Source: Eubacteriales bacterium mix99
GTDB lineage: Bacteria > Bacillota > Clostridia > Caldicoprobacterales > DTU083
Reading direction: 5' to 3'
Length of the DNA: 64,000 bases
Assembly: GCA_038396605.1 (NCBI GenBank)
Contig: CP121690.1
Coordinates: forward strand, 2,756,356 to 2,820,355
Below, piece by piece: positions 1 through 64,000 of the stretch (the stretch's first letter is position 1; each line of letters begins with the position of its first letter). Under the pieces are notes generated by a model that had not been told where the DNA came from, did not search any database, and saw only the letters and a program-made list of their open reading frames with translations. The translations under genes and the position numbers were made by a program.

Positions 1-304
1 TACACTTTTTGCAAATGCAATCTTCTTCCTCGGAAGTTATGCCAGTAAAAAAAGCTATGATATCATTTGTTTTTTCCTTGTTTAACGTATACCTCATCCA
101 TGCCCCGTCGCGTGCTCCATTTACAAGTCCGCTTTCTGTTAAAATTTTCATATGATAACTAAGAGTGGATTGGGAAATACTGAATTCTTCTAATATATCA
201 CATGCGCACATTTCTCCACATGATAGCATATCAATAATCTTTAACCGTGTTTCATCTGACATAGCCTTAATTGCAGGTACATATTCAGAATATAATCGCT
301 CCAT
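1..304 (-). CDS. arsR: ArsR/SmtB-family metal-responsive repressor (partial, C-terminus outside window)
   Basis: The minus strand translates from ATG at 304 into about 100 residues of a winged-helix repressor before the window ends. An N-terminal stretch reading SDETRLKIIDMLSCGEMCAC is followed by the recognition segment ISQSTLSYHMKILTESGLV and a wing with RYTLNKE. The CxxCxC-like cysteines next to the DNA-binding helix match the metal-binding alpha-3 site of ArsR/SmtB proteins. More cysteines (CICKKC) follow near the window edge, which suggests an additional metal site. GGGAGG precedes the start, and a good sigma-A promoter lies about 65 bases upstream. By family knowledge it would repress an arsenic or heavy-metal resistance operon lying to the left, which is not visible here. 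Confidence 0.85.
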   Translation of the reverse strand, partial: MERLYSEYVPAIKAMSDETRLKIIDMLSCGEMCACDILEEFSISQSTLSYHMKILTESGLVNGARDGAWMRYTLNKEKTNDIIAFFTGITSEEEDCICKKC

Positions 305-368
305 AAAATTACCTCCCTATATATTTATATGTATCAATGACATCGAAGGTTCTCGATATCCTAAAATA

Positions 369-397
369 ATAATATCAAGCATATCGATAGTTGTCAA
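369..397 (-). promoter_or_regulatory. sigma-A promoter for arsR
   Basis: On the minus strand TTGACA (397-392) is separated by exactly 17 bp from TATTAT (374-369). A perfect TATCGATA palindrome lies in the spacer and an ATATCGAGAACCTTCGATGT imperfect repeat lies just downstream. These are plausible ArsR operator sequences, which would make the gene autoregulated. Confidence 0.7.
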
Positions 398-433
398 TAT
401 GTATTAATTAAAATTCGCAAAAAAGTTACAGAC

Positions 434-474
434 AAAAAGCACACCCCCAAAACATTATTGTTTAAAGGGTGTGC
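434..474 (-). terminator. Rho-independent terminator after the left recombinase pseudogene
   Basis: An 8-bp stem, GCACACCC (439-446) with GGGTGTGC (467-474), is followed on the minus strand by TTTTTG. It lies just past the stop of the recombinase reading frame at 493. Confidence 0.75.
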
Positions 475-492
475 CGCATTTTTCGGTTTTAA

Positions 493-2069
493 TCAGATTT
501 CTACTTCAATTCCTGACTTAAACCTAACAACTACGTTGTTTTCAAATATAGTTGCTTTCTCAACTAAGAGCCTTACCAATTCTTCATCATAATTGAGGCT
601 CTGGTCGACGTGTTTTTCTATAAACTCCATCATCTCTGTAATTCGTTCTTTCTCACCTTGGCTTTCCGCCTCCGCCGTAAGGATGGCTTGCTTTCTTTCG
701 CTAAGAGCCTGTATTTCATCAGCAAGTTTTTCATAGTCCTTGCCGGAATTAGCATAGCTGATGAGTTCCATCTGTTTCTCTTCCATTTGCTTGTCAATGT
801 TGGCAATGGCTTGTTCATTGCTCTCGCGGACCAACGACTCAATATTCTCTCGTAAAATCGCAATCATCGATTCGCCACCGCTAAGAACCTGGTTAAATGC
901 ATCTGTTACTGCAGCATGGAGGTCTTCCTCAGAAATAGTCCTTGATGTGCAACCTTTCGGCCCATCTTCCAATCGTGTAACGCATCTCCATACAGTAGAC
1001 TTCTTGCCACGGTTGTTCCAATAAGTCCGTCTATAAATGTCTCCACAATCACTACAAAAGGTGATGGAGGATAATGCATACTTACTACTATATATCCTTC
1101 TCCTTCCTTCTTTGCCTTTGAATAAAAGGCTCCTGCGTTTCATTTCTTCTTGCACTTGCAGATATAACTCTCTTGGAATGATATAGCCTCGTGATTATTC
1201 TCAACATAATATTGTGGAACGATGCCTTCATTTTTGACACGCTTTTTTGTTAGGAAATCCACCGTGTAAGTTTTCTGTAACAGTGCATCTCCCATGTACT
1301 TTTCGTTCTGCAGTATCTTTTGGACTGTTTCTGGTCTCCATTTTGAATTGCCCGCCGCTGTGTAAATTCCGTCTTTCATCAAACCCTTACAAATTCCTGC
1401 GAGGCTCTCGCCCTCAAGGTACTCTCTGAAAATTCGCTTTACAACCTCAGCACCTTTTGGCTCAATGATAAGGTTTCCATCCTCGTCCTTTGTATATCCA
1501 AGAAATCGGTTATGGTTGACCTGCACTTTGCCTTGTTGGTATCTATATTGAAGGCCAAGTTTAACATTCTGTGAAAGTGACTGACTTTCCTGTTGTGCTA
1601 AGGACGCCATAATGGTAAGGAGCACCTCACCCTTGGCATCCATTGTATTAATATTTTCCTTTTCAAAATATACCGGAATGTTCTTTGCCTTTAGCTCACG
1701 AATGTACTTTAGACAATCCAAGGTGTTACGAGCAAATCGGCTAATGGATTTGGTAATAATCATGTCAATGTTGCCCGCCATGCATTCATCTATCATACGG
1801 TTAAACTCATCACGCTTTTTCGTGTTTGTGCCTGAGATACCATCATCAGCAAAGATGCCTGCGAATTCCCATTCAGTATTTTTCCTAATGAAATCTGTGT
1901 AATGCTCCACCTGTGCCTCGTAACTTGTAGCCTGTTCATCTGTATCCGTAGAAACACGACAGTAGGCTGCAACTCTGAGTTTCGGTATATTTTCTGTTGA
2001 TACTGTATTGCCAACCCGTTTTCGAGCCGGAATGACAGTAACATTTTTGCCTACATTTATATTGGCCAT
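493..2069 (-). pseudogene. Large serine recombinase, third gene of a trio, frameshifted
   Basis: The N-terminal part (2069 down to 1140) carries the resolvase catalytic domain with [11 protein letters not shown] (catalytic Ser), [19 protein letters not shown] and the recombinase domain. The C-terminal part (1155 down to 493) continues in another frame with a zinc ribbon (CSDCGD...WRC), a coiled coil and a conserved FKSGIEVEI end. The intact gene at 61990-63558 is closely similar throughout. Comparison shows the break after NNHEAI near 1180-1187, where an extra AT dinucleotide (CTATATC instead of CTATC) shifts the frame; removing it restores [13 protein letters not shown]. The start at 2069 overlaps the stop of the upstream gene. 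The product would be a truncated, probably inactive recombinase, unless the dinucleotide is a reversible slip or a sequencing error. Confidence 0.85.
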
Positions 2070-2485
2070 CACTCCACCTCGCTTTCTATCAGGCCGTACA
2101 TATATTCAGCTTGTACAAAAGGATCATCAAAAAACTTCGTCTGCCTGCTCATTTTAAATCTTGTTTGTGGAGTGGGCGGTAATGGCTCTCTATATTCCTT
2201 TATTCTTCCAAGAGCCAGTGCCCGTCTCCGTATTTCATTGTTTGCCTTATTAAAAACTTCGCTATCAACAATGGAAGGGTAATAATCATCCCCAACATAA
2301 CGCTCATTTTGTAGCATTCTCTTTGCTGAAGCGTGGTATAATTTAAGTCCTGCTTTTTCGGCAGCCACTGTAAGAGCCAACCCAGAGTTATAACTTTCAA
2401 AGAGTTCTTTTACTTGACCTGCTGCCGTTTCATCTATAACTGCCTTACCGCCTTCAATGCGGTAACCATATGGTGTATGTGTCAT
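2069..2485 (-). CDS. Recombinase-domain protein without catalytic domain (middle gene of trio)
   Basis: This 138-residue protein begins [18 protein letters not shown]. It corresponds to the recombinase domain (PF07508-type) of large serine recombinases: PYGY, an ExAxxVKxLFxxY helix, and an [11 protein letters not shown] segment. It has no resolvase catalytic domain. The same organisation, with a close homolog, occurs at 61571-61990. Start chosen at 2485, where the ATG overlaps the stop of the remnant recombinase upstream; the stop overlaps the next gene, so the trio was translationally coupled. Role inferred: an accessory partner that helps the two catalytic recombinases bind or choose att sites. 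It looks intact, but both catalytic neighbours are damaged. Confidence 0.75.
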
Positions 2486-2690
2486 TAATCCACCAGCCTT
2501 TCTTTTAAGGAAAGACCGCATTTCACTTTAAATACAATCTCCTCCCTGGAATTTACAACTATCTCATCTACAAAATCCTCAAAAACATTATCGTTAAATT
2601 TCAATGCCATTCTGTTTCTGCTACAGAACCTTATGAGCCTTTGGGTTTCATCTATCTTTGATGCATTACCGCTTACCGCATAATATATAT
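2485..2690 (-). pseudogene. C-terminal remnant of the first serine recombinase of the left trio
   Basis: The minus strand upstream of 2485 reads about 65 codons ending FVDEIVVNSREEIVFKVKCG then LSLKERLVD and a stop. This matches the last residues of the complete recombinase at 60006-61565 (FVERIVIRSRHEAVFHLKCG, LTLTERM). The similarity stops near 2690, where IS1595-like DNA begins. The whole catalytic half is therefore missing, probably through insertion or deletion at the IS junction. Confidence 0.75.
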
Positions 2691-2699
2691 GTTTTAAAA

Positions 2700-3655
2700 T
2701 CCCCTAATGCATAGTGTTGCTTTTCTGTTGTTCGTATGATATGCTTTCGTCATACGGAAATGCAGGAGGGATAGAATGGAACGGGCGAAATCACGCAGGA
2801 AAACGCCATGGGAAGGGACTGAAAACATGACTGCGACACAGAAATTTTTGCAGGGACGCTACATTGCCAGCTACGAAAGCCGCCATCAGAAGGTTGCCGA
2901 TAGTTGCGAAGCCGAGATGATTAATTCCCACATCCCCGCTAAATGCCCATACTGCGGGGCGGAAGGCTTTAAGAAGAGCGGCCATACGCGCAGCGGGGTG
3001 CAACGCTATATGTGCATCTGCGGCAAAACCTTCCTGCCCACTACGGGCACGATTTTCGATGAACACCGGATCCCAATCAGCGAATGGACTGACTACTGCT
3101 TAAATTTATTCCACCACGTAAGCATCACCGCTGACTCCTGGAACAACAAAAACGCATTCAGAACGTCCAGATACTGGCTTCAGAAGCTCTTCTTGACGCT
3201 CGAAGGGGTGCAGGACGGGGTCGTCCTGTCGGGCGACATCTGGCTCGACGAAACCTTCTATTCCGTCCGGGCGGAAGACATGGTGCGGAAGGACAACGGC
3301 GACAAGCTGAGAGGGCTGTCTGTGAACCAGCTCTGCATTGGCGTTGCCACAGACAAGAAAAACAGTGTGGTTCTGCTGGAGGGCACGGGCAAACCTTCGC
3401 AAAAGAGGACATTTGAGGCATTCGGGGAACATATCAGACAAGGGTCGCTCTTAATCCATGACGGCGACACCTCGCACAGCCGCCTGATTAAGAAGCTTTC
3501 GCTGAAAAGCGTAGTGCATCCTTCTAAATCCTTAAAAGGGATGCCTGACAATGTGAACCCTATGAATCCGGTCAACCGCGTTCACGCCATACTTAAAAAC
3601 TTCCTGAATTCTCACAGCGGCTTCAAACGCGAGGACATCACGGGCTTTTCGTCGA
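2700..3655 (+). mobile_element. IS1595-family element, 3' end lost
   Basis: It carries an IS1595-type transposase. The left boundary is placed by the loss of recombinase similarity near 2690-2700. The right boundary is where the transposase similarity ends and antisense IS66 sequence starts, around 3655. No right terminal repeat can be assigned, so the element is probably immobile. Confidence 0.6.
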
Positions 3656-3729
3656 AGCGCATCACAGCGACCTCAGTACGCGGCAGACCTTCGCCAGCAG
3701 TTCCAAATCCGTCGAAGCAGTTACCTTGA
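2776..3729 (+). CDS. IS1595-family (ISXO2-like) transposase with replaced C-terminus
   Basis: Of 317 codons about 290 are genuine transposase. A zinc ribbon (C57, C60, C80, C82: CPYCGAEG...MCICG) comes first. The ISXO2-like DDE core follows, with SGDIWLDETFY near D154-D158, LLIHDGDTSHS near D229 and the conserved NPVNRVHAILKNFL segment near 264-277. The expected end after LNSHSGF is about 40-50 residues longer in this family. Here the frame runs into DNA complementary to an IS66 gene and ends SKRITATSVRGR... before a chance stop. GGAGG precedes ATG 2776. Probably inactive. Confidence 0.8.
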   Translation: MERAKSRRKTPWEGTENMTATQKFLQGRYIASYESRHQKVADSCEAEMINSHIPAKCPYCGAEGFKKSGHTRSGVQRYMCICGKTFLPTTGTIFDEHRIPISEWTDYCLNLFHHVSITADSWNNKNAFRTSRYWLQKLFLTLEGVQDGVVLSGDIWLDETFYSVRAEDMVRKDNGDKLRGLSVNQLCIGVATDKKNSVVLLEGTGKPSQKRTFEAFGEHIRQGSLLIHDGDTSHSRLIKKLSLKSVVHPSKSLKGMPDNVNPMNPVNRVHAILKNFLNSHSGFKREDITGFSSKRITATSVRGRPSPAVPNPSKQLP

Positions 3730-4136
3730 TATGACAGCCGCCGATTTCGATGGTCAGCATACTTTCGGCACCGGCGGCAAGTTTAGGCTCCTCAAGCTGC
3801 GTCCATCCGTTCGGCACAAGCCCACCCTCGCCGCCTTGTTTCTCCAACAGCCCCCTACAGGCAGCTTCCCGTACTTTCTTCTGTCTGTAGTAATAGGTGG
3901 CTTTGCTGATTCCCTTTTCTTCGCAGAATGCGTTTACGGTCTGCCCGCTGGTTATCCGTTCTTTTACCTCTTCACCCCAGCCCGACAGCCGGAACCTCGT
4001 CACAATTTTTTGTGTATCCACTCAATTCACTCCAATTTGCTTCAAAACACTTCTTAGAGCGTTTTGAACTCTTTTGAAGTAAATTGTACCCTTTCTGACG
4101 CCTTTCCTGCAATGTGACGGCCGGGTTGACGGTTAC
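3655..4136 (-). mobile_element. IS66-family fragment (one end plus tnpA)
   Basis: It contains tnpA and an end reading GTAACCGTCAACCCGG on the minus strand at 4136, similar to IS66 terminal repeats. The downstream tnpB and tnpC genes are missing because the sequence switches to IS1595 at about 3655. Confidence 0.65.
3662..4021 (-). CDS. tnpA: IS66 accessory protein TnpA
   Basis: A 119-residue helix-turn-helix protein with the IS66 TnpA pattern: RLSGWGEEVKERITSGQTVN, then CEEKGISKATYYYRQKKVRE. The C-terminus carries the usual short beta-rich segment with MLTIEIGGCHIKV and LELLAKVCRVLRSL. In IS66 it binds DNA and works with TnpB and the TnpC transposase, both absent here. It is complete but orphaned. 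Confidence 0.8.
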   Translation of the reverse strand: MDTQKIVTRFRLSGWGEEVKERITSGQTVNAFCEEKGISKATYYYRQKKVREAACRGLLEKQGGEGGLVPNGWTQLEEPKLAAGAESMLTIEIGGCHIKVTASTDLELLAKVCRVLRSL

Positions 4137-4333
4137 GGATATACAATCCCTATTACCAGAAGGTATATTTTAGGGGCATATACGATGGAAATCGGTATCC
4201 ATGAAGTATCATCAATTGGTACAAAATAAAACACTATATGAAGTATAGCCATTATTAAGGCATAGATACCTATAAACCAACATGTGCTCTTAGCCTGTAT
4301 TGAAAGTAGAAGTTTCAAAGCTTTTTTCGTCAT
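4137..4333 (-). pseudogene. N-terminal fragment of an ABC-type membrane permease
   Basis: About 65 residues from ATG 4333: MTKKALKLLLSIQ, then two hydrophobic stretches (TCWFIGIYALIMAILHIVFY and a second around IVYAPKIYLLVIGIV). The frame stops exactly at the IS66 end. The ATG overlaps the stop of the ABC ATPase (TAATG), as expected for the permease partner of a GntR-ATPase-permease operon. The rest was lost at the IS66 boundary. Confidence 0.65.
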
Positions 4334-4626
4334 TACTCTTTCCCTCCTTTTTCGGTCATATAGATGAATAAATCCTGCAGCGAGGGGTGAGAGAATTCAA
4401 GACCTGCTTTTTCAGCAGCAAGGCGATCATTTTCTGACAGCTCCCCAAAAAATACAACCTCTTTCTGCCGTCCCAAGGCTCGCTGGGACAGGATTTCACG
4501 ACCGTTTGTGAAGTTGTCTACAACTTCGCTAAATCCTGTTACGGCTGTTCCTTTTGAGCGTAAGGTATCACAGTCGTCGTGGGCTATTATTTGGCCTTTG
4601 TTAATAATTATAGCTTCACTTGAATA
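4333..4626 (-). pseudogene. 3' part of ABC transporter ATPase, separated by IS21
   Basis: The minus strand from 4626 to 4333 encodes ...EAIIINKGQIIAHDDCDTLR followed by ~70 residues ending SLQDLFIYMTEKGGKE. This is the typical tail of a YtrB-like ABC ATPase (GQII...D, SLEDLFIYMT). It is the continuation of the reading frame interrupted at 7192, on the far side of the IS21 insertion. Confidence 0.8.
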
Positions 4627-4699
4627 TTCTGGTGCGGTGAAACCGCAGTTCCGGAAAATTGGAAACCGAGAGTCCGGAACTGGGAAACCGCATGCGAGT

Positions 4700-5482
4700 T
4701 TACTCGCTTAAGGACTTGTCCAGTCCATATACCTCACGCATGGATCTGTAGTTGTTCGGATCCGTGCTGGTTATGCTGATTTTATAGGCATCATATTTGA
4801 TGCGGTCAAGGATTGCTTCTGCGAGAGGGCTGGACTCCCCGCCAAGTTGATCAAACCAACCATTATCATGGTACTGGGAGCAGAAGATGGTTGATGATCT
4901 TTTCCGCCTCCTGTGAAGCAACTCCAGGATGTCGTGCTGCTCTGTCTCAGTCGGTTTCAACAGCAGCCATTCATCAATGATGAGAAGAATGGGATTGGCA
5001 TATTTGGCCTGAACCTTCTTGTAAGTGCCTTCATTCCTGGCCATCTCCAGTTCTATTAGAAGGTCGGGAAGTCTGACATACCTGGTCGTAAAATAGTGTT
5101 TACACGCCTCTATGCCAAAAGCACAAGCCATGTATGTCTTACCGCTGCCTGTTGCACCGGTAATAAAAAGATTTCGGTGTTCAATGATATATTCGCAAGT
5201 CGCCAGTCTGCTGATAAGAGACCGGTTCAGCTTGCGGCCGGATTTGTAATCGATATCTCCGATGTACGCTTCCGGTTGGTCGAATCCAGCATTCTTGATC
5301 AACCTTTTTAAGCGGTTGTTCTTTCGATTGCTGTATTCAATGTCTACCAGCATGGAGAAACGGTCTTCGAAAGGGATATCCTTCATCCTGGAGTCGTTTA
5401 GCTGGTTGATGAATGCATTTGACATGGATGTCAGACGCATTTCAATTAATTTATCAATCGTACTTTGATTGGTCATGGTCAT
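4700..5482 (-). CDS. istB: IS21 helper ATPase IstB
   Basis: A 260-residue AAA+ protein with Walker A GATGSGKTYMA (about residues 108-118), Walker B LLIIDEW (about 167-173) and the IstB N-terminal helical region. By family knowledge it assembles on target DNA, bends it and activates IstA for strand transfer. It follows istA directly with no gap and ends close to the left terminus of the element. Full family length, no defect seen. Confidence 0.92.
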   Translation of the reverse strand: MTMTNQSTIDKLIEMRLTSMSNAFINQLNDSRMKDIPFEDRFSMLVDIEYSNRKNNRLKRLIKNAGFDQPEAYIGDIDYKSGRKLNRSLISRLATCEYIIEHRNLFITGATGSGKTYMACAFGIEACKHYFTTRYVRLPDLLIELEMARNEGTYKKVQAKYANPILLIIDEWLLLKPTETEQHDILELLHRRRKRSSTIFCSQYHDNGWFDQLGGESSPLAEAILDRIKYDAYKISITSTDPNNYRSMREVYGLDKSLSE

Positions 5483-7039
5483 TTACCTCCTGTAATAATC
5501 AGCGCCTCTGGTGATGGCGTATCTGTTCTGTGTGGTTTCGGACTCCGTCGTTTTGTCGACGGACGTATCAGCTGTTTTATCCCGCCCGGCAGAGAGTATG
5601 TTCTTTATGCTCTTATAGCTGGGCGAGGCCGTGTAACTAAGGGCCTTTTTGCAGGAGGCTTCAAGTCTGTCAGCTGAATATTTGTCTGCCAGCTTCAGTA
5701 GCCCCATACAGCTGCGATAAGATTGCTGTTCCACACATTTGGAGGTAAGGATGGCATCCACGACCTGGTACGTATTGGCACCAATCCGCTCAGCCCATCT
5801 GCGGAATCGATTGCCGTTCCATTCCAGGTATTTCTGATGGTCTTCCGGCATGTGCTCCACAATGGTGGCATACTGCCCCTTACGGCCATACAGACGGCGG
5901 TGGGAGGCAATGCGGTTATGGTTATAGAAAATCTCAATAGTCTTATCGGTTATCCGTACATCAACCTTGCGTTTTATGTATTCATACGGAACTGAATATA
6001 GCATTCCGTTGCAAGATATGTGATAATTGAACTGAACGGTGGCTTGTTTCCATTCCGCCAGTTCGTAAGGGGACGCAGGTAAGGGAGCCAGCAATGGCAG
6101 TTCTTCGTTGCGGAAGATTTCAAACCGGCTGCCCTCTTTCTTTTGAAAAGGGCGATGGCTGAATTCTTCCAGTTTTTCATGGATAGCACGATTTAATTCG
6201 ACCACTGAGAAGAACTGTTCGTTGCGTAATGCGGCGGTAATCCAGGTGGAAATGACATTCACACTGCCTTCCGCATTCGGCTTGTCCTTGGGTGCCCTGA
6301 CCCGGGCTGGGATGATGGCTGTGCCATAGTGCTCAGCCATTTCATGGTAAACTGTGTTGACCTGCTGGTTATACCAGTCCTTATTGTGTATAACGGCTGT
6401 TTTGCAGTTGTCCGGTACAAGAATCTTAGCGACACCGCCAAAGTATTCGTACATATGGACATGGGCAGAAATCCATGCGTTTTGCTTCTCGTTAATAAAA
6501 GCCTCCACATAAGGATACATGCTGTAGGTCATAACACCAACAAACAGCCATGCGTCGATGATTTCACCGGTATCCGGATCAATGATGTGCGCCGGATCTC
6601 CGGCCCAGTCTACTTCGATCTGTTCGCCGGGTTTACGGTCGATATGCATTGTTGCACGGCGTTTCTGCTCATCCTGCTGGATGTAATAGCAAAACTGGGA
6701 ATACATAAGCGGGTTCTCGCCTGCTAAACGGCACTCTTCCATGTATTCCGTCCACAGGAGCTTTTTATTGACCCCATTGCGGAGCAACTCCTTGCGGATG
6801 TAGTTGAAATCCGGCATACGCTTTTGCGAAGATGCCGAATGCTTATTGGCAGACGGAAACAATATATCTGCCAATACCTGATCAGTCTGGTTCGCTTCAA
6901 GCGGCCAGGAAAGCTGAATATCCTTTGCCCGCTTAAGAACCCGATTGACCGTTTTCTTTGAGACACTGCAGCTGTCTGCAATGCTCTGCTGGCTGAGCCC
7001 CAGATGAGATAATCTAAGAATCTCTCGGTATTTGGTCAT
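5483..7039 (-). CDS. istA: IS21 transposase IstA
   Basis: 518 residues. An N-terminal helix-turn-helix (LSQQSIADSCSVSKKTVNRVLKRA, residues 15-38) precedes an RNase H-fold core with acidic residues D144 (EVDWAGDP), D210 (VPDN) and E257 (NAEG). A C-terminal beta-barrel/Mu-like domain follows. Length and motifs fit an active enzyme. Start chosen at the ATG 7039; it lies about 150 bp inside the right terminus. Confidence 0.92.
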   Translation of the reverse strand: MTKYREILRLSHLGLSQQSIADSCSVSKKTVNRVLKRAKDIQLSWPLEANQTDQVLADILFPSANKHSASSQKRMPDFNYIRKELLRNGVNKKLLWTEYMEECRLAGENPLMYSQFCYYIQQDEQKRRATMHIDRKPGEQIEVDWAGDPAHIIDPDTGEIIDAWLFVGVMTYSMYPYVEAFINEKQNAWISAHVHMYEYFGGVAKILVPDNCKTAVIHNKDWYNQQVNTVYHEMAEHYGTAIIPARVRAPKDKPNAEGSVNVISTWITAALRNEQFFSVVELNRAIHEKLEEFSHRPFQKKEGSRFEIFRNEELPLLAPLPASPYELAEWKQATVQFNYHISCNGMLYSVPYEYIKRKVDVRITDKTIEIFYNHNRIASHRRLYGRKGQYATIVEHMPEDHQKYLEWNGNRFRRWAERIGANTYQVVDAILTSKCVEQQSYRSCMGLLKLADKYSADRLEASCKKALSYTASPSYKSIKNILSAGRDKTADTSVDKTTESETTQNRYAITRGADYYRR

Positions 7040-7191
7040 GGTGTGACTTCCTTTAAAATGTATTTACACCAACGGTGCATGGATACATTATAAAGGATAT
7101 TTATAAACGGTTTCCACTACCGGAATCGTGGTTTCCGTTATTCCGGAATGACGGTTTCCTAATACCGGACAGGTGGTGTCACCGGAACCGG

Positions 7192-7790
7192 AATACTCAT
7201 CACTGAAAAGCCCCTCCATCTCATTAACAAAATGTGTTGAAAACAAAATAAGCTTTGGTCTCTGCGTATAGTCTGATAAAAGCTCGCTGATAAACAGTTT
7301 GCGCATGGCGGCATCCATGCCGAGATATGCCTCGTCATATATGGTAATCGGCGTCTGTCCTGCTAGCCCGATAATCACACGTACTGCCGAACGCATACCG
7401 TGACTTAAGTCTCCCATTGTCTTTTTTTGCAGGTATTTCAAACAGCTTTATAAGTTTTTCTGCATAAGCGGTATCCCAGTTAGGACGGAGTGCAGCTGCT
7501 ATTTTAAAAAGGTCTTTTACCTTAAAGGCATTTTCTATTTCACCCTGATCGTCATAGATAAAGGCAACTCGTGGCATTATATTCCTGTTTTCATAAGGAT
7601 TTTCGCCAGATATAGTTATTGTTCCTGAGGTTGCCCTGCGATAGGCGCAGAGCAACGACAAAAGTGAGGTCTTTCCTGCTCCGTTCCTGCCAAGCACCCC
7701 GCATATTCCCTGCTCGGGAAGTTTTAAACTTACATTATTGAGCGCAACGGTATTTCCGTATTTAAGTGATACATTTTCGAGATTAATCAT
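7192..7790 (-). pseudogene. 5' part of ABC transporter ATPase (frameshifted and split by IS21)
   Basis: Begins MINLENVSLKYGNTVALNNV with Walker A GRNGAGKTSLL, so it is a YtrB/EcsA-like ATPase. Around 7430 the frame breaks at a run of A residues (GCAAAAAAAGACAATGGG on the sense strand). The downstream frame supplies the signature region (TMGDLSHGMRSAVRVIIGLAG), a Walker B-like ITIYDEAYLGMD and the H-loop LFSTHFVNEME. The gene is then cut at 7195 by IS21. Two separate lesions make it non-functional. It overlaps the end of gntR by 8 bp, so the two were one operon. Confidence 0.85.
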
Positions 7791-8163
7791 TTTTTTCTCC
7801 TTTCCATGCACTATCGATCATTTCATGAATCTCCTTGAGGGAAAAACCCAGGGGTTTTGCCAGAGCTGTCAGAGGCTCTATCTGCTCCTGAAAAAAAGCC
7901 TGTGAAAATCGTTTTTTAAGCTTTTCTGGGGCATCGGGGCTCACATACATTCCAAGCCCGCGTTTCTTATAAATTATGCCCTCATCTACCAGAAGATTAA
8001 TTCCTTTCAGTACGGTGACAGGATTTATGTTGTAATGGCTGACAAGCTGGCTGTTTGAGGGTATTTGTTCATCAGGTTCCAGCCGCCCGTTGAGAATATC
8101 CTCTTCAATCGTCTCTTTGATTTGTAGATAAATGGGACGGTTACTGTCCAGAGCTGACTTCAT
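7783..8163 (-). CDS. GntR-family (YtrA-like) transcriptional regulator
   Basis: 126 residues. The winged HTH reads PIYLQIKETIEEDILNGRLE, then DEQIPSNSQLVSHYNINPVTV, followed by a short helical C-terminal tail of about 50 residues, the size of the YtrA subfamily rather than the long effector-binding subfamilies. These regulators usually repress an adjacent ABC transporter operon, which is what follows here. A perfect palindrome just upstream is a likely autoregulatory operator. It appears intact although the operon it controls is destroyed. Confidence 0.87.
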   Translation of the reverse strand: MKSALDSNRPIYLQIKETIEEDILNGRLEPDEQIPSNSQLVSHYNINPVTVLKGINLLVDEGIIYKKRGLGMYVSPDAPEKLKKRFSQAFFQEQIEPLTALAKPLGFSLKEIHEMIDSAWKGEKND

Positions 8164-8200
8164 GGCGTCCTCCTTTCACTTGTAGTGTTATTGTATAATA

Positions 8201-8222
8201 GTGTTATATATGAGTATAACAC
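8201..8222. promoter_or_regulatory. GntR operator palindrome
   Basis: GTGTTATA-TATGAG-TATAACAC is an exact 8-bp inverted repeat upstream of gntR. A partial copy (AGTGTTATTGTATAATA) lies next to it. On the minus strand TATTAT/TATACAAT at about 8188-8199 could serve as the -10. The arrangement fits YtrA-type repression. Confidence 0.65.
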
Positions 8223-8225
8223 CAC

Positions 8226-8426
8226 ATGCAAAATATGTCAAGCGAAATTAAAAATATAAAAATTAATGCAAACTTATTATACATCTTCGAGATGCTTTAT
8301 GATGGAAAATCTCAGTATGCTATAGCCGAGCTTATTGGTAAGCCACAAACAACTGTAAATTATATGATTAAGCGTATGCGTACAATACTCCAGCAGCAAG
8401 TAAATCGCGAAGATCTCGCAAGATAA
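8226..8426 (+). CDS. Small HTH protein (sigma region 4-like), uncertain
   Basis: 66 codons with a credible helix-turn-helix: FEMLYDGKSQYAIAELIGKP followed by QTTVNYMIKRMRTIL. This pattern occurs in sigma region 4 and LuxR-type folds. No Shine-Dalgarno precedes ATG 8226 or ATG 8235, and it starts 4 bp after the GntR palindrome. A clear terminator follows at 8433. It may be a remnant of a larger regulator or a genuine short gene divergent from gntR; I cannot decide. Confidence 0.4.
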   Translation: MQNMSSEIKNIKINANLLYIFEMLYDGKSQYAIAELIGKPQTTVNYMIKRMRTILQQQVNREDLAR

Positions 8427-8432
8427 AAACGA

Positions 8433-8467
8433 GGTGGCAGTTCTATAAAAGGGCTGCCGCCTTTTCT
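8433..8467 (+). terminator. Rho-independent terminator
   Basis: GGTGGCAG (8433-8440) pairs with CTGCCGCC (8454-8461, one G-T wobble) and is followed by TTTTCTTT. Confidence 0.75.
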
Positions 8468-9249
8468 TTACCCACTTGACAACAGTTCTCTAGTTTCAAC
8501 CTATCCTAAAAACAACAGTTCTCTAAACTCGCAAAGCAAAAAGTAGTTCCCTAGTCTCAACACTACCTTTTTTTAGGTTCCGACCTAGCTAAACGAGCAA
8601 AAAATAAGGCTTCCAGCAATCGGCGATTGTTACCGAAAGTCTGAAAACCTTTGACTAAGCCATTTCTGGGCCTATTTATTTATCTCTGCGTGACATCAAC
8701 ACGACACACTCAACATGGCACGAGGCAAGCACCTGAATGTCTGGATTCCGTACACATTTCCGTCCGTTCGCGGGAACTGCTCTAAGCCGAAAATCGGCGC
8801 TTTTACAGGTGCTCTCCGTTTGCGGGAACTTGTCCACATGCTTTTTCTACCTATAATACGGCGGGCAGGAGGGAAGCCATCGTCTCGACCTGCTCTCCTC
8901 TGCTCAATCGGTTTATGATCAAGGCCTCAACCCAGTATGCCGTTAACTTGGTCGGCATCTTGGTCGCTTATCTTGGTCGGTCACCGATCAAGTTGCTTTT
9001 TCCTGTACCTCTGATTTCGGCTGTTAGGCTTGTCTATCAAGACCTCATCTTCGGATACAATGCCCATATGTGCTTTTAGCCCGGAAACCATGCTGTTTCT
9101 GGGCTTTTCTTCGTCTCAGAGTATAGAGCAGGATTACGTCTGTGGTCCTGTATGTATATGCTGCCGTGGCTTCTGTAGTCAAAAGCGACACCCTCCCCCC
9201 AATCTGCAATCGTTAAAAGGTATGGCTATCGTTGAAAGGTTACTCGGCG
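8468..9249. other. Gene-less stretch with short repeats and hairpins
   Basis: I see no convincing coding frame in about 780 bp; the open frames here lack ribosome sites and family features. Visible structure: a thrice-repeated AGTTCTCTAG-like unit (about 8481-8560), CTTGGTCG three times at 8947, 8959 and 8972, a hairpin CTTGGTCG-GTCAC-CGATCAAG followed by TTGCTTTTT, and the hairpin at 9078. It separates the IS-damaged region from the BREX operon and could be decayed mobile DNA. Confidence 0.5.
9078..9109 (+). terminator. Terminator-like hairpin
   Basis: AGCCCGGAAAC (9078-9088) pairs over 11 positions with GTTTCTGGGCT (9095-9105), loop CATGCT, followed by TTTC. On the opposite strand no T-run follows, so it would act on plus-strand transcripts only. 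Confidence 0.5.
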
Positions 9250-9957
9250 TCACCATGCTTTCTCAAGCTCTGACGCCTCGTAGGAATCCACATGTTTTCC
9301 GTCATCAAGGGAAACCATTATCAGGTTCCCATTGATGTCAATTATCGTTCCTTCTTGGCCGCGATACTTCACTCGCACATGATCACCAACTCTAAAGCCA
9401 GACGACGACTTGGCTCGGTTTGAATCTCCGAGCACACCGAGAAAAGCAAACCATCCTGATTTTTTCTTTCGTTTCTGCTTTTCGAGATTCTTGTTAATCC
9501 GGTTCAGGTTGTCCGCAAGCTGTCCCGCACTTTCCGCGAGGTCGTCGATCTGTTTCTGAAGAACTCCCGGCTGCCAGATAGCACCTTCATTCGGATCTTG
9601 CAGATTGTATCGCTTAGCGATATTTGTTATCACATCGTCCCGAATCTCGTTATTATTGAGTTCTTCCAGAACCTCCTGCGTACAAGGACCCGTTGCCGCT
9701 ATCGCGAGAGTATTCAAAAGCTCCTCGTCGCCGATAAATGCAGCAAGCTCCGCAACCTGAGCATAGGTGAAGGAAAGCTGTACCTTCTCTGCCTTGCGAA
9801 GAAGGCGGCGGGCAAGAGCCTCATCTATACATTGGCAGCAATCTACAATCTCGGTGGTATCCGCATTTTGAAGGTCGGATATCTGTGAAAGTCTGGAAGA
9901 GACAGTGCTATCAGACCAGCAAAGATAACCATCGTAGAATTGTTTCCAGGTCATCAT
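9250..9957 (-). CDS. BREX-associated protein of unknown function with KOW/SH3-like C-terminal domain
   Basis: 235 residues, last gene of the BREX operon, overlapping the preceding gene by ATGA. I do not recognise residues 1-150: helical, rich in Glu/Asn, including FTYAQVAELAAFIGDEELLN and a coiled-coil segment (LQKQIDDLAESAGQLADNLN). A basic linker KQKRKKKSGW follows. The last 50 residues (FRVGDHVRVKYRGQEGTIID, then MVSLDDGKHVDSYEASELEKAW) look like a KOW or small SH3-like barrel that can bind nucleic acid or protein. It is not among the six genes of the standard type 3 order (brxF, brxC, pglX, brxH, pglZ, brxA), so it is an accessory. Its position implies a defence-related role; the function is unknown. 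Confidence 0.7.
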   Translation of the reverse strand: MMTWKQFYDGYLCWSDSTVSSRLSQISDLQNADTTEIVDCCQCIDEALARRLLRKAEKVQLSFTYAQVAELAAFIGDEELLNTLAIAATGPCTQEVLEELNNNEIRDDVITNIAKRYNLQDPNEGAIWQPGVLQKQIDDLAESAGQLADNLNRINKNLEKQKRKKKSGWFAFLGVLGDSNRAKSSSGFRVGDHVRVKYRGQEGTIIDINGNLIMVSLDDGKHVDSYEASELEKAW

Positions 9958-10667
9958 AAGCTCGCCGTCAGGCTCACTATCATTTCGCCAGCGATGTTCG
10001 TGATGGTAAACGTGTCATTCATCATAAGCATTTCCCTCTCAATTTGGTATTGGAACGGGAACATATAGCCCATTTCGCGTAAGTCCTGAAGGGTAAAGTT
10101 TCCTTTATCTTCGACAGTCATACCGGCACTTGCCAGAAGTGCATTTACTTTATCGTCTCGCACTTCATGCTTTACGATAGTGTAGCGACCCGGCTTCTCA
10201 GCTTTTAAAGCACCAATTGCTTTCATTGTTGCGATGATCTTGTCGATGGAGTGGAACAGCGTAGCGCGTTCACCCCATTCATCAAAGATCTTCTGCTTTA
10301 GTTGCTGGAGTGTAAACTCCTTTTCGAATTCGGAGAGCTTACCAATGATCCTCGATACATCTACAAATATCGGATAAGTGGCGAGGATAATACACCAGTG
10401 TGCTGCAAGCGAATTATCAGAATCCTTTTCGATAAGAGCCCGTGCCTGTGTACGTAGAGATTTCGTCTCCGGATTCTCGTAATACCATAAGTTCATCAGA
10501 ATCTCTCTGGTTTTACGTAAGTTTGTAGGACTCTTGATTTCAAAGCTGAGGTATTCATTCAGCCTGTCCTTATATTCTTGTTCTGGCAGATTCTCGGATA
10601 ACAGCTCGACGGCCTTATTAAGCCATGTCATCTTCAAATTTCTCGAAAGTCCGACCATCTTACCCAT
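9954..10667 (-). CDS. brxA: BrxA-like (DUF1819-type) BREX protein
   Basis: 237 residues beginning MGKMVGLSRNLKMTWLNKAV. The middle region (DRLNEYLSFEIKSPTNLRKTR then EILMNLWY) and the helical body resemble the DUF1819/BrxA family, small winged-helix DNA-binding proteins of about 200 residues. The identification leans on its place directly after pglZ, where brxA lies in type 3 BREX operons. It overlaps the pglZ stop by 8 bp and the next gene by 4 bp, so it is translationally coupled to both. Family and position agree, but the sequence match is only moderate. Confidence 0.6.
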   Translation of the reverse strand: MGKMVGLSRNLKMTWLNKAVELLSENLPEQEYKDRLNEYLSFEIKSPTNLRKTREILMNLWYYENPETKSLRTQARALIEKDSDNSLAAHWCIILATYPIFVDVSRIIGKLSEFEKEFTLQQLKQKIFDEWGERATLFHSIDKIIATMKAIGALKAEKPGRYTIVKHEVRDDKVNALLASAGMTVEDKGNFTLQDLREMGYMFPFQYQIEREMLMMNDTFTITNIAGEMIVSLTASL

Positions 10668-12135
10668 TGTTATCCACCGCCTTTATTTTAATAAATGGCA
10701 CGATCACCTCGTCCACCGTTATGCCTCCGTGTGTCATCACCTTGTCACCTTTCGCATCAAAGGATTTCCCAATGTTGCAGATCAAGTAATCGTACTGCTT
10801 GTCAAGAAAGTACTTCGGATACTCGATCATGTCATATTGTTCCTTCATTTTCTCTTTGTCTGCAAACTTCTCCAGAACCAACATACGATGGCTCTTTGTT
10901 TCTGTCTCGACGCCAAGCTTCATCAGTCTCCCCTGACCGACGCATGGAGTATTACCGTGATCAGCTGATATATAGATATCAAAGCCTTTACTGAGTAGTT
11001 TCCGGACAAGTGTCGCGAGCTTTCCGGTACTGGACAGGTATTCCACATCACGATACATGCCAGAGCGCCCCTGCTGTTGACCATGAACCATATCATCTAT
11101 GTCATTGATGATGACGCAACCACACCGAATCGTCGGCCCAAAGTCGGCATCGTATCCTCGATGATATTCAACCTGCTCTTTACGCAGGCCAAAGCTTATG
11201 GCGCAATCGGTGAATTCCTTACCCTCCTTGCTGGTACTCCACGGGCTCAAAAGCTGAAGTGGATATTTGCCGGAAACAAGGCTCTGCCGGGAAAGTGATG
11301 TGATCGTCGGAATCATGGCAAAAGCCGCAGATCGTTCGTACTTTATGTCTCCGAAGCTTCGCGACAATATGGTCCAATCAAATTCTGACATTCCGTCCAT
11401 GACAATAATCACGAACTTGTCACTGTGATTATGTATGTAATCCATCGCGCCCTTGACGAGCACCGGTGTTTCCCGATCTGAAGTAATCTTTCCTGAAAGC
11501 TTGCCGAAGCCTTCAAGTATAAATTTCAAGAATGGTTCCTGTACGAACTCGGCATTCGCGTCGATCTCATAAGCTGCACAGAAGACATCAATCTCGGATT
11601 TTGTCTCCGCGACCTTGATCCAATCCCTATAGTTTTGAGCCTTTTCTGCCATAACAGAGACATCTTTGATACGCTGCTTCACGTATTTGCGAACATTGTC
11701 TCTGCCGTATACAACATTGTCTATGAATTCTTTCGTCTTTTCATACGTGCAGCAATCGTCATAGAGGCCTTTATACGCCATGCAGAGAAGATCAAAGTTC
11801 AGGTCTGCCTTTTCCCGGATGCACTGTGTCTGCAGACGCGGGAAGAGATTCATCAAAGAAATACGAAATATGTAAGAGCCACAAGCCTTCAGAACGTCAT
11901 ATGGTATATAAACCTTTGGCGCTGCGAGAATCAGGTACTTATCCTGGCCGCCTTTGAACTCGTCTTCCCACTCAATTCTAAAGCTCAGGTCATCTTTGTA
12001 GCGAATGATCTGGAAACCTCTGTGCTCAAACTCATCTGTATAGTGCGTCTTTTTTTCAAGGCCGTCCTCATCAATGAAGAGCATGCGTGAAGTGTGGGAA
12101 GCATAAGTTTTTTCATATACATATTGTCCGAACAT
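10660..12135 (-). CDS. pglZ: PglZ, alkaline-phosphatase-fold BREX protein
   Basis: 491 residues from ATG 12135 (GGAGG seven bases upstream, inside the end of the helicase gene; a longer frame begins 30 bp earlier but lacks a ribosome site). The PglZ core shows FVIIVMDGMSEFD (metal ligand D247), a MIPTITSLSRQSLVSG nucleophile region (275-290) and ISADHGN (D392, H393). The N-terminal 230 residues match the family's alpha-helical lead-in. PglZ is a core component of all BREX types and is required for phage restriction and site-specific methylation. It is shorter than many PglZ proteins (700-900 residues), which suits the compact type 3 version. Confidence 0.88.
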   Translation of the reverse strand: MFGQYVYEKTYASHTSRMLFIDEDGLEKKTHYTDEFEHRGFQIIRYKDDLSFRIEWEDEFKGGQDKYLILAAPKVYIPYDVLKACGSYIFRISLMNLFPRLQTQCIREKADLNFDLLCMAYKGLYDDCCTYEKTKEFIDNVVYGRDNVRKYVKQRIKDVSVMAEKAQNYRDWIKVAETKSEIDVFCAAYEIDANAEFVQEPFLKFILEGFGKLSGKITSDRETPVLVKGAMDYIHNHSDKFVIIVMDGMSEFDWTILSRSFGDIKYERSAAFAMIPTITSLSRQSLVSGKYPLQLLSPWSTSKEGKEFTDCAISFGLRKEQVEYHRGYDADFGPTIRCGCVIINDIDDMVHGQQQGRSGMYRDVEYLSSTGKLATLVRKLLSKGFDIYISADHGNTPCVGQGRLMKLGVETETKSHRMLVLEKFADKEKMKEQYDMIEYPKYFLDKQYDYLICNIGKSFDAKGDKVMTHGGITVDEVIVPFIKIKAVDNNG

Positions 12136-12137
12136 TG

Positions 12138-14813
12138 TCACGCCTCCAATCTGACAAGGAGGCACAACCTGAATTCTGGATAGACCTCTTGTCCTTTTCT
12201 ATATCGCTCCTCTACCGTTTCTTTTTCTTTTTCCAGTCGCTGCAGCCGGGATTTTCTGATGTTATCTATGCCCACATGCTCCGTAGCTTCTGTCCGCAGT
12301 TTCAGAGCATACATGTACTTGTCGTAGCTTTCCTTATTTCTTTTTAACTGCTGATCCTTTAATTCAAGAAACGAATCGTACGCAAATTCTGTGCTCAGCT
12401 TTTCGAGCTGTTGATACTCGTCTCCAGTTAGGTTCGGTACGGAACGGATAGAAAGTCGTGACGTTCCATCGAGGAATACATCCATAATCCGCTGCCCGGC
12501 CATTGGCCGCAGCACAAAATCTTTATTGACAAATACGGGAAGTATTCTCTGATCCATTTTTTCATCGGTTACAGACAGATCCCAGAGCATGAAGTAACCT
12601 TCCTCGTTCGGAAAATCCTGAATCGAAACCGACAATATCGGGGAGAATCGATCCTGAATCACGTCTGCATTGAGATGCCGCGTAATGCTCTCGTCATTGA
12701 TACTGATATCCATAATGAGCCGCGGGTCCAATCCCTGCCATGCATCATAATAGGTGAGCATCTGGCGCAGAGCGGAATCCACATCAAAGTTCGATTCCTT
12801 CCCGACGAGCTTCGTCAGGTCTTTGTCTTCATGAAGCAGGCTCTTGTATTTCTGCGCGTTTTTCAGCTCCTGCCGCAGCTCCGATTCTACCGGATATAGA
12901 TTCTCATCGGATTTTCTATGTGGCCTGCTGATCGAGCGCATATAGACATCAGTAAAATCAACTTCCGCGACTTCGCTATCAAGGACATCCGAATACTTAT
13001 CGACGCCCATTTCTTTGAGGATCACAGAGAGCTTTTCTTCCAGCACTTCCCGTACACGGTTTTCAATCGTCTCTGTTACGATGAAATTGAAAATCTGCAC
13101 ATCTCGCGTCTGACCGATACGATCTACACGACCACAGCGCTGCTCGATCTTCATCGGATTCCACGGCAAATCGTAGTTGATGATGATATTCGAGAACTGT
13201 AAGTTCAGGCCTTCGCCACCGGCATCGGTAGAAATAAAGACGTTCGTATTGTCGCGGAATTCCCGAAGTGCCTCGTTACGCTCTTCGATACTCATCCGTC
13301 CATTCAGGATTGTCGCTGTATATCCCATAGTCGTTAGCAGTCGCTGGAGATATTCCTGCGTAGCCACAAATTCCGTAAAGATGATAATTTTCTGGTTTCT
13401 ATCTGCGTTTAGGAGAGCGTCTATCGTATTCTCCAGCGTTTCGATTTTTACATCCGGGTGCTGGAACTCCGCCTGCTTTGCAACCGCGATAATATTCTCC
13501 AGCTCGCTGATTTCTTCTTCCATATCGAGAGACATGGCTTGAAGTGCATCCTCAACGTCATCTTCAATATCTAGCTCCGCCAGATCTTCTTCGGTAAGAG
13601 AGCCAATCTTGGTATTCTGGGTTTTCAAGATTTCAAGCCGCCGTTCGAGGCTCTGACAGATTGCTGCTGTGCTGCTTGTCACCATGCGCTGCATTATGAT
13701 AAGCAGGAAAATCAGGCACATATTTTTCTTGCGGTTCCGGAGTGCCTTGTTATAGGTCTTCGAAACGTAGGACGTGACCATCTCATAGAGCTGTCTTTGA
13801 TAGGTATGCCGTTCGTCCCAGGTCAGCTCGACCAGATGTGTGACACGGTTCTTAAACAGCAGATTTCCGTTATTGTCTATAGCCTCGCGCTTCTCTGTAC
13901 GGATCAGGAACGGAGCAACCTGTTCCTTGACTACGGATTTTGCGTTCGGAAAGGCATCCTCGTCAAGCAGGCGGACCAGCCGTAGGAAAGGTTCGGTCTT
14001 GCCGTTGTGCGGCGTGGCTGTCAGGAGCAGCAGATATGGGCTTGCCTGCGAAAGTAGATACCCGAGCTTATATCTTGCCACTTCACCGGAAGAACCAGCA
14101 ACACGATGCGCCTCATCGATGATGATCAGGTCCCAGCCGCTGTTAATGATGGAATAAATGCGCTCCTGGTTATATTGCTCGACGCGCTCCTCTGTCCACC
14201 CGGCATGTTTTTCGAGAGGCTTGATGGAATCCATCGGCGAGATGACTTGATCGTACTGCCCATAGACATCATCGCTGTCCGTAAGCCTGCGAATCGTATC
14301 GTAGTCCGACGGCAGAATCACCTGAAACTTCTCGTGGAATTTCTCCTGCATTTCCGCAGACCACTGCGTTACAAGGCCGGTCGGGCAGACCACAAGCGTC
14401 CGCCTGACCAGTCCTCTTGCTTTCAGTTCCTTGATGACCATGCCAGCCTCGATCGTTTTCCCGAGGCCGACCTCATCCGCCAGAATATAGCGGATGTTGT
14501 TTGTGGACATCACACGATTCAACACATGCAGCTGATGCGGCAGCGGAATGACACCGCTGGCAAGAGAAGTCAGGAGTCCTCCTGCAGTTTCGTTTTTAAT
14601 CTTTGACAACAACGTGACATAGCGCAGATAATTCTCGTCGTAAGTATTCGAACCGGACGAATCGCTCAAGCTGTCCGCCATCACCTTATAAACAGTTCCA
14701 GTGGACGAATCAAAGACGCGATAGGATACATATCCCCACACTTCGAGGCGTTCAAGAACCTGTACACTTTTTCCCGTATTCCTGTCAAAGGCGAATTCAC
14801 CTGCCTTCAGCAT
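12138..14813 (-). CDS. brxHII: BREX helicase (BrxHII-like, SNF2/DEAH superfamily 2)
   Basis: 891 residues. An N-terminal RapA/HepA-like beta region (1-90) precedes motif I DEVGLGKT (113-120), TLVVCPTGLVTQW (Ia region), DEAH at 233-236, LLLTATPHNG (motif III), and the C-terminal lobe with IIFTEFVATQEYLQ, STDAGGEGLNLQ and QRCGRVDRIGQ (motif VI). This is the DNA translocase of type 3 BREX; DISARM helicases are related, but no DUF1998 or phospholipase D partner is present here. It ends 2 bp before pglZ. All helicase motifs look intact. Confidence 0.88.
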   Translation of the reverse strand: MLKAGEFAFDRNTGKSVQVLERLEVWGYVSYRVFDSSTGTVYKVMADSLSDSSGSNTYDENYLRYVTLLSKIKNETAGGLLTSLASGVIPLPHQLHVLNRVMSTNNIRYILADEVGLGKTIEAGMVIKELKARGLVRRTLVVCPTGLVTQWSAEMQEKFHEKFQVILPSDYDTIRRLTDSDDVYGQYDQVISPMDSIKPLEKHAGWTEERVEQYNQERIYSIINSGWDLIIIDEAHRVAGSSGEVARYKLGYLLSQASPYLLLLTATPHNGKTEPFLRLVRLLDEDAFPNAKSVVKEQVAPFLIRTEKREAIDNNGNLLFKNRVTHLVELTWDERHTYQRQLYEMVTSYVSKTYNKALRNRKKNMCLIFLLIIMQRMVTSSTAAICQSLERRLEILKTQNTKIGSLTEEDLAELDIEDDVEDALQAMSLDMEEEISELENIIAVAKQAEFQHPDVKIETLENTIDALLNADRNQKIIIFTEFVATQEYLQRLLTTMGYTATILNGRMSIEERNEALREFRDNTNVFISTDAGGEGLNLQFSNIIINYDLPWNPMKIEQRCGRVDRIGQTRDVQIFNFIVTETIENRVREVLEEKLSVILKEMGVDKYSDVLDSEVAEVDFTDVYMRSISRPHRKSDENLYPVESELRQELKNAQKYKSLLHEDKDLTKLVGKESNFDVDSALRQMLTYYDAWQGLDPRLIMDISINDESITRHLNADVIQDRFSPILSVSIQDFPNEEGYFMLWDLSVTDEKMDQRILPVFVNKDFVLRPMAGQRIMDVFLDGTSRLSIRSVPNLTGDEYQQLEKLSTEFAYDSFLELKDQQLKRNKESYDKYMYALKLRTEATEHVGIDNIRKSRLQRLEKEKETVEERYRKGQEVYPEFRLCLLVRLEA

Positions 14814-14848
14814 GCATTGCCACCTCCAAAAATATGCAGTTCAAAGCT

Positions 14849-17392
14849 TCACTGCACGCGGCTCAAACTGATGTCGTAGTACATCAGCAGCTTATCGTCT
14901 TCCTGAATGGTCTGCTCCGGCAGCCGCTCAGCCATGTCGACAATGGCCTGATAGTTCTTATCCTTCCAGAGCCTTGAGAAACCTACTCGGATCGCCTCGG
15001 AACGGAACAGCTTCAGTTTTCCTTTGCTGTTCATATAGCTCTCGAATTCCTTCCAGAGGTTCTTTTCACGTAGCTTAGCAACATCGCCTTCCTTTGTGCG
15101 ATCTGGAATATACCAGCGGCCTTTATCATCCTGAATGAAGTTCTCGTCCAGCATGACGGACAGCTCCGGCATGTCTTCATAGCGGTCGACAGACTTCACT
15201 TCCTGCATAAACTTCGGCTGGAGTTCTGCGTACGTCTGCGGTGTATCGAGCTGCTGATAAAGCCATGCGATAGCAGATTTCTCATTCGAAACAAACAGCT
15301 CGAACTGAATCGGCTCAACATCCATCTTGATGCGGGCAATATCATATTCGTTCACCTGATCTGGCAGGAAATACATGCCGTCGCGCTTCAGGAACTTCTC
15401 ATCCAGTCCCTTATAGAAATCCGTCGCATCAATCGGAACCGGAATGCCGTTCATGATGTGGTATGCAACCATGCGGTCAAAAAGCAGGTACGCCTGACGC
15501 TCTGCAATAATGTCGATCTTGCCATCGTGGTCGGAATCCACAACGACAGGAAGATTAGCAAGATGCTGCCGGACAAACGCCCACGCGGTTTCTTCGGTTC
15601 CGGCCTTTGACTCAAATTCCTTGCGGAACTTTTCCTTGGGCTTGTAAGCCGAAATAACAAGATCCTGCTTCACTGCAGAAGTGTTATTGACCTGCTTGAA
15701 GCTGCCTTGCTTTTTATCAAGAGTACGGACATCAGCAATTATAAAACCGGCTCTCCCAAGGCTCTCTTGAATCGCATTCCACACTGCATTCTTCGAGTTA
15801 TGAAATTCAACAGTCATCCACCTGTTCGGTTTCAGAACTCTGTAGAACTCCAGAAAACAGTTCGTCATTAGACTCTGATATTCAGCAATACCTTTCCCTT
15901 GGACATCATTTACAATAGCCTCTGCTTTATTACGGGTTAACACATTAAGCCAAGACTCCCAAATAAAGCTAAGCTCTGAATAATTTAAATTGTCCCCAAA
16001 TGGCGGATCGGTAAAAATGTAATCCACAGTGTTATTGGGAATCGTTTTAAGCTGTGTAGAAGAAGATGTCTCACATAGAGCTCCTCGAAACGTATGGGTC
16101 ATCTGAAAGACTTTTTGAAAATCTTTAAATTTCCCTTCTACAGCTTTTATTACATCGCCTTCAGCAGAAAGGGAAGGTAAATAAAGCGTTCCGCTAAGAA
16201 CTCCATTCCCGCGCTTTCCCATGTTATAACGAACAAGTTTGGAAACCAGGCCAGGATTTACTGATTCGACTACAATTCTGAATCTTGATGTTTTTGACTT
16301 CTCATACAATGCTGAGAGCACATAAAGATTTCGTTTTGTATAGAATTGGTCCACATTTGTAATTCCGTATTTGTCATTGCGCCGGGATTCTCCCCCCTCG
16401 CACATCCTGTTATGTGGGTAGGGATAGGGTATTGTTAAGGCATCAATCTTTTTTAGTAACTCTAAATCTGCCTCATCAGGTTTTTTCTCATATCGCTTCC
16501 CTGCGTAAAGATAATTGATTAACACGGGAACCTGCCTGCTCATTGTATGCGTAGTCTTCAGATTCTCGTCAAAAACGGTCATTACTGCGTTTTGACAGTC
16601 TCTTTTTGTTAGACGAACGCCGCATGAAGGACAAGTGAACTCGTTGTTTACTTTTTTGTTTTTTGCATCGACAGCAACATCCCAAAATACGAATTCATTT
16701 CCACAATGTGGGCAAACAAATACATCAGACCACACTGTATAGTTAATTCTCCCCTTAGGTTTCATTTCCGCGGATAAGAACGATACAGAGGAATCTGAGG
16801 AATGTGCGGTTTCGTACATCCAACCACACTCCTTTTCGACTTCTTGTAGTATTTTTTGACCTTCTTCAACAAAAGCTGTTATATCTACGAGGCTGTTATA
16901 ATTGTATGTAATATAAGTAGCTACAGGTGACAGGTCATTCAGAATGGCATTCCTACGTCCCCAATTGTTCTCGTCAGCTTTCAACTCTTGTTGCAGCATG
17001 TAATTATCGGTACCACACATCTGAGCAGCGACACCAGTCATTCCTGTTCCGCAAAATCCATCAAAAACAATATCGCCTGGCTTGGTGTAATGGAGAATGT
17101 ATCTCATTATTGCTTTGTAAGGCACCTTAGTATGGTAAGTATGTGCCATATAAATAGGATCGTTCTTTCCCTCGCTGACATCAGACGCAAACGGCTCGCG
17201 ATGATAATCATCCGTCTCCTCGTCGTAAGGAGTCCCGTTCTCCGCGATGAATTCCTTAATAAACGGATTCGGGCATGCGGTGTAATATGGCGCATCGGAG
17301 AGCGCAATGATGTCCTCGTCCGTGCCGATCGGGAAGCCTTCTATATCGCGGACCTTGTCGAGATCCTCCTTGGTCAGTTTTCTCTTCTCCAT
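14849..17392 (-). CDS. pglX: BREX adenine-specific DNA methyltransferase (PglXI type)
   Basis: 847 residues. AdoMet motif I is VFDGFCGTGMTG (109-120). A zinc ribbon is inserted (C227, C230, C254, C257: CPHCGNEF...CPSCGVRL). Catalytic motif IV is TDPPFGDNLNYSE (461-473). The large insert between motif I and IV and the zinc ribbon are typical of the DUF1156-related methylases of type 3 BREX. Expected role: N6-adenine methylation of a non-palindromic site on host DNA so that unmodified phage is recognised. It follows the ATPase gene with a 4-bp gap. Confidence 0.87.
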   Translation of the reverse strand: MEKRKLTKEDLDKVRDIEGFPIGTDEDIIALSDAPYYTACPNPFIKEFIAENGTPYDEETDDYHREPFASDVSEGKNDPIYMAHTYHTKVPYKAIMRYILHYTKPGDIVFDGFCGTGMTGVAAQMCGTDNYMLQQELKADENNWGRRNAILNDLSPVATYITYNYNSLVDITAFVEEGQKILQEVEKECGWMYETAHSSDSSVSFLSAEMKPKGRINYTVWSDVFVCPHCGNEFVFWDVAVDAKNKKVNNEFTCPSCGVRLTKRDCQNAVMTVFDENLKTTHTMSRQVPVLINYLYAGKRYEKKPDEADLELLKKIDALTIPYPYPHNRMCEGGESRRNDKYGITNVDQFYTKRNLYVLSALYEKSKTSRFRIVVESVNPGLVSKLVRYNMGKRGNGVLSGTLYLPSLSAEGDVIKAVEGKFKDFQKVFQMTHTFRGALCETSSSTQLKTIPNNTVDYIFTDPPFGDNLNYSELSFIWESWLNVLTRNKAEAIVNDVQGKGIAEYQSLMTNCFLEFYRVLKPNRWMTVEFHNSKNAVWNAIQESLGRAGFIIADVRTLDKKQGSFKQVNNTSAVKQDLVISAYKPKEKFRKEFESKAGTEETAWAFVRQHLANLPVVVDSDHDGKIDIIAERQAYLLFDRMVAYHIMNGIPVPIDATDFYKGLDEKFLKRDGMYFLPDQVNEYDIARIKMDVEPIQFELFVSNEKSAIAWLYQQLDTPQTYAELQPKFMQEVKSVDRYEDMPELSVMLDENFIQDDKGRWYIPDRTKEGDVAKLREKNLWKEFESYMNSKGKLKLFRSEAIRVGFSRLWKDKNYQAIVDMAERLPEQTIQEDDKLLMYYDISLSRVQ

Positions 17393-17396
17393 AGTT

Positions 17397-20300
17397 TTAA
17401 TTCTCCTTACGCTTTACGACGATACGCAGCTTGCTTTCATCCTTGCCTCTAGTGTAGGAAGCGATGATATCGTTCAGCTTCTTACGGAAGTTATCTTCAC
17501 TGAGCGGCTGTAGCTGTTCGAGCTTTTCCACCAGCGTTTCCGCGTCGATGACCACAGGCTCGAATCCCTTCAGAAGCGCGGTGATGCTCTCTACGAAGAA
17601 ATCATCTACTCGTTTCGGCAGCTCCTTGGAAGAAACGAAGTCGTCGATTACTTTCTGCTGGTCATTACTCAAGTACTGCTTCTGCGCGAGCACGAGCGGA
17701 TCAGTGACGGTTTCCAGCAGCTTCTTTGTCCATTCCTTCGTCAGCTCATCAATGCCGTCATCGATCTGATCCAGCAGTCCATGAACATTTCTCTCATGGC
17801 TGCTCATATCGAAATGGCAATGCGGGCAGATCGGATTCTTTTTCAGTTCGTTCGGTGTCAGCTCATAGCAGACTTTAATATTCGCCATTGAGGTTTCAAG
17901 GTCGGAAAGCTTCGCGCCGGGCAGGATTGTGATGCTATGCAGTTTCCGGAGATTCTTGAGTGCAAGACTCTCCTGAATCTTGCCTTTGCGCTGTGCGTCC
18001 TCTATGCCGAGACGTTTCTTCAAATGCGCATCGTAGTAGAGATTGATGTACTGCTGCTGAACCGGCTCCAGCGCATCCTTCACCGCACGGGCTGCGTCCG
18101 TACCAGCGGTACCCTCCGCGATGCTGTCTCTGGCCGTACGGAAAGCTGCACGCGCATCTTCGATGGAAGCTTTCAGCTCCTCAATGTCGAAGTTCTGGAT
18201 ACTGGCGATATAGCCAACGAGATCTCCGCATTCGTTCTTGAAATCGAGGTACTCAGGAATACGGCGCAAAGTCCAGATCTGCTTCTCGATTTCCTGAATC
18301 TCATCCATCGTGTGGCGGAAATTATTCAGCTTCGCAAAAGTGTTGAACTTCGCTGAGTAGTTGCTGAATTCCTCCTTGACCTTGTCGCAGGCGCTCTGCA
18401 TCCTCGCCTTCATCTGCGAATCGGCGAGCGGCTCTCCCCACAACTCGAAACCGTCAGAAAGTTTTCTCGTTCCGAGAACTGCATCACTGCAGAGATTCTG
18501 TGCGGCCTGAATAAGCTGCTTGACACCATTATCTCTGTCCTTCGGAAGATCCAGGAGCGCAGGATTGAGGCCAAGCACCTCGAACATCTTCTTGAGCTCA
18601 GCAAGAGCCATCTTTGCCGGGCGGGAGATATACTTAAACTCATAGAGATCAAGCGCATTTGTGCTCGGGATCTCGTCCAGATTAGATGCCGTGATTGTCT
18701 TGCCGTTGTTCAGTGTAATGACTGCGTATCCCGCGTAGACAAGCGACAGGAAGATGATTGGCGTAAACAAGAAGCTGATCTTAAATTGCTTGTCGATATA
18801 CACACCCATGAATTGTTCTTCAAACAGGTCTGTATAGTTCAGCACGCCCTGCGGTGGCAGCTCCTGCAGGCGATCGATATAATATCTGGCGTACTTTGAG
18901 TTTTCCGGTTTTATCTTGTCATCCTCGAGTACACCAAAACTCTCAAGCATCATCCGCGCCTGCTGCGTCTTCCGGCCTGCAAAATAGTCAAAGGAATCCC
19001 GTGCCAGCCCCGCCATGTTCTTGCGGGTGACTCTGGTCTTCATGACCGGGAAATCCTTATATTTGTTATTGAAGTACTCGTCAAGGCAGATCGAAGCCGC
19101 AAGGTCGATCGTGTCCTTAAATGTCAGATCTGGTCTGTACTTACCCTTGAGGACTTCGATCAGCTGCCGCATCTGAGCCTTGTAGGTCACATTGAAGCAG
19201 GTGTTCTTGTTGTCGCTCAGATATTTTACAAGCTGGCGGTTGAACATCTTCGCCTTGTTCAAATATGCTTCCTTATCTTTTCCTTCGCTGATTTCAGCCA
19301 GCTGATTTGCAGCAGCATAAAGTTCAAGATTCTTCTTGAACTCATCCGCAGAGCGGAAGAAGAAGTATACCTCGTCCGGGAGATTAGCAATATCCACATT
19401 ATCGTTGTCATAAGGCGGCATGATGTGAATATAGAAATCGCGCTCCGGCTGGGCAGTGCTGCGCTCTCCCGGAAGTCCCATAAAGAGATAGCCTTCCCGG
19501 AAGATATTGTGGCTGTTCCAGTTCAAGTCGTATTCGTAAATCTTAAAATTCGTGACGTATTCCTTCGCGTCCCATTCAAGGCAGTTATAGACAACCGTGT
19601 AGAAGTATCGGTTCAGTTCTGCTGGAGCCAGCAGTGATGCCTTCTGGTTGATCTTTTCATCGTAGTCAACGATTTTGTCGACATCGATATAGTACTGATT
19701 GTTGGCATCATTATGGATAATGAACTGTCCAGAGACCGTTGTCATGATGTCCTTGAGTGTTGTATTGACAACGCCAAGGAGAAAGTCTGCATCGTTTTCC
19801 GGCATGGAGTCCAGATAGAGGCAGAGGTCATCTTTCAGGTTTTCTGCCGTCAGTCCGAACTGCACATCGAGGCCGTTTGTCGTTAGTCTGTGCACGCTAA
19901 GTGCGTAGATGATCTGAATCGCCAATGGTTTATAGACCTTGTGTGGGAATGACCGGTTGATAATCTCCTCCAGCTGTGTGCTGGCATTCACGACCTTGCT
20001 GATTGTGACGTCACTTTTCAGAAGCCCATTTCCCTTGATCGCAGGCCAATAGGTGTCGAAGGAATAGATTCCCGGTGCATCTTCCGGTACGTCTTTATCG
20101 AAGATGTCACGGATGACCCTGGAGATGTTTTTCAGGATATGGCGGTTCTCCACAAGATAGACCTTATTGAACACATCTATATAGGCCGGGTGAATGGGGA
20201 ACAGATCCACAAACTCATCCATGCGAGTAGACATGCCGCTGTAAAGGCTGGAAAACTTCTCGAGGTGATTCCGAATCAGAGCCTTCTGTTCCGGATTCTT

Positions 20301-21086
20301 CTTCAGGATTCTTTCTGAAACAACATATTCCGTATCCTCTTTTGTAATTTCCATCTGTGTGAAACGGTCACTGACGTGCTTCAACGTTTCAGAGACAAAG
20401 CTGAATTTCGGATTGTCGAAGATCTTTTCCTGAATGCCAAGAATGATACGGAGATTGCTCTTGGAGCACATTTCTCCGAATGCACGCAGCACTTCCAGGT
20501 CAAGAACCAGCTGACGTTCGTCTCTGGATGTCAGGTAGGCAAGGAACTCATCGACGACAATCAAATACCCCTTGTCCGGATACTTTGCATTGAAGGCTTC
20601 CATCATCTGCCGGATGACCTTCTTGTTGTCGCGGACCGTCGAATAGTCTGGTTTCTTGAAGTCAATGCCACGACGCTGGAAATCCTCTTCAATGTAGTCA
20701 AAGAGAATATCGTAGAGCGTCATGGTAACGCCACCGATTTCCAAACGGAGGATCTCAAACTTACCCGCGACCGGCTCCATGCGTTTAGCAAAATTCTGGT
20801 TCTGTAGATATTGAAGATTGCCTGCGTCATTGGCCACAGCAGAAATCACACTCATCAGGTGAGATTTACCTGTACCATAGTTACCTACGATGAAAACGCC
20901 TTTGTTGTCGACCACCTCATCCATCTGGAGCTGGTCGATCACCGGAGCCTGCAGACTTTCCGCCATGCTGTCCGACATGACATAGGTCTGCACGAGTTCC
21001 TTGACTCCGCTTTGTGTTTTTGTGCCCTCAACAAGCTGTATCGTCGATTCGATTGGCTTGAAGCTGATTAGCTCTGAATACTTCAT
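17397..21086 (-). CDS. brxC: BrxC-like P-loop ATPase (DUF6079-type)
   Basis: 1229 residues with Walker A VGNYGTGKSHLM (68-77) and Walker B YLIVVDEFLAYL (174-185). A long helical body follows, then a CPHCHFD zinc-knuckle-like pair and a basic C-terminus (KLRIVVKRKEN). Length and motifs fit the BrxC/PglY ATPases present in every BREX system. By family knowledge it is the large AAA+ organiser of the BREX complex. It sits between the brxF-like gene (15 bp) and the methylase (4 bp), so expression is coupled. Confidence 0.87.
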   Translation of the reverse strand: MKYSELISFKPIESTIQLVEGTKTQSGVKELVQTYVMSDSMAESLQAPVIDQLQMDEVVDNKGVFIVGNYGTGKSHLMSVISAVANDAGNLQYLQNQNFAKRMEPVAGKFEILRLEIGGVTMTLYDILFDYIEEDFQRRGIDFKKPDYSTVRDNKKVIRQMMEAFNAKYPDKGYLIVVDEFLAYLTSRDERQLVLDLEVLRAFGEMCSKSNLRIILGIQEKIFDNPKFSFVSETLKHVSDRFTQMEITKEDTEYVVSERILKKNPEQKALIRNHLEKFSSLYSGMSTRMDEFVDLFPIHPAYIDVFNKVYLVENRHILKNISRVIRDIFDKDVPEDAPGIYSFDTYWPAIKGNGLLKSDVTISKVVNASTQLEEIINRSFPHKVYKPLAIQIIYALSVHRLTTNGLDVQFGLTAENLKDDLCLYLDSMPENDADFLLGVVNTTLKDIMTTVSGQFIIHNDANNQYYIDVDKIVDYDEKINQKASLLAPAELNRYFYTVVYNCLEWDAKEYVTNFKIYEYDLNWNSHNIFREGYLFMGLPGERSTAQPERDFYIHIMPPYDNDNVDIANLPDEVYFFFRSADEFKKNLELYAAANQLAEISEGKDKEAYLNKAKMFNRQLVKYLSDNKNTCFNVTYKAQMRQLIEVLKGKYRPDLTFKDTIDLAASICLDEYFNNKYKDFPVMKTRVTRKNMAGLARDSFDYFAGRKTQQARMMLESFGVLEDDKIKPENSKYARYYIDRLQELPPQGVLNYTDLFEEQFMGVYIDKQFKISFLFTPIIFLSLVYAGYAVITLNNGKTITASNLDEIPSTNALDLYEFKYISRPAKMALAELKKMFEVLGLNPALLDLPKDRDNGVKQLIQAAQNLCSDAVLGTRKLSDGFELWGEPLADSQMKARMQSACDKVKEEFSNYSAKFNTFAKLNNFRHTMDEIQEIEKQIWTLRRIPEYLDFKNECGDLVGYIASIQNFDIEELKASIEDARAAFRTARDSIAEGTAGTDAARAVKDALEPVQQQYINLYYDAHLKKRLGIEDAQRKGKIQESLALKNLRKLHSITILPGAKLSDLETSMANIKVCYELTPNELKKNPICPHCHFDMSSHERNVHGLLDQIDDGIDELTKEWTKKLLETVTDPLVLAQKQYLSNDQQKVIDDFVSSKELPKRVDDFFVESITALLKGFEPVVIDAETLVEKLEQLQPLSEDNFRKKLNDIIASYTRGKDESKLRIVVKRKEN

Positions 21087-21101
21087 ATTGGCGTTTCCTC
21101 C

Positions 21102-21521
21102 TTAAATGACACAGGTGATGTCATAGTTCTTTACTTCATATGCTTTATAGTCCTGGTACCCCTGCTCGCTGTAATAAAGCGTTCCATTTTCATATCGTCC
21201 CGGCCAGATTACGCTGTACGGTTTGCTCTTCCGAGCCTCGGTCAGTATTTTCAAAACGTCGACCTGATAGGCCGGGTTGAACATCACGTCGATATCTTTG
21301 ATGACCACGTTGTCCGGATACTGTGCGAGCACGCTTTGAAAACAAGATGCAAGCCTCATTGTCCGGCTCCTCGGCGATACGTCCTGCAGTTTTTCCGAAA
21401 GCGGTTTGCTGACAGATATCGGCTTTGAAGACAGCTCTCGTATTCGTGTCCAGTAAATGAGAAGCCGGGAAATGGTGTTTTTTTGTCTTTGGAGATTTCC
21501 ATATTTAATAATCTCGCCCAT
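21102..21521 (-). CDS. brxF: BrxF-like protein lacking a visible P-loop
   Basis: 139 residues. The C-terminal half (VVIKDIDVMFNPAYQVDVLK then ILTEAR...YSVIWPGRYENGTLYYSEQGY) looks like the end of BrxF proteins of type 3 BREX, including the WPG and Y-E-G/Y-Q motifs. BrxF is normally a small P-loop protein. Here no GxxxxGK[ST] is present in residues 1-60 (ISRLLIYWTRIRELSSKPIS instead), so nucleotide binding is doubtful, or this is a degenerate subfamily. First structural gene of the operon, 15 bp after the XRE gene. Identification rests on position plus C-terminal similarity. Confidence 0.6.
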   Translation of the reverse strand: MGEIIKYGNLQRQKNTISRLLIYWTRIRELSSKPISVSKPLSEKLQDVSPRSRTMRLASCFQSVLAQYPDNVVIKDIDVMFNPAYQVDVLKILTEARKSKPYSVIWPGRYENGTLYYSEQGYQDYKAYEVKNYDITCVI

Positions 21522-21536
21522 TTCAATCCGCCTTCC

Positions 21537-21749
21537 TCATTTTGCCTCTTCGTTCGTCATTTCCATTATGTCACTGACATCACAATCCAAGGCAACGCAT
21601 ATCTTTTCTATGATCTCTGTATTCACATTTTCATTTTTTCCAAGTTTTGTTATTGACGCCGAGCTAATACCGGCAGCCTTCTGTAAATCCTTCTTTTTCA
21701 TATCGCGATCTATCAGTAGTTTCCACAATTTCTTATAGCTAATGGCCAT
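21537..21749 (-). CDS. XRE-family HTH repressor of the BREX operon
   Basis: 70 residues from ATG 21749 (MAISYKKLWKLLIDRDMKKK), with GAGG upstream; longer in-frame starts run through the promoter and are rejected. It has a classic Cro/CI fold: KKDLQKAAGISSASITKLGK as the HTH, then IEKICVALDCDVSDIMEM. It is a single-domain regulator of the type often found with restriction or BREX genes. It is the first gene of the minus-strand operon (15-bp gap), so it probably controls its own promoter and perhaps the divergent one. Confidence 0.82.
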   Translation of the reverse strand: MAISYKKLWKLLIDRDMKKKDLQKAAGISSASITKLGKNENVNTEIIEKICVALDCDVSDIMEMTNEEAK

Positions 21750-21791
21750 GACGCTTACCTCGCTTTCCGCCAAAATCAGACTTGTAAACCC

Positions 21792-21820
21792 ATTATACAC
21801 ATTCTGCGATGCAAAATCAA
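21792..21820 (-). promoter_or_regulatory. sigma-A promoter of the XRE-BREX operon
   Basis: On the minus strand TTGATT (21820-21815), a 17-bp spacer, then TATAAT (21797-21792), followed by the XRE start about 42 bases downstream. This is a near-consensus promoter. Confidence 0.75.
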
Positions 21821-21834
21821 GATTTAATCAAGCG

Positions 21835-21844
21835 TTCGCGCGAA
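21835..21844. promoter_or_regulatory. Candidate operator between divergent promoters
   Basis: TTCGCGCGAA is a perfect 10-bp palindrome midway between the -35 elements of the BREX promoter (21815) and the module promoter (21861). It is suitably placed for a dimeric XRE protein to control both directions. Function inferred from position only. Confidence 0.4.
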
Positions 21845-21860
21845 ATTTTCCGCCGAATTA

Positions 21861-21889
21861 TTGATTTATGCACAAACTTTTGATATACT
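21861..21889 (+). promoter_or_regulatory. sigma-A promoter of the kinase/GNAT/ASCH module
   Basis: TTGATT (21861-21866), 17-bp spacer, TATACT (21884-21889), preceded by TG-rich bases. A GGAGGTGG ribosome site and ATG 21939 follow. Confidence 0.75.
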
Positions 21890-21938
21890 GTACATAATCT
21901 ATTTTTTAGCTACGCTGAACAACTTAGGAGGTGGTCCT

Positions 21939-22457
21939 ATGATCTTTATCAGTGGCATTCATGCGGTCGGCAAAGGCTACTTCTGTGGCCTTGTAAAAAA
22001 GGAACTGGGTATCGAGGCGTATTCGGCAAGTGATCTGATTGCAAAGGCACGTAATGCCAGTTTCAGTAGTGACAAGCTGGTCGCCGAAATAGAGGAAAAC
22101 CAGCAGTATTTACTCGCCGCCGTGCAAGAGCTGCGCGAAAGCGGTAGCGATTTCATTCTTGACGGGCATTTCTGCCTCATCAACAGGAGCACTGGCGAAC
22201 CGGAACGGATCTCGCTTGAGACGTTCACCACGCTCAAGCCGGAAGCCATCGTATTATTGACTGAGAAGCCGAAGGTCATCGTCGAACGCCGCAAGACACG
22301 CGACGGGATCGATGAGACACCTGAGTATGTAGAACAGTTTCAAAACATGGAAAAACAATACGCCAATGAGGTCGCCGAGTTACTGAATGCGAAGCTGTTC
22401 ATCTCGACCGGCGCAGCTGATCTCGAGTCGGCGATTGACTTCCTGAGATCCCTATAA
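21939..22457 (+). CDS. P-loop kinase-like ATP-binding protein
   Basis: 172 residues from ATG 21939 (TAGGAGG nine bases upstream). Walker A is FISGIHAVGKGYF (3-15). A Walker B-like element DFILDGHFCL matches the DG-x pattern of nucleoside/adenylate kinase folds, and a LID-like arginine cluster VIVERRKTRDG follows. Such proteins are often labelled AAA or adenylate-kinase-like. The substrate cannot be read from the sequence. It opens a three-gene operon with the GNAT-PUA-like and ASCH proteins, with short gaps and a shared promoter, next to BREX. Inferred role: phosphorylation of a nucleotide or modified base within a defence or nucleic-acid-modification module. Confidence 0.7.
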   Translation: MIFISGIHAVGKGYFCGLVKKELGIEAYSASDLIAKARNASFSSDKLVAEIEENQQYLLAAVQELRESGSDFILDGHFCLINRSTGEPERISLETFTTLKPEAIVLLTEKPKVIVERRKTRDGIDETPEYVEQFQNMEKQYANEVAELLNAKLFISTGAADLESAIDFLRSL

Positions 22458-22469
22458 GGAGGAAATCAT

Positions 22470-23567
22470 ATGGCAGGTAAATTCATTCACAAGCGATTTG
22501 CTGACATAGATATCAACGATCCCTTCTTCGACTCATTAAAGAGAGACTATCCGGGCAGCGCAAACAGTACTGAATTCACAAAGTGGTTCGCCAAGAAAGC
22601 AGCAGAAGGAAAGGAAGCCCTCGTCTTCGAAGATGAGCAAGGTGTCGGCGCTTTCGTTAATCTGAAGCCAGGTGAAACGGAAGAGATCAAACTTTCAAAT
22701 GGACACGTTCTTCCGTACGACTCTCGCTTAAAGATTACGACGATCAAGATCGACGAACGGTTCCAACATCAGCGGATTGGCGAAGGCGCACTGGGATTGA
22801 CATTATGGGACTGGAGAGATCAATGCGCTAACGAGATCTATGTTACAGTCTTCGAGAAGCATACCAGCTTAATCTTCCTGCTTGAAAAATACGGATTCAA
22901 TTACGTTGGAGATAATCTTAACGGTGAACGCGTCTATATCAAGGACCGCAGAAATTTGGACATTAGCGATCCATGCAAGGCGTTTCCATTCATCAGTGGC
23001 AGGATGAGCCATGCCGGATGCCTTGCTATTAATATGGAATATCACGATACCATGTTTGCCTATTCAGAACTGGCAAATACGCTGCAGGAGCGCGTCGATA
23101 TCAATGTTGCAAATGGTCTGAAGAAGGTCTATATTGGAAGTCCTTATAGTCTCGCTTTCAAAGCTGGTGATCCCGTCCTTATTTATCGAAAGTATACCGG
23201 TAATGATGGCAGACCCGGCTATAAGTCTGTTATAACCTCATACTGCATTGCTACCCGAGTTGAGAAAATAAAAACTCAGGGACAGTTCTTACATTCGTTT
23301 GATGAGTTTCTTCACATCGTTGGAAACAAGTCGGTCTATACCAAGTTTGAACTAAAGAATCGGTATGATAATGAAAAGAATCTTACTGTAATCGAACTTC
23401 TTTACTGCGGTTATTTTGGCGCAGGCAATAATGTCAATTGGAGATGGCTCAAGGATAATGACCTCTGGCCGGGAACCCACCCGATGAATTTCCGATACAC
23501 AAGAAGTCAATTCGAGAAAATTCTACGGGAGGGAAATGTTGATGTCGACAATGTTATTATCGATTAA
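22470..23567 (+). CDS. GNAT acetyltransferase fused to a PUA-like (EVE/ASCH-type) domain
   Basis: 365 residues. Residues 1-160 form a GNAT fold: substrate-side LKITTIKIDERFQHQRIGEG (acetyl-CoA loop RIGEGA, about 103-108), then ALGLTLWDWRDQ and IFLLEKYGFNYVGD. Residues 180-330 are beta-rich with FKAGDPVLIYRKYTGNDGRP and ITSYCIATRVEKI, the layout of PUA-like domains that recognise modified bases or RNA. GGAGG at ideal distance from ATG 22470; 12 bp after the kinase gene. By domain logic the protein may bind a nucleic acid or nucleoside and acetylate it or a protein. I know no characterised homolog. Confidence 0.7.
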   Translation: MAGKFIHKRFADIDINDPFFDSLKRDYPGSANSTEFTKWFAKKAAEGKEALVFEDEQGVGAFVNLKPGETEEIKLSNGHVLPYDSRLKITTIKIDERFQHQRIGEGALGLTLWDWRDQCANEIYVTVFEKHTSLIFLLEKYGFNYVGDNLNGERVYIKDRRNLDISDPCKAFPFISGRMSHAGCLAINMEYHDTMFAYSELANTLQERVDINVANGLKKVYIGSPYSLAFKAGDPVLIYRKYTGNDGRPGYKSVITSYCIATRVEKIKTQGQFLHSFDEFLHIVGNKSVYTKFELKNRYDNEKNLTVIELLYCGYFGAGNNVNWRWLKDNDLWPGTHPMNFRYTRSQFEKILREGNVDVDNVIID

Positions 23568-23913
23568 GCCAGAATACGCTAAAGTCATTCTTGATGGACA
23601 AAAGGAATACGAATTTCGAAAACGCCGATGTAAAACCGGCGTCAATAAAATTGTTTTCTACTCCACGGCTCCCGAAAGCAAGGTCGTCGGAGAAGCTGAG
23701 ATTGAGGACATCATAGAAGGAAGCCCTTCTAAAATCTGGGAGCTGGCTAAAAAAGCTGCCGGAATTACGCGGGCAAAGTACCGCGCCTACTATCACGGCT
23801 ATCACAACGCCGTGGCTTACAAACTGAAAAACGTAGTCGTCTACGACCCTCCAAAAGAACTGTCGGACTACGGGATAGATCATGTTCCACAATCTTTCAT
23901 CTACTTGGACTAA
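23542..23913 (+). CDS. ASCH-domain (PUA-superfamily) protein
   Basis: 123 residues beginning MSTMLLSIKPEYAKVILDGQ, followed by KEYEFRKRR. The SIKPEYA..IL.G.K..E.RKR signature is diagnostic for ASCH domains, as is the later VVGEAEIEDI strand. ASCH proteins bind RNA or nucleosides; one characterised relative (YqfB) hydrolyses N4-acetylcytidine, which is notable beside an acetyltransferase. Start 23542 is chosen because GGGAGG then has normal spacing; ATG 23536 would be too close. It overlaps the GNAT gene by 26 bp and is therefore coupled. Confidence 0.82.
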   Translation: MSTMLLSIKPEYAKVILDGQKEYEFRKRRCKTGVNKIVFYSTAPESKVVGEAEIEDIIEGSPSKIWELAKKAAGITRAKYRAYYHGYHNAVAYKLKNVVVYDPPKELSDYGIDHVPQSFIYLD

Positions 23914-23921
23914 ACTTATTG

Positions 23922-23953
23922 TCGCGCTGTATGAAAATGCAGCGCGATTTTTC
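23922..23953 (+). terminator. Rho-independent terminator of the kinase/GNAT/ASCH operon
   Basis: TCGCGCTG (23922-23929) pairs with CAGCGCGA (23940-23947), 10-base loop, followed by TTTTTTC. It closes the three-gene module and separates it from the next transcription unit. Confidence 0.85.
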
Positions 23954-23960
23954 AGCCTCC

Positions 23961-23989
23961 TTGACATCGGTTTTTCTTTTTGATACACT
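23961..23989 (+). promoter_or_regulatory. Consensus sigma-A promoter for the XRE/ImmA genes
   Basis: TTGACA (23961-23966), 17 bp, TACACT (23984-23989). The operator-like repeat at 23998 lies just downstream of the -10, so bound repressor would block initiation. Confidence 0.8.
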
Positions 23990-23997
23990 AATAAACA

Positions 23998-24017
23998 GAT
24001 TAGCGAATCTGCTAATC
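23998..24017. promoter_or_regulatory. Operator-like inverted repeat
   Basis: GATTAGC-GAATCT-GCTAATC, perfect 7-bp arms. A related half-site, TCGCTAATCAGCG, recurs near 25190 before the next small gene. This suggests that the XRE protein encoded directly downstream controls both transcription starts. Confidence 0.6.
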
Positions 24018-24039
24018 AGCTATTGAAAGGAGAATTGCT

Positions 24040-24423
24040 ATGGCTGGTGAATTTGGAAAGTTTATCGACGAAAAACGCCGAGGGCGTGGTCCGGACGGAG
24101 GAGACATCCTGCTTAAGGACATTGCCAAGGCTATGGGTGCGACGCCCACCTATTTATCCGACATCGTTAAAGGACGCCGGAACCCACCCGAAATGTCCAT
24201 GCTCCTGAAGATCTCCGATGTGCTTCACCTCTCTCCCGAGGAGCAGGCCCAGATGTTCGACCTTGCCGGACGGGACAGAAATGAAGCTGCCCCTGATCTT
24301 CCTGAATACATCATGGATGAGAACCTGCCGCATGTCCGCGCTGCTCTTCGGAAAGCCAACGACAAAGGTCTCAGGGATGATTTCTGGAAGCAGGTCTATG
24401 ACGCAATCGACAAGAAGGAGTGA
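24040..24423 (+). CDS. XRE-family regulator
   Basis: 127 residues. HTH region: ILLKDIAKAMGATPTYLSDI followed by VKGRRNPPEMSMLLKISDVL (23-65), then an acidic linker and a helical tail. AAAGGAGA precedes ATG 24040. It forms a pair with the ImmA/IrrE-type protease 9 bp downstream, the arrangement used by ICEBs1 and many prophages in which the protease cleaves the XRE repressor. Here both genes point in the same direction as the replication genes, so lysogeny control may differ from the classical divergent cI/cro layout. Confidence 0.85.
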   Translation: MAGEFGKFIDEKRRGRGPDGGDILLKDIAKAMGATPTYLSDIVKGRRNPPEMSMLLKISDVLHLSPEEQAQMFDLAGRDRNEAAPDLPEYIMDENLPHVRAALRKANDKGLRDDFWKQVYDAIDKKE

Positions 24424-24432
24424 TCCTATCGT

Positions 24433-25146
24433 ATGGTAAATGACGTATTTCTCAGCAACCTTGTCCCTCACATGTACAAGTCTGAATTTGATGACCGGGC
24501 TGCTGATTTTCTCTCGCATTACTGCAAAGAGGCGCTGGAAAAGCCGATGCCCGTCCCTATCGAGGATATCGCCAGGCATCAGCTTCACATGGCCATTCTG
24601 GAAGTTCATCTCAGCGAAGATCTGAGCATTCTCGGTCAAACCTGCTTTACAGACGGTCTCGCAGAAATCTACGATCCCGAAAACGACGAATACAGAGAGA
24701 TTCCGATAAAAGGCGGAACCATGCTCATCGATCCGGACACGTTTCTGAAGCGAAACTTCGGAACCAAGAGGAATACCATCGCCCACGAATGCGTCCACTG
24801 GGTATACCACAGAAGATACTATATCGCCGCCAACCGGCTCGGCAATAAGCAGAGCATTGCCTACAGGGAGCCTGCCGGAATCGGTTATGACACCCTTCCC
24901 AAGAAATGGTCTGACGAAGACTGGATGGAATGGCAAGCCAACAACATCGCTCCTCGCATTCTCATGCCTAAGCAGACTGTCGGTAAAGCCTTCCAGATGG
25001 TACTGGATCGGAGCAAGGAGAATTCATTTGTTTCTGCCGGACTTGTCTCCAAGGGAAAATGGGTGATCGAGCAGTTCGCTGGCTTCTATCAGGTCTCAAA
25101 ACAGTCCGCTGCAATACCCTTACAGGAGCTGGGCTACCTTTCCTAA
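24433..25146 (+). CDS. ImmA/IrrE-family metallopeptidase
   Basis: 237 residues with the zinc-protease motif TIAHECVHW (H118, E119, H122) following an N-terminal helical region. A later EDWMEWQANNIAPRILMP segment (the third ligand region typical of this family) and a C-terminal helical domain complete it. In related elements the enzyme cleaves the partner XRE repressor to trigger induction. Immediately downstream of the XRE gene and probably cotranscribed from 23961. Confidence 0.87.
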   Translation: MVNDVFLSNLVPHMYKSEFDDRAADFLSHYCKEALEKPMPVPIEDIARHQLHMAILEVHLSEDLSILGQTCFTDGLAEIYDPENDEYREIPIKGGTMLIDPDTFLKRNFGTKRNTIAHECVHWVYHRRYYIAANRLGNKQSIAYREPAGIGYDTLPKKWSDEDWMEWQANNIAPRILMPKQTVGKAFQMVLDRSKENSFVSAGLVSKGKWVIEQFAGFYQVSKQSAAIPLQELGYLS

Positions 25147-25240
25147 TATGCATCAGGTAGTTCCGCTCTTTATTTTTTGCAAAGTAACTTCGCTAATCAG
25201 CGGAGCCGCTTATTTAGGAATTTTAGAAAGGAGGGATTCA

Positions 25241-25450
25241 ATGGAAGATATCCGAGACTGTTCAGGTCATCTCATGTGTCGCGGAGATGCCAGAACCGGC
25301 TTCGTGTCCTCTCTCTACAAAGGACATCGCACCACTGCTCACCTTGCAGTCGGCGAAACGTTCACCGTCGAGAGAAACGATACCAAGACCGAAATCACAC
25401 GGATTGATGACTCGACCTTCAAGGTCAAGAGTTTTCAGAAAGCCGTGTAA
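25241..25450 (+). CDS. Small hypothetical protein
   Basis: 69 residues starting MEDIRDCSGHLMCRGDARTG. AAAGGAGG lies seven bases before ATG 25241, which decides the start over an earlier in-frame ATG. It looks like a single beta-rich domain (HLAVGETFTVERND then TKTEITRIDDSTFKVKSF). I do not recognise a function. It follows an operator-like GCTAATC repeat and ends before a strong hairpin. Confidence 0.55.
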   Translation: MEDIRDCSGHLMCRGDARTGFVSSLYKGHRTTAHLAVGETFTVERNDTKTEITRIDDSTFKVKSFQKAV

Positions 25451-25500
25451 GCGACAAACAAGTGAATAACACGTAAATCAACGATCCGCAGAGCTGCACA

Positions 25501-25546
25501 GACGGCCGAGATAGTGACTTCAAAAACACTGTCCCGGCCGTCTTTC
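25501..25546 (+). terminator. Rho-independent terminator
   Basis: GACGGCCG (25501-25508) pairs with CGGCCGTC (25535-25542), with an inner TAGTG/CACTG stem, followed by TTTCTGTC. Confidence 0.65.
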
Positions 25547-25602
25547 TGTCTCTACGGACGGTTCGGCTTCTGCGGATTCAAGCAAATCCAAAGGAGTCGA
25601 AC

Positions 25603-26100
25603 ATGGGAAACAAATCTAAAACCTATCGCATCTACGACAAGACCACCAAGCAGTGGTACGAGATCCCGGAGGACCAGTATCGCGAGTACGACCGCTGGCG
25701 CACTGCTCTTCGCAAGAGAATGCAGTACCGCGGCGAGTGCTTCTGCCCGCGCAGCAAATGGTGGCTGTGCGACGGCAATTGCCTCGACTGCGAATTCCAC
25801 AACAACACGACCGTCTCTCTTGATGATCCACTGCCTGACGGCGAAGGAACGCTCGCCGATTACGTTCCGGACGACGCTCCTCTTATTGAAGAGGTGCTTT
25901 CCGAGAAGGCGGAGCTGGACCAGCTGTTCAAGCGTCTGCAGGAGCTCATGCCGGAGGCCAAGCGTATCGGAGAGCTCCGCGAGGAAGGCCTCTCCGACGA
26001 GGCCATCGCCGACATCGTCGGCATCAAGCGCACGACGTTCCTGTCCCGCCTGAAGAAGGCCGAGGGGAAGCTGTCTCAGGAGTTCCCCGACTGGTTCTAA
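25603..26100 (+). CDS. Sigma-70-like / phage regulatory HTH protein
   Basis: 165 residues. A cysteine cluster (C in GECFCPRSKWWLCDGNCLDC, about 45-64) is followed by an acidic middle section (LDDPLPDGEGTLADYVPDDA) like the region between sigma domains 2 and 4. The C-terminal HTH reads RIGELREEGLSDEAIADIVG then IKRTTFLSRLKKAEGKL. Short sigma-like proteins of this kind open early gene clusters of clostridial mobile elements. It may direct RNA polymerase to element-specific promoters; that role is inference. First strongly GC-rich gene of the block. Confidence 0.7.
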   Translation: MGNKSKTYRIYDKTTKQWYEIPEDQYREYDRWRTALRKRMQYRGECFCPRSKWWLCDGNCLDCEFHNNTTVSLDDPLPDGEGTLADYVPDDAPLIEEVLSEKAELDQLFKRLQELMPEAKRIGELREEGLSDEAIADIVGIKRTTFLSRLKKAEGKLSQEFPDWF

Positions 26101-26107
26101 TCATGCG

Positions 26108-26144
26108 GCTCCGGCTGCCCATCGTGGTGGCCGGAGCTTTTTTC
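26108..26144 (+). terminator. Rho-independent terminator
   Basis: GCTCCGGC (26108-26115) pairs with GCCGGAGC (26130-26137), followed by TTTTTT. Confidence 0.85.
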
Positions 26145-26162
26145 TGAAATTCTTCTTTTCCC

Positions 26163-26207
26163 TTCGTCAAAACGGCCCGCCCGCCTCCAGTGGGAAGTGT
26201 AAGGAGC
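26163..26207 (+). promoter_or_regulatory. Repeated leader element, copy 1 (TTCGTCAAAACGG...CTCCAGTGGGAAG...GGAG)
   Basis: First of three related elements (others at 30703 and 59712). It begins TTCGTCAAAACGG and ends in CTCC-AGTGGGAAGTG-TAAGGAG, where CTCC can pair with GGAG. It lies between a terminator and the small gene preceding the DUF2800 operon. A structured RNA upstream of DUF2800 genes (the DUF2800 RNA motif) is known from the literature; whether this is the same motif cannot be settled here. Confidence 0.5.
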
Positions 26208-26241
26208 ACGAAAACAGATGCTCCGGATTGGAGGAAACGTG

Positions 26242-26448
26242 ATGAACAAGACACGCAACAGAAGTCCTGCGGACACCGAGGTTATCGCCGTTCTTATCGC
26301 GATAAGCCATGTATCCGCAAGACTGGCAAGGAACCTCTCGATCCTTGCCGCAGACAGACAACCATTGGAAGGAGGCAAAGAGAATGTCAAAAATGGCAGA
26401 AATGGATCAGACCATCAAGGAACTGCGCGATGCCGCCGCTGCTATTAA
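26242..26448 (+). CDS. Small hypothetical phage protein
   Basis: 68 residues beginning MNKTRNRSPADTEVIAVLIA, then ISHVSARLARNLSIL. TTGGAGG precedes ATG 26242. Its last 21 codons overlap the next gene in another frame. N-terminal helix likely; no family recognised by function, although similar short proteins occur at this place in related gut elements. Confidence 0.5.
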   Translation: MNKTRNRSPADTEVIAVLIAISHVSARLARNLSILAADRQPLEGGKENVKNGRNGSDHQGTARCRRCY

Positions 26449-26716
26449 CAGCGCGGCCGACTGGCTCTACCAGCAGTTCTCCGGCAACGACGAGGAACCC
26501 GCTCCGCAGCCTGAAGAGACGCAGGCCGAGCCTGAGCCGAAGAAGGAGCTGAAGCTGGAGGATGTGAGGAAGGTTCTCGCCGAACGGTCGCGCGCAGGCT
26601 ATACGACGCAGATCCGCGAGCTGCTCCACAAGTACGGTGCGAGCAAGCTGTCGGCTGTCGATCCGAAGGACTACGAGGCCCTGCTCTTCGATGTGGAGGG
26701 ACTCAATGAATTCTGA
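26384..26716 (+). CDS. Hypothetical phage early protein
   Basis: 110 residues from ATG 26384 (GGAGG ten bases upstream). An N-terminal helix (MDQTIKELRDAAAAINSAAD) is followed by an acidic Pro/Glu linker (EEPAPQPEETQAEPEPKKE) and a compact helical C-terminal domain, KLEDVRKVLAERSRAGYTTQ then IRELLHKYGASKLSAVDP. This last part is common in phage proteins encoded just before DUF2800. It may act with the downstream recombination proteins; function unknown. Overlaps the next start by 11 bp. Confidence 0.65.
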   Translation: MSKMAEMDQTIKELRDAAAAINSAADWLYQQFSGNDEEPAPQPEETQAEPEPKKELKLEDVRKVLAERSRAGYTTQIRELLHKYGASKLSAVDPKDYEALLFDVEGLNEF

Positions 26717-27848
26717 AAGACAGCATGCGGTCCTCTCCGCGTCAAGCTCCGACCGGTGGATTCACTGCCCGCCGTCAGTCAGGCTTAGCGAGGGATTCGA
26801 GGACAAGGAAAGCGACTACGCACTGGAAGGCACCTGCGCTCACGCGCTCGCCGAATACAAGCTCCGCAAGGCGCTCGGCTACCCGGCACAGGACCCGACC
26901 GAGGCCCTTGCCTTCTACAACGAGGAGATGGAGGAAGCAACAGATGGCTATGTCAGCTACGTACTGGAAAAGGTCGAGGCCGCAAAAGAGGCCTGCTCTG
27001 ATCCGGTTGTTCTGGTCGAACAGCGCGTGGACTACTCCCGCTGGGTGAGACAGGGCTTCGGCACATCCGATGCGCTGATCATCGCGGACGGCACGCTCCG
27101 GATCATCGATCTGAAGTACGGCACCGGCATCGCCGTGTCGGCGGAGGACAATCCGCAGCTCAAATGCTACTCGCTTGGAGCCTTGGATCTGTTCGACGGC
27201 ATCTACGACATCGACACCGTCAGCATGACGATTTACCAGCCGAGACGGCAGAACGTCAGCGAATGGCAGATCAGCAAGAAGGACCTGCTCGCATGGGCGG
27301 ACGAGGTTCTGAAGCCTACGGCGGAGCTGGCCTGGGACGGCAAGGGGGAATTCTCCTGCGGCCCGTGGTGCCGGTTCTGCAAGGCGAAGACCATCTGCCG
27401 GAAACGGGCCGAGGAGAACCTGAAGCTCGCGCAGCATGAGTTCAGGCTGCCGCCGGAGCTCTCCGACGCGGAAATCGAGGTCATCCTTTCCCAGGTGGAC
27501 GAGCTGGTCTCGTGGGCGTCCGACATCAAGGAGTACGCGCTCCAGCAGGCGCTTTCCGGCAAGGAGTGGCACGGCTTCAAGCTCGTAGAGGGCAGGTCCG
27601 TCCGCAAGTACGCCAATGAAACCGCCGTCGCCAAGACGGTCGAAGACGCCGGATTCGACCCGTATGAGAAGAAGCTGCTCGGCATTACTGCCATGCAGAA
27701 GCTCCTCGGAAAGAACCGGTTCAATGAACTCCTGTCAGGCTTCATCGAGAAGCCGCAGGGCAAACCAACACTCGTCCCGGACTCCGACAAGCGTCCGGCG
27801 ATGAATACAGCAAAAAACGACTTCAAGGAGGTCAAAAATCATGAGTAA
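26706..27848 (+). CDS. DUF2800 protein (PD-(D/E)XK/Cas4-like nuclease fold)
   Basis: 380 residues. The N-terminus, SASSSDRWIHCPPSVRLSEG, is characteristic of DUF2800. Nuclease-like elements follow: GTSDALIIADGTLRIIDLKYG (D...DxK core, about 118-138), the helix with EDNPQLKCYSLGAL, and a C-terminal cysteine set CGPWCRFCKAKTICRK that with an upstream Cys could hold an iron-sulfur cluster, as in Cas4 and RecB-type exonucleases. Paired with DUF2815 in many Firmicutes phages and likely part of a phage recombination or replication complex. ATG 26706 overlaps the previous gene. Confidence 0.82.
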   Translation: MNSERQHAVLSASSSDRWIHCPPSVRLSEGFEDKESDYALEGTCAHALAEYKLRKALGYPAQDPTEALAFYNEEMEEATDGYVSYVLEKVEAAKEACSDPVVLVEQRVDYSRWVRQGFGTSDALIIADGTLRIIDLKYGTGIAVSAEDNPQLKCYSLGALDLFDGIYDIDTVSMTIYQPRRQNVSEWQISKKDLLAWADEVLKPTAELAWDGKGEFSCGPWCRFCKAKTICRKRAEENLKLAQHEFRLPPELSDAEIEVILSQVDELVSWASDIKEYALQQALSGKEWHGFKLVEGRSVRKYANETAVAKTVEDAGFDPYEKKLLGITAMQKLLGKNRFNELLSGFIEKPQGKPTLVPDSDKRPAMNTAKNDFKEVKNHE

Positions 27849-28419
27849 GACAACTATGCACAATCCGATGAAGGTTATCACTGGCCCGAACACCCGCTGG
27901 TCCTACGCGAACGTCTGGGAGCCGAAGTCCATCAACGGCGGAACGCCGAAATACAGCGTAAGCCTCATCATCCCGAAGTCCGACACCGTGACGGTCGCCA
28001 AGGTCAAGGCCGCCATCGAGGCTGCCTACAAGGAGGGCGAAGCCAAGCTCAAGGGCAACAGCAAGTCCGTTCCCCCACTGTCCGCGATCAAGACGCCGCT
28101 TCGTGACGGCGACGCGGAGCGTCCGGACGACGAGGCCTACCGCGGCTCCTACTTCGTGAATGCGAACGCAACGACCGCTCCGGGCATCGTGGACGCGGAC
28201 CTGAATCCGATTCTTTCCCGCAGCGAGGTGTACTCCGGCGTGTACGGCAGAGCCAGCATCACGTTCTACGCGTTCAACTCCTCCGGGAACCGCGGCATCG
28301 CCTGCGGCCTGAACAACCTGCAGAAGATCCGTGATGGCGAGCCGCTCGGCAGCAAGGCCAGCGCAGAATCCGACTTCGCGGATTTCACAACCGACAACGA
28401 CGACGATTTCCTGAACTAA
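27841..28419 (+). CDS. DUF2815, single-strand DNA-binding-like protein
   Basis: 192 residues starting MSKTTMHNPMKVITGPNTRW, then SYANVWEPKSINGGTPKYSV, the typical DUF2815 opening. The rest is a beta-rich core (SVSLIIPKSD, YFVNANA, VYSGVYGRASITFYAFNSSG) and a strongly acidic C-terminal tail (DFADFTTDNDDDFLN) like those of single-strand DNA-binding proteins. Likely works with the DUF2800 nuclease and the polymerase. Overlaps DUF2800 by 8 bp. Confidence 0.83.
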   Translation: MSKTTMHNPMKVITGPNTRWSYANVWEPKSINGGTPKYSVSLIIPKSDTVTVAKVKAAIEAAYKEGEAKLKGNSKSVPPLSAIKTPLRDGDAERPDDEAYRGSYFVNANATTAPGIVDADLNPILSRSEVYSGVYGRASITFYAFNSSGNRGIACGLNNLQKIRDGEPLGSKASAESDFADFTTDNDDDFLN

Positions 28420-28431
28420 GGAGGCAAGACA

Positions 28432-28629
28432 ATGGAAACCATCATGAACATGATTCTCTGCATCATCTACGACCTGCTCGGCCTCAGCGGCATCGCGCTC
28501 CTGATCATCATCTCGGTCACGAGCGCCCGCTCCTACCGGGAGGACAAGGAACTCAGGCTCCATCAGGAGGAGCGCGACAAGGAGTACCACGAGCGCCGCA
28601 TGAAGGAACTCGAAGCGCATCGCAGCTAA
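28432..28629 (+). CDS. Small single-pass membrane protein
   Basis: 65 residues. One hydrophobic segment (IMNMILCIIYDLLGLSGIAL then LIIISV, about 4-29) is followed by a charged helix rich in Glu/Lys/Arg (REDKELRLHQEERDKEYHER). GGAGG precedes ATG 28432. Function unknown; found between replication genes and before a strong terminator. Confidence 0.6.
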   Translation: METIMNMILCIIYDLLGLSGIALLIIISVTSARSYREDKELRLHQEERDKEYHERRMKELEAHRS

Positions 28630-28654
28630 TCCACAGAACATAAAGCTGTTGGCG

Positions 28655-28688
28655 GGCGGCAGGGACCAATCTCCCTGCCGCCTTATTC
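28655..28688 (+). terminator. Strong terminator hairpin
   Basis: GGCGGCAGGGA (28655-28665) pairs perfectly with TCCCTGCCGCC (28672-28682), loop CCAATC, followed by TTATTCGT. Eleven base pairs, with a weak T-run. Confidence 0.7.
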
Positions 28689-28707
28689 GTGAATTGAGGT
28701 GAAAATT

Positions 28708-30696
28708 GTGAAGACAATCAGCATAGATATCGAGACGTTCAGCGACGTCGATCTTGGCAAATGCGGCGTTTATCGCTATTGCAGTTCGCCTGCCTTCGAG
28801 ATTCTCCTGTTCGGCTACAGCGTGGACGGAGGTCCGGTGAAAGTCGTCGACCTTGCCTGCGGTGAAAAGATCCCGGAGGACATCCTCGACGCGCTGACCG
28901 ATGACACGGTTCTCAAATGGGCATTTAACGCAAACTTCGAACGCGTCTGCCTGTCACGCTACCTGCGGGACATGGGGCGGAGCCTTGACCCGTTCCACGA
29001 CAATCATCCGCTGTCATTGGAGCATGCCCGGTTCCTGAATCCGGAGGGCTGGCGCTGCTCGATGGTCTGGGCGGCGACAATGGGACTCCCGCTCAGCTTA
29101 AAAGGCGTCGGCGCAGTCCTGCAGCTTGCCGACCAGAAGATGGATGAAGGCAAGGCCCTCATCAAATACTTCTCCGTCCCCTGCGCACCCACCAAGGCGA
29201 ACGGCGGACGCACTCGGAACCTGCCATCGGATGATCCCGGCAAATGGGCGACATTCAAAAAGTACAACCAGCGCGACGTCGAGGTCGAGATGATGATCCA
29301 AAGGAAACTGCGGAACTTCCCGGTGCCGGACTTCGTGTGGGACGAGTACCACATCGACCAGGAGATCAACGACCGAGGCGTGCGCATCGACATGGATCTC
29401 GTGGAGAAGGCCATCGACATGGACACCCGCTCCCGCAGCAAGCTGACAGAGAAGATGCAGGCGATTACGAATCTGGAGAATCCGAACAGCGTCCAGCAGA
29501 TGAAGCAGTGGCTCTCCGACAACGGCATGGAGGTCGACAGCCTCGGCAAAAAAGCAGTGACAGCCCTGCTCAAAACCGCGCCACCTGAACTCACTGAAGT
29601 GCTGGAGCTCCGGCAGCAGCTTGCGAAATCCAGCGTGAAGAAATACCAGACCATGCAGCGCGCCGTATGCTCCGATAGCCGTGCTCGCGGCATGTTCATG
29701 TTCTACGGCGCGAATCGCACAGGCCGCTGGGCCGGACGGCTCATCCAGCTTCAGAATCTGCCGCAGAACCATCTGCCTGACCTGGATGCTGCGAGGGCGC
29801 TTGTGAAGTCCGGCGACTATGAGGCCGTGAAGATGATCTACGAGGATGTCCCGGACACACTCAGCCAGCTTATCCGCACTGCCTTCATTCCGAAGGACGG
29901 CTGCCGGTTCTACGTGGCTGACTTCTCCGCCATCGAGGCACGCGTCATCGCATGGTACGCAGGCGAGAAATGGAAGTCCGATGCGTTCGCGAACGGCGAG
30001 GACATCTACTGCTCGACGGCAAGCCGCATGTTCCACAAGCCGGTCGTCAAGCACGGCGTAAACGGCGAGCTTCGCGCCAAGGGCAAGATCGCGGAACTGG
30101 CGTGCGGCTACGGCGGCTCGACCGGCGCTTTGAAGGCGATGGGCGCACTCGAAATGGGCCTGTCTGAGGATGAGCTTCCGGACATCGTCTCCTCATGGCG
30201 TGACGCGAACCAGCAGATCGTGAAGTTCTGGTGGGACGTCGACAAGGCCGTCATGGCTGCCGTGAAGAACCACAAAACCACCCGGCTCGGCAGGCTCGCC
30301 TTCTTCTGGCAGGCGGGCATGCTGTTCATCACATTGCCTTCCGGCAGGAGTCTTGCGTATGTGAAGCCGAAGGTCGGCATGAACCGTTTCGGCGGCGAGT
30401 GCATCACCTACGAGGGCGTGGGCGGCACGAAGAAATGGGAACGCCTCGAATCGTACGGCCCGAAGTTCGTGGAGAACATCGTGCAAGCCACAAGCCGCGA
30501 CATTCTGTGCAATTCGATGAAGATGCTCCGTCATTGCGACATCTGCATGCATATCCACGACGAGCTGGTTATCGAAGCCGATCCGCGCGTATCGCTTGAC
30601 ACCTTGTGCGTGCAGATGGGACGCGTCCCTGCGTGGGCGGACGGTCTGGTGCTCCGCGCGGACGGTTACGTCTGCGATTTCTATAAGAAAGACTGA
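28708..30696 (+). CDS. Phage family A DNA polymerase
   Basis: 662 residues from GTG 28708 (GAGGT seven bases upstream; GTG 28699 overlaps that site and is less likely). N-terminal 3'-5' exonuclease: SIDIETFSDVDL (ExoI) near the start and NQRDVEVE (ExoIII-type). Polymerase domain: GRWAGRLIQLQNLP, motif A YVADFSAIEARVIAWYAG, the O-helix region around KIAELACGYGGSTGALKAMG, and motif C HIHDELVIEA. It replicates phage DNA together with the DUF3987 helicase. Intact. Confidence 0.93.
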   Translation: MKTISIDIETFSDVDLGKCGVYRYCSSPAFEILLFGYSVDGGPVKVVDLACGEKIPEDILDALTDDTVLKWAFNANFERVCLSRYLRDMGRSLDPFHDNHPLSLEHARFLNPEGWRCSMVWAATMGLPLSLKGVGAVLQLADQKMDEGKALIKYFSVPCAPTKANGGRTRNLPSDDPGKWATFKKYNQRDVEVEMMIQRKLRNFPVPDFVWDEYHIDQEINDRGVRIDMDLVEKAIDMDTRSRSKLTEKMQAITNLENPNSVQQMKQWLSDNGMEVDSLGKKAVTALLKTAPPELTEVLELRQQLAKSSVKKYQTMQRAVCSDSRARGMFMFYGANRTGRWAGRLIQLQNLPQNHLPDLDAARALVKSGDYEAVKMIYEDVPDTLSQLIRTAFIPKDGCRFYVADFSAIEARVIAWYAGEKWKSDAFANGEDIYCSTASRMFHKPVVKHGVNGELRAKGKIAELACGYGGSTGALKAMGALEMGLSEDELPDIVSSWRDANQQIVKFWWDVDKAVMAAVKNHKTTRLGRLAFFWQAGMLFITLPSGRSLAYVKPKVGMNRFGGECITYEGVGGTKKWERLESYGPKFVENIVQATSRDILCNSMKMLRHCDICMHIHDELVIEADPRVSLDTLCVQMGRVPAWADGLVLRADGYVCDFYKKD

Positions 30697-30702
30697 ATCT
30701 GT

Positions 30703-30756
30703 TTCGTCAAAAGCGGTCTGTCCCCTCCAGTGGGAAGTAGAGGCAGGCCGCTTTTT
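30703..30756 (+). promoter_or_regulatory. Repeated leader element, copy 2, merged with a terminator-like hairpin
   Basis: TTCGTCAAAAGCGG then CCTCCAGTGGGAAGTAGAGG. The 3' part folds as GCGGTCTG...CCTC / GAGG-CAGGCCGC with the conserved CAGTGGGAAGTA loop and ends TTTTTC. Same loop and flanks as the copies at 26163 and 59712. It sits between the polymerase gene and the next gene, so it could work as an attenuator. Confidence 0.5.
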
Positions 30757-30786
30757 CTATTGCCCGCCGGAAAGGAGGATACCGGT

Positions 30787-31203
30787 TTGGATTACAGGAA
30801 TGTTGAGGGCTATCCGGACCCGACATGCTACGAGGCGCTGAGCCTTATCGAACTTGAAGAGAAGAAGGCGCTCCGCGCTTTCCGCCCCATCATCTACGTC
30901 TGCTCGCCGTACGCGGGAGACATTCAGAGGAACGTGGCGGACGCCCGGCGCTACTGCCGGTTCGCAGTCGAACAGGGATACATCCCCATCGCGCCGCATC
31001 TGCTGTTTCCGCAGTTCCTTGACGACACCGACCCTACTGAGCGCGAGCTCGGACTCTTCTTCGGAAACGCGCTCATGAGCAAGTGCGCCGAGGTCTGGGT
31101 GTTCGGAGACAGGATCTCGAACGGCATGGCAGCGGAAATACGAAGAGCCCGCTGGAAGGGCTACCGGCTGCGCTATTTCACAGAGGATTTGAAGGAGGTC
31201 TAA
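30787..31203 (+). CDS. DUF4406 / nucleoside 2-deoxyribosyltransferase-like protein
   Basis: 138 residues from TTG 30787 (AAAGGAGG eight bases upstream). The core reads IIYVCSPYAGDIQRNVADAR, then YCRFAVEQGYIPIAPHLLFP, QFLDD and AEVWVFGDRISNGMAAEIRR. This is the DUF4406 pattern, a Rossmann-like fold related to nucleoside deoxyribosyltransferases; the SPY and GxxMxxEI motifs suggest a nucleotide ligand. Likely nucleotide salvage or modification for phage DNA; substrate unknown. Confidence 0.75.
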   Translation: MDYRNVEGYPDPTCYEALSLIELEEKKALRAFRPIIYVCSPYAGDIQRNVADARRYCRFAVEQGYIPIAPHLLFPQFLDDTDPTERELGLFFGNALMSKCAEVWVFGDRISNGMAAEIRRARWKGYRLRYFTEDLKEV

Positions 31204-31208
31204 CACTT

Positions 31209-31538
31209 ATGCATGCAATCGAAGAAAACCAGCGGACGCTCTATGACGGAACCAGAATCACCACATACAGCCGCGAGATCACCAGTGCGAACGTACTCGA
31301 GGCCGAGGCCGGGACGACCGGATACATGGGCGGAGACACTGGTCACGGAGGCCGCACCTATCTGCGCATCACGGATCTTGGAGGCACGGACATCCGCGTG
31401 AACCCGATCCAGGACCGCTACGGGAACGGCGGCTTTGAGGTCACCCTCGGCGGCGACTGCGAGCTTGCCACCATGATCACGGCACTCAAGTTCATCACGC
31501 AGGTGCTGGAGGAGGAATCCAAGGAGGTGTACGACTGA
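31209..31538 (+). CDS. Hypothetical phage protein
   Basis: 109 residues, MHAIEENQRTLYDGTRITTY, beta-rich with glycine turns (YMGGDTGHGGRTYLRITDLG) and a helical end. I do not recognise a family with known function. GAAGGAGG precedes ATG 31209, and its stop overlaps the ATG of the helicase gene, so it is coupled to replication. Confidence 0.6.
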   Translation: MHAIEENQRTLYDGTRITTYSREITSANVLEAEAGTTGYMGGDTGHGGRTYLRITDLGGTDIRVNPIQDRYGNGGFEVTLGGDCELATMITALKFITQVLEEESKEVYD

Positions 31539-33787
31539 TGTTCACCATCTACACGTCCGACGCCTACCAGCAGGAATCTAACTGTGTCTACTCGCACCCG
31601 GTCGAAGTCGTCGATGAGGCAAGCTTCAAGAGAGCCGTCTCGCACGACCACGTGTGCGCCAAGTACAGGAACAACTACCGTGGCAATGACAACTTCATCT
31701 CCTCGGACTGCCTTCCCGTCGACTGCGACAACGACCACTCGGATGATCCGGCGGGCTGGAAGACGCCAGCGGATATCCGGAAGGCGCTGCCCGGCGTTTT
31801 CTTCGCCGTCCACTACAGCCGCCACAACAATCGTCCCAAGGACGGGAAGTCCGCAAGGCCGCGCTTCCATTTGTTCTTCCAGATCGACCCGATGACCGGC
31901 TACGAGGCTTATGCCGCGTTGAAGCAGCTCCTGCACGAGATCTTCCCCTACCTGGATGCGAACGCGCTCGACGCGGCGCGATTCCTCTACGGGACACGCG
32001 ACCCCAAGGTCGAGTTCCATCCGGGCGGCAAGACGCTCACGGACTTCCTCTACGGGGACGAGTTCGACAAGGACATGCCGGGAGGCTACGAAAAGCAGGC
32101 GACCATTCCGGAGGGCAGCCGCAACACCACGATGTTCCGGTGGGCAGTACGCTCCATGAAACGCTATGGGGATACAGAAGAATCCAAGAACGCGTATTTC
32201 ACGGAAGCGGAGAAATGCCAGCCGCCGCTCTCCACGGACGAGCTGAACCACATCTGGAAAAGCGCACAGAAATACTATGCGAAGATCGCAAGCCAGCCCG
32301 GCTACGTGAGCCCGCAGGAGTACAACAATCCGAATCCCGGCTGGGACGAGCCGCTGCCGTTCTCACGGTACACGATGGCACCCTTCCCGGTCGACGCCCT
32401 CCCGGAGCCCATCGCCAATTATGTGAAGGCCGTCGCGGAAAGCACGCAGACCTCTGTCGACATGGCAGGCTCGATCGCCATATCCGTTCTCTCGACCTGC
32501 CTTCAGAAGAAGTACCGGATTCAGGGCAAATCCGACTGGGTGGAACCGCTCAACACCTATGTGATCGTCATCGCCCCTCCGTCCGAGAGAAAGTCATCGG
32601 TCCTGCATCTCATGCTGCAGCCAGTCAACGACTACGAGGTCGAATACAACAAGACCAACGCTGCTGCGGTCGAGGCCGGACGCATGCAGAAGCGCGTGCT
32701 GGAGCGCAGGCAGAAGGCCCTCGAGGAGAAGGTCGCAAAAGGCACCGCCGACCCGGAGGAACTGGAGCGCATCGCACAGGAGGTCGCCGACTTCGAGGAG
32801 ACAAACCCGCTGCAGCTCTACGTGGACGACATCACAACCGAGAAGCTCGTCTCCGTCATCGCAAGCAACCACGGACACGCCTCCCTGATCTCCAGTGAGG
32901 GCGGGATCTTCGACACCCTGTCCGGCATCTACACGCGGAACGTGAATATCGACGTCATGCTGAAAGGCTACTCGGGAGACACGATCCGCGTCGACCGAAT
33001 CGGCAGGGACAGCGAAAGCATCATGGACCCGGCGCTCACCATCCTCCTGATGGCGCAGCCGAACGTCGTCTCCGCGGTCCTCAGCAACACGACCTTCCGC
33101 GGACGAGGCCTCACCGCAAGGTTCCTCTACAGCATGCCGGTCTCCAGCGTGGGAAGCAGACGATACCGGAGCGAGGCCGTGACCGACGGCATCTACCGCG
33201 CCTACGAGCGTCTGGTCGTAAACCTCCTGGACGACGAGTATCCGGAGAAGCCGCAAATCATAACACTCTCTCAGGAAGCGGACCAGGAGCTCGAGTCATT
33301 CGCGAACTGGCTGGAGCCGAAGCTCACGACCGACTATGCGGAGATGGCCGACTGGGCGGGAAAGCTCGTCGGCAACGTGCTGCGCATGTCCGGTCTCCTG
33401 TGCCGGGCTGGCATCTACCAGAGCCACGACTTCCTTGGCACCCACGGAGCGCTGACGGTCTCCGGCAAGACGATAGCCGACGCTATCCGGCTGGGCCGCT
33501 ACTTCCTGAACCACGCGCAGGCCGCCTACTCCGTACTGCCGGAGGATGCGATGTACCGAAACGCGGACATGATCCTGCAGCGGATCAAGGAGCAAAAGCT
33601 CACCGCTTTTGACCGGCGTGCCGCGATGCGCATGTGCCGCACCTTCAAGACGGTCGACTCCATCCAGCCGGTGCTGGACTTCCTCGAGGACTACGGGTAC
33701 ATCGCACAGAAGCCCCAGAAGTATTCAGGCACGGGCAGACCGCCGCTTCCGAAGTATGCCGTCAATCCGAAGTTCCATGAGAAGTAG
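31538..33787 (+). CDS. DUF3987 (YfjI-type) helicase with N-terminal primase-like domain
   Basis: 749 residues. Residues 1-270 resemble an archaeo-eukaryotic primase/polymerase plus PriCT region (LPVDCDNDHSDDPAGW, RPRFHLFFQID, SRNTTMFRWAVRSMKRYG). Residues 280-720 are the DUF3987 ATPase with a modified Walker A (VIVIAPPSERKSSVLHLML), Walker B-like LQLYVDDITTEKLV and ISSEGGIFDTLSG. A winged-helix end follows. It serves as replicative helicase/primase in many Firmicutes phages. The origin-like repeats start right after its stop. Confidence 0.85.
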   Translation: MFTIYTSDAYQQESNCVYSHPVEVVDEASFKRAVSHDHVCAKYRNNYRGNDNFISSDCLPVDCDNDHSDDPAGWKTPADIRKALPGVFFAVHYSRHNNRPKDGKSARPRFHLFFQIDPMTGYEAYAALKQLLHEIFPYLDANALDAARFLYGTRDPKVEFHPGGKTLTDFLYGDEFDKDMPGGYEKQATIPEGSRNTTMFRWAVRSMKRYGDTEESKNAYFTEAEKCQPPLSTDELNHIWKSAQKYYAKIASQPGYVSPQEYNNPNPGWDEPLPFSRYTMAPFPVDALPEPIANYVKAVAESTQTSVDMAGSIAISVLSTCLQKKYRIQGKSDWVEPLNTYVIVIAPPSERKSSVLHLMLQPVNDYEVEYNKTNAAAVEAGRMQKRVLERRQKALEEKVAKGTADPEELERIAQEVADFEETNPLQLYVDDITTEKLVSVIASNHGHASLISSEGGIFDTLSGIYTRNVNIDVMLKGYSGDTIRVDRIGRDSESIMDPALTILLMAQPNVVSAVLSNTTFRGRGLTARFLYSMPVSSVGSRRYRSEAVTDGIYRAYERLVVNLLDDEYPEKPQIITLSQEADQELESFANWLEPKLTTDYAEMADWAGKLVGNVLRMSGLLCRAGIYQSHDFLGTHGALTVSGKTIADAIRLGRYFLNHAQAAYSVLPEDAMYRNADMILQRIKEQKLTAFDRRAAMRMCRTFKTVDSIQPVLDFLEDYGYIAQKPQKYSGTGRPPLPKYAVNPKFHEK

Positions 33788-34029
33788 GATTTTTGTCATT
33801 CCGTCCTATGCCTGTCCTGCCCTTCAGGACAGTTCTTGGGACAGGAAAACATCAGGAAACACACGGGTTTCAGGGTTCTGTCCCTTTTGTCCGAGCCCCT
33901 ATAAAAAGCCAAAAAGAATTATTTATTCTCAATTCTTCTACCAAACCATTTTTGTTTACGGATTAAGGGACAAAAGCGACAGAAGGGACAAAACCCCAGA
34001 AACTCCCAAAACACGGAGGTTTTTACACC
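33788..34029. other. Origin-like region with inverted repeats around an AT-rich core
   Basis: TTCTGTCCCTTTTGTCC (33876-33892) faces its near-complement GGGACAAAAGCGACAGAAG (33967-33985), followed by another GGGACAAAA, across an AT-rich segment (33900-33965). A palindrome CTGTCCTG-CCCTT-CAGGACAG lies at 33812-33832. It sits directly after the helicase/primase gene. Iterons plus AT-rich DNA beside the initiator gene suggest a replication origin; not proven. Confidence 0.5.
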
Positions 34030-34057
34030 ATGAAAGATACAGGACAAAGCTTAGGCC

Positions 34058-34303
34058 ATGACGGACAGCCGGACAAAAGCTATCTCGCCCGCTGCCAGAA
34101 AACACTACGCGGCTGGGGAGCACCTCGGCGTGAAATACCGCGGACAATGCGTCTGGACCTACAAGGGCAAACCGAACACGAACTTCCTCTCGGCAGCCTA
34201 CGCCGCATTCAATCTCGTGGACCCGGTTCCGGAGGTCGCCCGAGCCCGAGGCGGGACGCTGTCCGAGGGCGAGAGTGCGCCGACACAGGATTTGAGGAGG
34301 TGA
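34058..34303 (+). CDS. Small hypothetical protein before VRR-NUC
   Basis: 81 residues, with a convincing core SPAARKHYAAGEHLGVKYRG then QCVWTYKGKPNTNFLSAAYA. The best ribosome site (GGAGG at 34015) serves ATG 34030, which is in another frame and gives an Arg-rich product. The frame starting at 34058 has better composition but a weak site, so translation may need coupling, or a frameshift has separated start and body. Function unknown. Confidence 0.45.
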   Translation: MTDSRTKAISPAARKHYAAGEHLGVKYRGQCVWTYKGKPNTNFLSAAYAAFNLVDPVPEVARARGGTLSEGESAPTQDLRR

Positions 34304-34307
34304 TGCC

Positions 34308-34592
34308 ATGAAGAGCGAGAAGCAGATCGAAGCGGCCCTCGCCAGCGAGGTCAAGAAGCAAGGCGGCATCGCGCCGAAAATCGCGTCACCCGGCTTTGCC
34401 GGAATGCCGGACCGGATCATCCTGCTGCCCGGCGGGCGCATGGCATTCGCAGAGCTCAAGGCTCCTGGAAAGAAGCCAAGGAGACTGCAGCTCGCCCGGC
34501 ACCGGCTCCTGCGGCGGCTGGGATTCCGGGTTTACGTCATAGACAGTACAGAACAGATCGGAGGTGTGATAGATGAGATTCTCACCGCATGA
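34308..34592 (+). CDS. VRR-NUC domain nuclease
   Basis: 94 residues: KSEKQIEAALASEVKKQGGI, then KIASPGFAGMPDRIILLPGG (catalytic GMPDRI), MAFAELKAPGKKPRRLQLAR (ELK motif) and LGFRVYVIDS. This is the complete standalone VRR-NUC form found in phages, a PD-(D/E)XK nuclease probably acting on branched or primed DNA during replication. GAGGAGG precedes ATG 34308. It overlaps the helicase gene by 20 bp. Confidence 0.9.
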   Translation: MKSEKQIEAALASEVKKQGGIAPKIASPGFAGMPDRIILLPGGRMAFAELKAPGKKPRRLQLARHRLLRRLGFRVYVIDSTEQIGGVIDEILTA

Positions 34593-35916
34593 CTACCAGA
34601 AATACGCCATCGATTACATCGAGTCGCATCCCGTCGCCGCGGTCCTCCTCGACATGGGACTTGGGAAGACGGTGATCAGCCTGACTGCGATCTTCGACCT
34701 TCTGTTCGACAGCTTCGAGGTCCATCGGATTCTTGTGGTCGCGCCTCTCAGAGTCGCCCGTGACACATGGCCCGCGGAGATACGGAAATGGGAGCACCTG
34801 TCCGGCCTCACCTACGCCGTCGCAGTCGGAAACGCCCGCGAGCGGAAAGCAGCTCTCCTGCAGGGCGCGGATGTCACGATCATCAACCGGGAGAACCTCG
34901 GATGGCTGATCGACGACTCCGGCATCCCTTTCGCCTATGACATGGTGGTGATTGACGAGCTCTCCTCCTTCAAGAACCACAAGTCAAAGCGGTTCCGCGC
35001 CCTGATGAAGATCAGGCCGAAGGTGAAGCGGATCATCGGACTCACCGGAACGCCATCGAGCAACGGGCTTATGGACCTGTGGGCTGAGTTCAAGGTGCTG
35101 GACAAGGGAGAACGCCTCGGACGCTTCATCACCCAGTACCGGAACCAGTACTTCATGCCCGACAAGCGTAACGGCGAGATCGTCTATTCCTACAAGCCTT
35201 TGCCGCACGCAGAGGACTCCATCTACCGGAGAATCGGCGATATCACGATCAGCATGAAGTCCGCCGACCACCTCAAGATGCCGGAGCTCGTCTCCTTGCA
35301 GTACGAGGTCCAGCTATCCGCCGATGAGCGGAAACGCTACGAGGCGCTCAAGCAGGATCTGGTGCTGAACCTCCACGGCGACGAAATCACAGCCGCAAAC
35401 GCCGCAACCCTGACCGGGAAGCTCTCCCAGCTCGCCAATGGAGCCATCTATTCCGATGACGGCAAGATCATCGAATTCCACGACCGGAAGCTCGACGCAT
35501 TGGAGGACATCATCGAAGCCGCAAACGGCAAGCCGCTCCTCGTCGCCTACTGGTTCCGACACGACCTCGAGAGAATCCGCCGACGCTTCAACGTCCGGGA
35601 GATCGAGACATCCGCAGACATCGCGGACTGGAATGCCGGGAATATCCCCGTTGCGGTCATCCATCCTGCTTCTGCCGGGCATGGCCTCAACCTGCAGGCT
35701 GGCGGTTCGACACTTGTCTGGTTCGGACTCACATGGAGCCTCGAGCTCTACCAGCAGACGAACGCAAGGCTGTGGCGTCAGGGACAGGAAAGCCGGACCG
35801 TCGTCATCCAGCACATCATTGCGGCGAACACCATCGACGGGCAGATCCTCGACGCGCTGAAGCGCAAGGACAAGACGCAGGCGGCACTGATTGCTGCAGT
35901 GAAGGCGGTGATGTGA
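34573..35916 (+). CDS. Phage SNF2-family DEAD/DEAH helicase
   Basis: 447 residues: Walker A LLDMGLGKTVISL (about 24-36), Ia VVAPLRVARDTWP, DELSSFKNHKSKR (motif II, DEL[S] in place of DEAH), IGLTGTPSSNGLMDLW (III), HPASAGHGLNLQAGG (V) and QTNARLWRQGQ (VI). A compact single-gene SNF2 helicase, widespread in Firmicutes phages beside VRR-NUC and likely involved in replication or recombination. Intact. Confidence 0.9.
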   Translation: MRFSPHDYQKYAIDYIESHPVAAVLLDMGLGKTVISLTAIFDLLFDSFEVHRILVVAPLRVARDTWPAEIRKWEHLSGLTYAVAVGNARERKAALLQGADVTIINRENLGWLIDDSGIPFAYDMVVIDELSSFKNHKSKRFRALMKIRPKVKRIIGLTGTPSSNGLMDLWAEFKVLDKGERLGRFITQYRNQYFMPDKRNGEIVYSYKPLPHAEDSIYRRIGDITISMKSADHLKMPELVSLQYEVQLSADERKRYEALKQDLVLNLHGDEITAANAATLTGKLSQLANGAIYSDDGKIIEFHDRKLDALEDIIEAANGKPLLVAYWFRHDLERIRRRFNVREIETSADIADWNAGNIPVAVIHPASAGHGLNLQAGGSTLVWFGLTWSLELYQQTNARLWRQGQESRTVVIQHIIAANTIDGQILDALKRKDKTQAALIAAVKAVM

Positions 35917-36137
35917 TGGACGAACCCTACGAGAGACTGGCCAACGCCATCATCATGCAGGCCGTTCGCGACTACCGGACAGCACTCAAGGCCGTGCGCA
36001 TGAATCCACGGAACAAGGCTGCTCAATCCGACAAGGACGAGATCGAGCGGTTCTTCCGCTCCCCGTGGCATCAGGCGCTGACCGCGGTCGACGGCGAAAT
36101 GCTGATAAGGAAACTCAACGAGGAGGTGAAGTCATGA
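35916..36137 (+). CDS. Small hypothetical phage protein
   Basis: 73 residues, MDEPYERLANAIIMQAVRDY then RTALKAVRMNPRNKAAQSDK and a FFRSPWHQALTAVDGEMLIR end. It is related to short proteins commonly encoded before the late regulator in clostridial phages. Start overlaps the helicase stop (ATGA) and its end overlaps the next start, so it is translated in a coupled chain. Function unknown. Confidence 0.7.
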   Translation: MDEPYERLANAIIMQAVRDYRTALKAVRMNPRNKAAQSDKDEIERFFRSPWHQALTAVDGEMLIRKLNEEVKS

Positions 36138-36547
36138 CTCCAAAACAATATCTGAATCAGGCCAAGCATCTGGATGCGCTGATCCGCGCGCGGCTCCGGG
36201 AGATCGACTACTGGAAGGAAATGAGCGCCAGCGTCAGCGGCATGCGCTACGACGGCATGCCGCGAAACCCAAACACACCAACGGACGCGCACTTCGTCAC
36301 CTGCCTCCACAAGATCGATGAGATACAGGCCGACGTGGAGAAGAAGGTGGCGCGGCTCATTACGCTGCGGGACGAGATGAACGCGCGGATCGATCTGCTG
36401 GCTGACCCGGAGGAGCAGCTGGTGCTCCGCTACCGGTACATCGACAACTGCACATGGGATGAGATCGCCTGCATGCTGAACGTCAGCCTCCGCACGGTCC
36501 ACCGCATCCACGGTTCGGCGCTTCAGAACTTTGTCGTGCCGGATTAG
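36134..36547 (+). CDS. DUF1492 / sigma region 4-like late regulator
   Basis: 137 residues. A helical N-terminus (YLNQAKHLDALIRARLREID) is followed by a C-terminal HTH, EEQLVLRYRYIDNCTWDEIA then CMLNVSLRTVHRIHGSAL, as in ArpU/RinA and DUF1492 phage regulators. Such proteins sit at the boundary between early and late genes and are thought to activate late transcription. Here phased TGGCAC repeats begin 7 bp after the stop, which supports that idea. AGGAGG precedes ATG 36134. Confidence 0.78.
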   Translation: MTPKQYLNQAKHLDALIRARLREIDYWKEMSASVSGMRYDGMPRNPNTPTDAHFVTCLHKIDEIQADVEKKVARLITLRDEMNARIDLLADPEEQLVLRYRYIDNCTWDEIACMLNVSLRTVHRIHGSALQNFVVPD

Positions 36548-36553
36548 AAAAAC

Positions 36554-36590
36554 TGGCACGGTTTGGCACGGTTTGGCACAGAATGGCAGA
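36554..36590 (+). repeat. Four TGGCAC repeats with exact 10-bp period; putative late activator site
   Basis: TGGCACG at 36554 and 36564, TGGCACA at 36574, TGGCAGA at 36584. One helical turn between copies puts all on one face of DNA. They precede the HNH/terminase genes and follow the sigma-like regulator gene. A TATGTTATCCTTACAAT stretch lies just downstream and could contain the -10. Confidence 0.65.
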
Positions 36591-36640
36591 CGCCTCCTAT
36601 GTTATCCTTACAATAGCGAAAACCATAAGAAGAACCAGAA

Positions 36641-36680
36641 GCCTTGCGAGCACCATGCCCGCAGGGCTTTTCTTATGCCC
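36641..36680 (+). promoter_or_regulatory. Leader hairpin with T-rich ATGCC tail before HNH gene
   Basis: GCCTTGC (36641-36647) pairs with GCAGGGC (36661-36667), followed by TTTTCTTATGCCC and then the ribosome site. Similar hairpin plus T-rich-ATGCC leaders occur before the large terminase (41369) and holin (58213). Confidence 0.45.
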
Positions 36681-36698
36681 GAAGGGAGGCGGCAGGCC

Positions 36699-37070
36699 AT
36701 GCCAATGAAACCGAAGCGGCCCTGCCGCTATCCCGGATGCCCGAACCTCTGCGAGGACGGCGAACAGTACTGCCCGGAGCACAAGGCCCTGATGGAGAAG
36801 CACTACGAGACGTTCACGCGCGGCTACTCGACCGGCAAACGATACGGCAGGTCTTGGCAGCGCGTCCGCACCCGCTACGTCCGCAAGCACCCGCTCTGCG
36901 AGATGTGCTTGAAGCAGGGACGCTACGTTGCGGTCGAGGAAGTCCACCACATCGTTCCCCTGTCGGAAGGCGGGACGAACGACGAGAGCAACCTCATGAG
37001 CCTCTGCAGGAGCTGCCATGAGAAGATCCACCGCGAACGCGGAGACAGAGGCACACGACACGACCGGTAG
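36699..37070 (+). CDS. HNH endonuclease (phage packaging-associated)
   Basis: 123 residues from ATG 36699 (GGGAGG upstream; the upstream open frame lacks a start site). A zinc-binding N-terminus CRYPGCPNLCEDGEQYC is followed by the HNH core EVHHIVPLSEGGTNDESNLM then SLCRSCHEKIHRERGD (HH...N...H), plus CEMC. In HK97-type and other cos phages such an HNH nuclease next to the small terminase is required for genome cutting at cos. Its location directly before TerS supports this. Confidence 0.9.
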   Translation: MPMKPKRPCRYPGCPNLCEDGEQYCPEHKALMEKHYETFTRGYSTGKRYGRSWQRVRTRYVRKHPLCEMCLKQGRYVAVEEVHHIVPLSEGGTNDESNLMSLCRSCHEKIHRERGDRGTRHDR

Positions 37071-37091
37071 GGGCGGTCGGAATCTCTACGA
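37067..37091 (+). other. Candidate cos-proximal sequence
   Basis: GTAGGGGCGG-TCGGAATCTC-TACGA directly follows the HNH stop. A G-rich run followed by AATCTCTAC is, to my knowledge, common at this position in clostridial cos phages. No cleavage position can be read from the sequence. Confidence 0.3.
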
Positions 37092-37207
37092 GGCGGCCTC
37101 CCGGAAAACGGCGCGGGGTCTTCTGTGCGAAAAAAGCGAAATCAAACGGGTAATAACCCGGTCCTTATATCTATTACGCGCGTGAGCGTATGAAAGGCGG
37201 TGACGAA

Positions 37208-37759
37208 ATGCCGACAAAATCGAATAACACAGGCGGTCGCGGCGGCAGACGTCCCGGAGCTGGCCGGAAGAAAACCGCCGTCAAGGAGAAGTTCGAGGCC
37301 GGGAATCCGGGCGGCAGAAAGCTCGAAGTCCTGGACATCCCGGACACCGAGGGCGAGGACATGCCGGAACCGCACGAGTTCCTATCGGCGCGTCAGCATG
37401 ACGGCTCCACTCTGGAGGCCGCTGACATCTACCGCGAGACATGGGAATGGCTCGACAAGCTCCGCGTCGCGAAAGCCGTATCGCCGCAGCTCTTGGAGCG
37501 CTATGCGATGTGCTCGGCGCGATGGATTCAGTGCGAGGAAATGACGACCAGGCTCGGCTACCTCAGCAAGCATCCGACGACCGGCAAGCCGATCCCGTCG
37601 CCGTTCATCAATATCGGAATCAACTACATGAATCAGGCGAACCGCCTGTGGGACGAGATCTTCCAGATCGTAAAGGAGAACTGCTCCGCCGAGTACGGCG
37701 GCGCGAATCCGCAGGACGACGTGATGGAACGCCTTCTCCGCGCCAGAAAGGGAATGTAA
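37208..37759 (+). CDS. terS: Phage terminase small subunit (P27 family)
   Basis: 183 residues from ATG 37208 (AAAGGCGGTGA upstream). It opens with a Gly/Arg-rich tail (GGRGGRRPGAGRKKTAVKEK). The P27 core follows: YRETWEWLDKLRVAKAVSPQ, LLERYAMCSARWIQCEEM, and SPFINIGINYMNQANRLWDE. It recognises cos/pac DNA and loads the large subunit. Separated from TerL by about 3.7 kb holding a methylase and accessory genes, which is not the usual tight pairing. Confidence 0.88.
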   Translation: MPTKSNNTGGRGGRRPGAGRKKTAVKEKFEAGNPGGRKLEVLDIPDTEGEDMPEPHEFLSARQHDGSTLEAADIYRETWEWLDKLRVAKAVSPQLLERYAMCSARWIQCEEMTTRLGYLSKHPTTGKPIPSPFINIGINYMNQANRLWDEIFQIVKENCSAEYGGANPQDDVMERLLRARKGM

Positions 37760-39019
37760 ATGAACACACAAAGACTTGAACAGGTGCCGATCGACAAGCT
37801 GGTGCCCTACGCCCGGAACGCACGGACGCATTCAAAAGAACAGATCGCGCAGCTCCGCTCCTCCCTCCGGGAGTTCGGATTCGTATCGCCCGCGGTCATC
37901 GATCAGGATTACAACATCCTCGTCGGCCACGGCAGGATTCAGGCTGCCCGTGAGGAAGGATACAAGACCGTCCCGTGCGTCTTCGCCGAGGATCTGACCG
38001 ACGCGCAGAAACGCGCCTACATCCTCGCGGACAACCAGCTCGCCCTCAACGCCGGATGGGATGAGCAGATGCTGTCTGTCGAACTGGCCGATCTGCAGGA
38101 GAACGCCTTTGACCTCTCCCTGCTCGGCTTTGACGACAAGGAGCTGGAGAAGCTGCTGAACGGAGAATCCGACAAAGACATCGAGGATGACGACTTCGAC
38201 CTGTCCGCGGCACTCGAGAAAGCATCCTTCGTGGAGCGCGGCGACATCTGGACAGTCGGACGGCACAAGCTTATGTGCGGCGACGCCACCAGCGCCGAAG
38301 ATGTAGATGCACTCATGGACGGCAAGCGCGCGAACCTCGTGCTGACGGACCCGCCATACGGCGTCTCCTTCAAGGCATCCGACGGGCTGACCATCCAGAA
38401 CGACAGCCTCAAGGGCGAGGAATTCTACAACTTCCTGCTCTCCGCATTCAAGAACATGGCGGACCATCTGGAGAAAGGCGGCGCGGCCTACTGCTTCCAT
38501 GCCGACACCGAGGGCCTGACCTTCCGGCGGGCATTCGTCGACGCCGGATTCCATCTCGCGGGCGTGTGCATCTGGGTGAAGAACTCCCTCGTGCTCGGAC
38601 GTTCCGACTACCAGTGGCAGCATGAGCCCGTGCTCTACGGATTCCTCCAGAACGGCACGCATCCATGGTACGCAGGACGCGCAGAAACCACCATATGGAA
38701 CTTCGACAAGCCGAAGCGCAACAAGGATCATCCGACCAGCAAGCCTCTCGACCTGCTCGGCTATCCGATCCAGAACTCCACGCAGGAGAACGCCATCGTA
38801 ATCGATACGTTCGGCGGCTCCGGCTCCACGCTCATGGCCTGCGAGCAGCTCAACCGCACCTGCATGATGATGGAGCTCGACCCGAAATACGCCTCCGTCA
38901 TCCTCCGCCGCTATGTGGAGGACACCGGCGATTCCGGGAACGTGTATGTCATCCGGGGCGGCAAGAAGCTCATGTACTCCGACCTCGTTAAAGAAGTCGG
39001 GCTGCCGGACGGCGAGTGA
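37760..39019 (+). CDS. Orphan DNA methyltransferase with N-terminal ParB-like domain
   Basis: 419 residues. The ParB/Srx-like domain (1-100) contains DKLVPYARNARTHS and NILVGHGRIQAAREEG. The methyltransferase is of beta type: motif IV LTDPPYG (195-201) precedes motif I VIDTFGGSGSTL near residue 352, and the target domain is short. Common in Firmicutes phages and probably protects phage DNA from host restriction or marks it for packaging. It starts 1 bp after TerS; no cognate nuclease is seen. Confidence 0.9.
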   Translation: MNTQRLEQVPIDKLVPYARNARTHSKEQIAQLRSSLREFGFVSPAVIDQDYNILVGHGRIQAAREEGYKTVPCVFAEDLTDAQKRAYILADNQLALNAGWDEQMLSVELADLQENAFDLSLLGFDDKELEKLLNGESDKDIEDDDFDLSAALEKASFVERGDIWTVGRHKLMCGDATSAEDVDALMDGKRANLVLTDPPYGVSFKASDGLTIQNDSLKGEEFYNFLLSAFKNMADHLEKGGAAYCFHADTEGLTFRRAFVDAGFHLAGVCIWVKNSLVLGRSDYQWQHEPVLYGFLQNGTHPWYAGRAETTIWNFDKPKRNKDHPTSKPLDLLGYPIQNSTQENAIVIDTFGGSGSTLMACEQLNRTCMMMELDPKYASVILRRYVEDTGDSGNVYVIRGGKKLMYSDLVKEVGLPDGE

Positions 39020-39094
39020 TTCATTTGTGTACTAAGCACAGTTCCAGGGTCGGATAATCGGCTCATTTTCTACCGGAGAAGTATCGCGGATTCG

Positions 39095-39143
39095 CTTGCT
39101 ATTACAGGCCTTCAGAGTGATGTATAGACATGCCGAAAGGCAC
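39095..39143 (+). repeat. Conserved spaced element, copy A (CTTGCTAT-N12-GAGTGATGTATAGACA)
   Basis: CTTGCTAT 39095-39102, 12 variable bases, GAGTGATGTATAGACA 39115-39130, then TGCCGAAAGGCA, a hairpin with GAAA loop. It lies before the virulence-like gene at 39184. Copies B-D keep exactly the same 12-base gap. Probably a promoter or operator. Confidence 0.7.
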
Positions 39144-39183
39144 ATGGCCTTCCGGACAGACGCATACCAAGGAGGTAGACACA

Positions 39184-39927
39184 ATGCGAATCAACTACAA
39201 CGTAACCGGAGCGCGGAGAAAAGAACTGGTCAAGATCATCTCCGACACCACCGGAGCCAAGGCAGAATACAAATTCATGCCGACCTGCAACTACGAGATC
39301 GGCTTCTTCACCGTCACCAAGGACGGCGCGCTCGAGTTCGACGACATGGCGGATTCCGAGGAGGTCGAGAAGGTTCTCGAAGCCATCGCAGCCGCAGGAT
39401 TCGAGCCCGAGCCGCGGGAGCCCGCGGAACCGGAAGCCGCAGCCGAGTCGGAGGAAGACGCCGAGGAAGCGCCGGAAACCGAGGAGATGGGCCTGACGGT
39501 TGAGCTTCCGCTCGACAAGGTCGCGGTCGGAACGCTGACCAACATCCTCGAAGCCAAGGGAACGCTCATCAAGAAGGCGCTCGGCATCGACGACCCGCGG
39601 TTCGAGACCAGAGACGACAAGATCTCCTTCCCCTGGTTCCCGGAACTGCCCACACCGGAGGAAACCAGAGCCTACACGATGTTCATCGCCCAGCTCTGCA
39701 AGCTCTCCAAGGATCTGAAAAGAGCAAGCTCAACCGAGACACCGGTCACCAACGAGAAGTACGCATTCCGCTGCTTCCTTCTGAGACTGGGATTCATCGG
39801 CGCGGATTACAAGCAGGAACGCAAGATCCTGCTCCGGAATCTCGAAGGCAACTCCAGCTGGAAGAACGGCACTCCCAAGAAGGAAGCCACCGAAGAAGCC
39901 GCGGATACCGAGGAGGTGCAGGCATGA
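39184..39927 (+). CDS. Hypothetical "virulence-related" accessory protein
   Basis: 247 residues from ATG 39184 (AAGGAGG upstream). The N-terminal beta/alpha part MRINYNVTGARRKELVKIIS followed by AEYKFMPTCNYEIGFFTVTK is the domain that databases often label virulence-related in clostridial elements. A low-complexity acidic linker (Glu/Ala/Pro, 95-130) comes next. The helical C-terminal part includes KRASSTETPVTNEKYAFRCF and LLRLGFIGADYKQERKILL. Not essential for the virion; likely cargo. Transcribed from the spaced element at 39095 with the next two genes. Confidence 0.65.
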   Translation: MRINYNVTGARRKELVKIISDTTGAKAEYKFMPTCNYEIGFFTVTKDGALEFDDMADSEEVEKVLEAIAAAGFEPEPREPAEPEAAAESEEDAEEAPETEEMGLTVELPLDKVAVGTLTNILEAKGTLIKKALGIDDPRFETRDDKISFPWFPELPTPEETRAYTMFIAQLCKLSKDLKRASSTETPVTNEKYAFRCFLLRLGFIGADYKQERKILLRNLEGNSSWKNGTPKKEATEEAADTEEVQA

Positions 39928-40148
39928 GGATAATCAGACCAGAACAGCTTGAACAACTGAAGAAAGCCTACCCGAACGGCACGCTCGTGGAGCTGGTCCG
40001 GATGGACGACGTGCAGGCACCACCTGACGGAACCCGCGGCACGGTTTACGGCGTCGACGACACAGGAAGCCTGCTTGTCCACTGGGACAACGGCGGCGGA
40101 CTCAACGTGATCTACGGCGAAGACATCGTGCGGAAGGTGGCGGACTGA
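39924..40148 (+). CDS. DUF4314 protein
   Basis: 74 residues: GTLVELVRMDDVQAPPDGTR then GTVYGVDDTGSLLVHWDNGG, the full DUF4314 signature, a small beta-barrel like an SH3 fold. Function unknown; almost always encoded beside DUF5049 in gut mobile elements, as here. Start overlaps the previous stop. Confidence 0.88.
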   Translation: MRIIRPEQLEQLKKAYPNGTLVELVRMDDVQAPPDGTRGTVYGVDDTGSLLVHWDNGGGLNVIYGEDIVRKVAD

Positions 40149-40149
40149 C

Positions 40150-40335
40150 ATGGACGAGAAAGTCAAAGAGCAGATCCTCGCGATCCGCGACACCGGGCTG
40201 GCGAACATGTTCGACCTGCCCTACGTGCAGCGCCTCGCCTTCGACCGGAACTACTACGAGCTGGTGATCTTCATCGAGGAGCACAAGAAGGAATACGTGC
40301 ATTTCATCATGACCGGCGAAACGCAGGAATCCTGA
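40150..40335 (+). CDS. DUF5049 protein
   Basis: 61 residues: MDEKVKEQILAIRDTGLANM then FDLPYVQRLAFDRNYYELVI and EEHKKEYVHFIMTG, the DUF5049 pattern. It begins 1 bp after the DUF4314 stop. Function unknown; conserved partner of DUF4314. Confidence 0.85.
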   Translation: MDEKVKEQILAIRDTGLANMFDLPYVQRLAFDRNYYELVIFIEEHKKEYVHFIMTGETQES

Positions 40336-40377
40336 TTCTCAGACACAGAAAGTCATCAATTAATCTGGCCGAATTGA

Positions 40378-40426
40378 CTTGCTATATACCCCCGAAAGAG
40401 TGATGTATATACATGCCGAAAGGCAC
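40378..40426 (+). repeat. Conserved spaced element, copy B
   Basis: CTTGCTAT 40378-40385, N12, GAGTGATGTATATACA 40398-40413, then GCCGAAAGGC hairpin. It lies before the gene at 40468. Confidence 0.7.
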
Positions 40427-40467
40427 AGAAAGCCAAGCAGACAAGCGAAAATCGGGAGGAACGCACG

Positions 40468-40935
40468 ATGGAAAAGAACACATGCTTTGAAGCAATGAGA
40501 GACACGGCGATCGCCTACAACGAGGCGCAGACCATCCGCGAAAAGGAACGCGACGCGATGATCGCCGCGGACGACTGGGACGGCGTGAAAGCCTTCGACA
40601 AGCGCGAAAAGGAGGAATTCCCGTCCCCCTTCACCGCCGGTCAGAACAAGGCGCTGGTCCTTTACGACCGGAGCCTTAGGAACGGCGCGGATGCCTTCGA
40701 GGTCGACGATCTGCCTTGGGACCACGAGATGGCCGACTTCGTTGACACTCTCCGCAAGGCAGGCATCACAGCGATTGTGGTGACCGACCAGAGCACCGGC
40801 CTGATGGACGGCATCTACGAACTGACGGCGCTCGGCTACCAGATGCGCGGACTCAAGACCGTCACCAGAGCCGACGACCACCGCTTCGGCAGCAAGGAGC
40901 CGGAACGCAAGAACGGCATTGAATTCGAGCTGTAA
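40468..40935 (+). CDS. Hypothetical accessory (moron) protein
   Basis: 155 residues. A charged helical first half (AIAYNEAQTIREKERDAMIA) is followed by an alpha/beta part, FVDTLRKAGITAIVVTDQST then GLMDGIYELTALGYQMRGL. GGGAGG precedes ATG 40468. It has its own spaced element and stands alone between two intergenic gaps, typical of an independently expressed cargo gene. No function recognised. Confidence 0.65.
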   Translation: MEKNTCFEAMRDTAIAYNEAQTIREKERDAMIAADDWDGVKAFDKREKEEFPSPFTAGQNKALVLYDRSLRNGADAFEVDDLPWDHEMADFVDTLRKAGITAIVVTDQSTGLMDGIYELTALGYQMRGLKTVTRADDHRFGSKEPERKNGIEFEL

Positions 40936-40996
40936 ACCACACGATCCGCCGAGGCAATACCGCCGCAGGATCGTCACATATATTACCCGGAAACGA

Positions 40997-41032
40997 CTTG
41001 CTATTACAGGCGCCCGGAGTGATATATGCACA
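40997..41032 (+). repeat. Conserved spaced element, copy C
   Basis: CTTGCTAT 40997-41004, N12, GAGTGATATATGCACA 41017-41032, followed by ACCGAAAG. It lies before the gene at 41072. The hairpin after the element is weaker than in A and B. Confidence 0.65.
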
Positions 41033-41071
41033 CACCGAAAGAGAAAAGCACAGCAGACGGAGGGTACGACA

Positions 41072-41299
41072 ATGTGGGACGAAGGAACACTTCTGATCGA
41101 CGGAACAAACGTGAAATACTGGGTGAAGCACTACGCGGATCCTTCCAAGGAATACGGGATCGACGGAGGCCGCATCTCGAAGATGGAGCTCCGGGTCGGT
41201 GGCAGAACCACCCTGAACTACGACCGCGGATGGGACATCGAACCCGAGGACGAGGCAAGCCAGCTTGCCTGCACGGTACTCATGAAGCAGTTCAACTAA
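41072..41299 (+). CDS. Small conserved accessory protein (DUF7678-like)
   Basis: 75 residues, MWDEGTLLIDGTNVKYWVKH then YADPSKEYGIDGGRISKMEL, beta-rich with a final helix. It resembles short proteins encoded with DUF4314/DUF5049 in gut elements; the DUF assignment is tentative. GGAGGG precedes ATG 41072. Function unknown. Confidence 0.6.
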   Translation: MWDEGTLLIDGTNVKYWVKHYADPSKEYGIDGGRISKMELRVGGRTTLNYDRGWDIEPEDEASQLACTVLMKQFN

Positions 41300-41368
41300 G
41301 CATTAACCTGAATTTGAACATTCCGAAAGCAGAGCCGTTCAAGGCTCTTGCTCTCGTACCGATAGAAG

Positions 41369-41395
41369 CCGCAGCGATGCGGTTATTTTTATGCC
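41369..41395 (+). promoter_or_regulatory. Leader hairpin with T-rich ATGCC tail before terL
   Basis: CCGCA-GCGA-TGCGG (41369-41382, a GNRA loop) followed by TTATTTTTATGCC. The 41300-41415 gap holds no gene. Compare 36641 and 58213. Confidence 0.5.
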
Positions 41396-41415
41396 ATGAA
41401 GGGAGTGATTTTCCA

Positions 41416-43023
41416 TTGGCAGTACGGAAACTGAAGAAATACAAGGTCACACGGTTCATGGAGAAGACCTCCCACTACGACGAGAACCTCGCCGACTACG
41501 CCTGCCTGTTCATCGAGCAGCTCTGCCATACCAAAGGCACCTGGGCCGGGAAGCCCTTCGAGCTCATCGACTGGCAGGAGCAGATCGTCCGCGACCTGTT
41601 CGGCGTGATCAAGGAGAACGGCTACCGGCAGTTCAACACCGCCTACGTGGAGATACCCAAGAAACAGGGCAAGTCGGAGCTTGCCGCGGCGATCGCGCTG
41701 CTCCTGACCTGCGGGGACAATGAAGAGCGCGCCGAGGTGTATGGCTGCGCCGCCGACCGGAACCAGGCCAAGATCGTGTTCGACGTCGCGGTCGACATGG
41801 TCCGCTTCTGCCCCGCTCTTTCAAAGCGCGTGAAGATCCTCGAATCGCAGAAGCGGCTCGAATACCTGCCGACGCACAGCTTCTACCAGGTGCTGTCCGC
41901 GGATGTCGCGAACAAGCACGGGTTCAACACGCACGGCATCATCTTCGACGAGCTTCACACGCAGCCGAACCGCAAGCTCTTCGACGTCATGACCAAAGGA
42001 TCCGGCGACGCGAGGATGCAGCCCTTGTTCTTCCTCATCACCACCGCCGGGAACGACACGCACTCCATCTGCTACGAGCAGCATGAGAAGGCACTCGACA
42101 TCATGAACGGCAGGAAGCACGATCCGACCTTCTACCCGGTCATCTTCGGAGCGGACGAGTCCGAGGACTGGACGGACCCGAAGGTCTGGAAGAAAGCGAA
42201 CCCGAGCCTCGGCATCACGGTCGGCATCGACAAGGTCAAGGCGGCCTGCGAGAGCGCGAAGCAGAACCCCGGCGAGGAGAACGCCTTCCGGCAGCTCCGC
42301 CTCAACCAGTGGGTGAAGCAGTCCGTCCGCTGGATGCCGATGGACAAATGGGACGCCTGCGACTTCCCGGTGAACGAGGACGACCTCGAGGGCCGCGTCT
42401 GCTACGGCGGGCTCGACCTTTCCAGCACGACCGACATCACCGCCTTCGTCCTCGTGTTCCCGCCGCAGGACGATGGCGGCAGGTATGCGATCCTCCCGTA
42501 CTTCTGGGTGCCCGAGGACACGCTCGACCTCCGGGTCCGCCGCGACCACGTCCCCTACGACCTCTGGGAGAAACAGGGCGTCATCCAGACCACGGAGGGG
42601 AACGTCATCCACTACGGCTATATCGAGAAGTTCATCGAACGCCTCGGCGAGCGGTTCAACATCCGCGAGATCGCCTTCGACCGATGGGGAGCCGTCCAGA
42701 TGGTGCAGAACCTCGAAGGCATGGGCTTCACCGTCGTCCCGTTCGGACAGGGCTTCAAGGACATGAGCCCTCCCACCAAGGAGCTCATGAAGCTCGTCCT
42801 CGAGAAGCGCATCGCGCACGGCGGGCATCCGGTCCTCCGCTGGATGATGGACAACATCTACATTCGCACCGACCCCGCCGGGAACATCAAGGCCGACAAG
42901 GAGAAATCCACGGAGAAGATCGACGGCGCGATCGCCACCATCATGGCCCTCGACCGCGCGATCCGCATGGGAAACGACAATGCCGAGTCCGTCTATGACA
43001 GCCGCGGCATTCTTTTTATCTGA
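41416..43023 (+). CDS. terL: Phage terminase large subunit (HK97-type)
   Basis: 535 residues from TTG 41416 (GAAGGGAG ten bases upstream); the long upstream extension crosses the previous gene and hairpin and is rejected. ATPase: Walker A-like EIPKKQGKSELAA (79-91) and Walker B THGIIFDELHT (172-182). Nuclease: YGGLDLSSTTDITAF with catalytic Asp, IREIAFDRWGA and a C-terminal ADKEKSTEKIDGAIATIMAL. It is the motor that cuts and packages concatemers. Full family length. Confidence 0.93.
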   Translation: MAVRKLKKYKVTRFMEKTSHYDENLADYACLFIEQLCHTKGTWAGKPFELIDWQEQIVRDLFGVIKENGYRQFNTAYVEIPKKQGKSELAAAIALLLTCGDNEERAEVYGCAADRNQAKIVFDVAVDMVRFCPALSKRVKILESQKRLEYLPTHSFYQVLSADVANKHGFNTHGIIFDELHTQPNRKLFDVMTKGSGDARMQPLFFLITTAGNDTHSICYEQHEKALDIMNGRKHDPTFYPVIFGADESEDWTDPKVWKKANPSLGITVGIDKVKAACESAKQNPGEENAFRQLRLNQWVKQSVRWMPMDKWDACDFPVNEDDLEGRVCYGGLDLSSTTDITAFVLVFPPQDDGGRYAILPYFWVPEDTLDLRVRRDHVPYDLWEKQGVIQTTEGNVIHYGYIEKFIERLGERFNIREIAFDRWGAVQMVQNLEGMGFTVVPFGQGFKDMSPPTKELMKLVLEKRIAHGGHPVLRWMMDNIYIRTDPAGNIKADKEKSTEKIDGAIATIMALDRAIRMGNDNAESVYDSRGILFI

Positions 43024-43043
43024 AACACACGGAGGACAAGCCT

Positions 43044-44384
43044 ATGAGCATATTCAAGGGAATATTCAAAAGCCGCGACAAGCCAAAGGACTCCACCGCC
43101 GGAAGCAGCTACCGCTTCTTCTTCGGAGGCACCACCTCCGGCAAGACGGTGACGGAACACTCCGCCATGCAGATGACAGCGGTCTACTCCTGCGTGAGGA
43201 TCTTGTCCGAGGCGATCGCGGGACTCCCGCTGCACCTGTACCGCTACACGGAAAACGGCAGCAAGGAGAAAGCCATCGGCCACCCGCTCTACGAGCTTTT
43301 GCATGACGAGCCGAACCCCGAGATGACGAGCTTCGTCTTGAGGGAAACGCTCATGACGCACCTGCTCCTGTGGGGCAATGCCTACGCGCAGATCATCCGA
43401 AACGGCAAGGGCGAGGTCGTCGCGCTCTACCCGCTCATGCCAAACCGCATGACCGTCGACCGGGACGAGAACGGGCAGCTCTACTACGAATACCAGACCT
43501 CGCAGGACGAGGCTCACACGATGAACGGGAGCCTCGTCAGGCTCTCGCCCTGCGACGTGCTCCACATCCCCGGTCTCGGCTTCGACGGGCTCGTCGGATA
43601 CTCGCCCATCGCGATGGCCAAAAACTCGATCGGCATGTCGATCGCCTGCGAGGAGTACGGCGCGAAGTTCTTCGCAAACGGCGCGACGCCCGGCGGAATC
43701 CTCGAACACCCCGGCGTGGTGAAGGACCCGGAAAGGGTCCGGGAAAGCTGGAACACGGCCTTCGGCGGCTCCGCCAACTCCAACAAGGTGGCGGTCCTCG
43801 AGGAAGGCATGAAATACACACCGATCAGCATCAGCCCGGAGCAGGCACAGTTCCTCGAGACACGGAAATTCCAGATCGACGAGATCGCGAGGATCTTCCG
43901 CATCCCGCCCCACATGATCGGCGACCTTGAGAAAAGCTCGTTCAGCAACATCGAGCAGCAGTCCCTGGAATTCGTGAAATACACGCTCGACCCGTGGGTC
44001 TCCCGCTGGGAGCAGTCCATGCGGAGAGCGCTCCTCCGCCCCGAGGAGAAGAAGGAATACTTCTTCAAATTCAACGTGGACGGGCTTCTCAGAGGCGACT
44101 ACCAGAGCCGCATGAACGGATACGCGACTGCACGCCAGAACGGCTGGATGAGCGCGAACGACATCCGCGAGCTCGAGAACCTCGACCGCATCCCCGCCGA
44201 GGAAGGCGGGGACCTGTACCTCGTCAACGGCAACATGACCAAGCTCGAGGACGCCGGGATCTTCGCCGCCACGGCACCGCAGGAAACCGAGGAACCCGAC
44301 GGAACACAGGAAGAACAGACAGAAGAACCACAGGAACAATCGGAGTCCGATAACCGGCTCCGGGAAAGGAGGAAACCCCTATGA
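43044..44384 (+). CDS. Phage portal protein (HK97 family)
   Basis: 446 residues. A typical portal opening (AMQMTAVYSCVRILSEAIAG then LPLHLYRY) is followed by LYELLHDEPNPEMTSFVLRE, the middle GYSPIAMAKNSIGMSIACEE, and ARIFRIPPHMIGDLEKSSFS. The acidic C-terminus is rich in Glu/Gln. It forms the dodecameric vertex for packaging. Ends overlapping the protease start by 4 bp. Confidence 0.93.
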   Translation: MSIFKGIFKSRDKPKDSTAGSSYRFFFGGTTSGKTVTEHSAMQMTAVYSCVRILSEAIAGLPLHLYRYTENGSKEKAIGHPLYELLHDEPNPEMTSFVLRETLMTHLLLWGNAYAQIIRNGKGEVVALYPLMPNRMTVDRDENGQLYYEYQTSQDEAHTMNGSLVRLSPCDVLHIPGLGFDGLVGYSPIAMAKNSIGMSIACEEYGAKFFANGATPGGILEHPGVVKDPERVRESWNTAFGGSANSNKVAVLEEGMKYTPISISPEQAQFLETRKFQIDEIARIFRIPPHMIGDLEKSSFSNIEQQSLEFVKYTLDPWVSRWEQSMRRALLRPEEKKEYFFKFNVDGLLRGDYQSRMNGYATARQNGWMSANDIRELENLDRIPAEEGGDLYLVNGNMTKLEDAGIFAATAPQETEEPDGTQEEQTEEPQEQSESDNRLRERRKPL

Positions 44385-45115
44385 CAAGAAAATTCTGGCG
44401 ATGGGCGCGAAACGAGACCCCGGACGGCTTCGGATCCGACCGCACGCTCTACCTCGACGGGGAGATCTCCGATGAGACCTGGTACGGCGACGAGATCACC
44501 CCACGGGCCTTCAAGGACGAGCTCAACTCCGGCAAGGGCGGCATCACCCTCTGGATCAACTCGCCCGGCGGGGACGTCTTCGCAGCCGCGCAGATCTACA
44601 ACATGCTCATGGACTACCCGTACGACGTGACCGTCAAGATCGACGCGCTCGCGGCATCCGCGGCATCCGTCATCGCGATGGCCGGTACAAGGGTCTGCAT
44701 GAGCCCCGTCGCGATGCTCATGGTGCACAACCCCGCGACCATCGCGATCGGCGACAGCGAGGAGATGCAGAAAGCCATCGACATGCTTTCCGAGGTCAAG
44801 GAAAGCATCATGAACGCCTACGAGCTCAAGTCCGGGCTGTCCCGGAACAAGATCTCGAAGCTCATGGACGCCGAGACCTGGATGAACGCCAGGGAAGCGA
44901 AGAAGCTCGGATTCGCGGACGAGATCCTCTTCTCGGACGGCACCGAGCCAGCCGAGGAGGACGGCACGGAGATCGGGATGCTCTTCTCACGGAAGGCCGT
45001 CACCGACTCGCTTCTCTCCAGGCTCATCCCGAAACGCGCACCCGCGCAGAAAGATACGAAACCGGCCGTCAAGGCCGCCGACCTCAGGAAGCGCCTGTCG
45101 CTTCTCAGCCACTGA
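44381..45115 (+). CDS. Head maturation protease (ClpP-like)
   Basis: 244 residues. ClpP fold: INSPGGDVFAAAQIYNML (60-77), ALAASAASVIAMAGT with the likely nucleophile S93, VAMLMVHNPAT with H116, and a C-terminal scaffold-like tail. The enzyme trims capsid or scaffold proteins before expansion. It lies between portal and capsid as in HK97-like phages. Confidence 0.92.
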   Translation: MTRKFWRWARNETPDGFGSDRTLYLDGEISDETWYGDEITPRAFKDELNSGKGGITLWINSPGGDVFAAAQIYNMLMDYPYDVTVKIDALAASAASVIAMAGTRVCMSPVAMLMVHNPATIAIGDSEEMQKAIDMLSEVKESIMNAYELKSGLSRNKISKLMDAETWMNAREAKKLGFADEILFSDGTEPAEEDGTEIGMLFSRKAVTDSLLSRLIPKRAPAQKDTKPAVKAADLRKRLSLLSH

Positions 45116-45136
45116 AACGAAATGGAGGAATACGAA

Positions 45137-46342
45137 ATGACCAAGATCATGGACCTTATGGAAAAAAGAGCCAAGGCGTGGGACGCCGCGAAGAACTTCC
45201 TCGACACCCACTCCACGGACGGCGGCAACGTGTCCGCGGAGGACGCCGCCACCTATGACAGGATGGAGAAGGAGGTCACCGACCTCACGCACGACATCGA
45301 GCGCCTGCAGCGTCAGGAGCAGATCGACAAGATGCTCTCCCAGCCGACCTCTGCGCCGCTCACCGGGAAACCGGGCGCAAAGGACGAGCCGGACGACAAG
45401 CCGGGCATCGCGTCCAAGGCGTACAAGACCGCGTTCTGGGACAGCATCCGCAAGCGCAACTGGTACGACGTCAAGAACGTCCTCGAGGCCGGGACCGACG
45501 CGAACGGCGGATACCTCGTCCCGGACGAGTACGAGAGGCAGCTTGTGCAGGCGCTGACCGACGAGAACTTCTTCCGCTCCCTCGCCCATGTCATCCAGAC
45601 CGACAGTGGGACGCACACCATCCCAATCGTCGCATCCCACGGGACGGCGAGCTGGATGGAGGAGAACGGCCTGTACCCGGAATCCGACGAGACCTTCGAC
45701 CAGATCACGCTCTCCGCGTACAAGCTCGGCACCGCCATCAAGGTGTCCGAGGAGCTGATGAACGACTCCGTCTTCGACCTCGAGAGCTACATCTCCACCG
45801 AGTTCGCACGGCGCATCGGTGCCGCCGAGGAGGAGGCGTTCCTCGTCGGCGACGGCCAGAAGAAGCCTGAGGGCGTCTTCACCAAGGTCAAGGCGACCGA
45901 TGGCGCGACCACGGAGATCGCGAACACGAACCTCACCTTCGACCAGATCATGGACGTGTTCCACTCCCTGAGAAGCGTGTACCGCAACCGCGCGGTCTGG
46001 ATCCTGAACGACTCCACCGTCAAGGCGCTGCGCAAGATCAAGGACGGCAACGGGAACTACATCTGGCAGCCGAGCGTGGTCGCAGGCCAGCCGGACACCA
46101 TCCTCAACCGCCCGTACAGGACGAGCATCTACGCGCCGGAACTGGCGGCCGGGAACGTGCCGATCCTGTTCGGCGACTTCTCCTACTACTGGATCGCCGA
46201 CCGCCAGGGACGCTCCTTCAAGCGCCTGTCCGAACTGTACGCGGCGAACGGGCAGATCGGCTTCCTCGCCTCCGAAAGGGTCGACGGCAAGCTCATCCTG
46301 CCTGAAGCCGTGCGCGGCCTTTCCGTCAAGGCATCCGCCTGA
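45137..46342 (+). CDS. Major capsid protein, HK97 family
   Basis: 401 residues from ATG 45137 (TGGAGG upstream; ATG 45122 overlaps it). An N-terminal coiled-coil delta region (DRMEKEVTDLTHDIERLQRQ, about 35-65) comes before the mature fold: GGYLVPDEYERQLVQALTDE, AYKLGTAIKVSEELMNDSVF, FARRIGAAEEEAFLVGDGQK and AVWILNDSTVKALRKIKDGN. The delta domain probably acts as scaffold and is cleaved by the preceding protease. Confidence 0.94.
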   Translation: MTKIMDLMEKRAKAWDAAKNFLDTHSTDGGNVSAEDAATYDRMEKEVTDLTHDIERLQRQEQIDKMLSQPTSAPLTGKPGAKDEPDDKPGIASKAYKTAFWDSIRKRNWYDVKNVLEAGTDANGGYLVPDEYERQLVQALTDENFFRSLAHVIQTDSGTHTIPIVASHGTASWMEENGLYPESDETFDQITLSAYKLGTAIKVSEELMNDSVFDLESYISTEFARRIGAAEEEAFLVGDGQKKPEGVFTKVKATDGATTEIANTNLTFDQIMDVFHSLRSVYRNRAVWILNDSTVKALRKIKDGNGNYIWQPSVVAGQPDTILNRPYRTSIYAPELAAGNVPILFGDFSYYWIADRQGRSFKRLSELYAANGQIGFLASERVDGKLILPEAVRGLSVKASA

Positions 46343-46360
46343 TCCGCGCATTGAACACAC

Positions 46361-46404
46361 GGGCATCCCCGGTTCTCCCGGAGATGCCCTTCCCCTTTAT
46401 GGAG
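46361..46404 (+). promoter_or_regulatory. Hairpin between capsid and connector genes
   Basis: GGGCATC (46361-46367) pairs with GATGCCC (46383-46389), with inner CCGG/CCGG pairs, followed by TTCCCCTTTATGGAGG. It could be a leaky terminator lowering expression after the highly expressed capsid gene. Confidence 0.55.
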
Positions 46405-46411
46405 GTGCCTT

Positions 46412-46699
46412 ATGGAAGTGACGCTTGACGAAGCGAAAACCTATCTCAGGGTCAGTTCCTCCGACGAGGACGAGCTGATCAAGAGCCTCATCGCGACCGC
46501 GACGGAGATGGTGCAGGACATCGCCCGTTTCTCCGACGAGGAACAGGAGGCGAGCGAGGAAAGGATCCTCATCCGCATGCGCATCGCCATCCTCTACACC
46601 GTGGCGTACCTCTACGAGCACCGGGAGGAGGCGGACCACAGCCAGCTGAACCTCACGCTCCGCGCGCTGCTCTTCGGCGTCAGGAAGGAGGGCTTCTGA
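46412..46699 (+). CDS. Head-tail connector (gp6-like)
   Basis: 95 residues, MEVTLDEAKTYLRVSSSDED, ELIKSLIATATEMVQDIARF and RIAILYTVAYLYEHREEADH. The EAKxYLRV...DD start is the hallmark of gp6/DUF3199-like connectors. It completes the portal ring below the capsid. Start/stop overlap with the next gene at 46699. Confidence 0.88.
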   Translation: MEVTLDEAKTYLRVSSSDEDELIKSLIATATEMVQDIARFSDEEQEASEERILIRMRIAILYTVAYLYEHREEADHSQLNLTLRALLFGVRKEGF

Positions 46700-47031
46700 T
46701 GAACATCGCCGCGCTCCGCGTCCCCGTGACCTTCCAGAAGAACGCGGTCACGGTCGACAAGTACGGGAACCACATCTCGGCATGGACGGACTACTTCACG
46801 TGCCATGCCACCATCGGCACGCAGACCGGCACCGAGTCGAGCGGCGAGATCATCAGCCCCGAGGAGTCCCTCGACTTCACCTGCCGCTGGTGCTCCGAGC
46901 TCGCCGTGGTCGAATCCACGAAATACCGGATCCTCGCGGAAGGCAAGACCTACAACATCACCTACGTGAACCCGATGGGATACAAACGCAACTCGATCAA
47001 ATTCAACTGCAGGCTGGAGAAAGGCACATGA
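46699..47031 (+). CDS. Phage head closure protein
   Basis: 110 residues, LRVPVTFQKNAVTVDKYGNH, ISAWTDYFTCHATIGTQTGT and KYRILAEGKTYNITYVNPMG. Matches the SPP1 gp16/HK97 gp7-like head closure family (QK...D.GN...W.D). It overlaps both neighbours by 1-4 bp. Confidence 0.87.
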   Translation: MNIAALRVPVTFQKNAVTVDKYGNHISAWTDYFTCHATIGTQTGTESSGEIISPEESLDFTCRWCSELAVVESTKYRILAEGKTYNITYVNPMGYKRNSIKFNCRLEKGT

Positions 47032-47408
47032 GCAGGAACACGTCGATCGACGACATGGACTCCGCCATCATGACGGAGCTTGAGAAATACGCGGACCTCG
47101 CGGCGGACGACCTGAAGGACGCCGTGAAGGAAACGGCGAAATCCGTCCGCAAGGACATCCAAGACAACGCCCCGGTGGACACGGGGAAATACAAGAAATC
47201 CTGGTCCGTGAAGAACGTCCACGAGGACTCCGAATCCATCGACCTCGTCGTGCACTCGAGGAACCGCTACCAGATCGCCCACCTGCTCGAACACGGGCAC
47301 GCCAAGCGCGGCGGCGGAAGGGTCGCCGCACGGCCCCACATCGCAAGCGCCGAGCAGCGCGGCAGCGAGAAGCTCGTCGAGGCCATCGAAAGCAAGCTGA
47401 AAGGATGA
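47028..47408 (+). CDS. HK97 gp10-family neck/tail protein
   Basis: 126 residues from ATG 47028: LKDAVKETAKSVRKDIQDNA then PVDTGKYKKSWSVKN (the gp10 PVDTG..K.SW motif), and YQIAHLLEHGHAKRGGGRVA followed by ARPHIASA. A tail-completion component at the head-tail joint. Confidence 0.9.
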   Translation: MSRNTSIDDMDSAIMTELEKYADLAADDLKDAVKETAKSVRKDIQDNAPVDTGKYKKSWSVKNVHEDSESIDLVVHSRNRYQIAHLLEHGHAKRGGGRVAARPHIASAEQRGSEKLVEAIESKLKG

Positions 47409-47414
47409 CATCCC

Positions 47415-47741
47415 ATGACATTCGAGGAAACGAAATCGATGATCGAGGAGACCGGGCTCCCCGTCGCCTACGACCACTTCGCGGAAGGCGAGTCCCCGGA
47501 CCCGCCCTTCATCTGCTTCCTTTTCCCAGGAAGCGACAACCTGTTTGCGGACAACACGGTCTTCCAGAAGATCGACGAACTCAATGTCGAGCTCTACACG
47601 GACAGGAAGGACCCCGATATGGAAACCCGGATCGAGGACATCCTCAACTCGCATGAGCTCCCCTTCGAAAAATCGGAGGTGTGGATCGTGGAGGAACGGA
47701 TGTACGAGGTCCTGTACCAGACACAGATCATAGGAGGTTAA
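47415..47741 (+). CDS. Tail completion protein (gp11/DUF3168-like)
   Basis: 108 residues, LPVAYDHFAEGESPDPPFIC then FLFPGSDNLFADNTVFQKID and ELNVELYTDRKDPDMETRIE. The pattern (VAY.HF....PPF..Y...) is that of phage tail terminator-like proteins at this gene position. Exact assignment rests on synteny. Confidence 0.78.
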   Translation: MTFEETKSMIEETGLPVAYDHFAEGESPDPPFICFLFPGSDNLFADNTVFQKIDELNVELYTDRKDPDMETRIEDILNSHELPFEKSEVWIVEERMYEVLYQTQIIGG

Positions 47742-47746
47742 CAGAT

Positions 47747-48352
47747 ATGGCTAACAAGAAAAACAAGGTCAAGTTCGGCCTCAAGAACTGCCACTACGCG
47801 ATCGCGACGCTCGCCGAGGACGGCACGGTCACGTTCGGCACACCCGTCGCCATGCCCGGCGCGGTATCGCTCTCCCTTGACGCGGAGGGCGACAATGACC
47901 CGTTCTACGCGGATGACTCCGTGTATTACATGGTCTCGAACAACAACGGATACTCCGGCGACTTCGAGCTTGCCCTCATCCCGGAGAGCTTCCTCACGGA
48001 CGTGATGCACGAGACGGAGGACGCAAACGGTGTCATCGCCGAGAACAAGGACGTGGAGCCGGAGCATTTCGCGCTCCTTTTCGAGTTCTCCGGCGACCAG
48101 CGGAAGATCCGCCACTGCATGTACTACTGCTCGGCGATCCGCCCGTCTGTGTCCAGCTCCACGAAGGAGGACTCCACGGAGGTGCAGACGGAGACCCTCT
48201 CCCTCACCGTGTCCCCGCTTCCGTCCGGGCTCGTGAAGGTCAAGACCGGCACGAACACCACCGACGCCGTGTACAACGCATGGTACGACAAGGTCTACGA
48301 GCCTTCGGCAAGTGCAACGGCACCCTCGTCCACGAGTGGCGCAAGCGAGTGA
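47747..48352 (+). CDS. Major tail tube protein
   Basis: 201 residues from ATG 47747 (AGGAGG upstream): NKVKFGLKNCHYAIATLAED, AVSLSLDAEGDNDPFYADDS, YYMVSNNNGYSGDFELALIP and RHCMYYCSAIRPSVSSSTKE. The G(L/I)KN.HYA start and DAEGD..PFYAD.. motif are typical of TP901-1/phi13-like tail tube proteins. Ser/Thr-rich end. Confidence 0.88.
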   Translation: MANKKNKVKFGLKNCHYAIATLAEDGTVTFGTPVAMPGAVSLSLDAEGDNDPFYADDSVYYMVSNNNGYSGDFELALIPESFLTDVMHETEDANGVIAENKDVEPEHFALLFEFSGDQRKIRHCMYYCSAIRPSVSSSTKEDSTEVQTETLSLTVSPLPSGLVKVKTGTNTTDAVYNAWYDKVYEPSASATAPSSTSGASE

Positions 48353-48363
48353 GGTGAACGGTT

Positions 48364-48741
48364 ATGGCAGTGACAAAGACCATCGGCCTTGACGGCAGAC
48401 AGGTGACGTTCCGCGCGTCCGCCGCGATCCCGAGGCTCTACAGGAACAAGTTCCACCGGGACATCTACCGTGACCTGAACGAACTGCAGCAAGGCATCGA
48501 CGAAAACGACGCCGAGAACTCCGGCCTCGACACGTTCAGTCTCGAACTGTTCGAGAACATCGCGTGGCTCATGGCTAAGCACGCGGACAAGACCGTGCCG
48601 GACACCCCGGAGGAATGGCTGGACGAATTTAATACATTCTCGATCTACGAGATTCTCCCGCAGATCATCGAGCTGTGGGGACTCAATACCGAGCAGCAGG
48701 TGGCCGTTAAAAAAAACAGCATGCGACAGAGCGGGAAATGA
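48364..48741 (+). CDS. Tail assembly chaperone gpG
   Basis: 125 residues, MAVTKTIGLDGRQVTFRASA, AIPRLYRNKFHRDIYRDLNE, FSLELFENIAWLMAKHADKT and EEWLDEFNTFSIYEILPQII. Located between tube and tape measure, the lambda gpG position. Near its end an A-AAA-AAC slip site (48711-48717) can send ribosomes into the -1 frame to make the gpG-T fusion (48738-48902 frame). Confidence 0.87.
   Translation: MAVTKTIGLDGRQVTFRASAAIPRLYRNKFHRDIYRDLNELQQGIDENDAENSGLDTFSLELFENIAWLMAKHADKTVPDTPEEWLDEFNTFSIYEILPQIIELWGLNTEQQVAVKKNSMRQSGK
48711..48717 (+). other. Programmed -1 frameshift heptamer A_AAA_AAC
   Basis: In the gpG frame the codons read GTT AAA AAA AAC, so A_AAA_AAC is correctly phased for a -1 slip. The -1 frame is open without a stop from here through the T frame, ending at 48902. 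This mirrors the lambda G/GT arrangement. Confidence 0.75.
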
Positions 48742-48902
48742 CGACCCCGCTCTTCCTGCTCCGCTGCGTGCAGATCGGGCTTTCCATCTCGGAACTCGAC
48801 CTTCTGACGATCGGAACCGTCAACGACATGTATGCCGAGATGAGCAACGACGACCATGACTATGCCGAGATCGCAACGCAGGAGCAGATGGACAGATTCT
48901 AA
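48738..48902 (+). CDS. gpT domain, expressed as gpG-T fusion by -1 frameshift
   Basis: The -1 frame contributes MTTPLFLLRCVQIGLSISEL, DLLTIGTVNDMYAEMSNDDH, DYAEIATQEQMDRF. The end ATQEQMDRF is typical of T domains that bind the tape measure. An ATG at 48738 overlaps the gpG stop, but no ribosome site is visible, so the fusion (48364 to 48902 via the slip at 48711) is the likely product. Confidence 0.75.
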   Translation: MTTPLFLLRCVQIGLSISELDLLTIGTVNDMYAEMSNDDHDYAEIATQEQMDRF

Positions 48903-48917
48903 GGAAGGAGGCAGCGT

Positions 48918-51635
48918 ATGGCTGACAGAATCAAAGGCATCACAGTCGAGATCGGCGGCGATACGACCGGCCTCTCGAAGGCGCTGTCCGGCGTCAACAA
49001 GGAAATCCGAAGCACCCAGTCGCAGCTCAAGGACGTGAACAAGCTCCTCAAGCTCGACCCGACCAACTCCGAGCTCATCGCCCAGAAGCAGAAACTCCTC
49101 TCACAGGCGGTGATGGAGACCACGGACAAGCTCACACAGCTCAAGTCCGTGCAGGACCAGATGGACGAGGGCCTCAAGAACGGCAGCGTCACACAGGAGC
49201 AGTACGACGCTTGGCAGCGTGAGATCATCGCGACCGAACAGGAACTCAAGAACCTCGAAAAGGAAGCGAAGAACACCGACTCCTCCATCTCCGCCACCCT
49301 GAAGGAGACCGGCTCCACGATGCAGGAGGTCGGAGGCAGGATCAGCGGAGTCGGAGAATCCCTCTCCAAGGGTGTGACCGCGCCCATCGCCGCCATAGGA
49401 GCCGCCTCCCTTGCCGCGTTCAGCGAGGTGGATTCCGGCCTTGATATCGTGACGCAGAAGACCGGCGCGTCCGGACAGGCGCTCGAAGAGATGCAGCAGA
49501 GCGTCAAGAACCTCGCGACGCGGATCCCTACGGACTTTGAAACTGCGGGCGCCGCCGTCGGCGAGGTCAACACGAGGTTCGGGCTGACCGGGCAGGCGCT
49601 GGAGGATCTGTCCGGCAAGTTCATCAAGTTCGCGCAGCTCAACGACACGGACGTGTCCACCTCCGTCGACAACGTCTCCTCCGTCCTGAACGCCTTCGGG
49701 CAGTCCACGGACGACGCGGGCGATCTCCTTGACGCGCTCAACGCCACCGGGCAGGCGACCGGGATCTCCATGGACACGCTGGCGAACGACCTGTCCCAGA
49801 ACGCCGCGCAGTTCAAGGAGATGGGCCTTACCGCCCAGCAGGCCGCAGGATTCATGGGCATGGTCGAGATGTCCGGCCTTGACACTTCCACCGCGATGGC
49901 CGGTCTCAAGAAGGCCATGAAGAACGCTGCGGACGACGGCATGGCCCTCGACGACGCGCTCAAGGGCTTCTCCGACACGATGAGCTCCAACAAATCGGAC
50001 ACCGAGAAGCTGCAGGCAGCCTACGACCTGTTCGGAAGCAAGGCAGGCGCGGCCTTCTACAACGCCGTGCAAAGCGGGAAACTCAACCTCGGCGACCTGT
50101 CCGGCACGCTCGGAGACTTCTCCGGCAGCGTGGAGAACACCTTCAGCGAGACGCTAGACCCGATCGACCAGTTCCAGATGACCCTGAACTCCCTGAAGGA
50201 AGTCGGGGCCGACATCGGGAACAGCCTCGCGACCGTCCTCCAGCCCGTCCTGCAGGACATATCCGCCGCGCTCCAGAAGTTCGCGGACGTCTGGAAGTCC
50301 ATCCCCGGGCCCGTGCAGGAGACCATCGTGAAGATCGCCCTCGTCGCCGCAGCCGTAGGACCCGTGCTCATCGTCATCGGAAAACTGATCACATCGGTGG
50401 GGACGATCCTCACCGTCATCCCGAAGGTCACGACGGCGATCACCGCGATGAAAACCGTCATGACGGGACTCAACGCGACCATGGCCGCGAACCCGATCGG
50501 ACTTATCATCACAGCCATCGGTCTTCTCGTCGCCGCGTTCCTCTACCTGTGGAATAACTGCGAGAGCTTCCGGGACTTCTGGACCGGCCTCTGGGACAAC
50601 ATCAAGCAGATCGCTGTCACGGTGTTCACCGCGATCAGGGACTTCTTCACGACGATCTGGACGGCGATCGCGGGCGTTTTCACCACCGCCGTGAACGGAA
50701 CCAGCACATTCCTCTCCGGTGCGTGGAACGGCATCAGGACCGTCGTCGAAACCGTCATGAACGATATCAGCACCGTGATCCAGACCATCTGGAACGGCAT
50801 CACGTCGTTCTCCACGACCATCTTCACGGTGATCCAGACCGTGGTGACGACCTACTTCAACATCTACAAGACCGTCATCACCACCGTTCTCACCGCCATC
50901 CAGACCGTGGTCAGCACCATCTGGAACGCGATCAAAACCGTGATCACCACCGTCGTGACAGCGATCGGCACAGCCGTCTCCACCGCATGGAACGCCATAC
51001 AAACCACGACCAGCACGATATTCAACGGCGTGAAATCCGTCGTGACGTCGATCTGGAACGGAATCAAGTCTGCTGTGATGACGGTCGTGAACGCCATGAA
51101 GAGCGGCATCACCGGCGCGTTCAACGCGATCAAGAGCACGATCTCCGGAATCCTGAACGGCATCAGGGGGACGTTCTCCTCTGTGTTCAACGGCATCTGG
51201 AGCTTCGTTTCCGGGATCGTCGGGAAACTCAAGAGCGTCTTCAACTTCAAATGGAGCCTGCCGAAGATCAAGCTCCCGCACTTCTCCATAACCGGCAGCT
51301 TCAGCCTGAACCCGCCGAGCATCCCGCACTTCTCCGTCTCCTGGTACAAGAAGGCGATGGAAGGCGGCATGATCCTGAAGGACGCGACGATCTTCGGACA
51401 GTCGAATGGCACGCTCCTTGGCGGAGGCGAGGCCGGGGACGAAGCCGTCGTCGGCACAGGCTCGCTTCGCTCCATGATCCGCGACGCCGTAAGCGACGTC
51501 TCCGCCGGAAACAACGGCCCGCTCATCAACATCGAGACGATGAGCGTCAGGAACGACGACGACATACGCAGAATCTCCCAGCAGCTCAACACGCTGCTCG
51601 TGGGAAGCCGCCGCGCGAAAGGAACGGTGATCTAA
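48918..51635 (+). CDS. Tape measure protein (TP901 family)
   Basis: 905 residues. An N-terminal coiled coil (KALSGVNKEIRSTQSQLKDV onwards) is followed by the TP901 core domain (LATRIPTDFETAGAAVGEVN, ATGISMDTLANDLSQNAAQF) and hydrophobic segments near 470-540. A long repetitive region follows, with about a dozen near-repeats of the form TIWNAIKTVITTVVTAIGTA, and a C-terminal domain ending GGGEAGDEAVVGTGSLRSMI. Length sets tail length; the middle is hydrophobic for membrane passage. GGAGG precedes ATG 48918. Confidence 0.92.
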   Translation: MADRIKGITVEIGGDTTGLSKALSGVNKEIRSTQSQLKDVNKLLKLDPTNSELIAQKQKLLSQAVMETTDKLTQLKSVQDQMDEGLKNGSVTQEQYDAWQREIIATEQELKNLEKEAKNTDSSISATLKETGSTMQEVGGRISGVGESLSKGVTAPIAAIGAASLAAFSEVDSGLDIVTQKTGASGQALEEMQQSVKNLATRIPTDFETAGAAVGEVNTRFGLTGQALEDLSGKFIKFAQLNDTDVSTSVDNVSSVLNAFGQSTDDAGDLLDALNATGQATGISMDTLANDLSQNAAQFKEMGLTAQQAAGFMGMVEMSGLDTSTAMAGLKKAMKNAADDGMALDDALKGFSDTMSSNKSDTEKLQAAYDLFGSKAGAAFYNAVQSGKLNLGDLSGTLGDFSGSVENTFSETLDPIDQFQMTLNSLKEVGADIGNSLATVLQPVLQDISAALQKFADVWKSIPGPVQETIVKIALVAAAVGPVLIVIGKLITSVGTILTVIPKVTTAITAMKTVMTGLNATMAANPIGLIITAIGLLVAAFLYLWNNCESFRDFWTGLWDNIKQIAVTVFTAIRDFFTTIWTAIAGVFTTAVNGTSTFLSGAWNGIRTVVETVMNDISTVIQTIWNGITSFSTTIFTVIQTVVTTYFNIYKTVITTVLTAIQTVVSTIWNAIKTVITTVVTAIGTAVSTAWNAIQTTTSTIFNGVKSVVTSIWNGIKSAVMTVVNAMKSGITGAFNAIKSTISGILNGIRGTFSSVFNGIWSFVSGIVGKLKSVFNFKWSLPKIKLPHFSITGSFSLNPPSIPHFSVSWYKKAMEGGMILKDATIFGQSNGTLLGGGEAGDEAVVGTGSLRSMIRDAVSDVSAGNNGPLINIETMSVRNDDDIRRISQQLNTLLVGSRRAKGTVI

Positions 51636-53540
51636 ATGGGATTCAGATTCAACGGACGGACATCCCAGAGCTTCGGCCTCGCCACACGGCAGCCGAAGGA
51701 AAACAGGATGCCGGACTTCACCAACAACACGGTCACCGTCCCGGGACGCGAGGGCGTGTTCGACTTCGGCGAGACCATCGGCGAACGCAAGATCGAGATC
51801 TCCTGCTTCATCCCGCCGGGGAAAACGGACGAGGAGTTCCTCGCCCGGAAGGACGAGATCATCGCATGGCTGAACCCGGACAACGGCCTCAAGGACCTCA
51901 TCCTCGACAAGGAGCCCGGACGCGTGTACCGGGCGAGGCTCGAAGGCGGCTTCTCCTTCGACAAGGCCGTGCGGAACTCCTGCACCTTCGACCTCACGTT
52001 CCTGTGCCCAGACCCGTACGCCTACACCGAAGCGGACGAGACCTACGAGTTCACCGAGCCCGGCACCTTCACGGTGAGCCGGAACCTCGGGAACGCGGAC
52101 TCCCTCCCGGTCTACTCCCTCACGGCGGAGCTCACGAAGGAAACGAAAGCCGTCATCACCACCAACGGCAACGCGCTCGAAATAAGCGGAAAACTCGCGA
52201 AGGACGAGATCCTCGTGATCGACTCCTCGCTCATGACGGCAAAGGTCACAGACCAGGATGGCAACACGCTCCGAAACGGCCTGCCGCTCGTCAACAGCCC
52301 GGACTTCCCTGAGCTAAAGGCCGGGGAGAACACGCTCGTGATCGACGCGGACAGCAGCACGACAAAGGCCGTGAAGAAGCTCAGCACGCAGGACGCGTTC
52401 ACCGGGCAGGTGCCATCCTTATGGGGAACGGACGGCCTGTGGCGGTTCAACGAATCCGAACCGGACTCATCCACGAGCCTCACGGACTCATCCGGCAAGG
52501 GGCGCAACGCCGTGATCAGCGGCTGGAGCGGGACGACCGCAAGCCTCCCGACCGGGCACCTCGGACGGTCCTTCCGTATGAACATCAACGACCCGCCGAC
52601 CGAGAAGACCTACCTCAAGGTGACGAACGACGGCACGATCTTCCAGACGTTCGGCGAGACGATCGCCGTCGGCGGATGGTTCATGCCGACCACCTACTCG
52701 GTCGGGAACACGTTCTGCCCGCTTCTCAACACGCGCTACGGCCCGGGCCAGCCGATCCTCTACCTGTCGCTCCTGTCCGGGAAACCGAGGATCATGCTCT
52801 ACGATTCGACCGGCACGCTGATCCTCGACAAATCCGTGACGCCGTCCTTCACGCTGGAGAACGCCGCCTGGTATTTCATCGCCTGCCTCATCAAGCCGGT
52901 TGCCAAGACCGCACAGTACATCCTCGGCAGCCGGAGCATCGGCGCGGTCTGGGAATCCGACGTCCTCGGCTTCACCGGGACGCTCAACGCGACCTGCACG
53001 GCGGACCTCGTCTGGGGCATGCACGCCGACTCCTACTGGTACGCGGGGAACTTCGACGACTGGTTCCTCGACTGCGACTCCGACCTCACCGCGGACGACA
53101 TCTCCCTGTGGTTCAGGGAATCCCTGTCCGCGAACGCCGCCGACTCCGACGCCATCGTGGACGGGCTCACGACGGAAGACGCCGTGACCCTGAAAGCCAC
53201 GAGCGGCGCGTACCCATCGTCCGGGACGCTCACCACGGCGGCCGTCACCTACGGGATCGAAGGCACCTGCCTTGTCTCCGTGGACGCGGACCTGCCGGAC
53301 GGGACCGGGATCGGCGTCGAGGCCTCGACATCGGACGACCTCATGGCGTGGAGCGACTGGGCGGCGACCGGGGATGACGGAAGCGTCAAGTCCGCGGCGG
53401 GACAGTACATCCGCTTCCGGCTCACGCTCACGGCGACCGACACATCCACGACGCCGACCCTCAGAAGCATCAGCCTCTCCGTGCCCGGGGAATCGGCGTT
53501 CAGGAAACTCGTCATCAACGCGCACAGCAGATGGAGGTGA
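51636..53540 (+). CDS. Distal tail protein (Dit) fused to a LamG-like carbohydrate-binding domain
   Basis: 634 residues, starting 1 bp after the tape measure stop. The N-terminal 130 residues are Dit-like: PDFTNNTVTVPGREGVFDFG then ETIGERKIEISCFIPPGKTD. A galectin-like section follows (SRNLGNADSLPVYSLTAELT). Residues about 265-470 form a LamG/concanavalin-like domain (SLWGTDGLWRFNESEPDSST, DSSGKGRNAVISGWSG). A beta domain closes the protein. Such extended Dit proteins help bind cell-surface sugars. Confidence 0.82.
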   Translation: MGFRFNGRTSQSFGLATRQPKENRMPDFTNNTVTVPGREGVFDFGETIGERKIEISCFIPPGKTDEEFLARKDEIIAWLNPDNGLKDLILDKEPGRVYRARLEGGFSFDKAVRNSCTFDLTFLCPDPYAYTEADETYEFTEPGTFTVSRNLGNADSLPVYSLTAELTKETKAVITTNGNALEISGKLAKDEILVIDSSLMTAKVTDQDGNTLRNGLPLVNSPDFPELKAGENTLVIDADSSTTKAVKKLSTQDAFTGQVPSLWGTDGLWRFNESEPDSSTSLTDSSGKGRNAVISGWSGTTASLPTGHLGRSFRMNINDPPTEKTYLKVTNDGTIFQTFGETIAVGGWFMPTTYSVGNTFCPLLNTRYGPGQPILYLSLLSGKPRIMLYDSTGTLILDKSVTPSFTLENAAWYFIACLIKPVAKTAQYILGSRSIGAVWESDVLGFTGTLNATCTADLVWGMHADSYWYAGNFDDWFLDCDSDLTADDISLWFRESLSANAADSDAIVDGLTTEDAVTLKATSGAYPSSGTLTTAAVTYGIEGTCLVSVDADLPDGTGIGVEASTSDDLMAWSDWAATGDDGSVKSAAGQYIRFRLTLTATDTSTTPTLRSISLSVPGESAFRKLVINAHSRWR

Positions 53541-53545
53541 CAGGA

Positions 53546-54919
53546 ATGCCAGACCAGACAAGCCTCGTCGTCATGGACAAGGACGACAACCCGGAGGCCG
53601 TGCTCGAAAACGCCTACGACATCATCGCCACCGGCGAGATCAACGGCATCGACACGCTCGAATTCAACCTCCCGTTCCGCGACGGCAAACGGCGGCATCT
53701 CGAAAACGAAAAACAGATCTCCGTCGGCGGCGACACCTACCGCATCCGCACGATCACGGACGAGAAGAACGAGCAGGGCACCGCCATCACCTCCGTGTAC
53801 GCCGAGGCCGCGTTCTACGACCTCGGGTTCTCCGTCAAGAAAACGGAACAGACCTTCAACGCGGACACGGCGGACGTCCCGATGGCCTACGCGCTGCAGG
53901 ACACCGGCTGGGCGCTCGGGACCGTCAACATCCGCACGAAGCGCACCTGGACATCCACGGAGAAAAACGCCCTCGCGATCCTCCGGAAGGTGCAGGACCT
54001 CCACGGAGGCGACCTCATCTTCGACAACAAAAACAGGACCGTGAGCCTTCTGACCTTCAGCGGCACGGACTCCGGCGCGCTCTTCTGCTACAGGAAGAAC
54101 ATGAAGTCCATCAAGCGCGTCATCGACACGCAGAGCCTCATCACACGGCTCTACGCCTACGGCAAGGACGGCATGACCTTCGCGTCCATCAACGACGGCA
54201 AGGAGTACGTCGAGGACACCACGTACACGGACGAGATCCGCATATCCACGCTCGACTGCTCGAACTTCACGAACCCATACCAGATGCTGGAGTACGCCAA
54301 CATGCGCCTCGCCGACTACGCAAGCCCGCGCATCTCCTACGTCCTGAACGCGATGGACCTCTCCGTCCTCACCGGCTACGGGCACGAGACATGGAAGCTC
54401 GGCGACATCGTGACCGTGAAGGACGACGAGCTGGACCTTTCCATCAAGACAAGGATCGTGCGCCGCGTATACAACCTCCGCGAACCGTGGAACGCCGTCC
54501 TCGAACTGTCGACCACCCTCCGGGAGCTCGGCGACTCCTCCTCACAGTGGGATGCCGCCGCCGACACGCTGGCCGGTGCGAACCTCGTCGACAGCCAGGA
54601 GATGAAGGACCTTGTCCCGTTCAACCATCTGAGAAACTCAAGAGCCGACTCAGGATTTTCTTACTGGGAGAATTCCGGATTCGAGGTGGATACGGAAAAC
54701 GGCGTCTCCGGAACCGCATCCTTCAAATGCGAAGGAGCCCTCGTCACCACGAAAAGCCTGACGCAGACCGTGACCCCGGCAAACCGGGACAGCTACACCT
54801 TCTCCTGCCAGATCGCGTCGGACGACCTTACGATGGGCGACGATGGGCAGGTCGGCGTGGAGGTCACCTTTGAATACGAGGACGGGACGACGGAGACACG
54901 GTTCATCGACCTGATGTAA
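53546..54919 (+). CDS. Tail-associated protein (Tal / prophage tail endopeptidase-like)
   Basis: 457 residues from ATG 53546 (GGAGGTGACAGG upstream). Siphovirus Tal N-terminal fold: ENAYDIIATGEINGIDTLEF, ISVGGDTYRIRTITDEKNEQ, DLHGGDLIFDNKNRTVSLLT and SLITRLYAYGKDGMTFASIN, with a C-terminal carbohydrate-binding-like segment. It forms the hub/tip and probably pierces or binds the wall. No catalytic residues are obvious. Confidence 0.83.
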   Translation: MPDQTSLVVMDKDDNPEAVLENAYDIIATGEINGIDTLEFNLPFRDGKRRHLENEKQISVGGDTYRIRTITDEKNEQGTAITSVYAEAAFYDLGFSVKKTEQTFNADTADVPMAYALQDTGWALGTVNIRTKRTWTSTEKNALAILRKVQDLHGGDLIFDNKNRTVSLLTFSGTDSGALFCYRKNMKSIKRVIDTQSLITRLYAYGKDGMTFASINDGKEYVEDTTYTDEIRISTLDCSNFTNPYQMLEYANMRLADYASPRISYVLNAMDLSVLTGYGHETWKLGDIVTVKDDELDLSIKTRIVRRVYNLREPWNAVLELSTTLRELGDSSSQWDAAADTLAGANLVDSQEMKDLVPFNHLRNSRADSGFSYWENSGFEVDTENGVSGTASFKCEGALVTTKSLTQTVTPANRDSYTFSCQIASDDLTMGDDGQVGVEVTFEYEDGTTETRFIDLM

Positions 54920-54932
54920 AGGAGGAACCCAT

Positions 54933-55127
54933 ATGGCTTCGTTTTCACATGTGGCGCAGGCGGTCTCCCCGCAGAACGGACGCGTCAGCAAGATGCGGAT
55001 CCGCATCTGCGTGACCGACTGCACCGGAACCATTCACATCACGGACATGCTCCTTCAGGGCGGCTCCATCGCGACCGGCTGGGTCGGGCACGTCAGTGAG
55101 ATCAAATGGACTGAGGACGGTGAGTGA
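54933..55127 (+). CDS. Small tail-tip accessory protein
   Basis: 64 residues, MASFSHVAQAVSPQNGRVSK then MRIRICVTDCTGTIHITDML. Its second half (VTDCTGTIHITDMLLQGG) closely resembles the segment VKDCTGTVWFTDLMLQEGDR in the following gene, which suggests duplication of one small domain. GGAGG precedes ATG 54933. Function unknown. Confidence 0.6.
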   Translation: MASFSHVAQAVSPQNGRVSKMRIRICVTDCTGTIHITDMLLQGGSIATGWVGHVSEIKWTEDGE

Positions 55128-55129
55128 TC

Positions 55130-55711
55130 ATGCCGGTATTCACAAGGTTCACGGAAACCATCAGGAAAAAGGAAAAGAAACGCATCGTCAGCGTAACCCT
55201 GAAACCGCAGGTGAAGGACTGCACGGGAACGGTCTGGTTCACGGACCTCATGCTGCAGGAAGGAGACCGCCTCTCCGGATACGCCATCAACACCGAAACG
55301 CTCCAGAAGGCATACGCGACCGGGGACGAATACGCGGTCTCCGGGAAACGTTTCCACAACGGCATCGTCCGCGGAAGCGTGACCTGCGTCATCTTCAACC
55401 TCGGCAAGACCACCGCCGGGCTCGACTGGAAGATTGCGCCCAATCAAAACATGAAGGCCGGAAGCATCTCCTTCGCACTCGGGGCGGGCGCGCACAAGGC
55501 TACCTTCACCCATGCCGCCAGCGCAGGTGACGAACTGTCCCTGCTCGCGTCGACAAGGGAGTGCCTGAAAAACGGCTCGCCCACCCCGAAGGACGGGTTC
55601 TTCCAGTATTCCGCCGCCGGGGACAGCAAGCACCCTGTGACGGTCGGGGACAAGAAGTCGGCGCGGCTCTACGTGGAGTTCCGGGAAATGGAGGACGGTG
55701 ATCTGATATGA
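55130..55711 (+). CDS. Tail-tip accessory protein
   Basis: 193 residues from ATG 55130 (overlapping region with the previous stop). The same CTGTVWFTDLMLQEGD segment as the preceding protein is followed by beta-rich parts and a KKSARLYVEFREMEDGDLI end. Found in siphovirus tail modules before fibre genes; role unknown. It overlaps the GH18-like gene by 4 bp. Confidence 0.6.
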   Translation: MPVFTRFTETIRKKEKKRIVSVTLKPQVKDCTGTVWFTDLMLQEGDRLSGYAINTETLQKAYATGDEYAVSGKRFHNGIVRGSVTCVIFNLGKTTAGLDWKIAPNQNMKAGSISFALGAGAHKATFTHAASAGDELSLLASTRECLKNGSPTPKDGFFQYSAAGDSKHPVTVGDKKSARLYVEFREMEDGDLI

Positions 55712-58182
55712 GTCTGGATATTCTCAAAGGCCGCAAATGCATGGTCTGGACGTTCATGGGAAACGCGAGGATGTACACCGCCCTCAAAAAATACGGGGAT
55801 CGCCTGTCACAGGTCGGTCTCTTCTCCTTCAAGGTGGACGCCAGCGGGACGATCACGGAATCCGGCGTGGCTATCAGCGGCATGCTCGCCTACGTGAACA
55901 AGTACCCGCACATCACATGGCTCCTGACCGTCCGGAACGACGGAACATCCAGCGTGTTCACCGCACTCCGGGAAAACACGGACGGCGCGCAGGATACGTT
56001 CCTGACGGAAATAGTGCGAATCATGGAGAAATACCCGTGGTGCGCGGGCGTCGACATCGACCTCGAGCGGGGCGGCGACTACTCTACGCACACCAAGTCC
56101 ACTGCCCTGTTCCGGAACATCTGGAACACTGTCAAAGCCTATGACAGCACGAAGAAGGTCAACATCTGCCTTCCCGGCATGAACTCGGTGAACGGATCGG
56201 TCGGCGGCGAGAACTGGTGCGTCTACGCGGATCTGGACCCGTACTGCGACACGGCGGCCATCATGAGCTACGGCATGGCGTGGGCAGGCTCCGCTCCCGG
56301 CCCCGTGTCCCCGAAGGACTGGCTGGACGGAATCTACGACTACGCCTCCCGCGTCATGACACCGGCCAAAGTGTTCATGGGGCTTCCCGCCTACGGATGG
56401 AACTGGCAGATCTACGACACGCCGGAGAACCTCGGCGAAACCTACCGGGGCGTCTCCAACACCTACTATGCGGCGAAGAACTGGATGACCGGCAAGTACA
56501 ACTTCACGGACGACAATGCCCCTCAGCCATTCATCCCGATCCTCGCGTACTGGGACGACTACAACAAGGTGCCCTACGCCTTCCCGCAGGTCTACGACTT
56601 CATGGAAGGCCGCGACGCCGCAACCTATGAGTACCCGCAGCTGAACGGCACCTACAACCGGCATCATTACCTGACCGCTTACAGCAAGCAGCAGAAAGCC
56701 ACGTTCGGCACGATCTATGTGGACCACGACGGGACACCGGACAGCTACTCCGGCATCGTATCCAGCGAAAACGGCATCGCCGTCATGGGCGACGACGGGA
56801 GCGCGACCTACCGCTTCACCATCCCGTCCTCCGGCACCTACGACATTGCCGTAAACCTCTGCTATCCCTTCTGGGACAAGAACGGCATCTACGTGTCAAT
56901 TGACGGATCGCAGAGTCATTTCACGGAGTCCCGTCTGTGGTGGCCGTACTGGAGAAGCACCTTCTGGGCGAGCCTCGCGGACGGGATGACGCTTTCCGCC
57001 GGGCCGCACACCATCACGGTGTCGGTTGACGTGAAGGGCGTGCAGTTCTACGGGTTCCGCGTCTGCTCGACGTTTTCCGAAGCGCCGTCCGCGGGCTCCG
57101 CATCCTTCACGCTCTCTCCCCGGAAGTTCATCGACGTGGACGGGAACGAATGCCAGCCGGACAAGGGCTTCAAGCTCACGACCGAGGCGCTCCGCAGGAA
57201 ACCCGACTCCGCGCTCATCTGGTACGCGGACTTCGAGGACTACGGCATGCTCGACACCGGCTACTGGCAGACACTGTCCGGCTCGTGGAAGATCTGGCGG
57301 GAGGACGAATACTCCGAGGAACGCGTCTACTCGCAGCTTGACGGAAGCGGTAAATTCGCATGGAACTACGACGGCTTTCGCGACATCCACCTGCGGGCGC
57401 GTCTCGCGTTCCCCTCCGGAAGCACCGGGCGCGCCGGCGTCTTCTGCGGGAGTTTGTTCTGCTGCCTGAACCACGATACGCAGGCCCTGGAGCTCTGGAA
57501 CGGGAGCACAAAACTCGGAAGCTACAGCCAGAGCATCAGCCAGACAAGAACAACCGACCTTCGGGCCGATCCCACGATGTACACCATCGAGATGCGGATC
57601 CGGGGAAGCACGGTGCGCGTCTATTCCGGCGCGTCCTACACGCTCCGCTTCACCGCGAGCGTCAGTGGATTCACCGGCGGCGAGGCGGGATACCAGAGCT
57701 ACAACCGGACCGTGTGCGAGCTTCTCCGCATGGGCGATGCATGGACCTACGAGCCATACGAGCGCTTTGATGTCACGTTCCCTGACGGCACCGTCACGCA
57801 GTACGGCAGGATCAGCCGCACGGACTGCACATGGGACGATGAGTTCCAGGTGTTCACGCTGACCTCCGACGTGGAGGAGCCCGACACGAGAAGCGAATCC
57901 ATCTCGATGGACTACGAGTTCTACCATTCGGCGCAGCTCAGCCTCGAATGCGGAAACGACTACACGGTTACCATCACGCCGCTGGACATCAACATCTGGC
58001 TGTCGCGCCTGTTCCTCGGAGACGCGGACGGGTTTTCGATCCTCTACTACCAGGACGTGGACTCGCTCGTCTACTGGGCGAATCAGGCGGCCTACCGATG
58101 GGGACTTCGCGGGATCGCGATCTGGTCCCTCGGACAGGAGGATCTCAGGCTCTGGGAGGCGCTCCCAAGGCAAACCGGATAA
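55708..58182 (+). CDS. Tail protein with glycoside hydrolase family 18-like domain
   Basis: 824 residues. Residues 1-300 form a GH18 TIM barrel: KCMVWTFMGNARMYTALKKY, MEKYPWCAGVDIDLERGGDY with the DxDxE catalytic signature (D-I-D-L-E about 114-118; the usual first DG is AG), and AIMSYGMAWAGSAPGPVSPK plus VFMGLPAYGWNWQIY. The C-terminal part is beta-rich with carbohydrate-binding-like repeats. GH18 enzymes in Firmicutes cut peptidoglycan or chitin-like glycans, so it may degrade wall or capsule polysaccharide at adsorption. Encoded last in the tail block, where fibres lie. Confidence 0.83.
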   Translation: MSLDILKGRKCMVWTFMGNARMYTALKKYGDRLSQVGLFSFKVDASGTITESGVAISGMLAYVNKYPHITWLLTVRNDGTSSVFTALRENTDGAQDTFLTEIVRIMEKYPWCAGVDIDLERGGDYSTHTKSTALFRNIWNTVKAYDSTKKVNICLPGMNSVNGSVGGENWCVYADLDPYCDTAAIMSYGMAWAGSAPGPVSPKDWLDGIYDYASRVMTPAKVFMGLPAYGWNWQIYDTPENLGETYRGVSNTYYAAKNWMTGKYNFTDDNAPQPFIPILAYWDDYNKVPYAFPQVYDFMEGRDAATYEYPQLNGTYNRHHYLTAYSKQQKATFGTIYVDHDGTPDSYSGIVSSENGIAVMGDDGSATYRFTIPSSGTYDIAVNLCYPFWDKNGIYVSIDGSQSHFTESRLWWPYWRSTFWASLADGMTLSAGPHTITVSVDVKGVQFYGFRVCSTFSEAPSAGSASFTLSPRKFIDVDGNECQPDKGFKLTTEALRRKPDSALIWYADFEDYGMLDTGYWQTLSGSWKIWREDEYSEERVYSQLDGSGKFAWNYDGFRDIHLRARLAFPSGSTGRAGVFCGSLFCCLNHDTQALELWNGSTKLGSYSQSISQTRTTDLRADPTMYTIEMRIRGSTVRVYSGASYTLRFTASVSGFTGGEAGYQSYNRTVCELLRMGDAWTYEPYERFDVTFPDGTVTQYGRISRTDCTWDDEFQVFTLTSDVEEPDTRSESISMDYEFYHSAQLSLECGNDYTVTITPLDINIWLSRLFLGDADGFSILYYQDVDSLVYWANQAAYRWGLRGIAIWSLGQEDLRLWEALPRQTG

Positions 58183-58212
58183 CAGAACACGTATACCTGC
58201 GCACATGGCTGC

Positions 58213-58243
58213 CCGCGATCACGCGGACGGCCTTTATTTATGC
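58213..58243 (+). promoter_or_regulatory. Leader hairpin with TTTATTTATGCC before holin
   Basis: CCGCG-ATCA-CGCGG (58213-58226), an outer GGC/GCC pair, then CTTTATTTATGCC and the AAAGGAGG of the holin gene. Third instance of this leader type. Confidence 0.5.
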
Positions 58244-58266
58244 CAATTTTCAAAGGAGGTCTACAC

Positions 58267-58677
58267 ATGAAGGAATTCTGGTCAATCATCCAGCTCATCT
58301 TCGCTGGAGTCGGCGGATGGCTCGGCTACTTTCTCGGAGGCTGCGACGGTCTCCTGGTCGCTCTGATCATCTTCGCGGCCTGCGACTACATCACCGGCGT
58401 CCTGTGCGCCATCTCCGACAGGAAGCTCTCGAGCGCGGTCGGATTCAAAGGGATCTGCCGCAAGATGCTGATCTTCATTCTGGTCGGCATCGCCAACATC
58501 CTCGACATCCATGTGCTCGGCCACGACGGCGTCCTGAGGACGGCGATCATCTTCTTCTACATCTCGAACGAGGGGCTATCCCTCACCGAGAATGCCGCTC
58601 ACCTCGGTCTCCCGGTGCCGGAGAAGCTCAAGAACGTACTGGAACAACTGCATGACAGAAACAAGGAGGAACAGTGA
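58267..58677 (+). CDS. Phage holin (toxin secretion/phage lysis holin family)
   Basis: 136 residues with hydrophobic segments about 5-22, 27-48 and 65-82: IIQLIFAGVGGWLGYFLGGC, DGLLVALIIFAACDYITGVL, MLIFILVGIANILDIHVLGH. It contains the family motif ACDYITGVLCAISDRKLSSA and GFKGICRK. It forms pores that release the endolysin. GGAGG precedes ATG 58267; the endolysin follows with a 1-bp gap. Confidence 0.93.
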   Translation: MKEFWSIIQLIFAGVGGWLGYFLGGCDGLLVALIIFAACDYITGVLCAISDRKLSSAVGFKGICRKMLIFILVGIANILDIHVLGHDGVLRTAIIFFYISNEGLSLTENAAHLGLPVPEKLKNVLEQLHDRNKEEQ

Positions 58678-58678
58678 C

Positions 58679-59641
58679 ATGGCCATCACAGGAATTGACG
58701 TAAGCCACTGGCAGGGGAACATCGACTGGAGCAAGGTAAAAGCCGCCGGAATCCAGTTTGCCATCATCAAGTCCGGAGGCTCGGATGACGGCTTCTACAC
58801 AGACAGCAAGTGGGAAGCCAATTACAAGGGCGCGAAAGCGAACGGCATCGCGGTCGGAGCCTACTACTTCGTCGGACCGAAATGCGTGAACGCCGCAGCC
58901 GGGAAAGCGGACGCCGAAAGGTTCATCCAGCTCCTCAAAGGCAAGCAGCTCGAATACCCGGTCTTCATGGACAACGAGGCACAGCCCGCCTCCGCAAAAG
59001 CCGGGATCACGGAGGCGACGATCGCCTTCTGCGAGACGATGGAAGCCGCCGGATACTTCGTCGGGATCTACGGCTCCACGGATTCCGGATTCCACGAGAG
59101 GATGGACGACTCCAGGCTCACCGCATACACCCACTGGGTCGCGCAGTACGCTTCGAAATGCACCTACTCCGGATCCTACGGCATCTGGCAGCATTCCTCC
59201 TCGGGACAAGTAAACGGAATCAGCGGAAACGTCGACATGGACCTGTCCTACGTGGACTACCCGTCCGCAATCAAGAACGGTGGCTTCAACGGATACGCGA
59301 AAGGCACGGCAACCGGCAGCACCCCGGCAGCGCCCACGAAGAAGCCCGTGGACGAGATCGCCTCCGAGGTGATCGCCGGGAAATGGGGAAACGGCGACGA
59401 CCGCAGGAACAGGCTCACCACCGCCGGATACAACTACAGCGCCGTGCAGTCGAAGGTCAACGAGAAGCTCGGAGCAACGGCAAAACAATCCGCCGTCTAT
59501 TACACGGTGAAACGCGGCGACACGCTCTCGGCCATCGCAAGCAAGTACGGCACGAGCGTCTACGCGATCCAGAAGCTCAACAGCTCACTTATCAAGAACG
59601 TGAACCTCATCCAGGTCGGCTGGAGGATCCGCGTGAAATAA
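58679..59641 (+). CDS. Endolysin: GH25 lysozyme with Cpl-7 and LysM domains
   Basis: 320 residues. GH25 muramidase domain (1-190) with D7 in TGIDVSHWQG and the DxE pair in YPVFMDNEA (D98, E100). A Cpl-7 (CW_7) repeat reads DEIASEVIAGKWGNGDDRRN then RLTTAGYNYSAVQSKV. A C-terminal LysM follows, YYTVKRGDTLSAIASKYGTS. It cuts the glycan backbone for host lysis. ATG 58679 lies 1 bp after the holin stop, with GGAGG upstream. Confidence 0.95.
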   Translation: MAITGIDVSHWQGNIDWSKVKAAGIQFAIIKSGGSDDGFYTDSKWEANYKGAKANGIAVGAYYFVGPKCVNAAAGKADAERFIQLLKGKQLEYPVFMDNEAQPASAKAGITEATIAFCETMEAAGYFVGIYGSTDSGFHERMDDSRLTAYTHWVAQYASKCTYSGSYGIWQHSSSGQVNGISGNVDMDLSYVDYPSAIKNGGFNGYAKGTATGSTPAAPTKKPVDEIASEVIAGKWGNGDDRRNRLTTAGYNYSAVQSKVNEKLGATAKQSAVYYTVKRGDTLSAIASKYGTSVYAIQKLNSSLIKNVNLIQVGWRIRVK

Positions 59642-59659
59642 CCACATCACCTTCTCTGG

Positions 59660-59704
59660 CCCACTGGCTTTCCTTTATCCGGGATTGCCGGTGGGTCTTT
59701 TTTA
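59660..59704 (+). terminator. Late operon terminator
   Basis: CCCACTGGC (59660-59668) pairs with GCCGGTGGG (59687-59695), one T-G wobble, followed by TCTTTTTTATTT. It closes the structural and lysis genes. Confidence 0.85.
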
Positions 59705-59711
59705 TTTCTGC

Positions 59712-59754
59712 TTCGTCAAAACGGGCCTCCAGCCTCCAGTGGAAAGCAGGAGGC
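59712..59754 (+). promoter_or_regulatory. Repeated leader element, copy 3
   Basis: TTCGTCAAAACGGGCCTCC then GCCTCC-AGTGGAAAGCA-GGAGGC. The stem GCCTCC/GGAGGC would hide the GGAGG ribosome site of the gene at 59763, giving an obvious way to control translation. Confidence 0.55.
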
Positions 59755-59762
59755 GAAACATC

Positions 59763-59975
59763 ATGACGGAGGAAAACAACTACTACACGGATGAGCGCAT
59801 CCGCAGCGATCTCGACTACCAACGGGCGCAGAGGACTGCCAGATGCATGCTTGATACAGGCCTTATTTCGGATGAGGAATTCAACAAATTATGCGACATC
59901 AACCGCAAAGCATTCTCACCCCTGTTTGCGGAAATATATCCGAAAACTGCTTGCTATGTGTCCGAAAAAGAGTGA
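59763..59975 (+). CDS. Small SHOCT-like protein
   Basis: 70 residues, MTEENNYYTDERIRSDLDYQ then RAQRTARCMLDTGLISDEEF and NKLCDINRKAFSPLFAEI. The LLDxGLIxxEEFxxxK pattern is SHOCT-like. It is commonly encoded just before recombinases in clostridial elements. GGAGG from the hairpin precedes ATG 59763. Function unknown; it may influence the recombinases. Confidence 0.7.
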   Translation: MTEENNYYTDERIRSDLDYQRAQRTARCMLDTGLISDEEFNKLCDINRKAFSPLFAEIYPKTACYVSEKE

Positions 59976-59985
59976 TGGATAGACA
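59950..59985 (+). repeat. Conserved spaced element, copy D
   Basis: CTTGCTAT 59950-59957, N12, GAGTGATGGATAGACA 59970-59985, directly before the recombinase gene at 60006. Its left half overlaps the end of the SHOCT-like gene. Same spacing as the three copies in the accessory cassette 20 kb away. Confidence 0.7.
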
Positions 59986-60005
59986 CGAACAAGGAGGCAG
60001 GCCAA

Positions 60006-61565
60006 TTGAAGAAAATCACAAGAATCGAACAGGCAAGCAAGGGAAAAACAGAGTCAAAGAAGCTGCGTGTTGCCGCCTACTGCCGCGTCTCCACGGACTC
60101 GGACGAGCAGCTCGAAAGTCTTGAAACACAGAAGACACACTATGAAAGCTACATCACATCCCGCGACGACTGGCAGTTCGCCGGGATCTACTACGACGAG
60201 GGCATCAGCGGCACCGGCAAATCCCGGCGTCCGGAGCTTGAACGGCTCATGCAGGACTGCAAGGCCGGGAAGATCGACATGGTCATCACCAAGAGCATCA
60301 GCCGATTTTCACGCAACACCACCGACTGTCTTGAACTCGTCAGAAAGCTCCTCGCGCAGAATATCCCCATCTGGTTCGAAAAAGAAAACATCAACACCGG
60401 TGCGATGGAGAGCGAACTGTTCCTCTCCATCCTCTCCAGCATGGCAGCGGACGAATCCCTTTCCATCAGTCTGAACAGCAAATGGAGCATCAAGAAACGG
60501 TTTGAGAACGGTACGTTCAAGATAAGCTACCCACCATACGGGTACGACTGGGACGGCGAGACGATGGCCATCAATCCAGAGCAGGCACAGATTGTCCGCC
60601 GCATCTTCTCCGAGACGCTTGCCGGGAAGGGAACCGCAGCCATTGCCACTGAACTTAACCGGGAGCAGATCCCGACAAAGCGCGGCGGAAACTGGAGCCC
60701 ATCCGGCATCCGCGGGATGATCGCAAACGAGAAATACTGCGGCGACTGCCTTTACCAGAAGACGTGGTCGGATTCAGCCTACAAGCGGCACCTGAACCAC
60801 GGCGAAAAGACACAATACCTGCAGCAGAATCATCACGAGCCCATCGTCAGCCGCGAGGACTGGGAAGCCGCGCAGAAGCTCATCTCCCAGCGGGCCGATG
60901 AGAAGAACATCAGCAAGGGCGATGAAAAGTACCAGAACCGCTACGCATTCTCCGGCAGAATCATCTGCGGCGAGTGCGGCGCAACGTTCAAGCGGCGCAT
61001 CAACTACACAACGGACGGAAGCTACGCCGCATGGAGCTGCAAAACGCATCTCGCCGAAAAAAGCAAATGCTCCATGCTCTTCATCCGGGACAATGACCTC
61101 AAGCTCGCATTCGGGGCCATGATGAACAAACTCATCTTCGCGCACCGGCTGATCCTCAAACCCTACGCGGAAAGCCTGAAGAGGAGCTCGACGAGCCAGA
61201 CACTCAGCCGCATACAGCATCTTGAAACCGGCCTCGCAGAAAACGCTGACAAGCGCAAGACGCTCACGAAGCTCATGGCGCAGGGATTCATCGACCAGGT
61301 GATCTACAGCCAGCAAACCGCCGAGCTTCTCTCGCAGGCCGACGACATTAGAAAACAGATAGACGCCCTGAAGAACACGACAAGCAATGAAGCCACAGCT
61401 CAGATGCAGGCGGAGGATCTGCTGCGCTTCACCGGGAAGAGCCCGATGCTGGAAGCCTTCGACGACCAGCTTTTTACACGGTTCGTTGAGCGTATCGTCA
61501 TCCGCTCACGGCACGAGGCAGTATTCCATCTCAAATGCGGGCTCACGCTCACGGAAAGGATGTGA
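60006..61565 (+). CDS. Large serine recombinase 1
   Basis: 519 residues from TTG 60006 (AAGGAGG nine bases upstream). Resolvase domain [20 protein letters not shown] with the catalytic Ser in YCRVST, plus [20 protein letters not shown]. Recombinase domain PPYGYDWDGETMAINPEQAQ, zinc ribbon ICGECGATFKRRI...WSCKTH and a C-terminal coiled coil. It excises or integrates the element together with the next two genes. Intact counterpart of the remnant at 2485-2690. Confidence 0.93.
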   Translation: MKKITRIEQASKGKTESKKLRVAAYCRVSTDSDEQLESLETQKTHYESYITSRDDWQFAGIYYDEGISGTGKSRRPELERLMQDCKAGKIDMVITKSISRFSRNTTDCLELVRKLLAQNIPIWFEKENINTGAMESELFLSILSSMAADESLSISLNSKWSIKKRFENGTFKISYPPYGYDWDGETMAINPEQAQIVRRIFSETLAGKGTAAIATELNREQIPTKRGGNWSPSGIRGMIANEKYCGDCLYQKTWSDSAYKRHLNHGEKTQYLQQNHHEPIVSREDWEAAQKLISQRADEKNISKGDEKYQNRYAFSGRIICGECGATFKRRINYTTDGSYAAWSCKTHLAEKSKCSMLFIRDNDLKLAFGAMMNKLIFAHRLILKPYAESLKRSSTSQTLSRIQHLETGLAENADKRKTLTKLMAQGFIDQVIYSQQTAELLSQADDIRKQIDALKNTTSNEATAQMQAEDLLRFTGKSPMLEAFDDQLFTRFVERIVIRSRHEAVFHLKCGLTLTERM

Positions 61566-61570
61566 AAATC

Positions 61571-61990
61571 ATGGGACACACACCATACGGATACAGAACC
61601 GAAAACGGCAAAGCGGTCATCGACGAAGAGAAAGCCCAGCAGATAAGAAACCTCTACAGGAACTACCTTGACGGAATGGCGCTTGCCAGGGCTGCGCACG
61701 AAGCAGGAATCGAGACGTGGCACGGCTCGGCAAAACGCCTGCTCGAAAACAAGCACTACCTCGGAGACGACTACTATCCCGCCATCATCGACCAGCAAAC
61801 CTACGACAGAGCACAGGCCGAACGCCTGCGCCGGGCAAAGGTGCTCGGACGGACGAACAGGAAAAAGCAGTCGCCGGATACACGAAAGCCGCCAACCCGG
61901 TTCAAGCTCGCCGCTCCTGAACAGGCCTACGACGACCCGAAGCAGCAGGCGGAATACCTGTACAGCCTGATTGAAAGCGAGGCACGGTGA
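61571..61990 (+). CDS. Recombinase-domain accessory protein (middle gene of trio)
   Basis: 139 residues, [20 protein letters not shown] then [20 protein letters not shown] and a [11 protein letters not shown] end. It has only the recombinase domain, no catalytic Ser domain, like 2069-2485. Start chosen at ATG 61571, 5 bp after the previous stop; its end overlaps the next start (TGATG). Confidence 0.85.
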
Positions 61991-63558
61991 TGGCAAACGT
62001 GACAATCATCCCTGCCAGACGGCAGGTCGGAAACAACGTCAAGCAAGCCGAGCAGCCGAAGCTCCGTATAGCCGCATACTGCCGTGTCAGCACCGACTCG
62101 GACGAACAGGAAACCAGCTACGAAACGCAGGTCTCCCACTACACGGAGTACATCAAAAGCCACTCGGAATGGGAACTCGCCGGAATCTTCGCCGACGACG
62201 GAATCAGTGGCACCAACACAAAGAAGCGTGATGAATTCAACCGCATGATCGACGAATGCATGGCCGGAAACATCGACATGATCATCACCAAGAGCATCAG
62301 CCGATTCGCCCGCAACACGCTCGACTGCCTCAAGTACATCCGGCTTCTAAAGGACAAGAACATCGCGGTCTGGTTCGAGAAGGAATCCATCAACACGATG
62401 GACTCCAAGGGCGAGGTTCTGATCACCATCATGGCAAGCCTCGCGCAGCAGGAATCCCAGTCCCTTTCCCAGAACGTGAAGCTCGGACTACAGTACCGCT
62501 ACCAGCAGGGAAAGGTGCAGGTCAACCACAATCACTTCCTCGGATACACCAAGGACAGCGACGGGCACCTCGTCATCGACCCGGAACAGGCGGAGGTCGT
62601 CAAGCGGATCTACCGCGAGTACCTCGAAGGGCTCTCCATGAAGAAGATCGCCGAAGGACTGGAGCAGGACGGCATCCTCACCGGCGCGGGCAAGACAAAA
62701 TGGTACGACTCCACCATCAACAAAATTCTCCGAAACGAGAAATACATGGGCGACGCCCTGCTTCAGAAAACCGTAACCACGGACTTTCTCACCAAGAAAC
62801 GCGTACGCAACTCCGGTGCCCTGCCGCAATACTATGTGGAAGATGACCATGAAGCCATCATTCCGAAGGAAATCTTCATGCAGGTGCAGGCGGAGCTTGT
62901 GCGACGCAGGAAGGTTCACACTGGGCCGAACGGCCAGAAGCGCATCTACTCCGGCAACAACTGCTTCTCTCAGATGGTCGTCTGCGGAGAATGCGGCGAG
63001 CTCTACCGGCGCGTCCACTGGAATAACCACGGCTGCAAGAGCATCGTCTGGCGATGCATCAGCCGCCTTGAACCCAGCCGCGCCGCCATGAACTGCATCA
63101 GCCGAACCGTCAAGGAAGACCTATTGCAAGAGGTCACGGTCAAGGCCTTCAATCGGATACTCACCGATAGCGACGGTTTCCTCCGGCAGATGCAGGAGAA
63201 CATAGCAAAAGCTATAATGGCCGCCGACACGATGAGCCCGGACGGTATCCAGGCACGGCTCGACGAGCTGCAGAAGGAGCTCATCCGAAAGGCCAACAGC
63301 AAGCAGGACTACGATGCCATCGCCGATGAAATCTTCCGGCTGCGCGAGCAGAAATCACAGGCCGAGGCAGACACCCGCAGCCGCGAGGAGACCCGGAAGC
63401 GCATCGCCGAGCTGCAGGACTTCATCGCCGGGCAGGAAACCGACATCACAGAATTTGATGAGGCTCTGGTCAAAAAGCTCATCGACAAAATCACCGTCTT
63501 CGCCGACCACTTCACCGTGGAATTCAAGTCAGGGATCATAATCGAAATCGAAGCATAA
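61990..63558 (+). CDS. Large serine recombinase 3
   Basis: 522 residues, [20 protein letters not shown] then [20 protein letters not shown] with the catalytic Ser, [20 protein letters not shown], recombinase domain ([20 protein letters not shown]), zinc ribbon [17 protein letters not shown]...WRC and a coiled coil. It ends [13 protein letters not shown] at the boundary between the GC-rich element and AT-rich flank. It overlaps the accessory gene by 1 bp. Intact homolog of the pseudogene at 493-2069. Confidence 0.93.
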
Positions 63559-63562
63559 AACG

Positions 63563-63616
63563 AGGCTCCCTTACTACCAATGATGGTAATGTGGGAGCCT
63601 TGGTCTGTTTGTTTTT
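63563..63616. terminator. Bidirectional terminator at the element's right end
   Basis: AGGCTCCC (63563-63570) pairs with GGGAGCCT (63593-63600), with an inner TTACTACC/GGTAA stem. T-rich DNA follows on the plus strand (TTTGTTTTT), with CGTTTTAT on the minus strand. It lies between two convergent genes. Confidence 0.7.
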
Positions 63617-64000
63617 ACTCAAATACTACAATATAATCTGCGGAGATTTCATCAAAAGTAGAATCTACATCTTCAAATATCTCAGCAAGTTGCTCGTTTA
63701 TTATTCCTCTAACATAATCGTCACGCACACTCGGTTTTTCTATTAACACCCATTTCAGTTGCTGATATGAATACTTTGCAAAAGCTATCCACTGTGGATA
63801 ATTGATTGCCATTGGATTCTGCGTAAAATACACTTTTCCAGCATTAACAGCAGTTGCCGCAGAATGCCCGATGAACAGCATGGTCGCCAACTTTGGATGC
63901 TTCGCCCGACCAAGTGAAAAAGGAATGGATTCTTTGATAGAGTACCCTTCCTTAATTCGCTTGAAAGCATACCCTATCCTTGTTACCACTTCAACAATCA
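63615..64000 (-). CDS. Unidentified protein, C-terminal part (runs off the right edge)
   Basis: The minus-strand frame is open from the window edge to a stop at 63615, about 128 residues: IGYAFKRIKEGYSIKESIPF, LGRAKHPKLATMLFIGHSAA and INYPQWIAFAKYSYQQLKWV, then an acidic end (EIFEDVDSTFDEISADYIVV). I do not recognise the family. It is AT-rich like the left flank, so it probably belongs to the host or to a neighbouring older element into which the recombinase-bearing element inserted. Confidence 0.55.
   Translation of the reverse strand, partial: IVEVVTRIGYAFKRIKEGYSIKESIPFSLGRAKHPKLATMLFIGHSAATAVNAGKVYFTQNPMAINYPQWIAFAKYSYQQLKWVLIEKPSVRDDYVRGIINEQLAEIFEDVDSTFDEISADYIVVFE

Follow-up and report, generated by a model that had tools for sequence, protein, structure and literature searches.

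The three-gene module at 21,939–23,913 of the window, by which we mean the whole 64,000-nucleotide stretch of Eubacteriales bacterium mix99 DNA analyzed here, is a member of a described family of GNAT-EVE/ASCH operons, and with moderate confidence we regard it as a mobile defense module in which a GNAT-EVE toxin is paired with an ASCH antitoxin and a kinase-like protein is an accessory. An earlier note, made from the sequence alone, had held that no system of this composition was described, which is incorrect: in the parts of Bell et al. (2020, PMC7641849) drawn on here, operons of (PIN)-GNAT-EVE plus ASCH, often with AAA_17, are predicted to be toxin-antitoxin systems; the pair corresponds to the PADLOC candidate PDC-M11; and in GenBank record PV340567, from Escherichia phage PhiR47_2, it is labelled GevT toxin and GevA antitoxin (labels as in the record). 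The module shares with this family a full-length match to PDC-M11A, an ASCH partner matching PDC-M11B and an adjacent AAA_17 gene. As in the operons presented in those parts of Bell et al., a GNAT with an EVE-like C-terminus is followed by ASCH, often in the company of AAA_17 and carried by prophages; it differs from them in having no PIN domain and in lying divergent from an HTH_26-led BREX/restriction-modification (R-M) operon. The function of the pair had been predicted in 2020 or before, and none of the papers among the literature matches listed reports a functional test of GNAT-EVE/ASCH toxicity or neutralization.

All three genes lie on the forward strand, and the combination that the earlier note had described, i.e. 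a trio with its own promoter and terminator, is confirmed. The first (21,939–22,457; 172 aa) encodes a P-loop nucleotide-kinase-like protein of the AAA_17, adenylate-kinase-like type; the second (22,470–23,567) encodes a GNAT acetyltransferase with an EVE/PUA-like C-terminal domain, the GevT-like predicted toxin; and the third (23,542–23,913; 123 aa) encodes the ASCH protein, the GevA-like predicted antitoxin. ASCH begins at ATG 23,542, or alternatively at ATG 23,536, and overlaps the end of the GNAT-EVE gene by 26 nt, or by 32 nt if the latter start is used. A promoter-like site (TTGATT-17-TATACT, with a TG before the -10 element) lies upstream at 21,861–21,889, and aligned relatives carry similar hexamers in the corresponding position; since the promoter scan gave 11 sites against a mean of 4.5 in shuffled sequences, a single such site is weak evidence. 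Downstream, an intrinsic terminator hairpin followed by a T run (23,921–23,948, forward strand) has a predicted energy of -20.1 kcal/mol (z -4.85), and is absent from the output of a consensus terminator scan. Together, these features support the three genes being one transcription unit.

For comparison of the proteins, relatives (loci numbered from L009 on) were retained if each was one unsplit match longer than a set limit, contained no X, and shared no more than 70% of their 5-letter words with an earlier one, which left 101 GNAT-EVE, 103 ASCH and 36 kinase sequences. L009, whose sequence is that of the window, was removed from every set, L011 and L037 from ASCH, and L049, L070 and L076 from the kinases, which gave final alignments, window included, of 101, 101 and 33 rows, respectively; the C-terminal alignment comprised 48 of the 101 GNAT-EVE rows. 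Counts of gene adjacency and overlap refer to all loci, unfiltered.

The GNAT-EVE protein matches PDC-M11A over residues 6–364 (E 2e-66) and PHROG 6345 (E 1.7e-57), while a Pfam search with the window protein returned no match for either its GNAT (about residues 1–163) or its C-terminal part (about 181–365). The acetyltransferase half of the fusion proposed in the earlier note stands by fold: an AlphaFold2 model (mean pLDDT 92.3) retrieved GNAT structures, e.g. 1wwz (Z 15.0, rmsd 2.8, 145 residues aligned), and Gly104, assigned by position to the acetyl-CoA loop, is invariant in the 101 rows. His192 and Lys219 of the protein are invariant as well. The EVE/PUA-like half is supported through relatives only, with Pfam EVE found at E<=0.1 in 13 of the 48 C-terminal segments (best 0.0032; other families in two at most; the window protein not among the matches), and at E<=0.01 in five of the 101 full-length proteins (best 5.3e-4). 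A PDB profile search with this part found no relative, and its profile comparison with ASCH gave nothing useful (probability 8%). Because the search with the whole model returned GNAT folds only, it barely tested the C-terminal part, and the missing EVE rows are uninformative there. EVE is a tentative assignment for the C-terminal domain of the window protein, taken from relatives and from the account in those parts of Bell et al. (PMC7641849). EVE-domain proteins were also recorded in 3 of 196 genomes of the class.

The identity of the ASCH gene is borne out by Pfam ASCH (E 3.1e-4) and PDC-M11B (E 1e-42), and its relationships bear on the chemistry that the module might perform. In an alternative, rather improbable reading, GNAT-EVE would acetylate a base in nucleic acid and ASCH would remove or read the mark. 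Iyer et al. (2013) put forward acetylation of DNA bases, as cited in the parts of Bell et al. (PMC7641849) drawn on here, where binding of modified bases is also described for EVE domains and predicted for some ASCH domains. The ASCH protein YqfB hydrolyzes ac4C, with Thr24 as nucleophile and Lys21 as base, plus Glu74 and Arg26, according to the portion of PMC6972931 consulted; the module's ASCH shares its fold and retains Lys21 and Arg26, but all 101 rows have Glu in place of Thr24. YqfB is also a poor structural match (TM 0.57–0.60, E 3e-3 to 5e-3) to the ASCH model (pLDDT 95.9), for which the best PDB match is ZmASCH of Zymomonas mobilis (5guq/5gus; TM 0.89 by query length; profile E 3.9e-21). 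Since the catalytic Thr is missing throughout, ac4C erasure by this ASCH appears unlikely, and the earlier note's make-and-erase scheme with a YqfB-like enzyme was set aside. This evidence speaks against erasing by the YqfB mechanism, not against reading.

ZmASCH, the closest solved structure and sequence relative, binds nucleic acids and cuts single-stranded RNA weakly, and three of its residues (Tyr47, Lys53 and Ser128) were mutated in the study that describes it (PMC5615036). By a correspondence counted by hand on the profile alignment, the Tyr and Ser of its RNA cleft are kept as Tyr40 (101/101) and Ser118 (100/101), whereas the Lys53 column is not conserved, and ZmASCH is longer (148 aa against 123 aa). 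On this comparison, RNA binding is a likelier activity for the ASCH protein than ac4C erasure. By analogy with the weak RNase activity of ZmASCH, ASCH rather than GNAT-EVE could be the effector.

That the first gene is kinase-like was likewise upheld (Pfam AAA_17, E 6.8e-17): its protein matches the NCBIfam adenylate kinase PRK04040 (7e-8, below the family cut-off), its profile retrieves adenylate kinases of solved structure, e.g. 7owe_E (2.6e-8) and 1ki9_A (2e-6), and there is a weak match to PADLOC VakA (9e-5). Residues invariant in the 33 rows include G6, G11, K12, G76, H77, R121 and D122. The Walker A motif reads GKG instead of GKS/T, which we do not take as loss of function because GKG is also present at six relatives' loci (L043, L046, L077, L081, L083, L100). 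The kinase gene adjoins GNAT-EVE in at least 34 of 80 genome loci and at least 16 of 80 viral loci, these counts being lower bounds from a first profile built from two sequences. A quickly built 101-row tree implies at least 21 changes in its state and position (shuffled mean 36.6), as expected of an accessory, and judged from these patterns the kinase is most likely a component that is gained and lost. Its adenylate-kinase type might suggest housekeeping nucleoside metabolism, a very improbable reading given how sparse the module is (counting its own genome, it is present in 9 of 391 genomes in the class and in 2 of 30 in the order) and its carriage by phages and plasmids.

In contrast to the kinase, which is found in part of the loci, the survey of gene neighborhoods that the earlier note had called for shows GNAT-EVE and ASCH recurring as a pair across phyla. 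An ASCH gene lies directly beside GNAT-EVE, in the same orientation, in 72 of 80 genome loci and 78 of 80 viral loci; in the other eight and two, respectively, the two are not neighbors, and at one of these (L041) no ASCH was found. Its start falls in one relative frame in 150 of the 154 loci with a placeable start (167 scanned), the overlap being 23 nt in 96 loci, 17 nt in 24 and 29 nt in 18. This recurrence in different phyla, mostly with the overlap in a single relative frame, shows that the two genes belong together beyond chance. They form a tightly linked two-gene unit on mobile DNA, carried by phages, prophages and plasmids and ranging from E. coli prophages to archaeal MAGs (L021, L030).

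The PhiR47_2 pair, like PDC-M11A/B, is homologous to ours, with the same order and overlapping genes (GNAT-EVE and GevT are 32% identical over 98%), and occurs in 274 of 5426 complete E. coli genomes. It differs in its location at cI of a lambda-like phage, and no kinase match was found within the 9 kb stretch around GevT/GevA. Such carriage also fits a reading suggested for phage GNAT-EVE in the parts of Bell et al. (PMC7641849) drawn on here, in which a phage escapes host restriction by modifying its own DNA or by blocking functions of the host. We consider anti-restriction unlikely for this module, as its lineage sits beside BREX/R-M, i.e. travels with restriction, and the near-constant ASCH partner fits a pair in which one member is held in check.

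The toxin-antitoxin reading also has parallels among characterized systems. TacT and AtaT are GNAT toxins of type II toxin-antitoxin pairs with ribbon-helix-helix antitoxins, and resemble the module in placing a GNAT acetyltransferase beside a small partner gene; the module differs in its fused EVE-like domain, its ASCH partner and the second position of the antitoxin-like gene. PrrC, an anticodon nuclease encoded within the hsd locus of the type I R-M system EcoprrI, is likewise an effector that acts on translation and is tied to an R-M locus, although the target of the module would be translation only by conjecture, and the module lies divergent from its neighbor rather than inside it, with a putative functional link. 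That GNAT-EVE may act upon tRNA is an analogy. Four tRNA genes do lie just upstream of GNAT-EVE in prophage Lj965, but this was dropped as a hint to the target, a tRNA gene being found at only one of the 45 viral loci scanned (of 80).

The module appears to lie at a prophage edge. It is followed on the same strand by the prophage's XRE regulator and ImmA/IrrE-like protease gene (24,040–25,146; own promoter-like site at 23,961–23,989), and the order module, XRE, ImmA, phage replication genes recurs at L017, L089 and L091–L094. A search for the prophage ends found a stretch of about 2.06 kb of the left flank at five more places in the genome (99–100% identity), and this flank looks mobile itself.

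The divergent placement from BREX noted earlier is confirmed. On the reverse strand, an HTH_26 (Cro/C1-type) regulator gene (21,537–21,749; Pfam HTH_26 2.3e-20; likely ATG 21,749, with ends of 21,755 or 21,758 used in searches) precedes the BREX genes, which span 9,954–21,521: BrxF of BREX type 3 (21,102–21,521; NF033453 3.2e-19, PADLOC BrxF 3.7e-20), BrxC/PglY (DUF6079; 17,397–21,086; E 0 with both Pfam DUF6079 and PADLOC BrxC), the PglXI methyltransferase (14,849–17,392; PADLOC E 0), the BrxH helicase (12,138–14,813; best PADLOC model BrxHI, 7.6e-299), PglZ (10,660–12,165; 1.8e-74) and BrxA (9,954–10,667; 1.4e-52). The module proteins do not match BREX components, their only PADLOC matches at E<=1 being PDC-M11A, PDC-M11B and, weakly, VakA. 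An HTH_26/BREX promoter-like site (TTGATT-17-TATAAT; 21,792–21,820, reverse strand) is divergent from that of the module, and between them lies the proposed shared operator (21,828–21,843). This site is aligned with relatives and pairs at 7/8 positions in five of them, but at 5/8 in the window, and no single locus is clearly above shuffles, so that a shared operator is a candidate put forward as a weak inference.

Apart from the window and its copy, blastp found the divergent HTH_26 gene at 12 loci, of which L090 is almost identical to the window and L011 and L012 appear to be a single locus; in all seven whose genes behind HTH_26 were examined, BREX or R-M genes stand there. This substantiates the suggested link of the module to defense loci; in Clostridia and their phages the systems behind the divergent HTH_26 comprise BREX and type I, III and IIG R-M, all of which module relatives adjoin. 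The parts of Bell et al. (PMC7641849) drawn on here state that there is no link between GNAT-EVE and type I R-M; contrary to this, in Clostridia and their phages the divergently placed HTH_26 gene precedes differing systems, an arrangement that is apparently new.

Because the module sits divergently on the control region of the HTH_26-led operon, shared regulation is possible. To this we oppose, at somewhat less than an even chance, a stand-alone mobile module that merely lies beside HTH_26-led defense operons, with neither control nor function in common. HTH_26 is for the most part found apart from the module, with no GNAT-EVE, ASCH or kinase match in any of 20 HTH_26 stretches (4–18 kb; of 28 places); the close relatives L014, L015, L016, L020 and L024–L027 have no divergent HTH_26, nor do most other loci by blastp, and the palindrome is significant in no single locus. 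Against such independence, the divergent arrangement recurs with four kinds of defense and different far-side genes, and relatives remain aligned across the site that separates the two promoters.

Under the favored toxin-antitoxin reading, GNAT-EVE would be a toxin-like acetyltransferase whose EVE/PUA-like domain directs it to a nucleic acid; this would probably be RNA, with charged tRNA as one possibility. ASCH, translated from the overlapping frame after GNAT-EVE, would restrain it by binding either GNAT-EVE or the same RNA, and the adenylate-kinase-like protein may be an optional component that acts as a regulator or senses nucleotides. The unit would probably serve phage defense or retention of its carrier element, and its expression may be set by HTH_26, the same regulator as that of the BREX/R-M operon. 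A stronger and doubtful extension is a guard wired to restriction, in which HTH_26 binds the shared region and an altered regulator or R-M/BREX state during infection frees the toxin, stopping translation; if true, this guard would be a second, abortive layer combined with BREX and with type I, type III and type IIG systems. A lineage tied to the control gene of several modification-based defenses offers a concrete setting for the trigger of the module.

The three genes of the module, encoding a kinase-like protein (21939-22457), a GNAT-EVE fusion (22470-23567) and an ASCH protein (23542-23913), all on the (+) strand, are confirmed in the order and at the coordinates proposed by the earlier note. 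The GNAT and ASCH genes share 26 nt, the end of the first and the start of the second. The unit has a promoter-like site at 21861-21889 and closes with a predicted terminator hairpin (-20.1 kcal/mol, z -4.85) followed by a T run. The genome is one contig of 3.13 Mb, and the closest public match of the 64-kb window is an uncultured Clostridia contig (L009), whose GNAT-EVE protein is 100% identical. On the divergent upstream side are the HTH_26 regulator gene (21537-21749, (-) strand) and then brxF, brxC, pglXI, brxH, pglZ and brxA, which, judged by strand and spacing, would form a single operon. Among the ten downstream proteins scanned, XRE and ImmA/IrrE-like genes are followed by phage exonuclease, polymerase, helicase, terminase, head and tail genes and a serine integrase.

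The composition of this unit has been described before, contrary to what the earlier note had supposed: PADLOC covers two of its proteins with one candidate name (GNAT, PDC-M11A, 2e-66; ASCH, PDC-M11B, 1e-42), and the available portion of Bell et al. 2020 (PMC7641849) describes GNAT-EVE fusion operons in which an ASCH gene is nearly always present and an AAA_17 ATPase gene frequently so, predicts a toxin-antitoxin function for them, and credits Iyer et al. 2013 with their earlier description. A homologous pair in an Escherichia phage record (PV340567) is annotated as GevT toxin and GevA antitoxin, labels whose basis was not found in the literature searched; at >=99% identity this pair occurs in 274 of 5426 complete E. 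coli genomes, every copy being chromosomal.

A GNAT-EVE profile found 164 relatives when run against the genome collection and 137 against its viral counterpart; the best 80 of each were retained. ASCH adjoins GNAT-EVE on the same strand in 72/80 genome and 78/80 viral loci, counts that are not independent because many viral loci are near-copies. The ten exceptions have ASCH about 1 kb downstream (L023, L073), upstream (L116, L117), or on the opposite strand a few kb off (L056, L057, L059, L065, L069), and around GNAT-EVE in L041 no ASCH was found. With plasmid and phage records counted in, 154 of 167 loci allowed an ASCH start to be assigned, and this start lies in an identical frame relative to GNAT-EVE in 150 of these. 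The kinase adjoins in at least 34 of the 80 best genome loci (preceding in 19, following in 13, divergent in 2) and at least 16 of the 80 best viral loci (preceding in 10, following in 6), lower bounds since its profile was derived from two sequences. A quick tree built from 101 proteins places the window's GNAT-EVE protein within a 27-row group on a long branch (support 100). It requires a minimum of 21 changes in kinase state and position (36.6 on average in shuffles, 0/200 of them as low), and the kinase is therefore an accessory that is repeatedly gained or lost yet partly inherited. Four tRNA genes (Ser, Glu, Tyr, Phe) lie directly upstream of GNAT-EVE in prophage Lj965 (L004, 3289-3864); as a general feature this was rejected (1/45 viral loci scanned).

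Because the overlap is fixed, the partner near-constant, the carriage mobile and a homologous pair publicly labelled GevT/GevA, we consider a toxin-antitoxin-type module the best explanation, and a moderately probable one; its toxicity, target and defence role are each steps that we infer beyond the sequence.

In a fold search with the whole predicted model, the GNAT part (about 1-163) resembles the N-acetyltransferases PH1933 (Z 15.0, rmsd 2.8, 145 aligned) and Naa50 (Z 14.2). Model confidence is mostly good in the C-terminal part, for which Pfam EVE is by far the commonest weak match (13/48 segments, the window's own segment being without an EVE match). The kinase profile matches adenylate kinases, the nearest of them of the archaeal type, and its top match is a designed particle protein. 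The ASCH model (pLDDT 95.9) is nearest to ZmASCH (TM 0.89; profile E 3.9e-21), described in the available part of PMC5615036 as a nucleic acid binder with weak ssRNA cleavage involving Tyr47, Lys53 and Ser128; the Tyr and Ser equivalents are retained, whereas Lys53 is absent at the corresponding column. Lys21 and Arg26 of YqfB are likewise retained, but all 101 of 101 ASCH sequences have Glu at the position of Thr24, its nucleophile (PMC6972931, as far as available). On this comparison, RNA binding is a likelier putative activity than ac4C erasure. Two closely related loci, L014 (4177-4554) and L015 (3519-3902), carry a second, different ASCH-like gene with an identical Lys-x-x-Glu-x-Arg motif, divergent from the module where the HTH_26 gene is absent.

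The candidate operator shared with the BREX side stood in part. In aligned intergenic regions a site between both promoters stays in place (TCCTGCGATTGCAGGA in four loci, TCTTGCGAACGCAAGA in one more), and similar sites were seen by eye upstream of some HTH_26 genes lacking the module. The window's version, TCAAGCGTTCGCGCGA (21828-21843), has 5/8 pairs. Of the shuffles, 7 to 16% match the five 7/8-pair sites, and 208/300 reach the best palindrome of the window sequence (6/8), which lies elsewhere. Control common to the module and the HTH_26 operon through this site is at most plausible.

The BREX genes mix type-3 BrxF (21102-21521), PglXI and BrxA with a helicase (12138-14813) whose top PADLOC model is BrxHI (992 bits, vs 253 for BrxHII), the type-3 helicase being BrxHII in the available part of PMC12839542. 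PglZ (10660-12165) has a short or lost N-terminal part: the protein is just 500-501 aa long, and its strongest matching stretch aligns to the C-terminal part (283-639 of 641) of a longer PglZ profile. A 519-aa ORF (60006-61565) before the serine integrase (61987-63558) shares with it a 182-nt repeat (71% identity), and recombinase pieces (resolvase, recombinase, zinc ribbon) occupy separate ORFs at the left end (493-2072); these are perhaps nested mobile elements. A stretch of ~2.06 kb left of the window (L240 from 12000; G000:C1:2749999-2752054), with five more genomic copies at 99-100% identity, is probably an insertion sequence.

Twelve loci have an HTH_26 homologue divergent from the module (78-89% identical; 100% in L090, near-identical to the window; L011 and L012 are apparently one locus). 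In the seven whose following genes were examined, blastp found BREX (L090, L017), and PADLOC found type I restriction, specificity and methylation genes (L010), a type I methylase (L011, L013), a PglXI-like methylase, type II methylase and type IIG enzyme (L033), or a type III methylase and DrmD-like helicase (L091). By eye, the sole ORF behind HTH_26 in L012 begins like the L011 type I methylase, and one ORF at this place in L018 and in L019 like the L010 restriction gene; in L022 and L094 the sequence is too short to judge. The L010 module looks damaged, given its truncated kinase match, 1.3-kb gap and poor ASCH match. These loci are exceptions to the statement, in the available portion of Bell et al. 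2020 (PMC7641849), that GNAT-EVE has no link to type I R-M. Speaking against a link to defence, other members of the same group, among them L014, L015, L016, L020 and L024-L027, have no divergent HTH_26 gene. The far side of the module holds phage genes in L017 and L091-L094 and, by eye, apparently other chromosomal genes in L010 and L013. That the module is cargo independent of its BREX neighbours is an alternative to which we give somewhat less than even odds.

Across the class, HTH_26 occurs in 24 of 391 genomes (28 places, the window included) and GNAT-EVE in 9 of 391. The window's own genome has a second HTH_26 copy, 86% identical (L217 4111-4356; C1:1462140-1462346), with a type II methylase gene next and the module absent. 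By blastp and PADLOC, R-M, methylase or other defence matches follow HTH_26 in 16 of 20 fetched stretches, L222 being counted on a GajB-like helicase match alone; none was found in L219, L226, L229 and L230 among the genes in the blastp listing. HTH_26 alone is thus often the leader of defence operons, and since GNAT-EVE, ASCH and kinase matches occur in 0/20 of these stretches, the module is an extra that HTH_26-led operons may carry but do not require.
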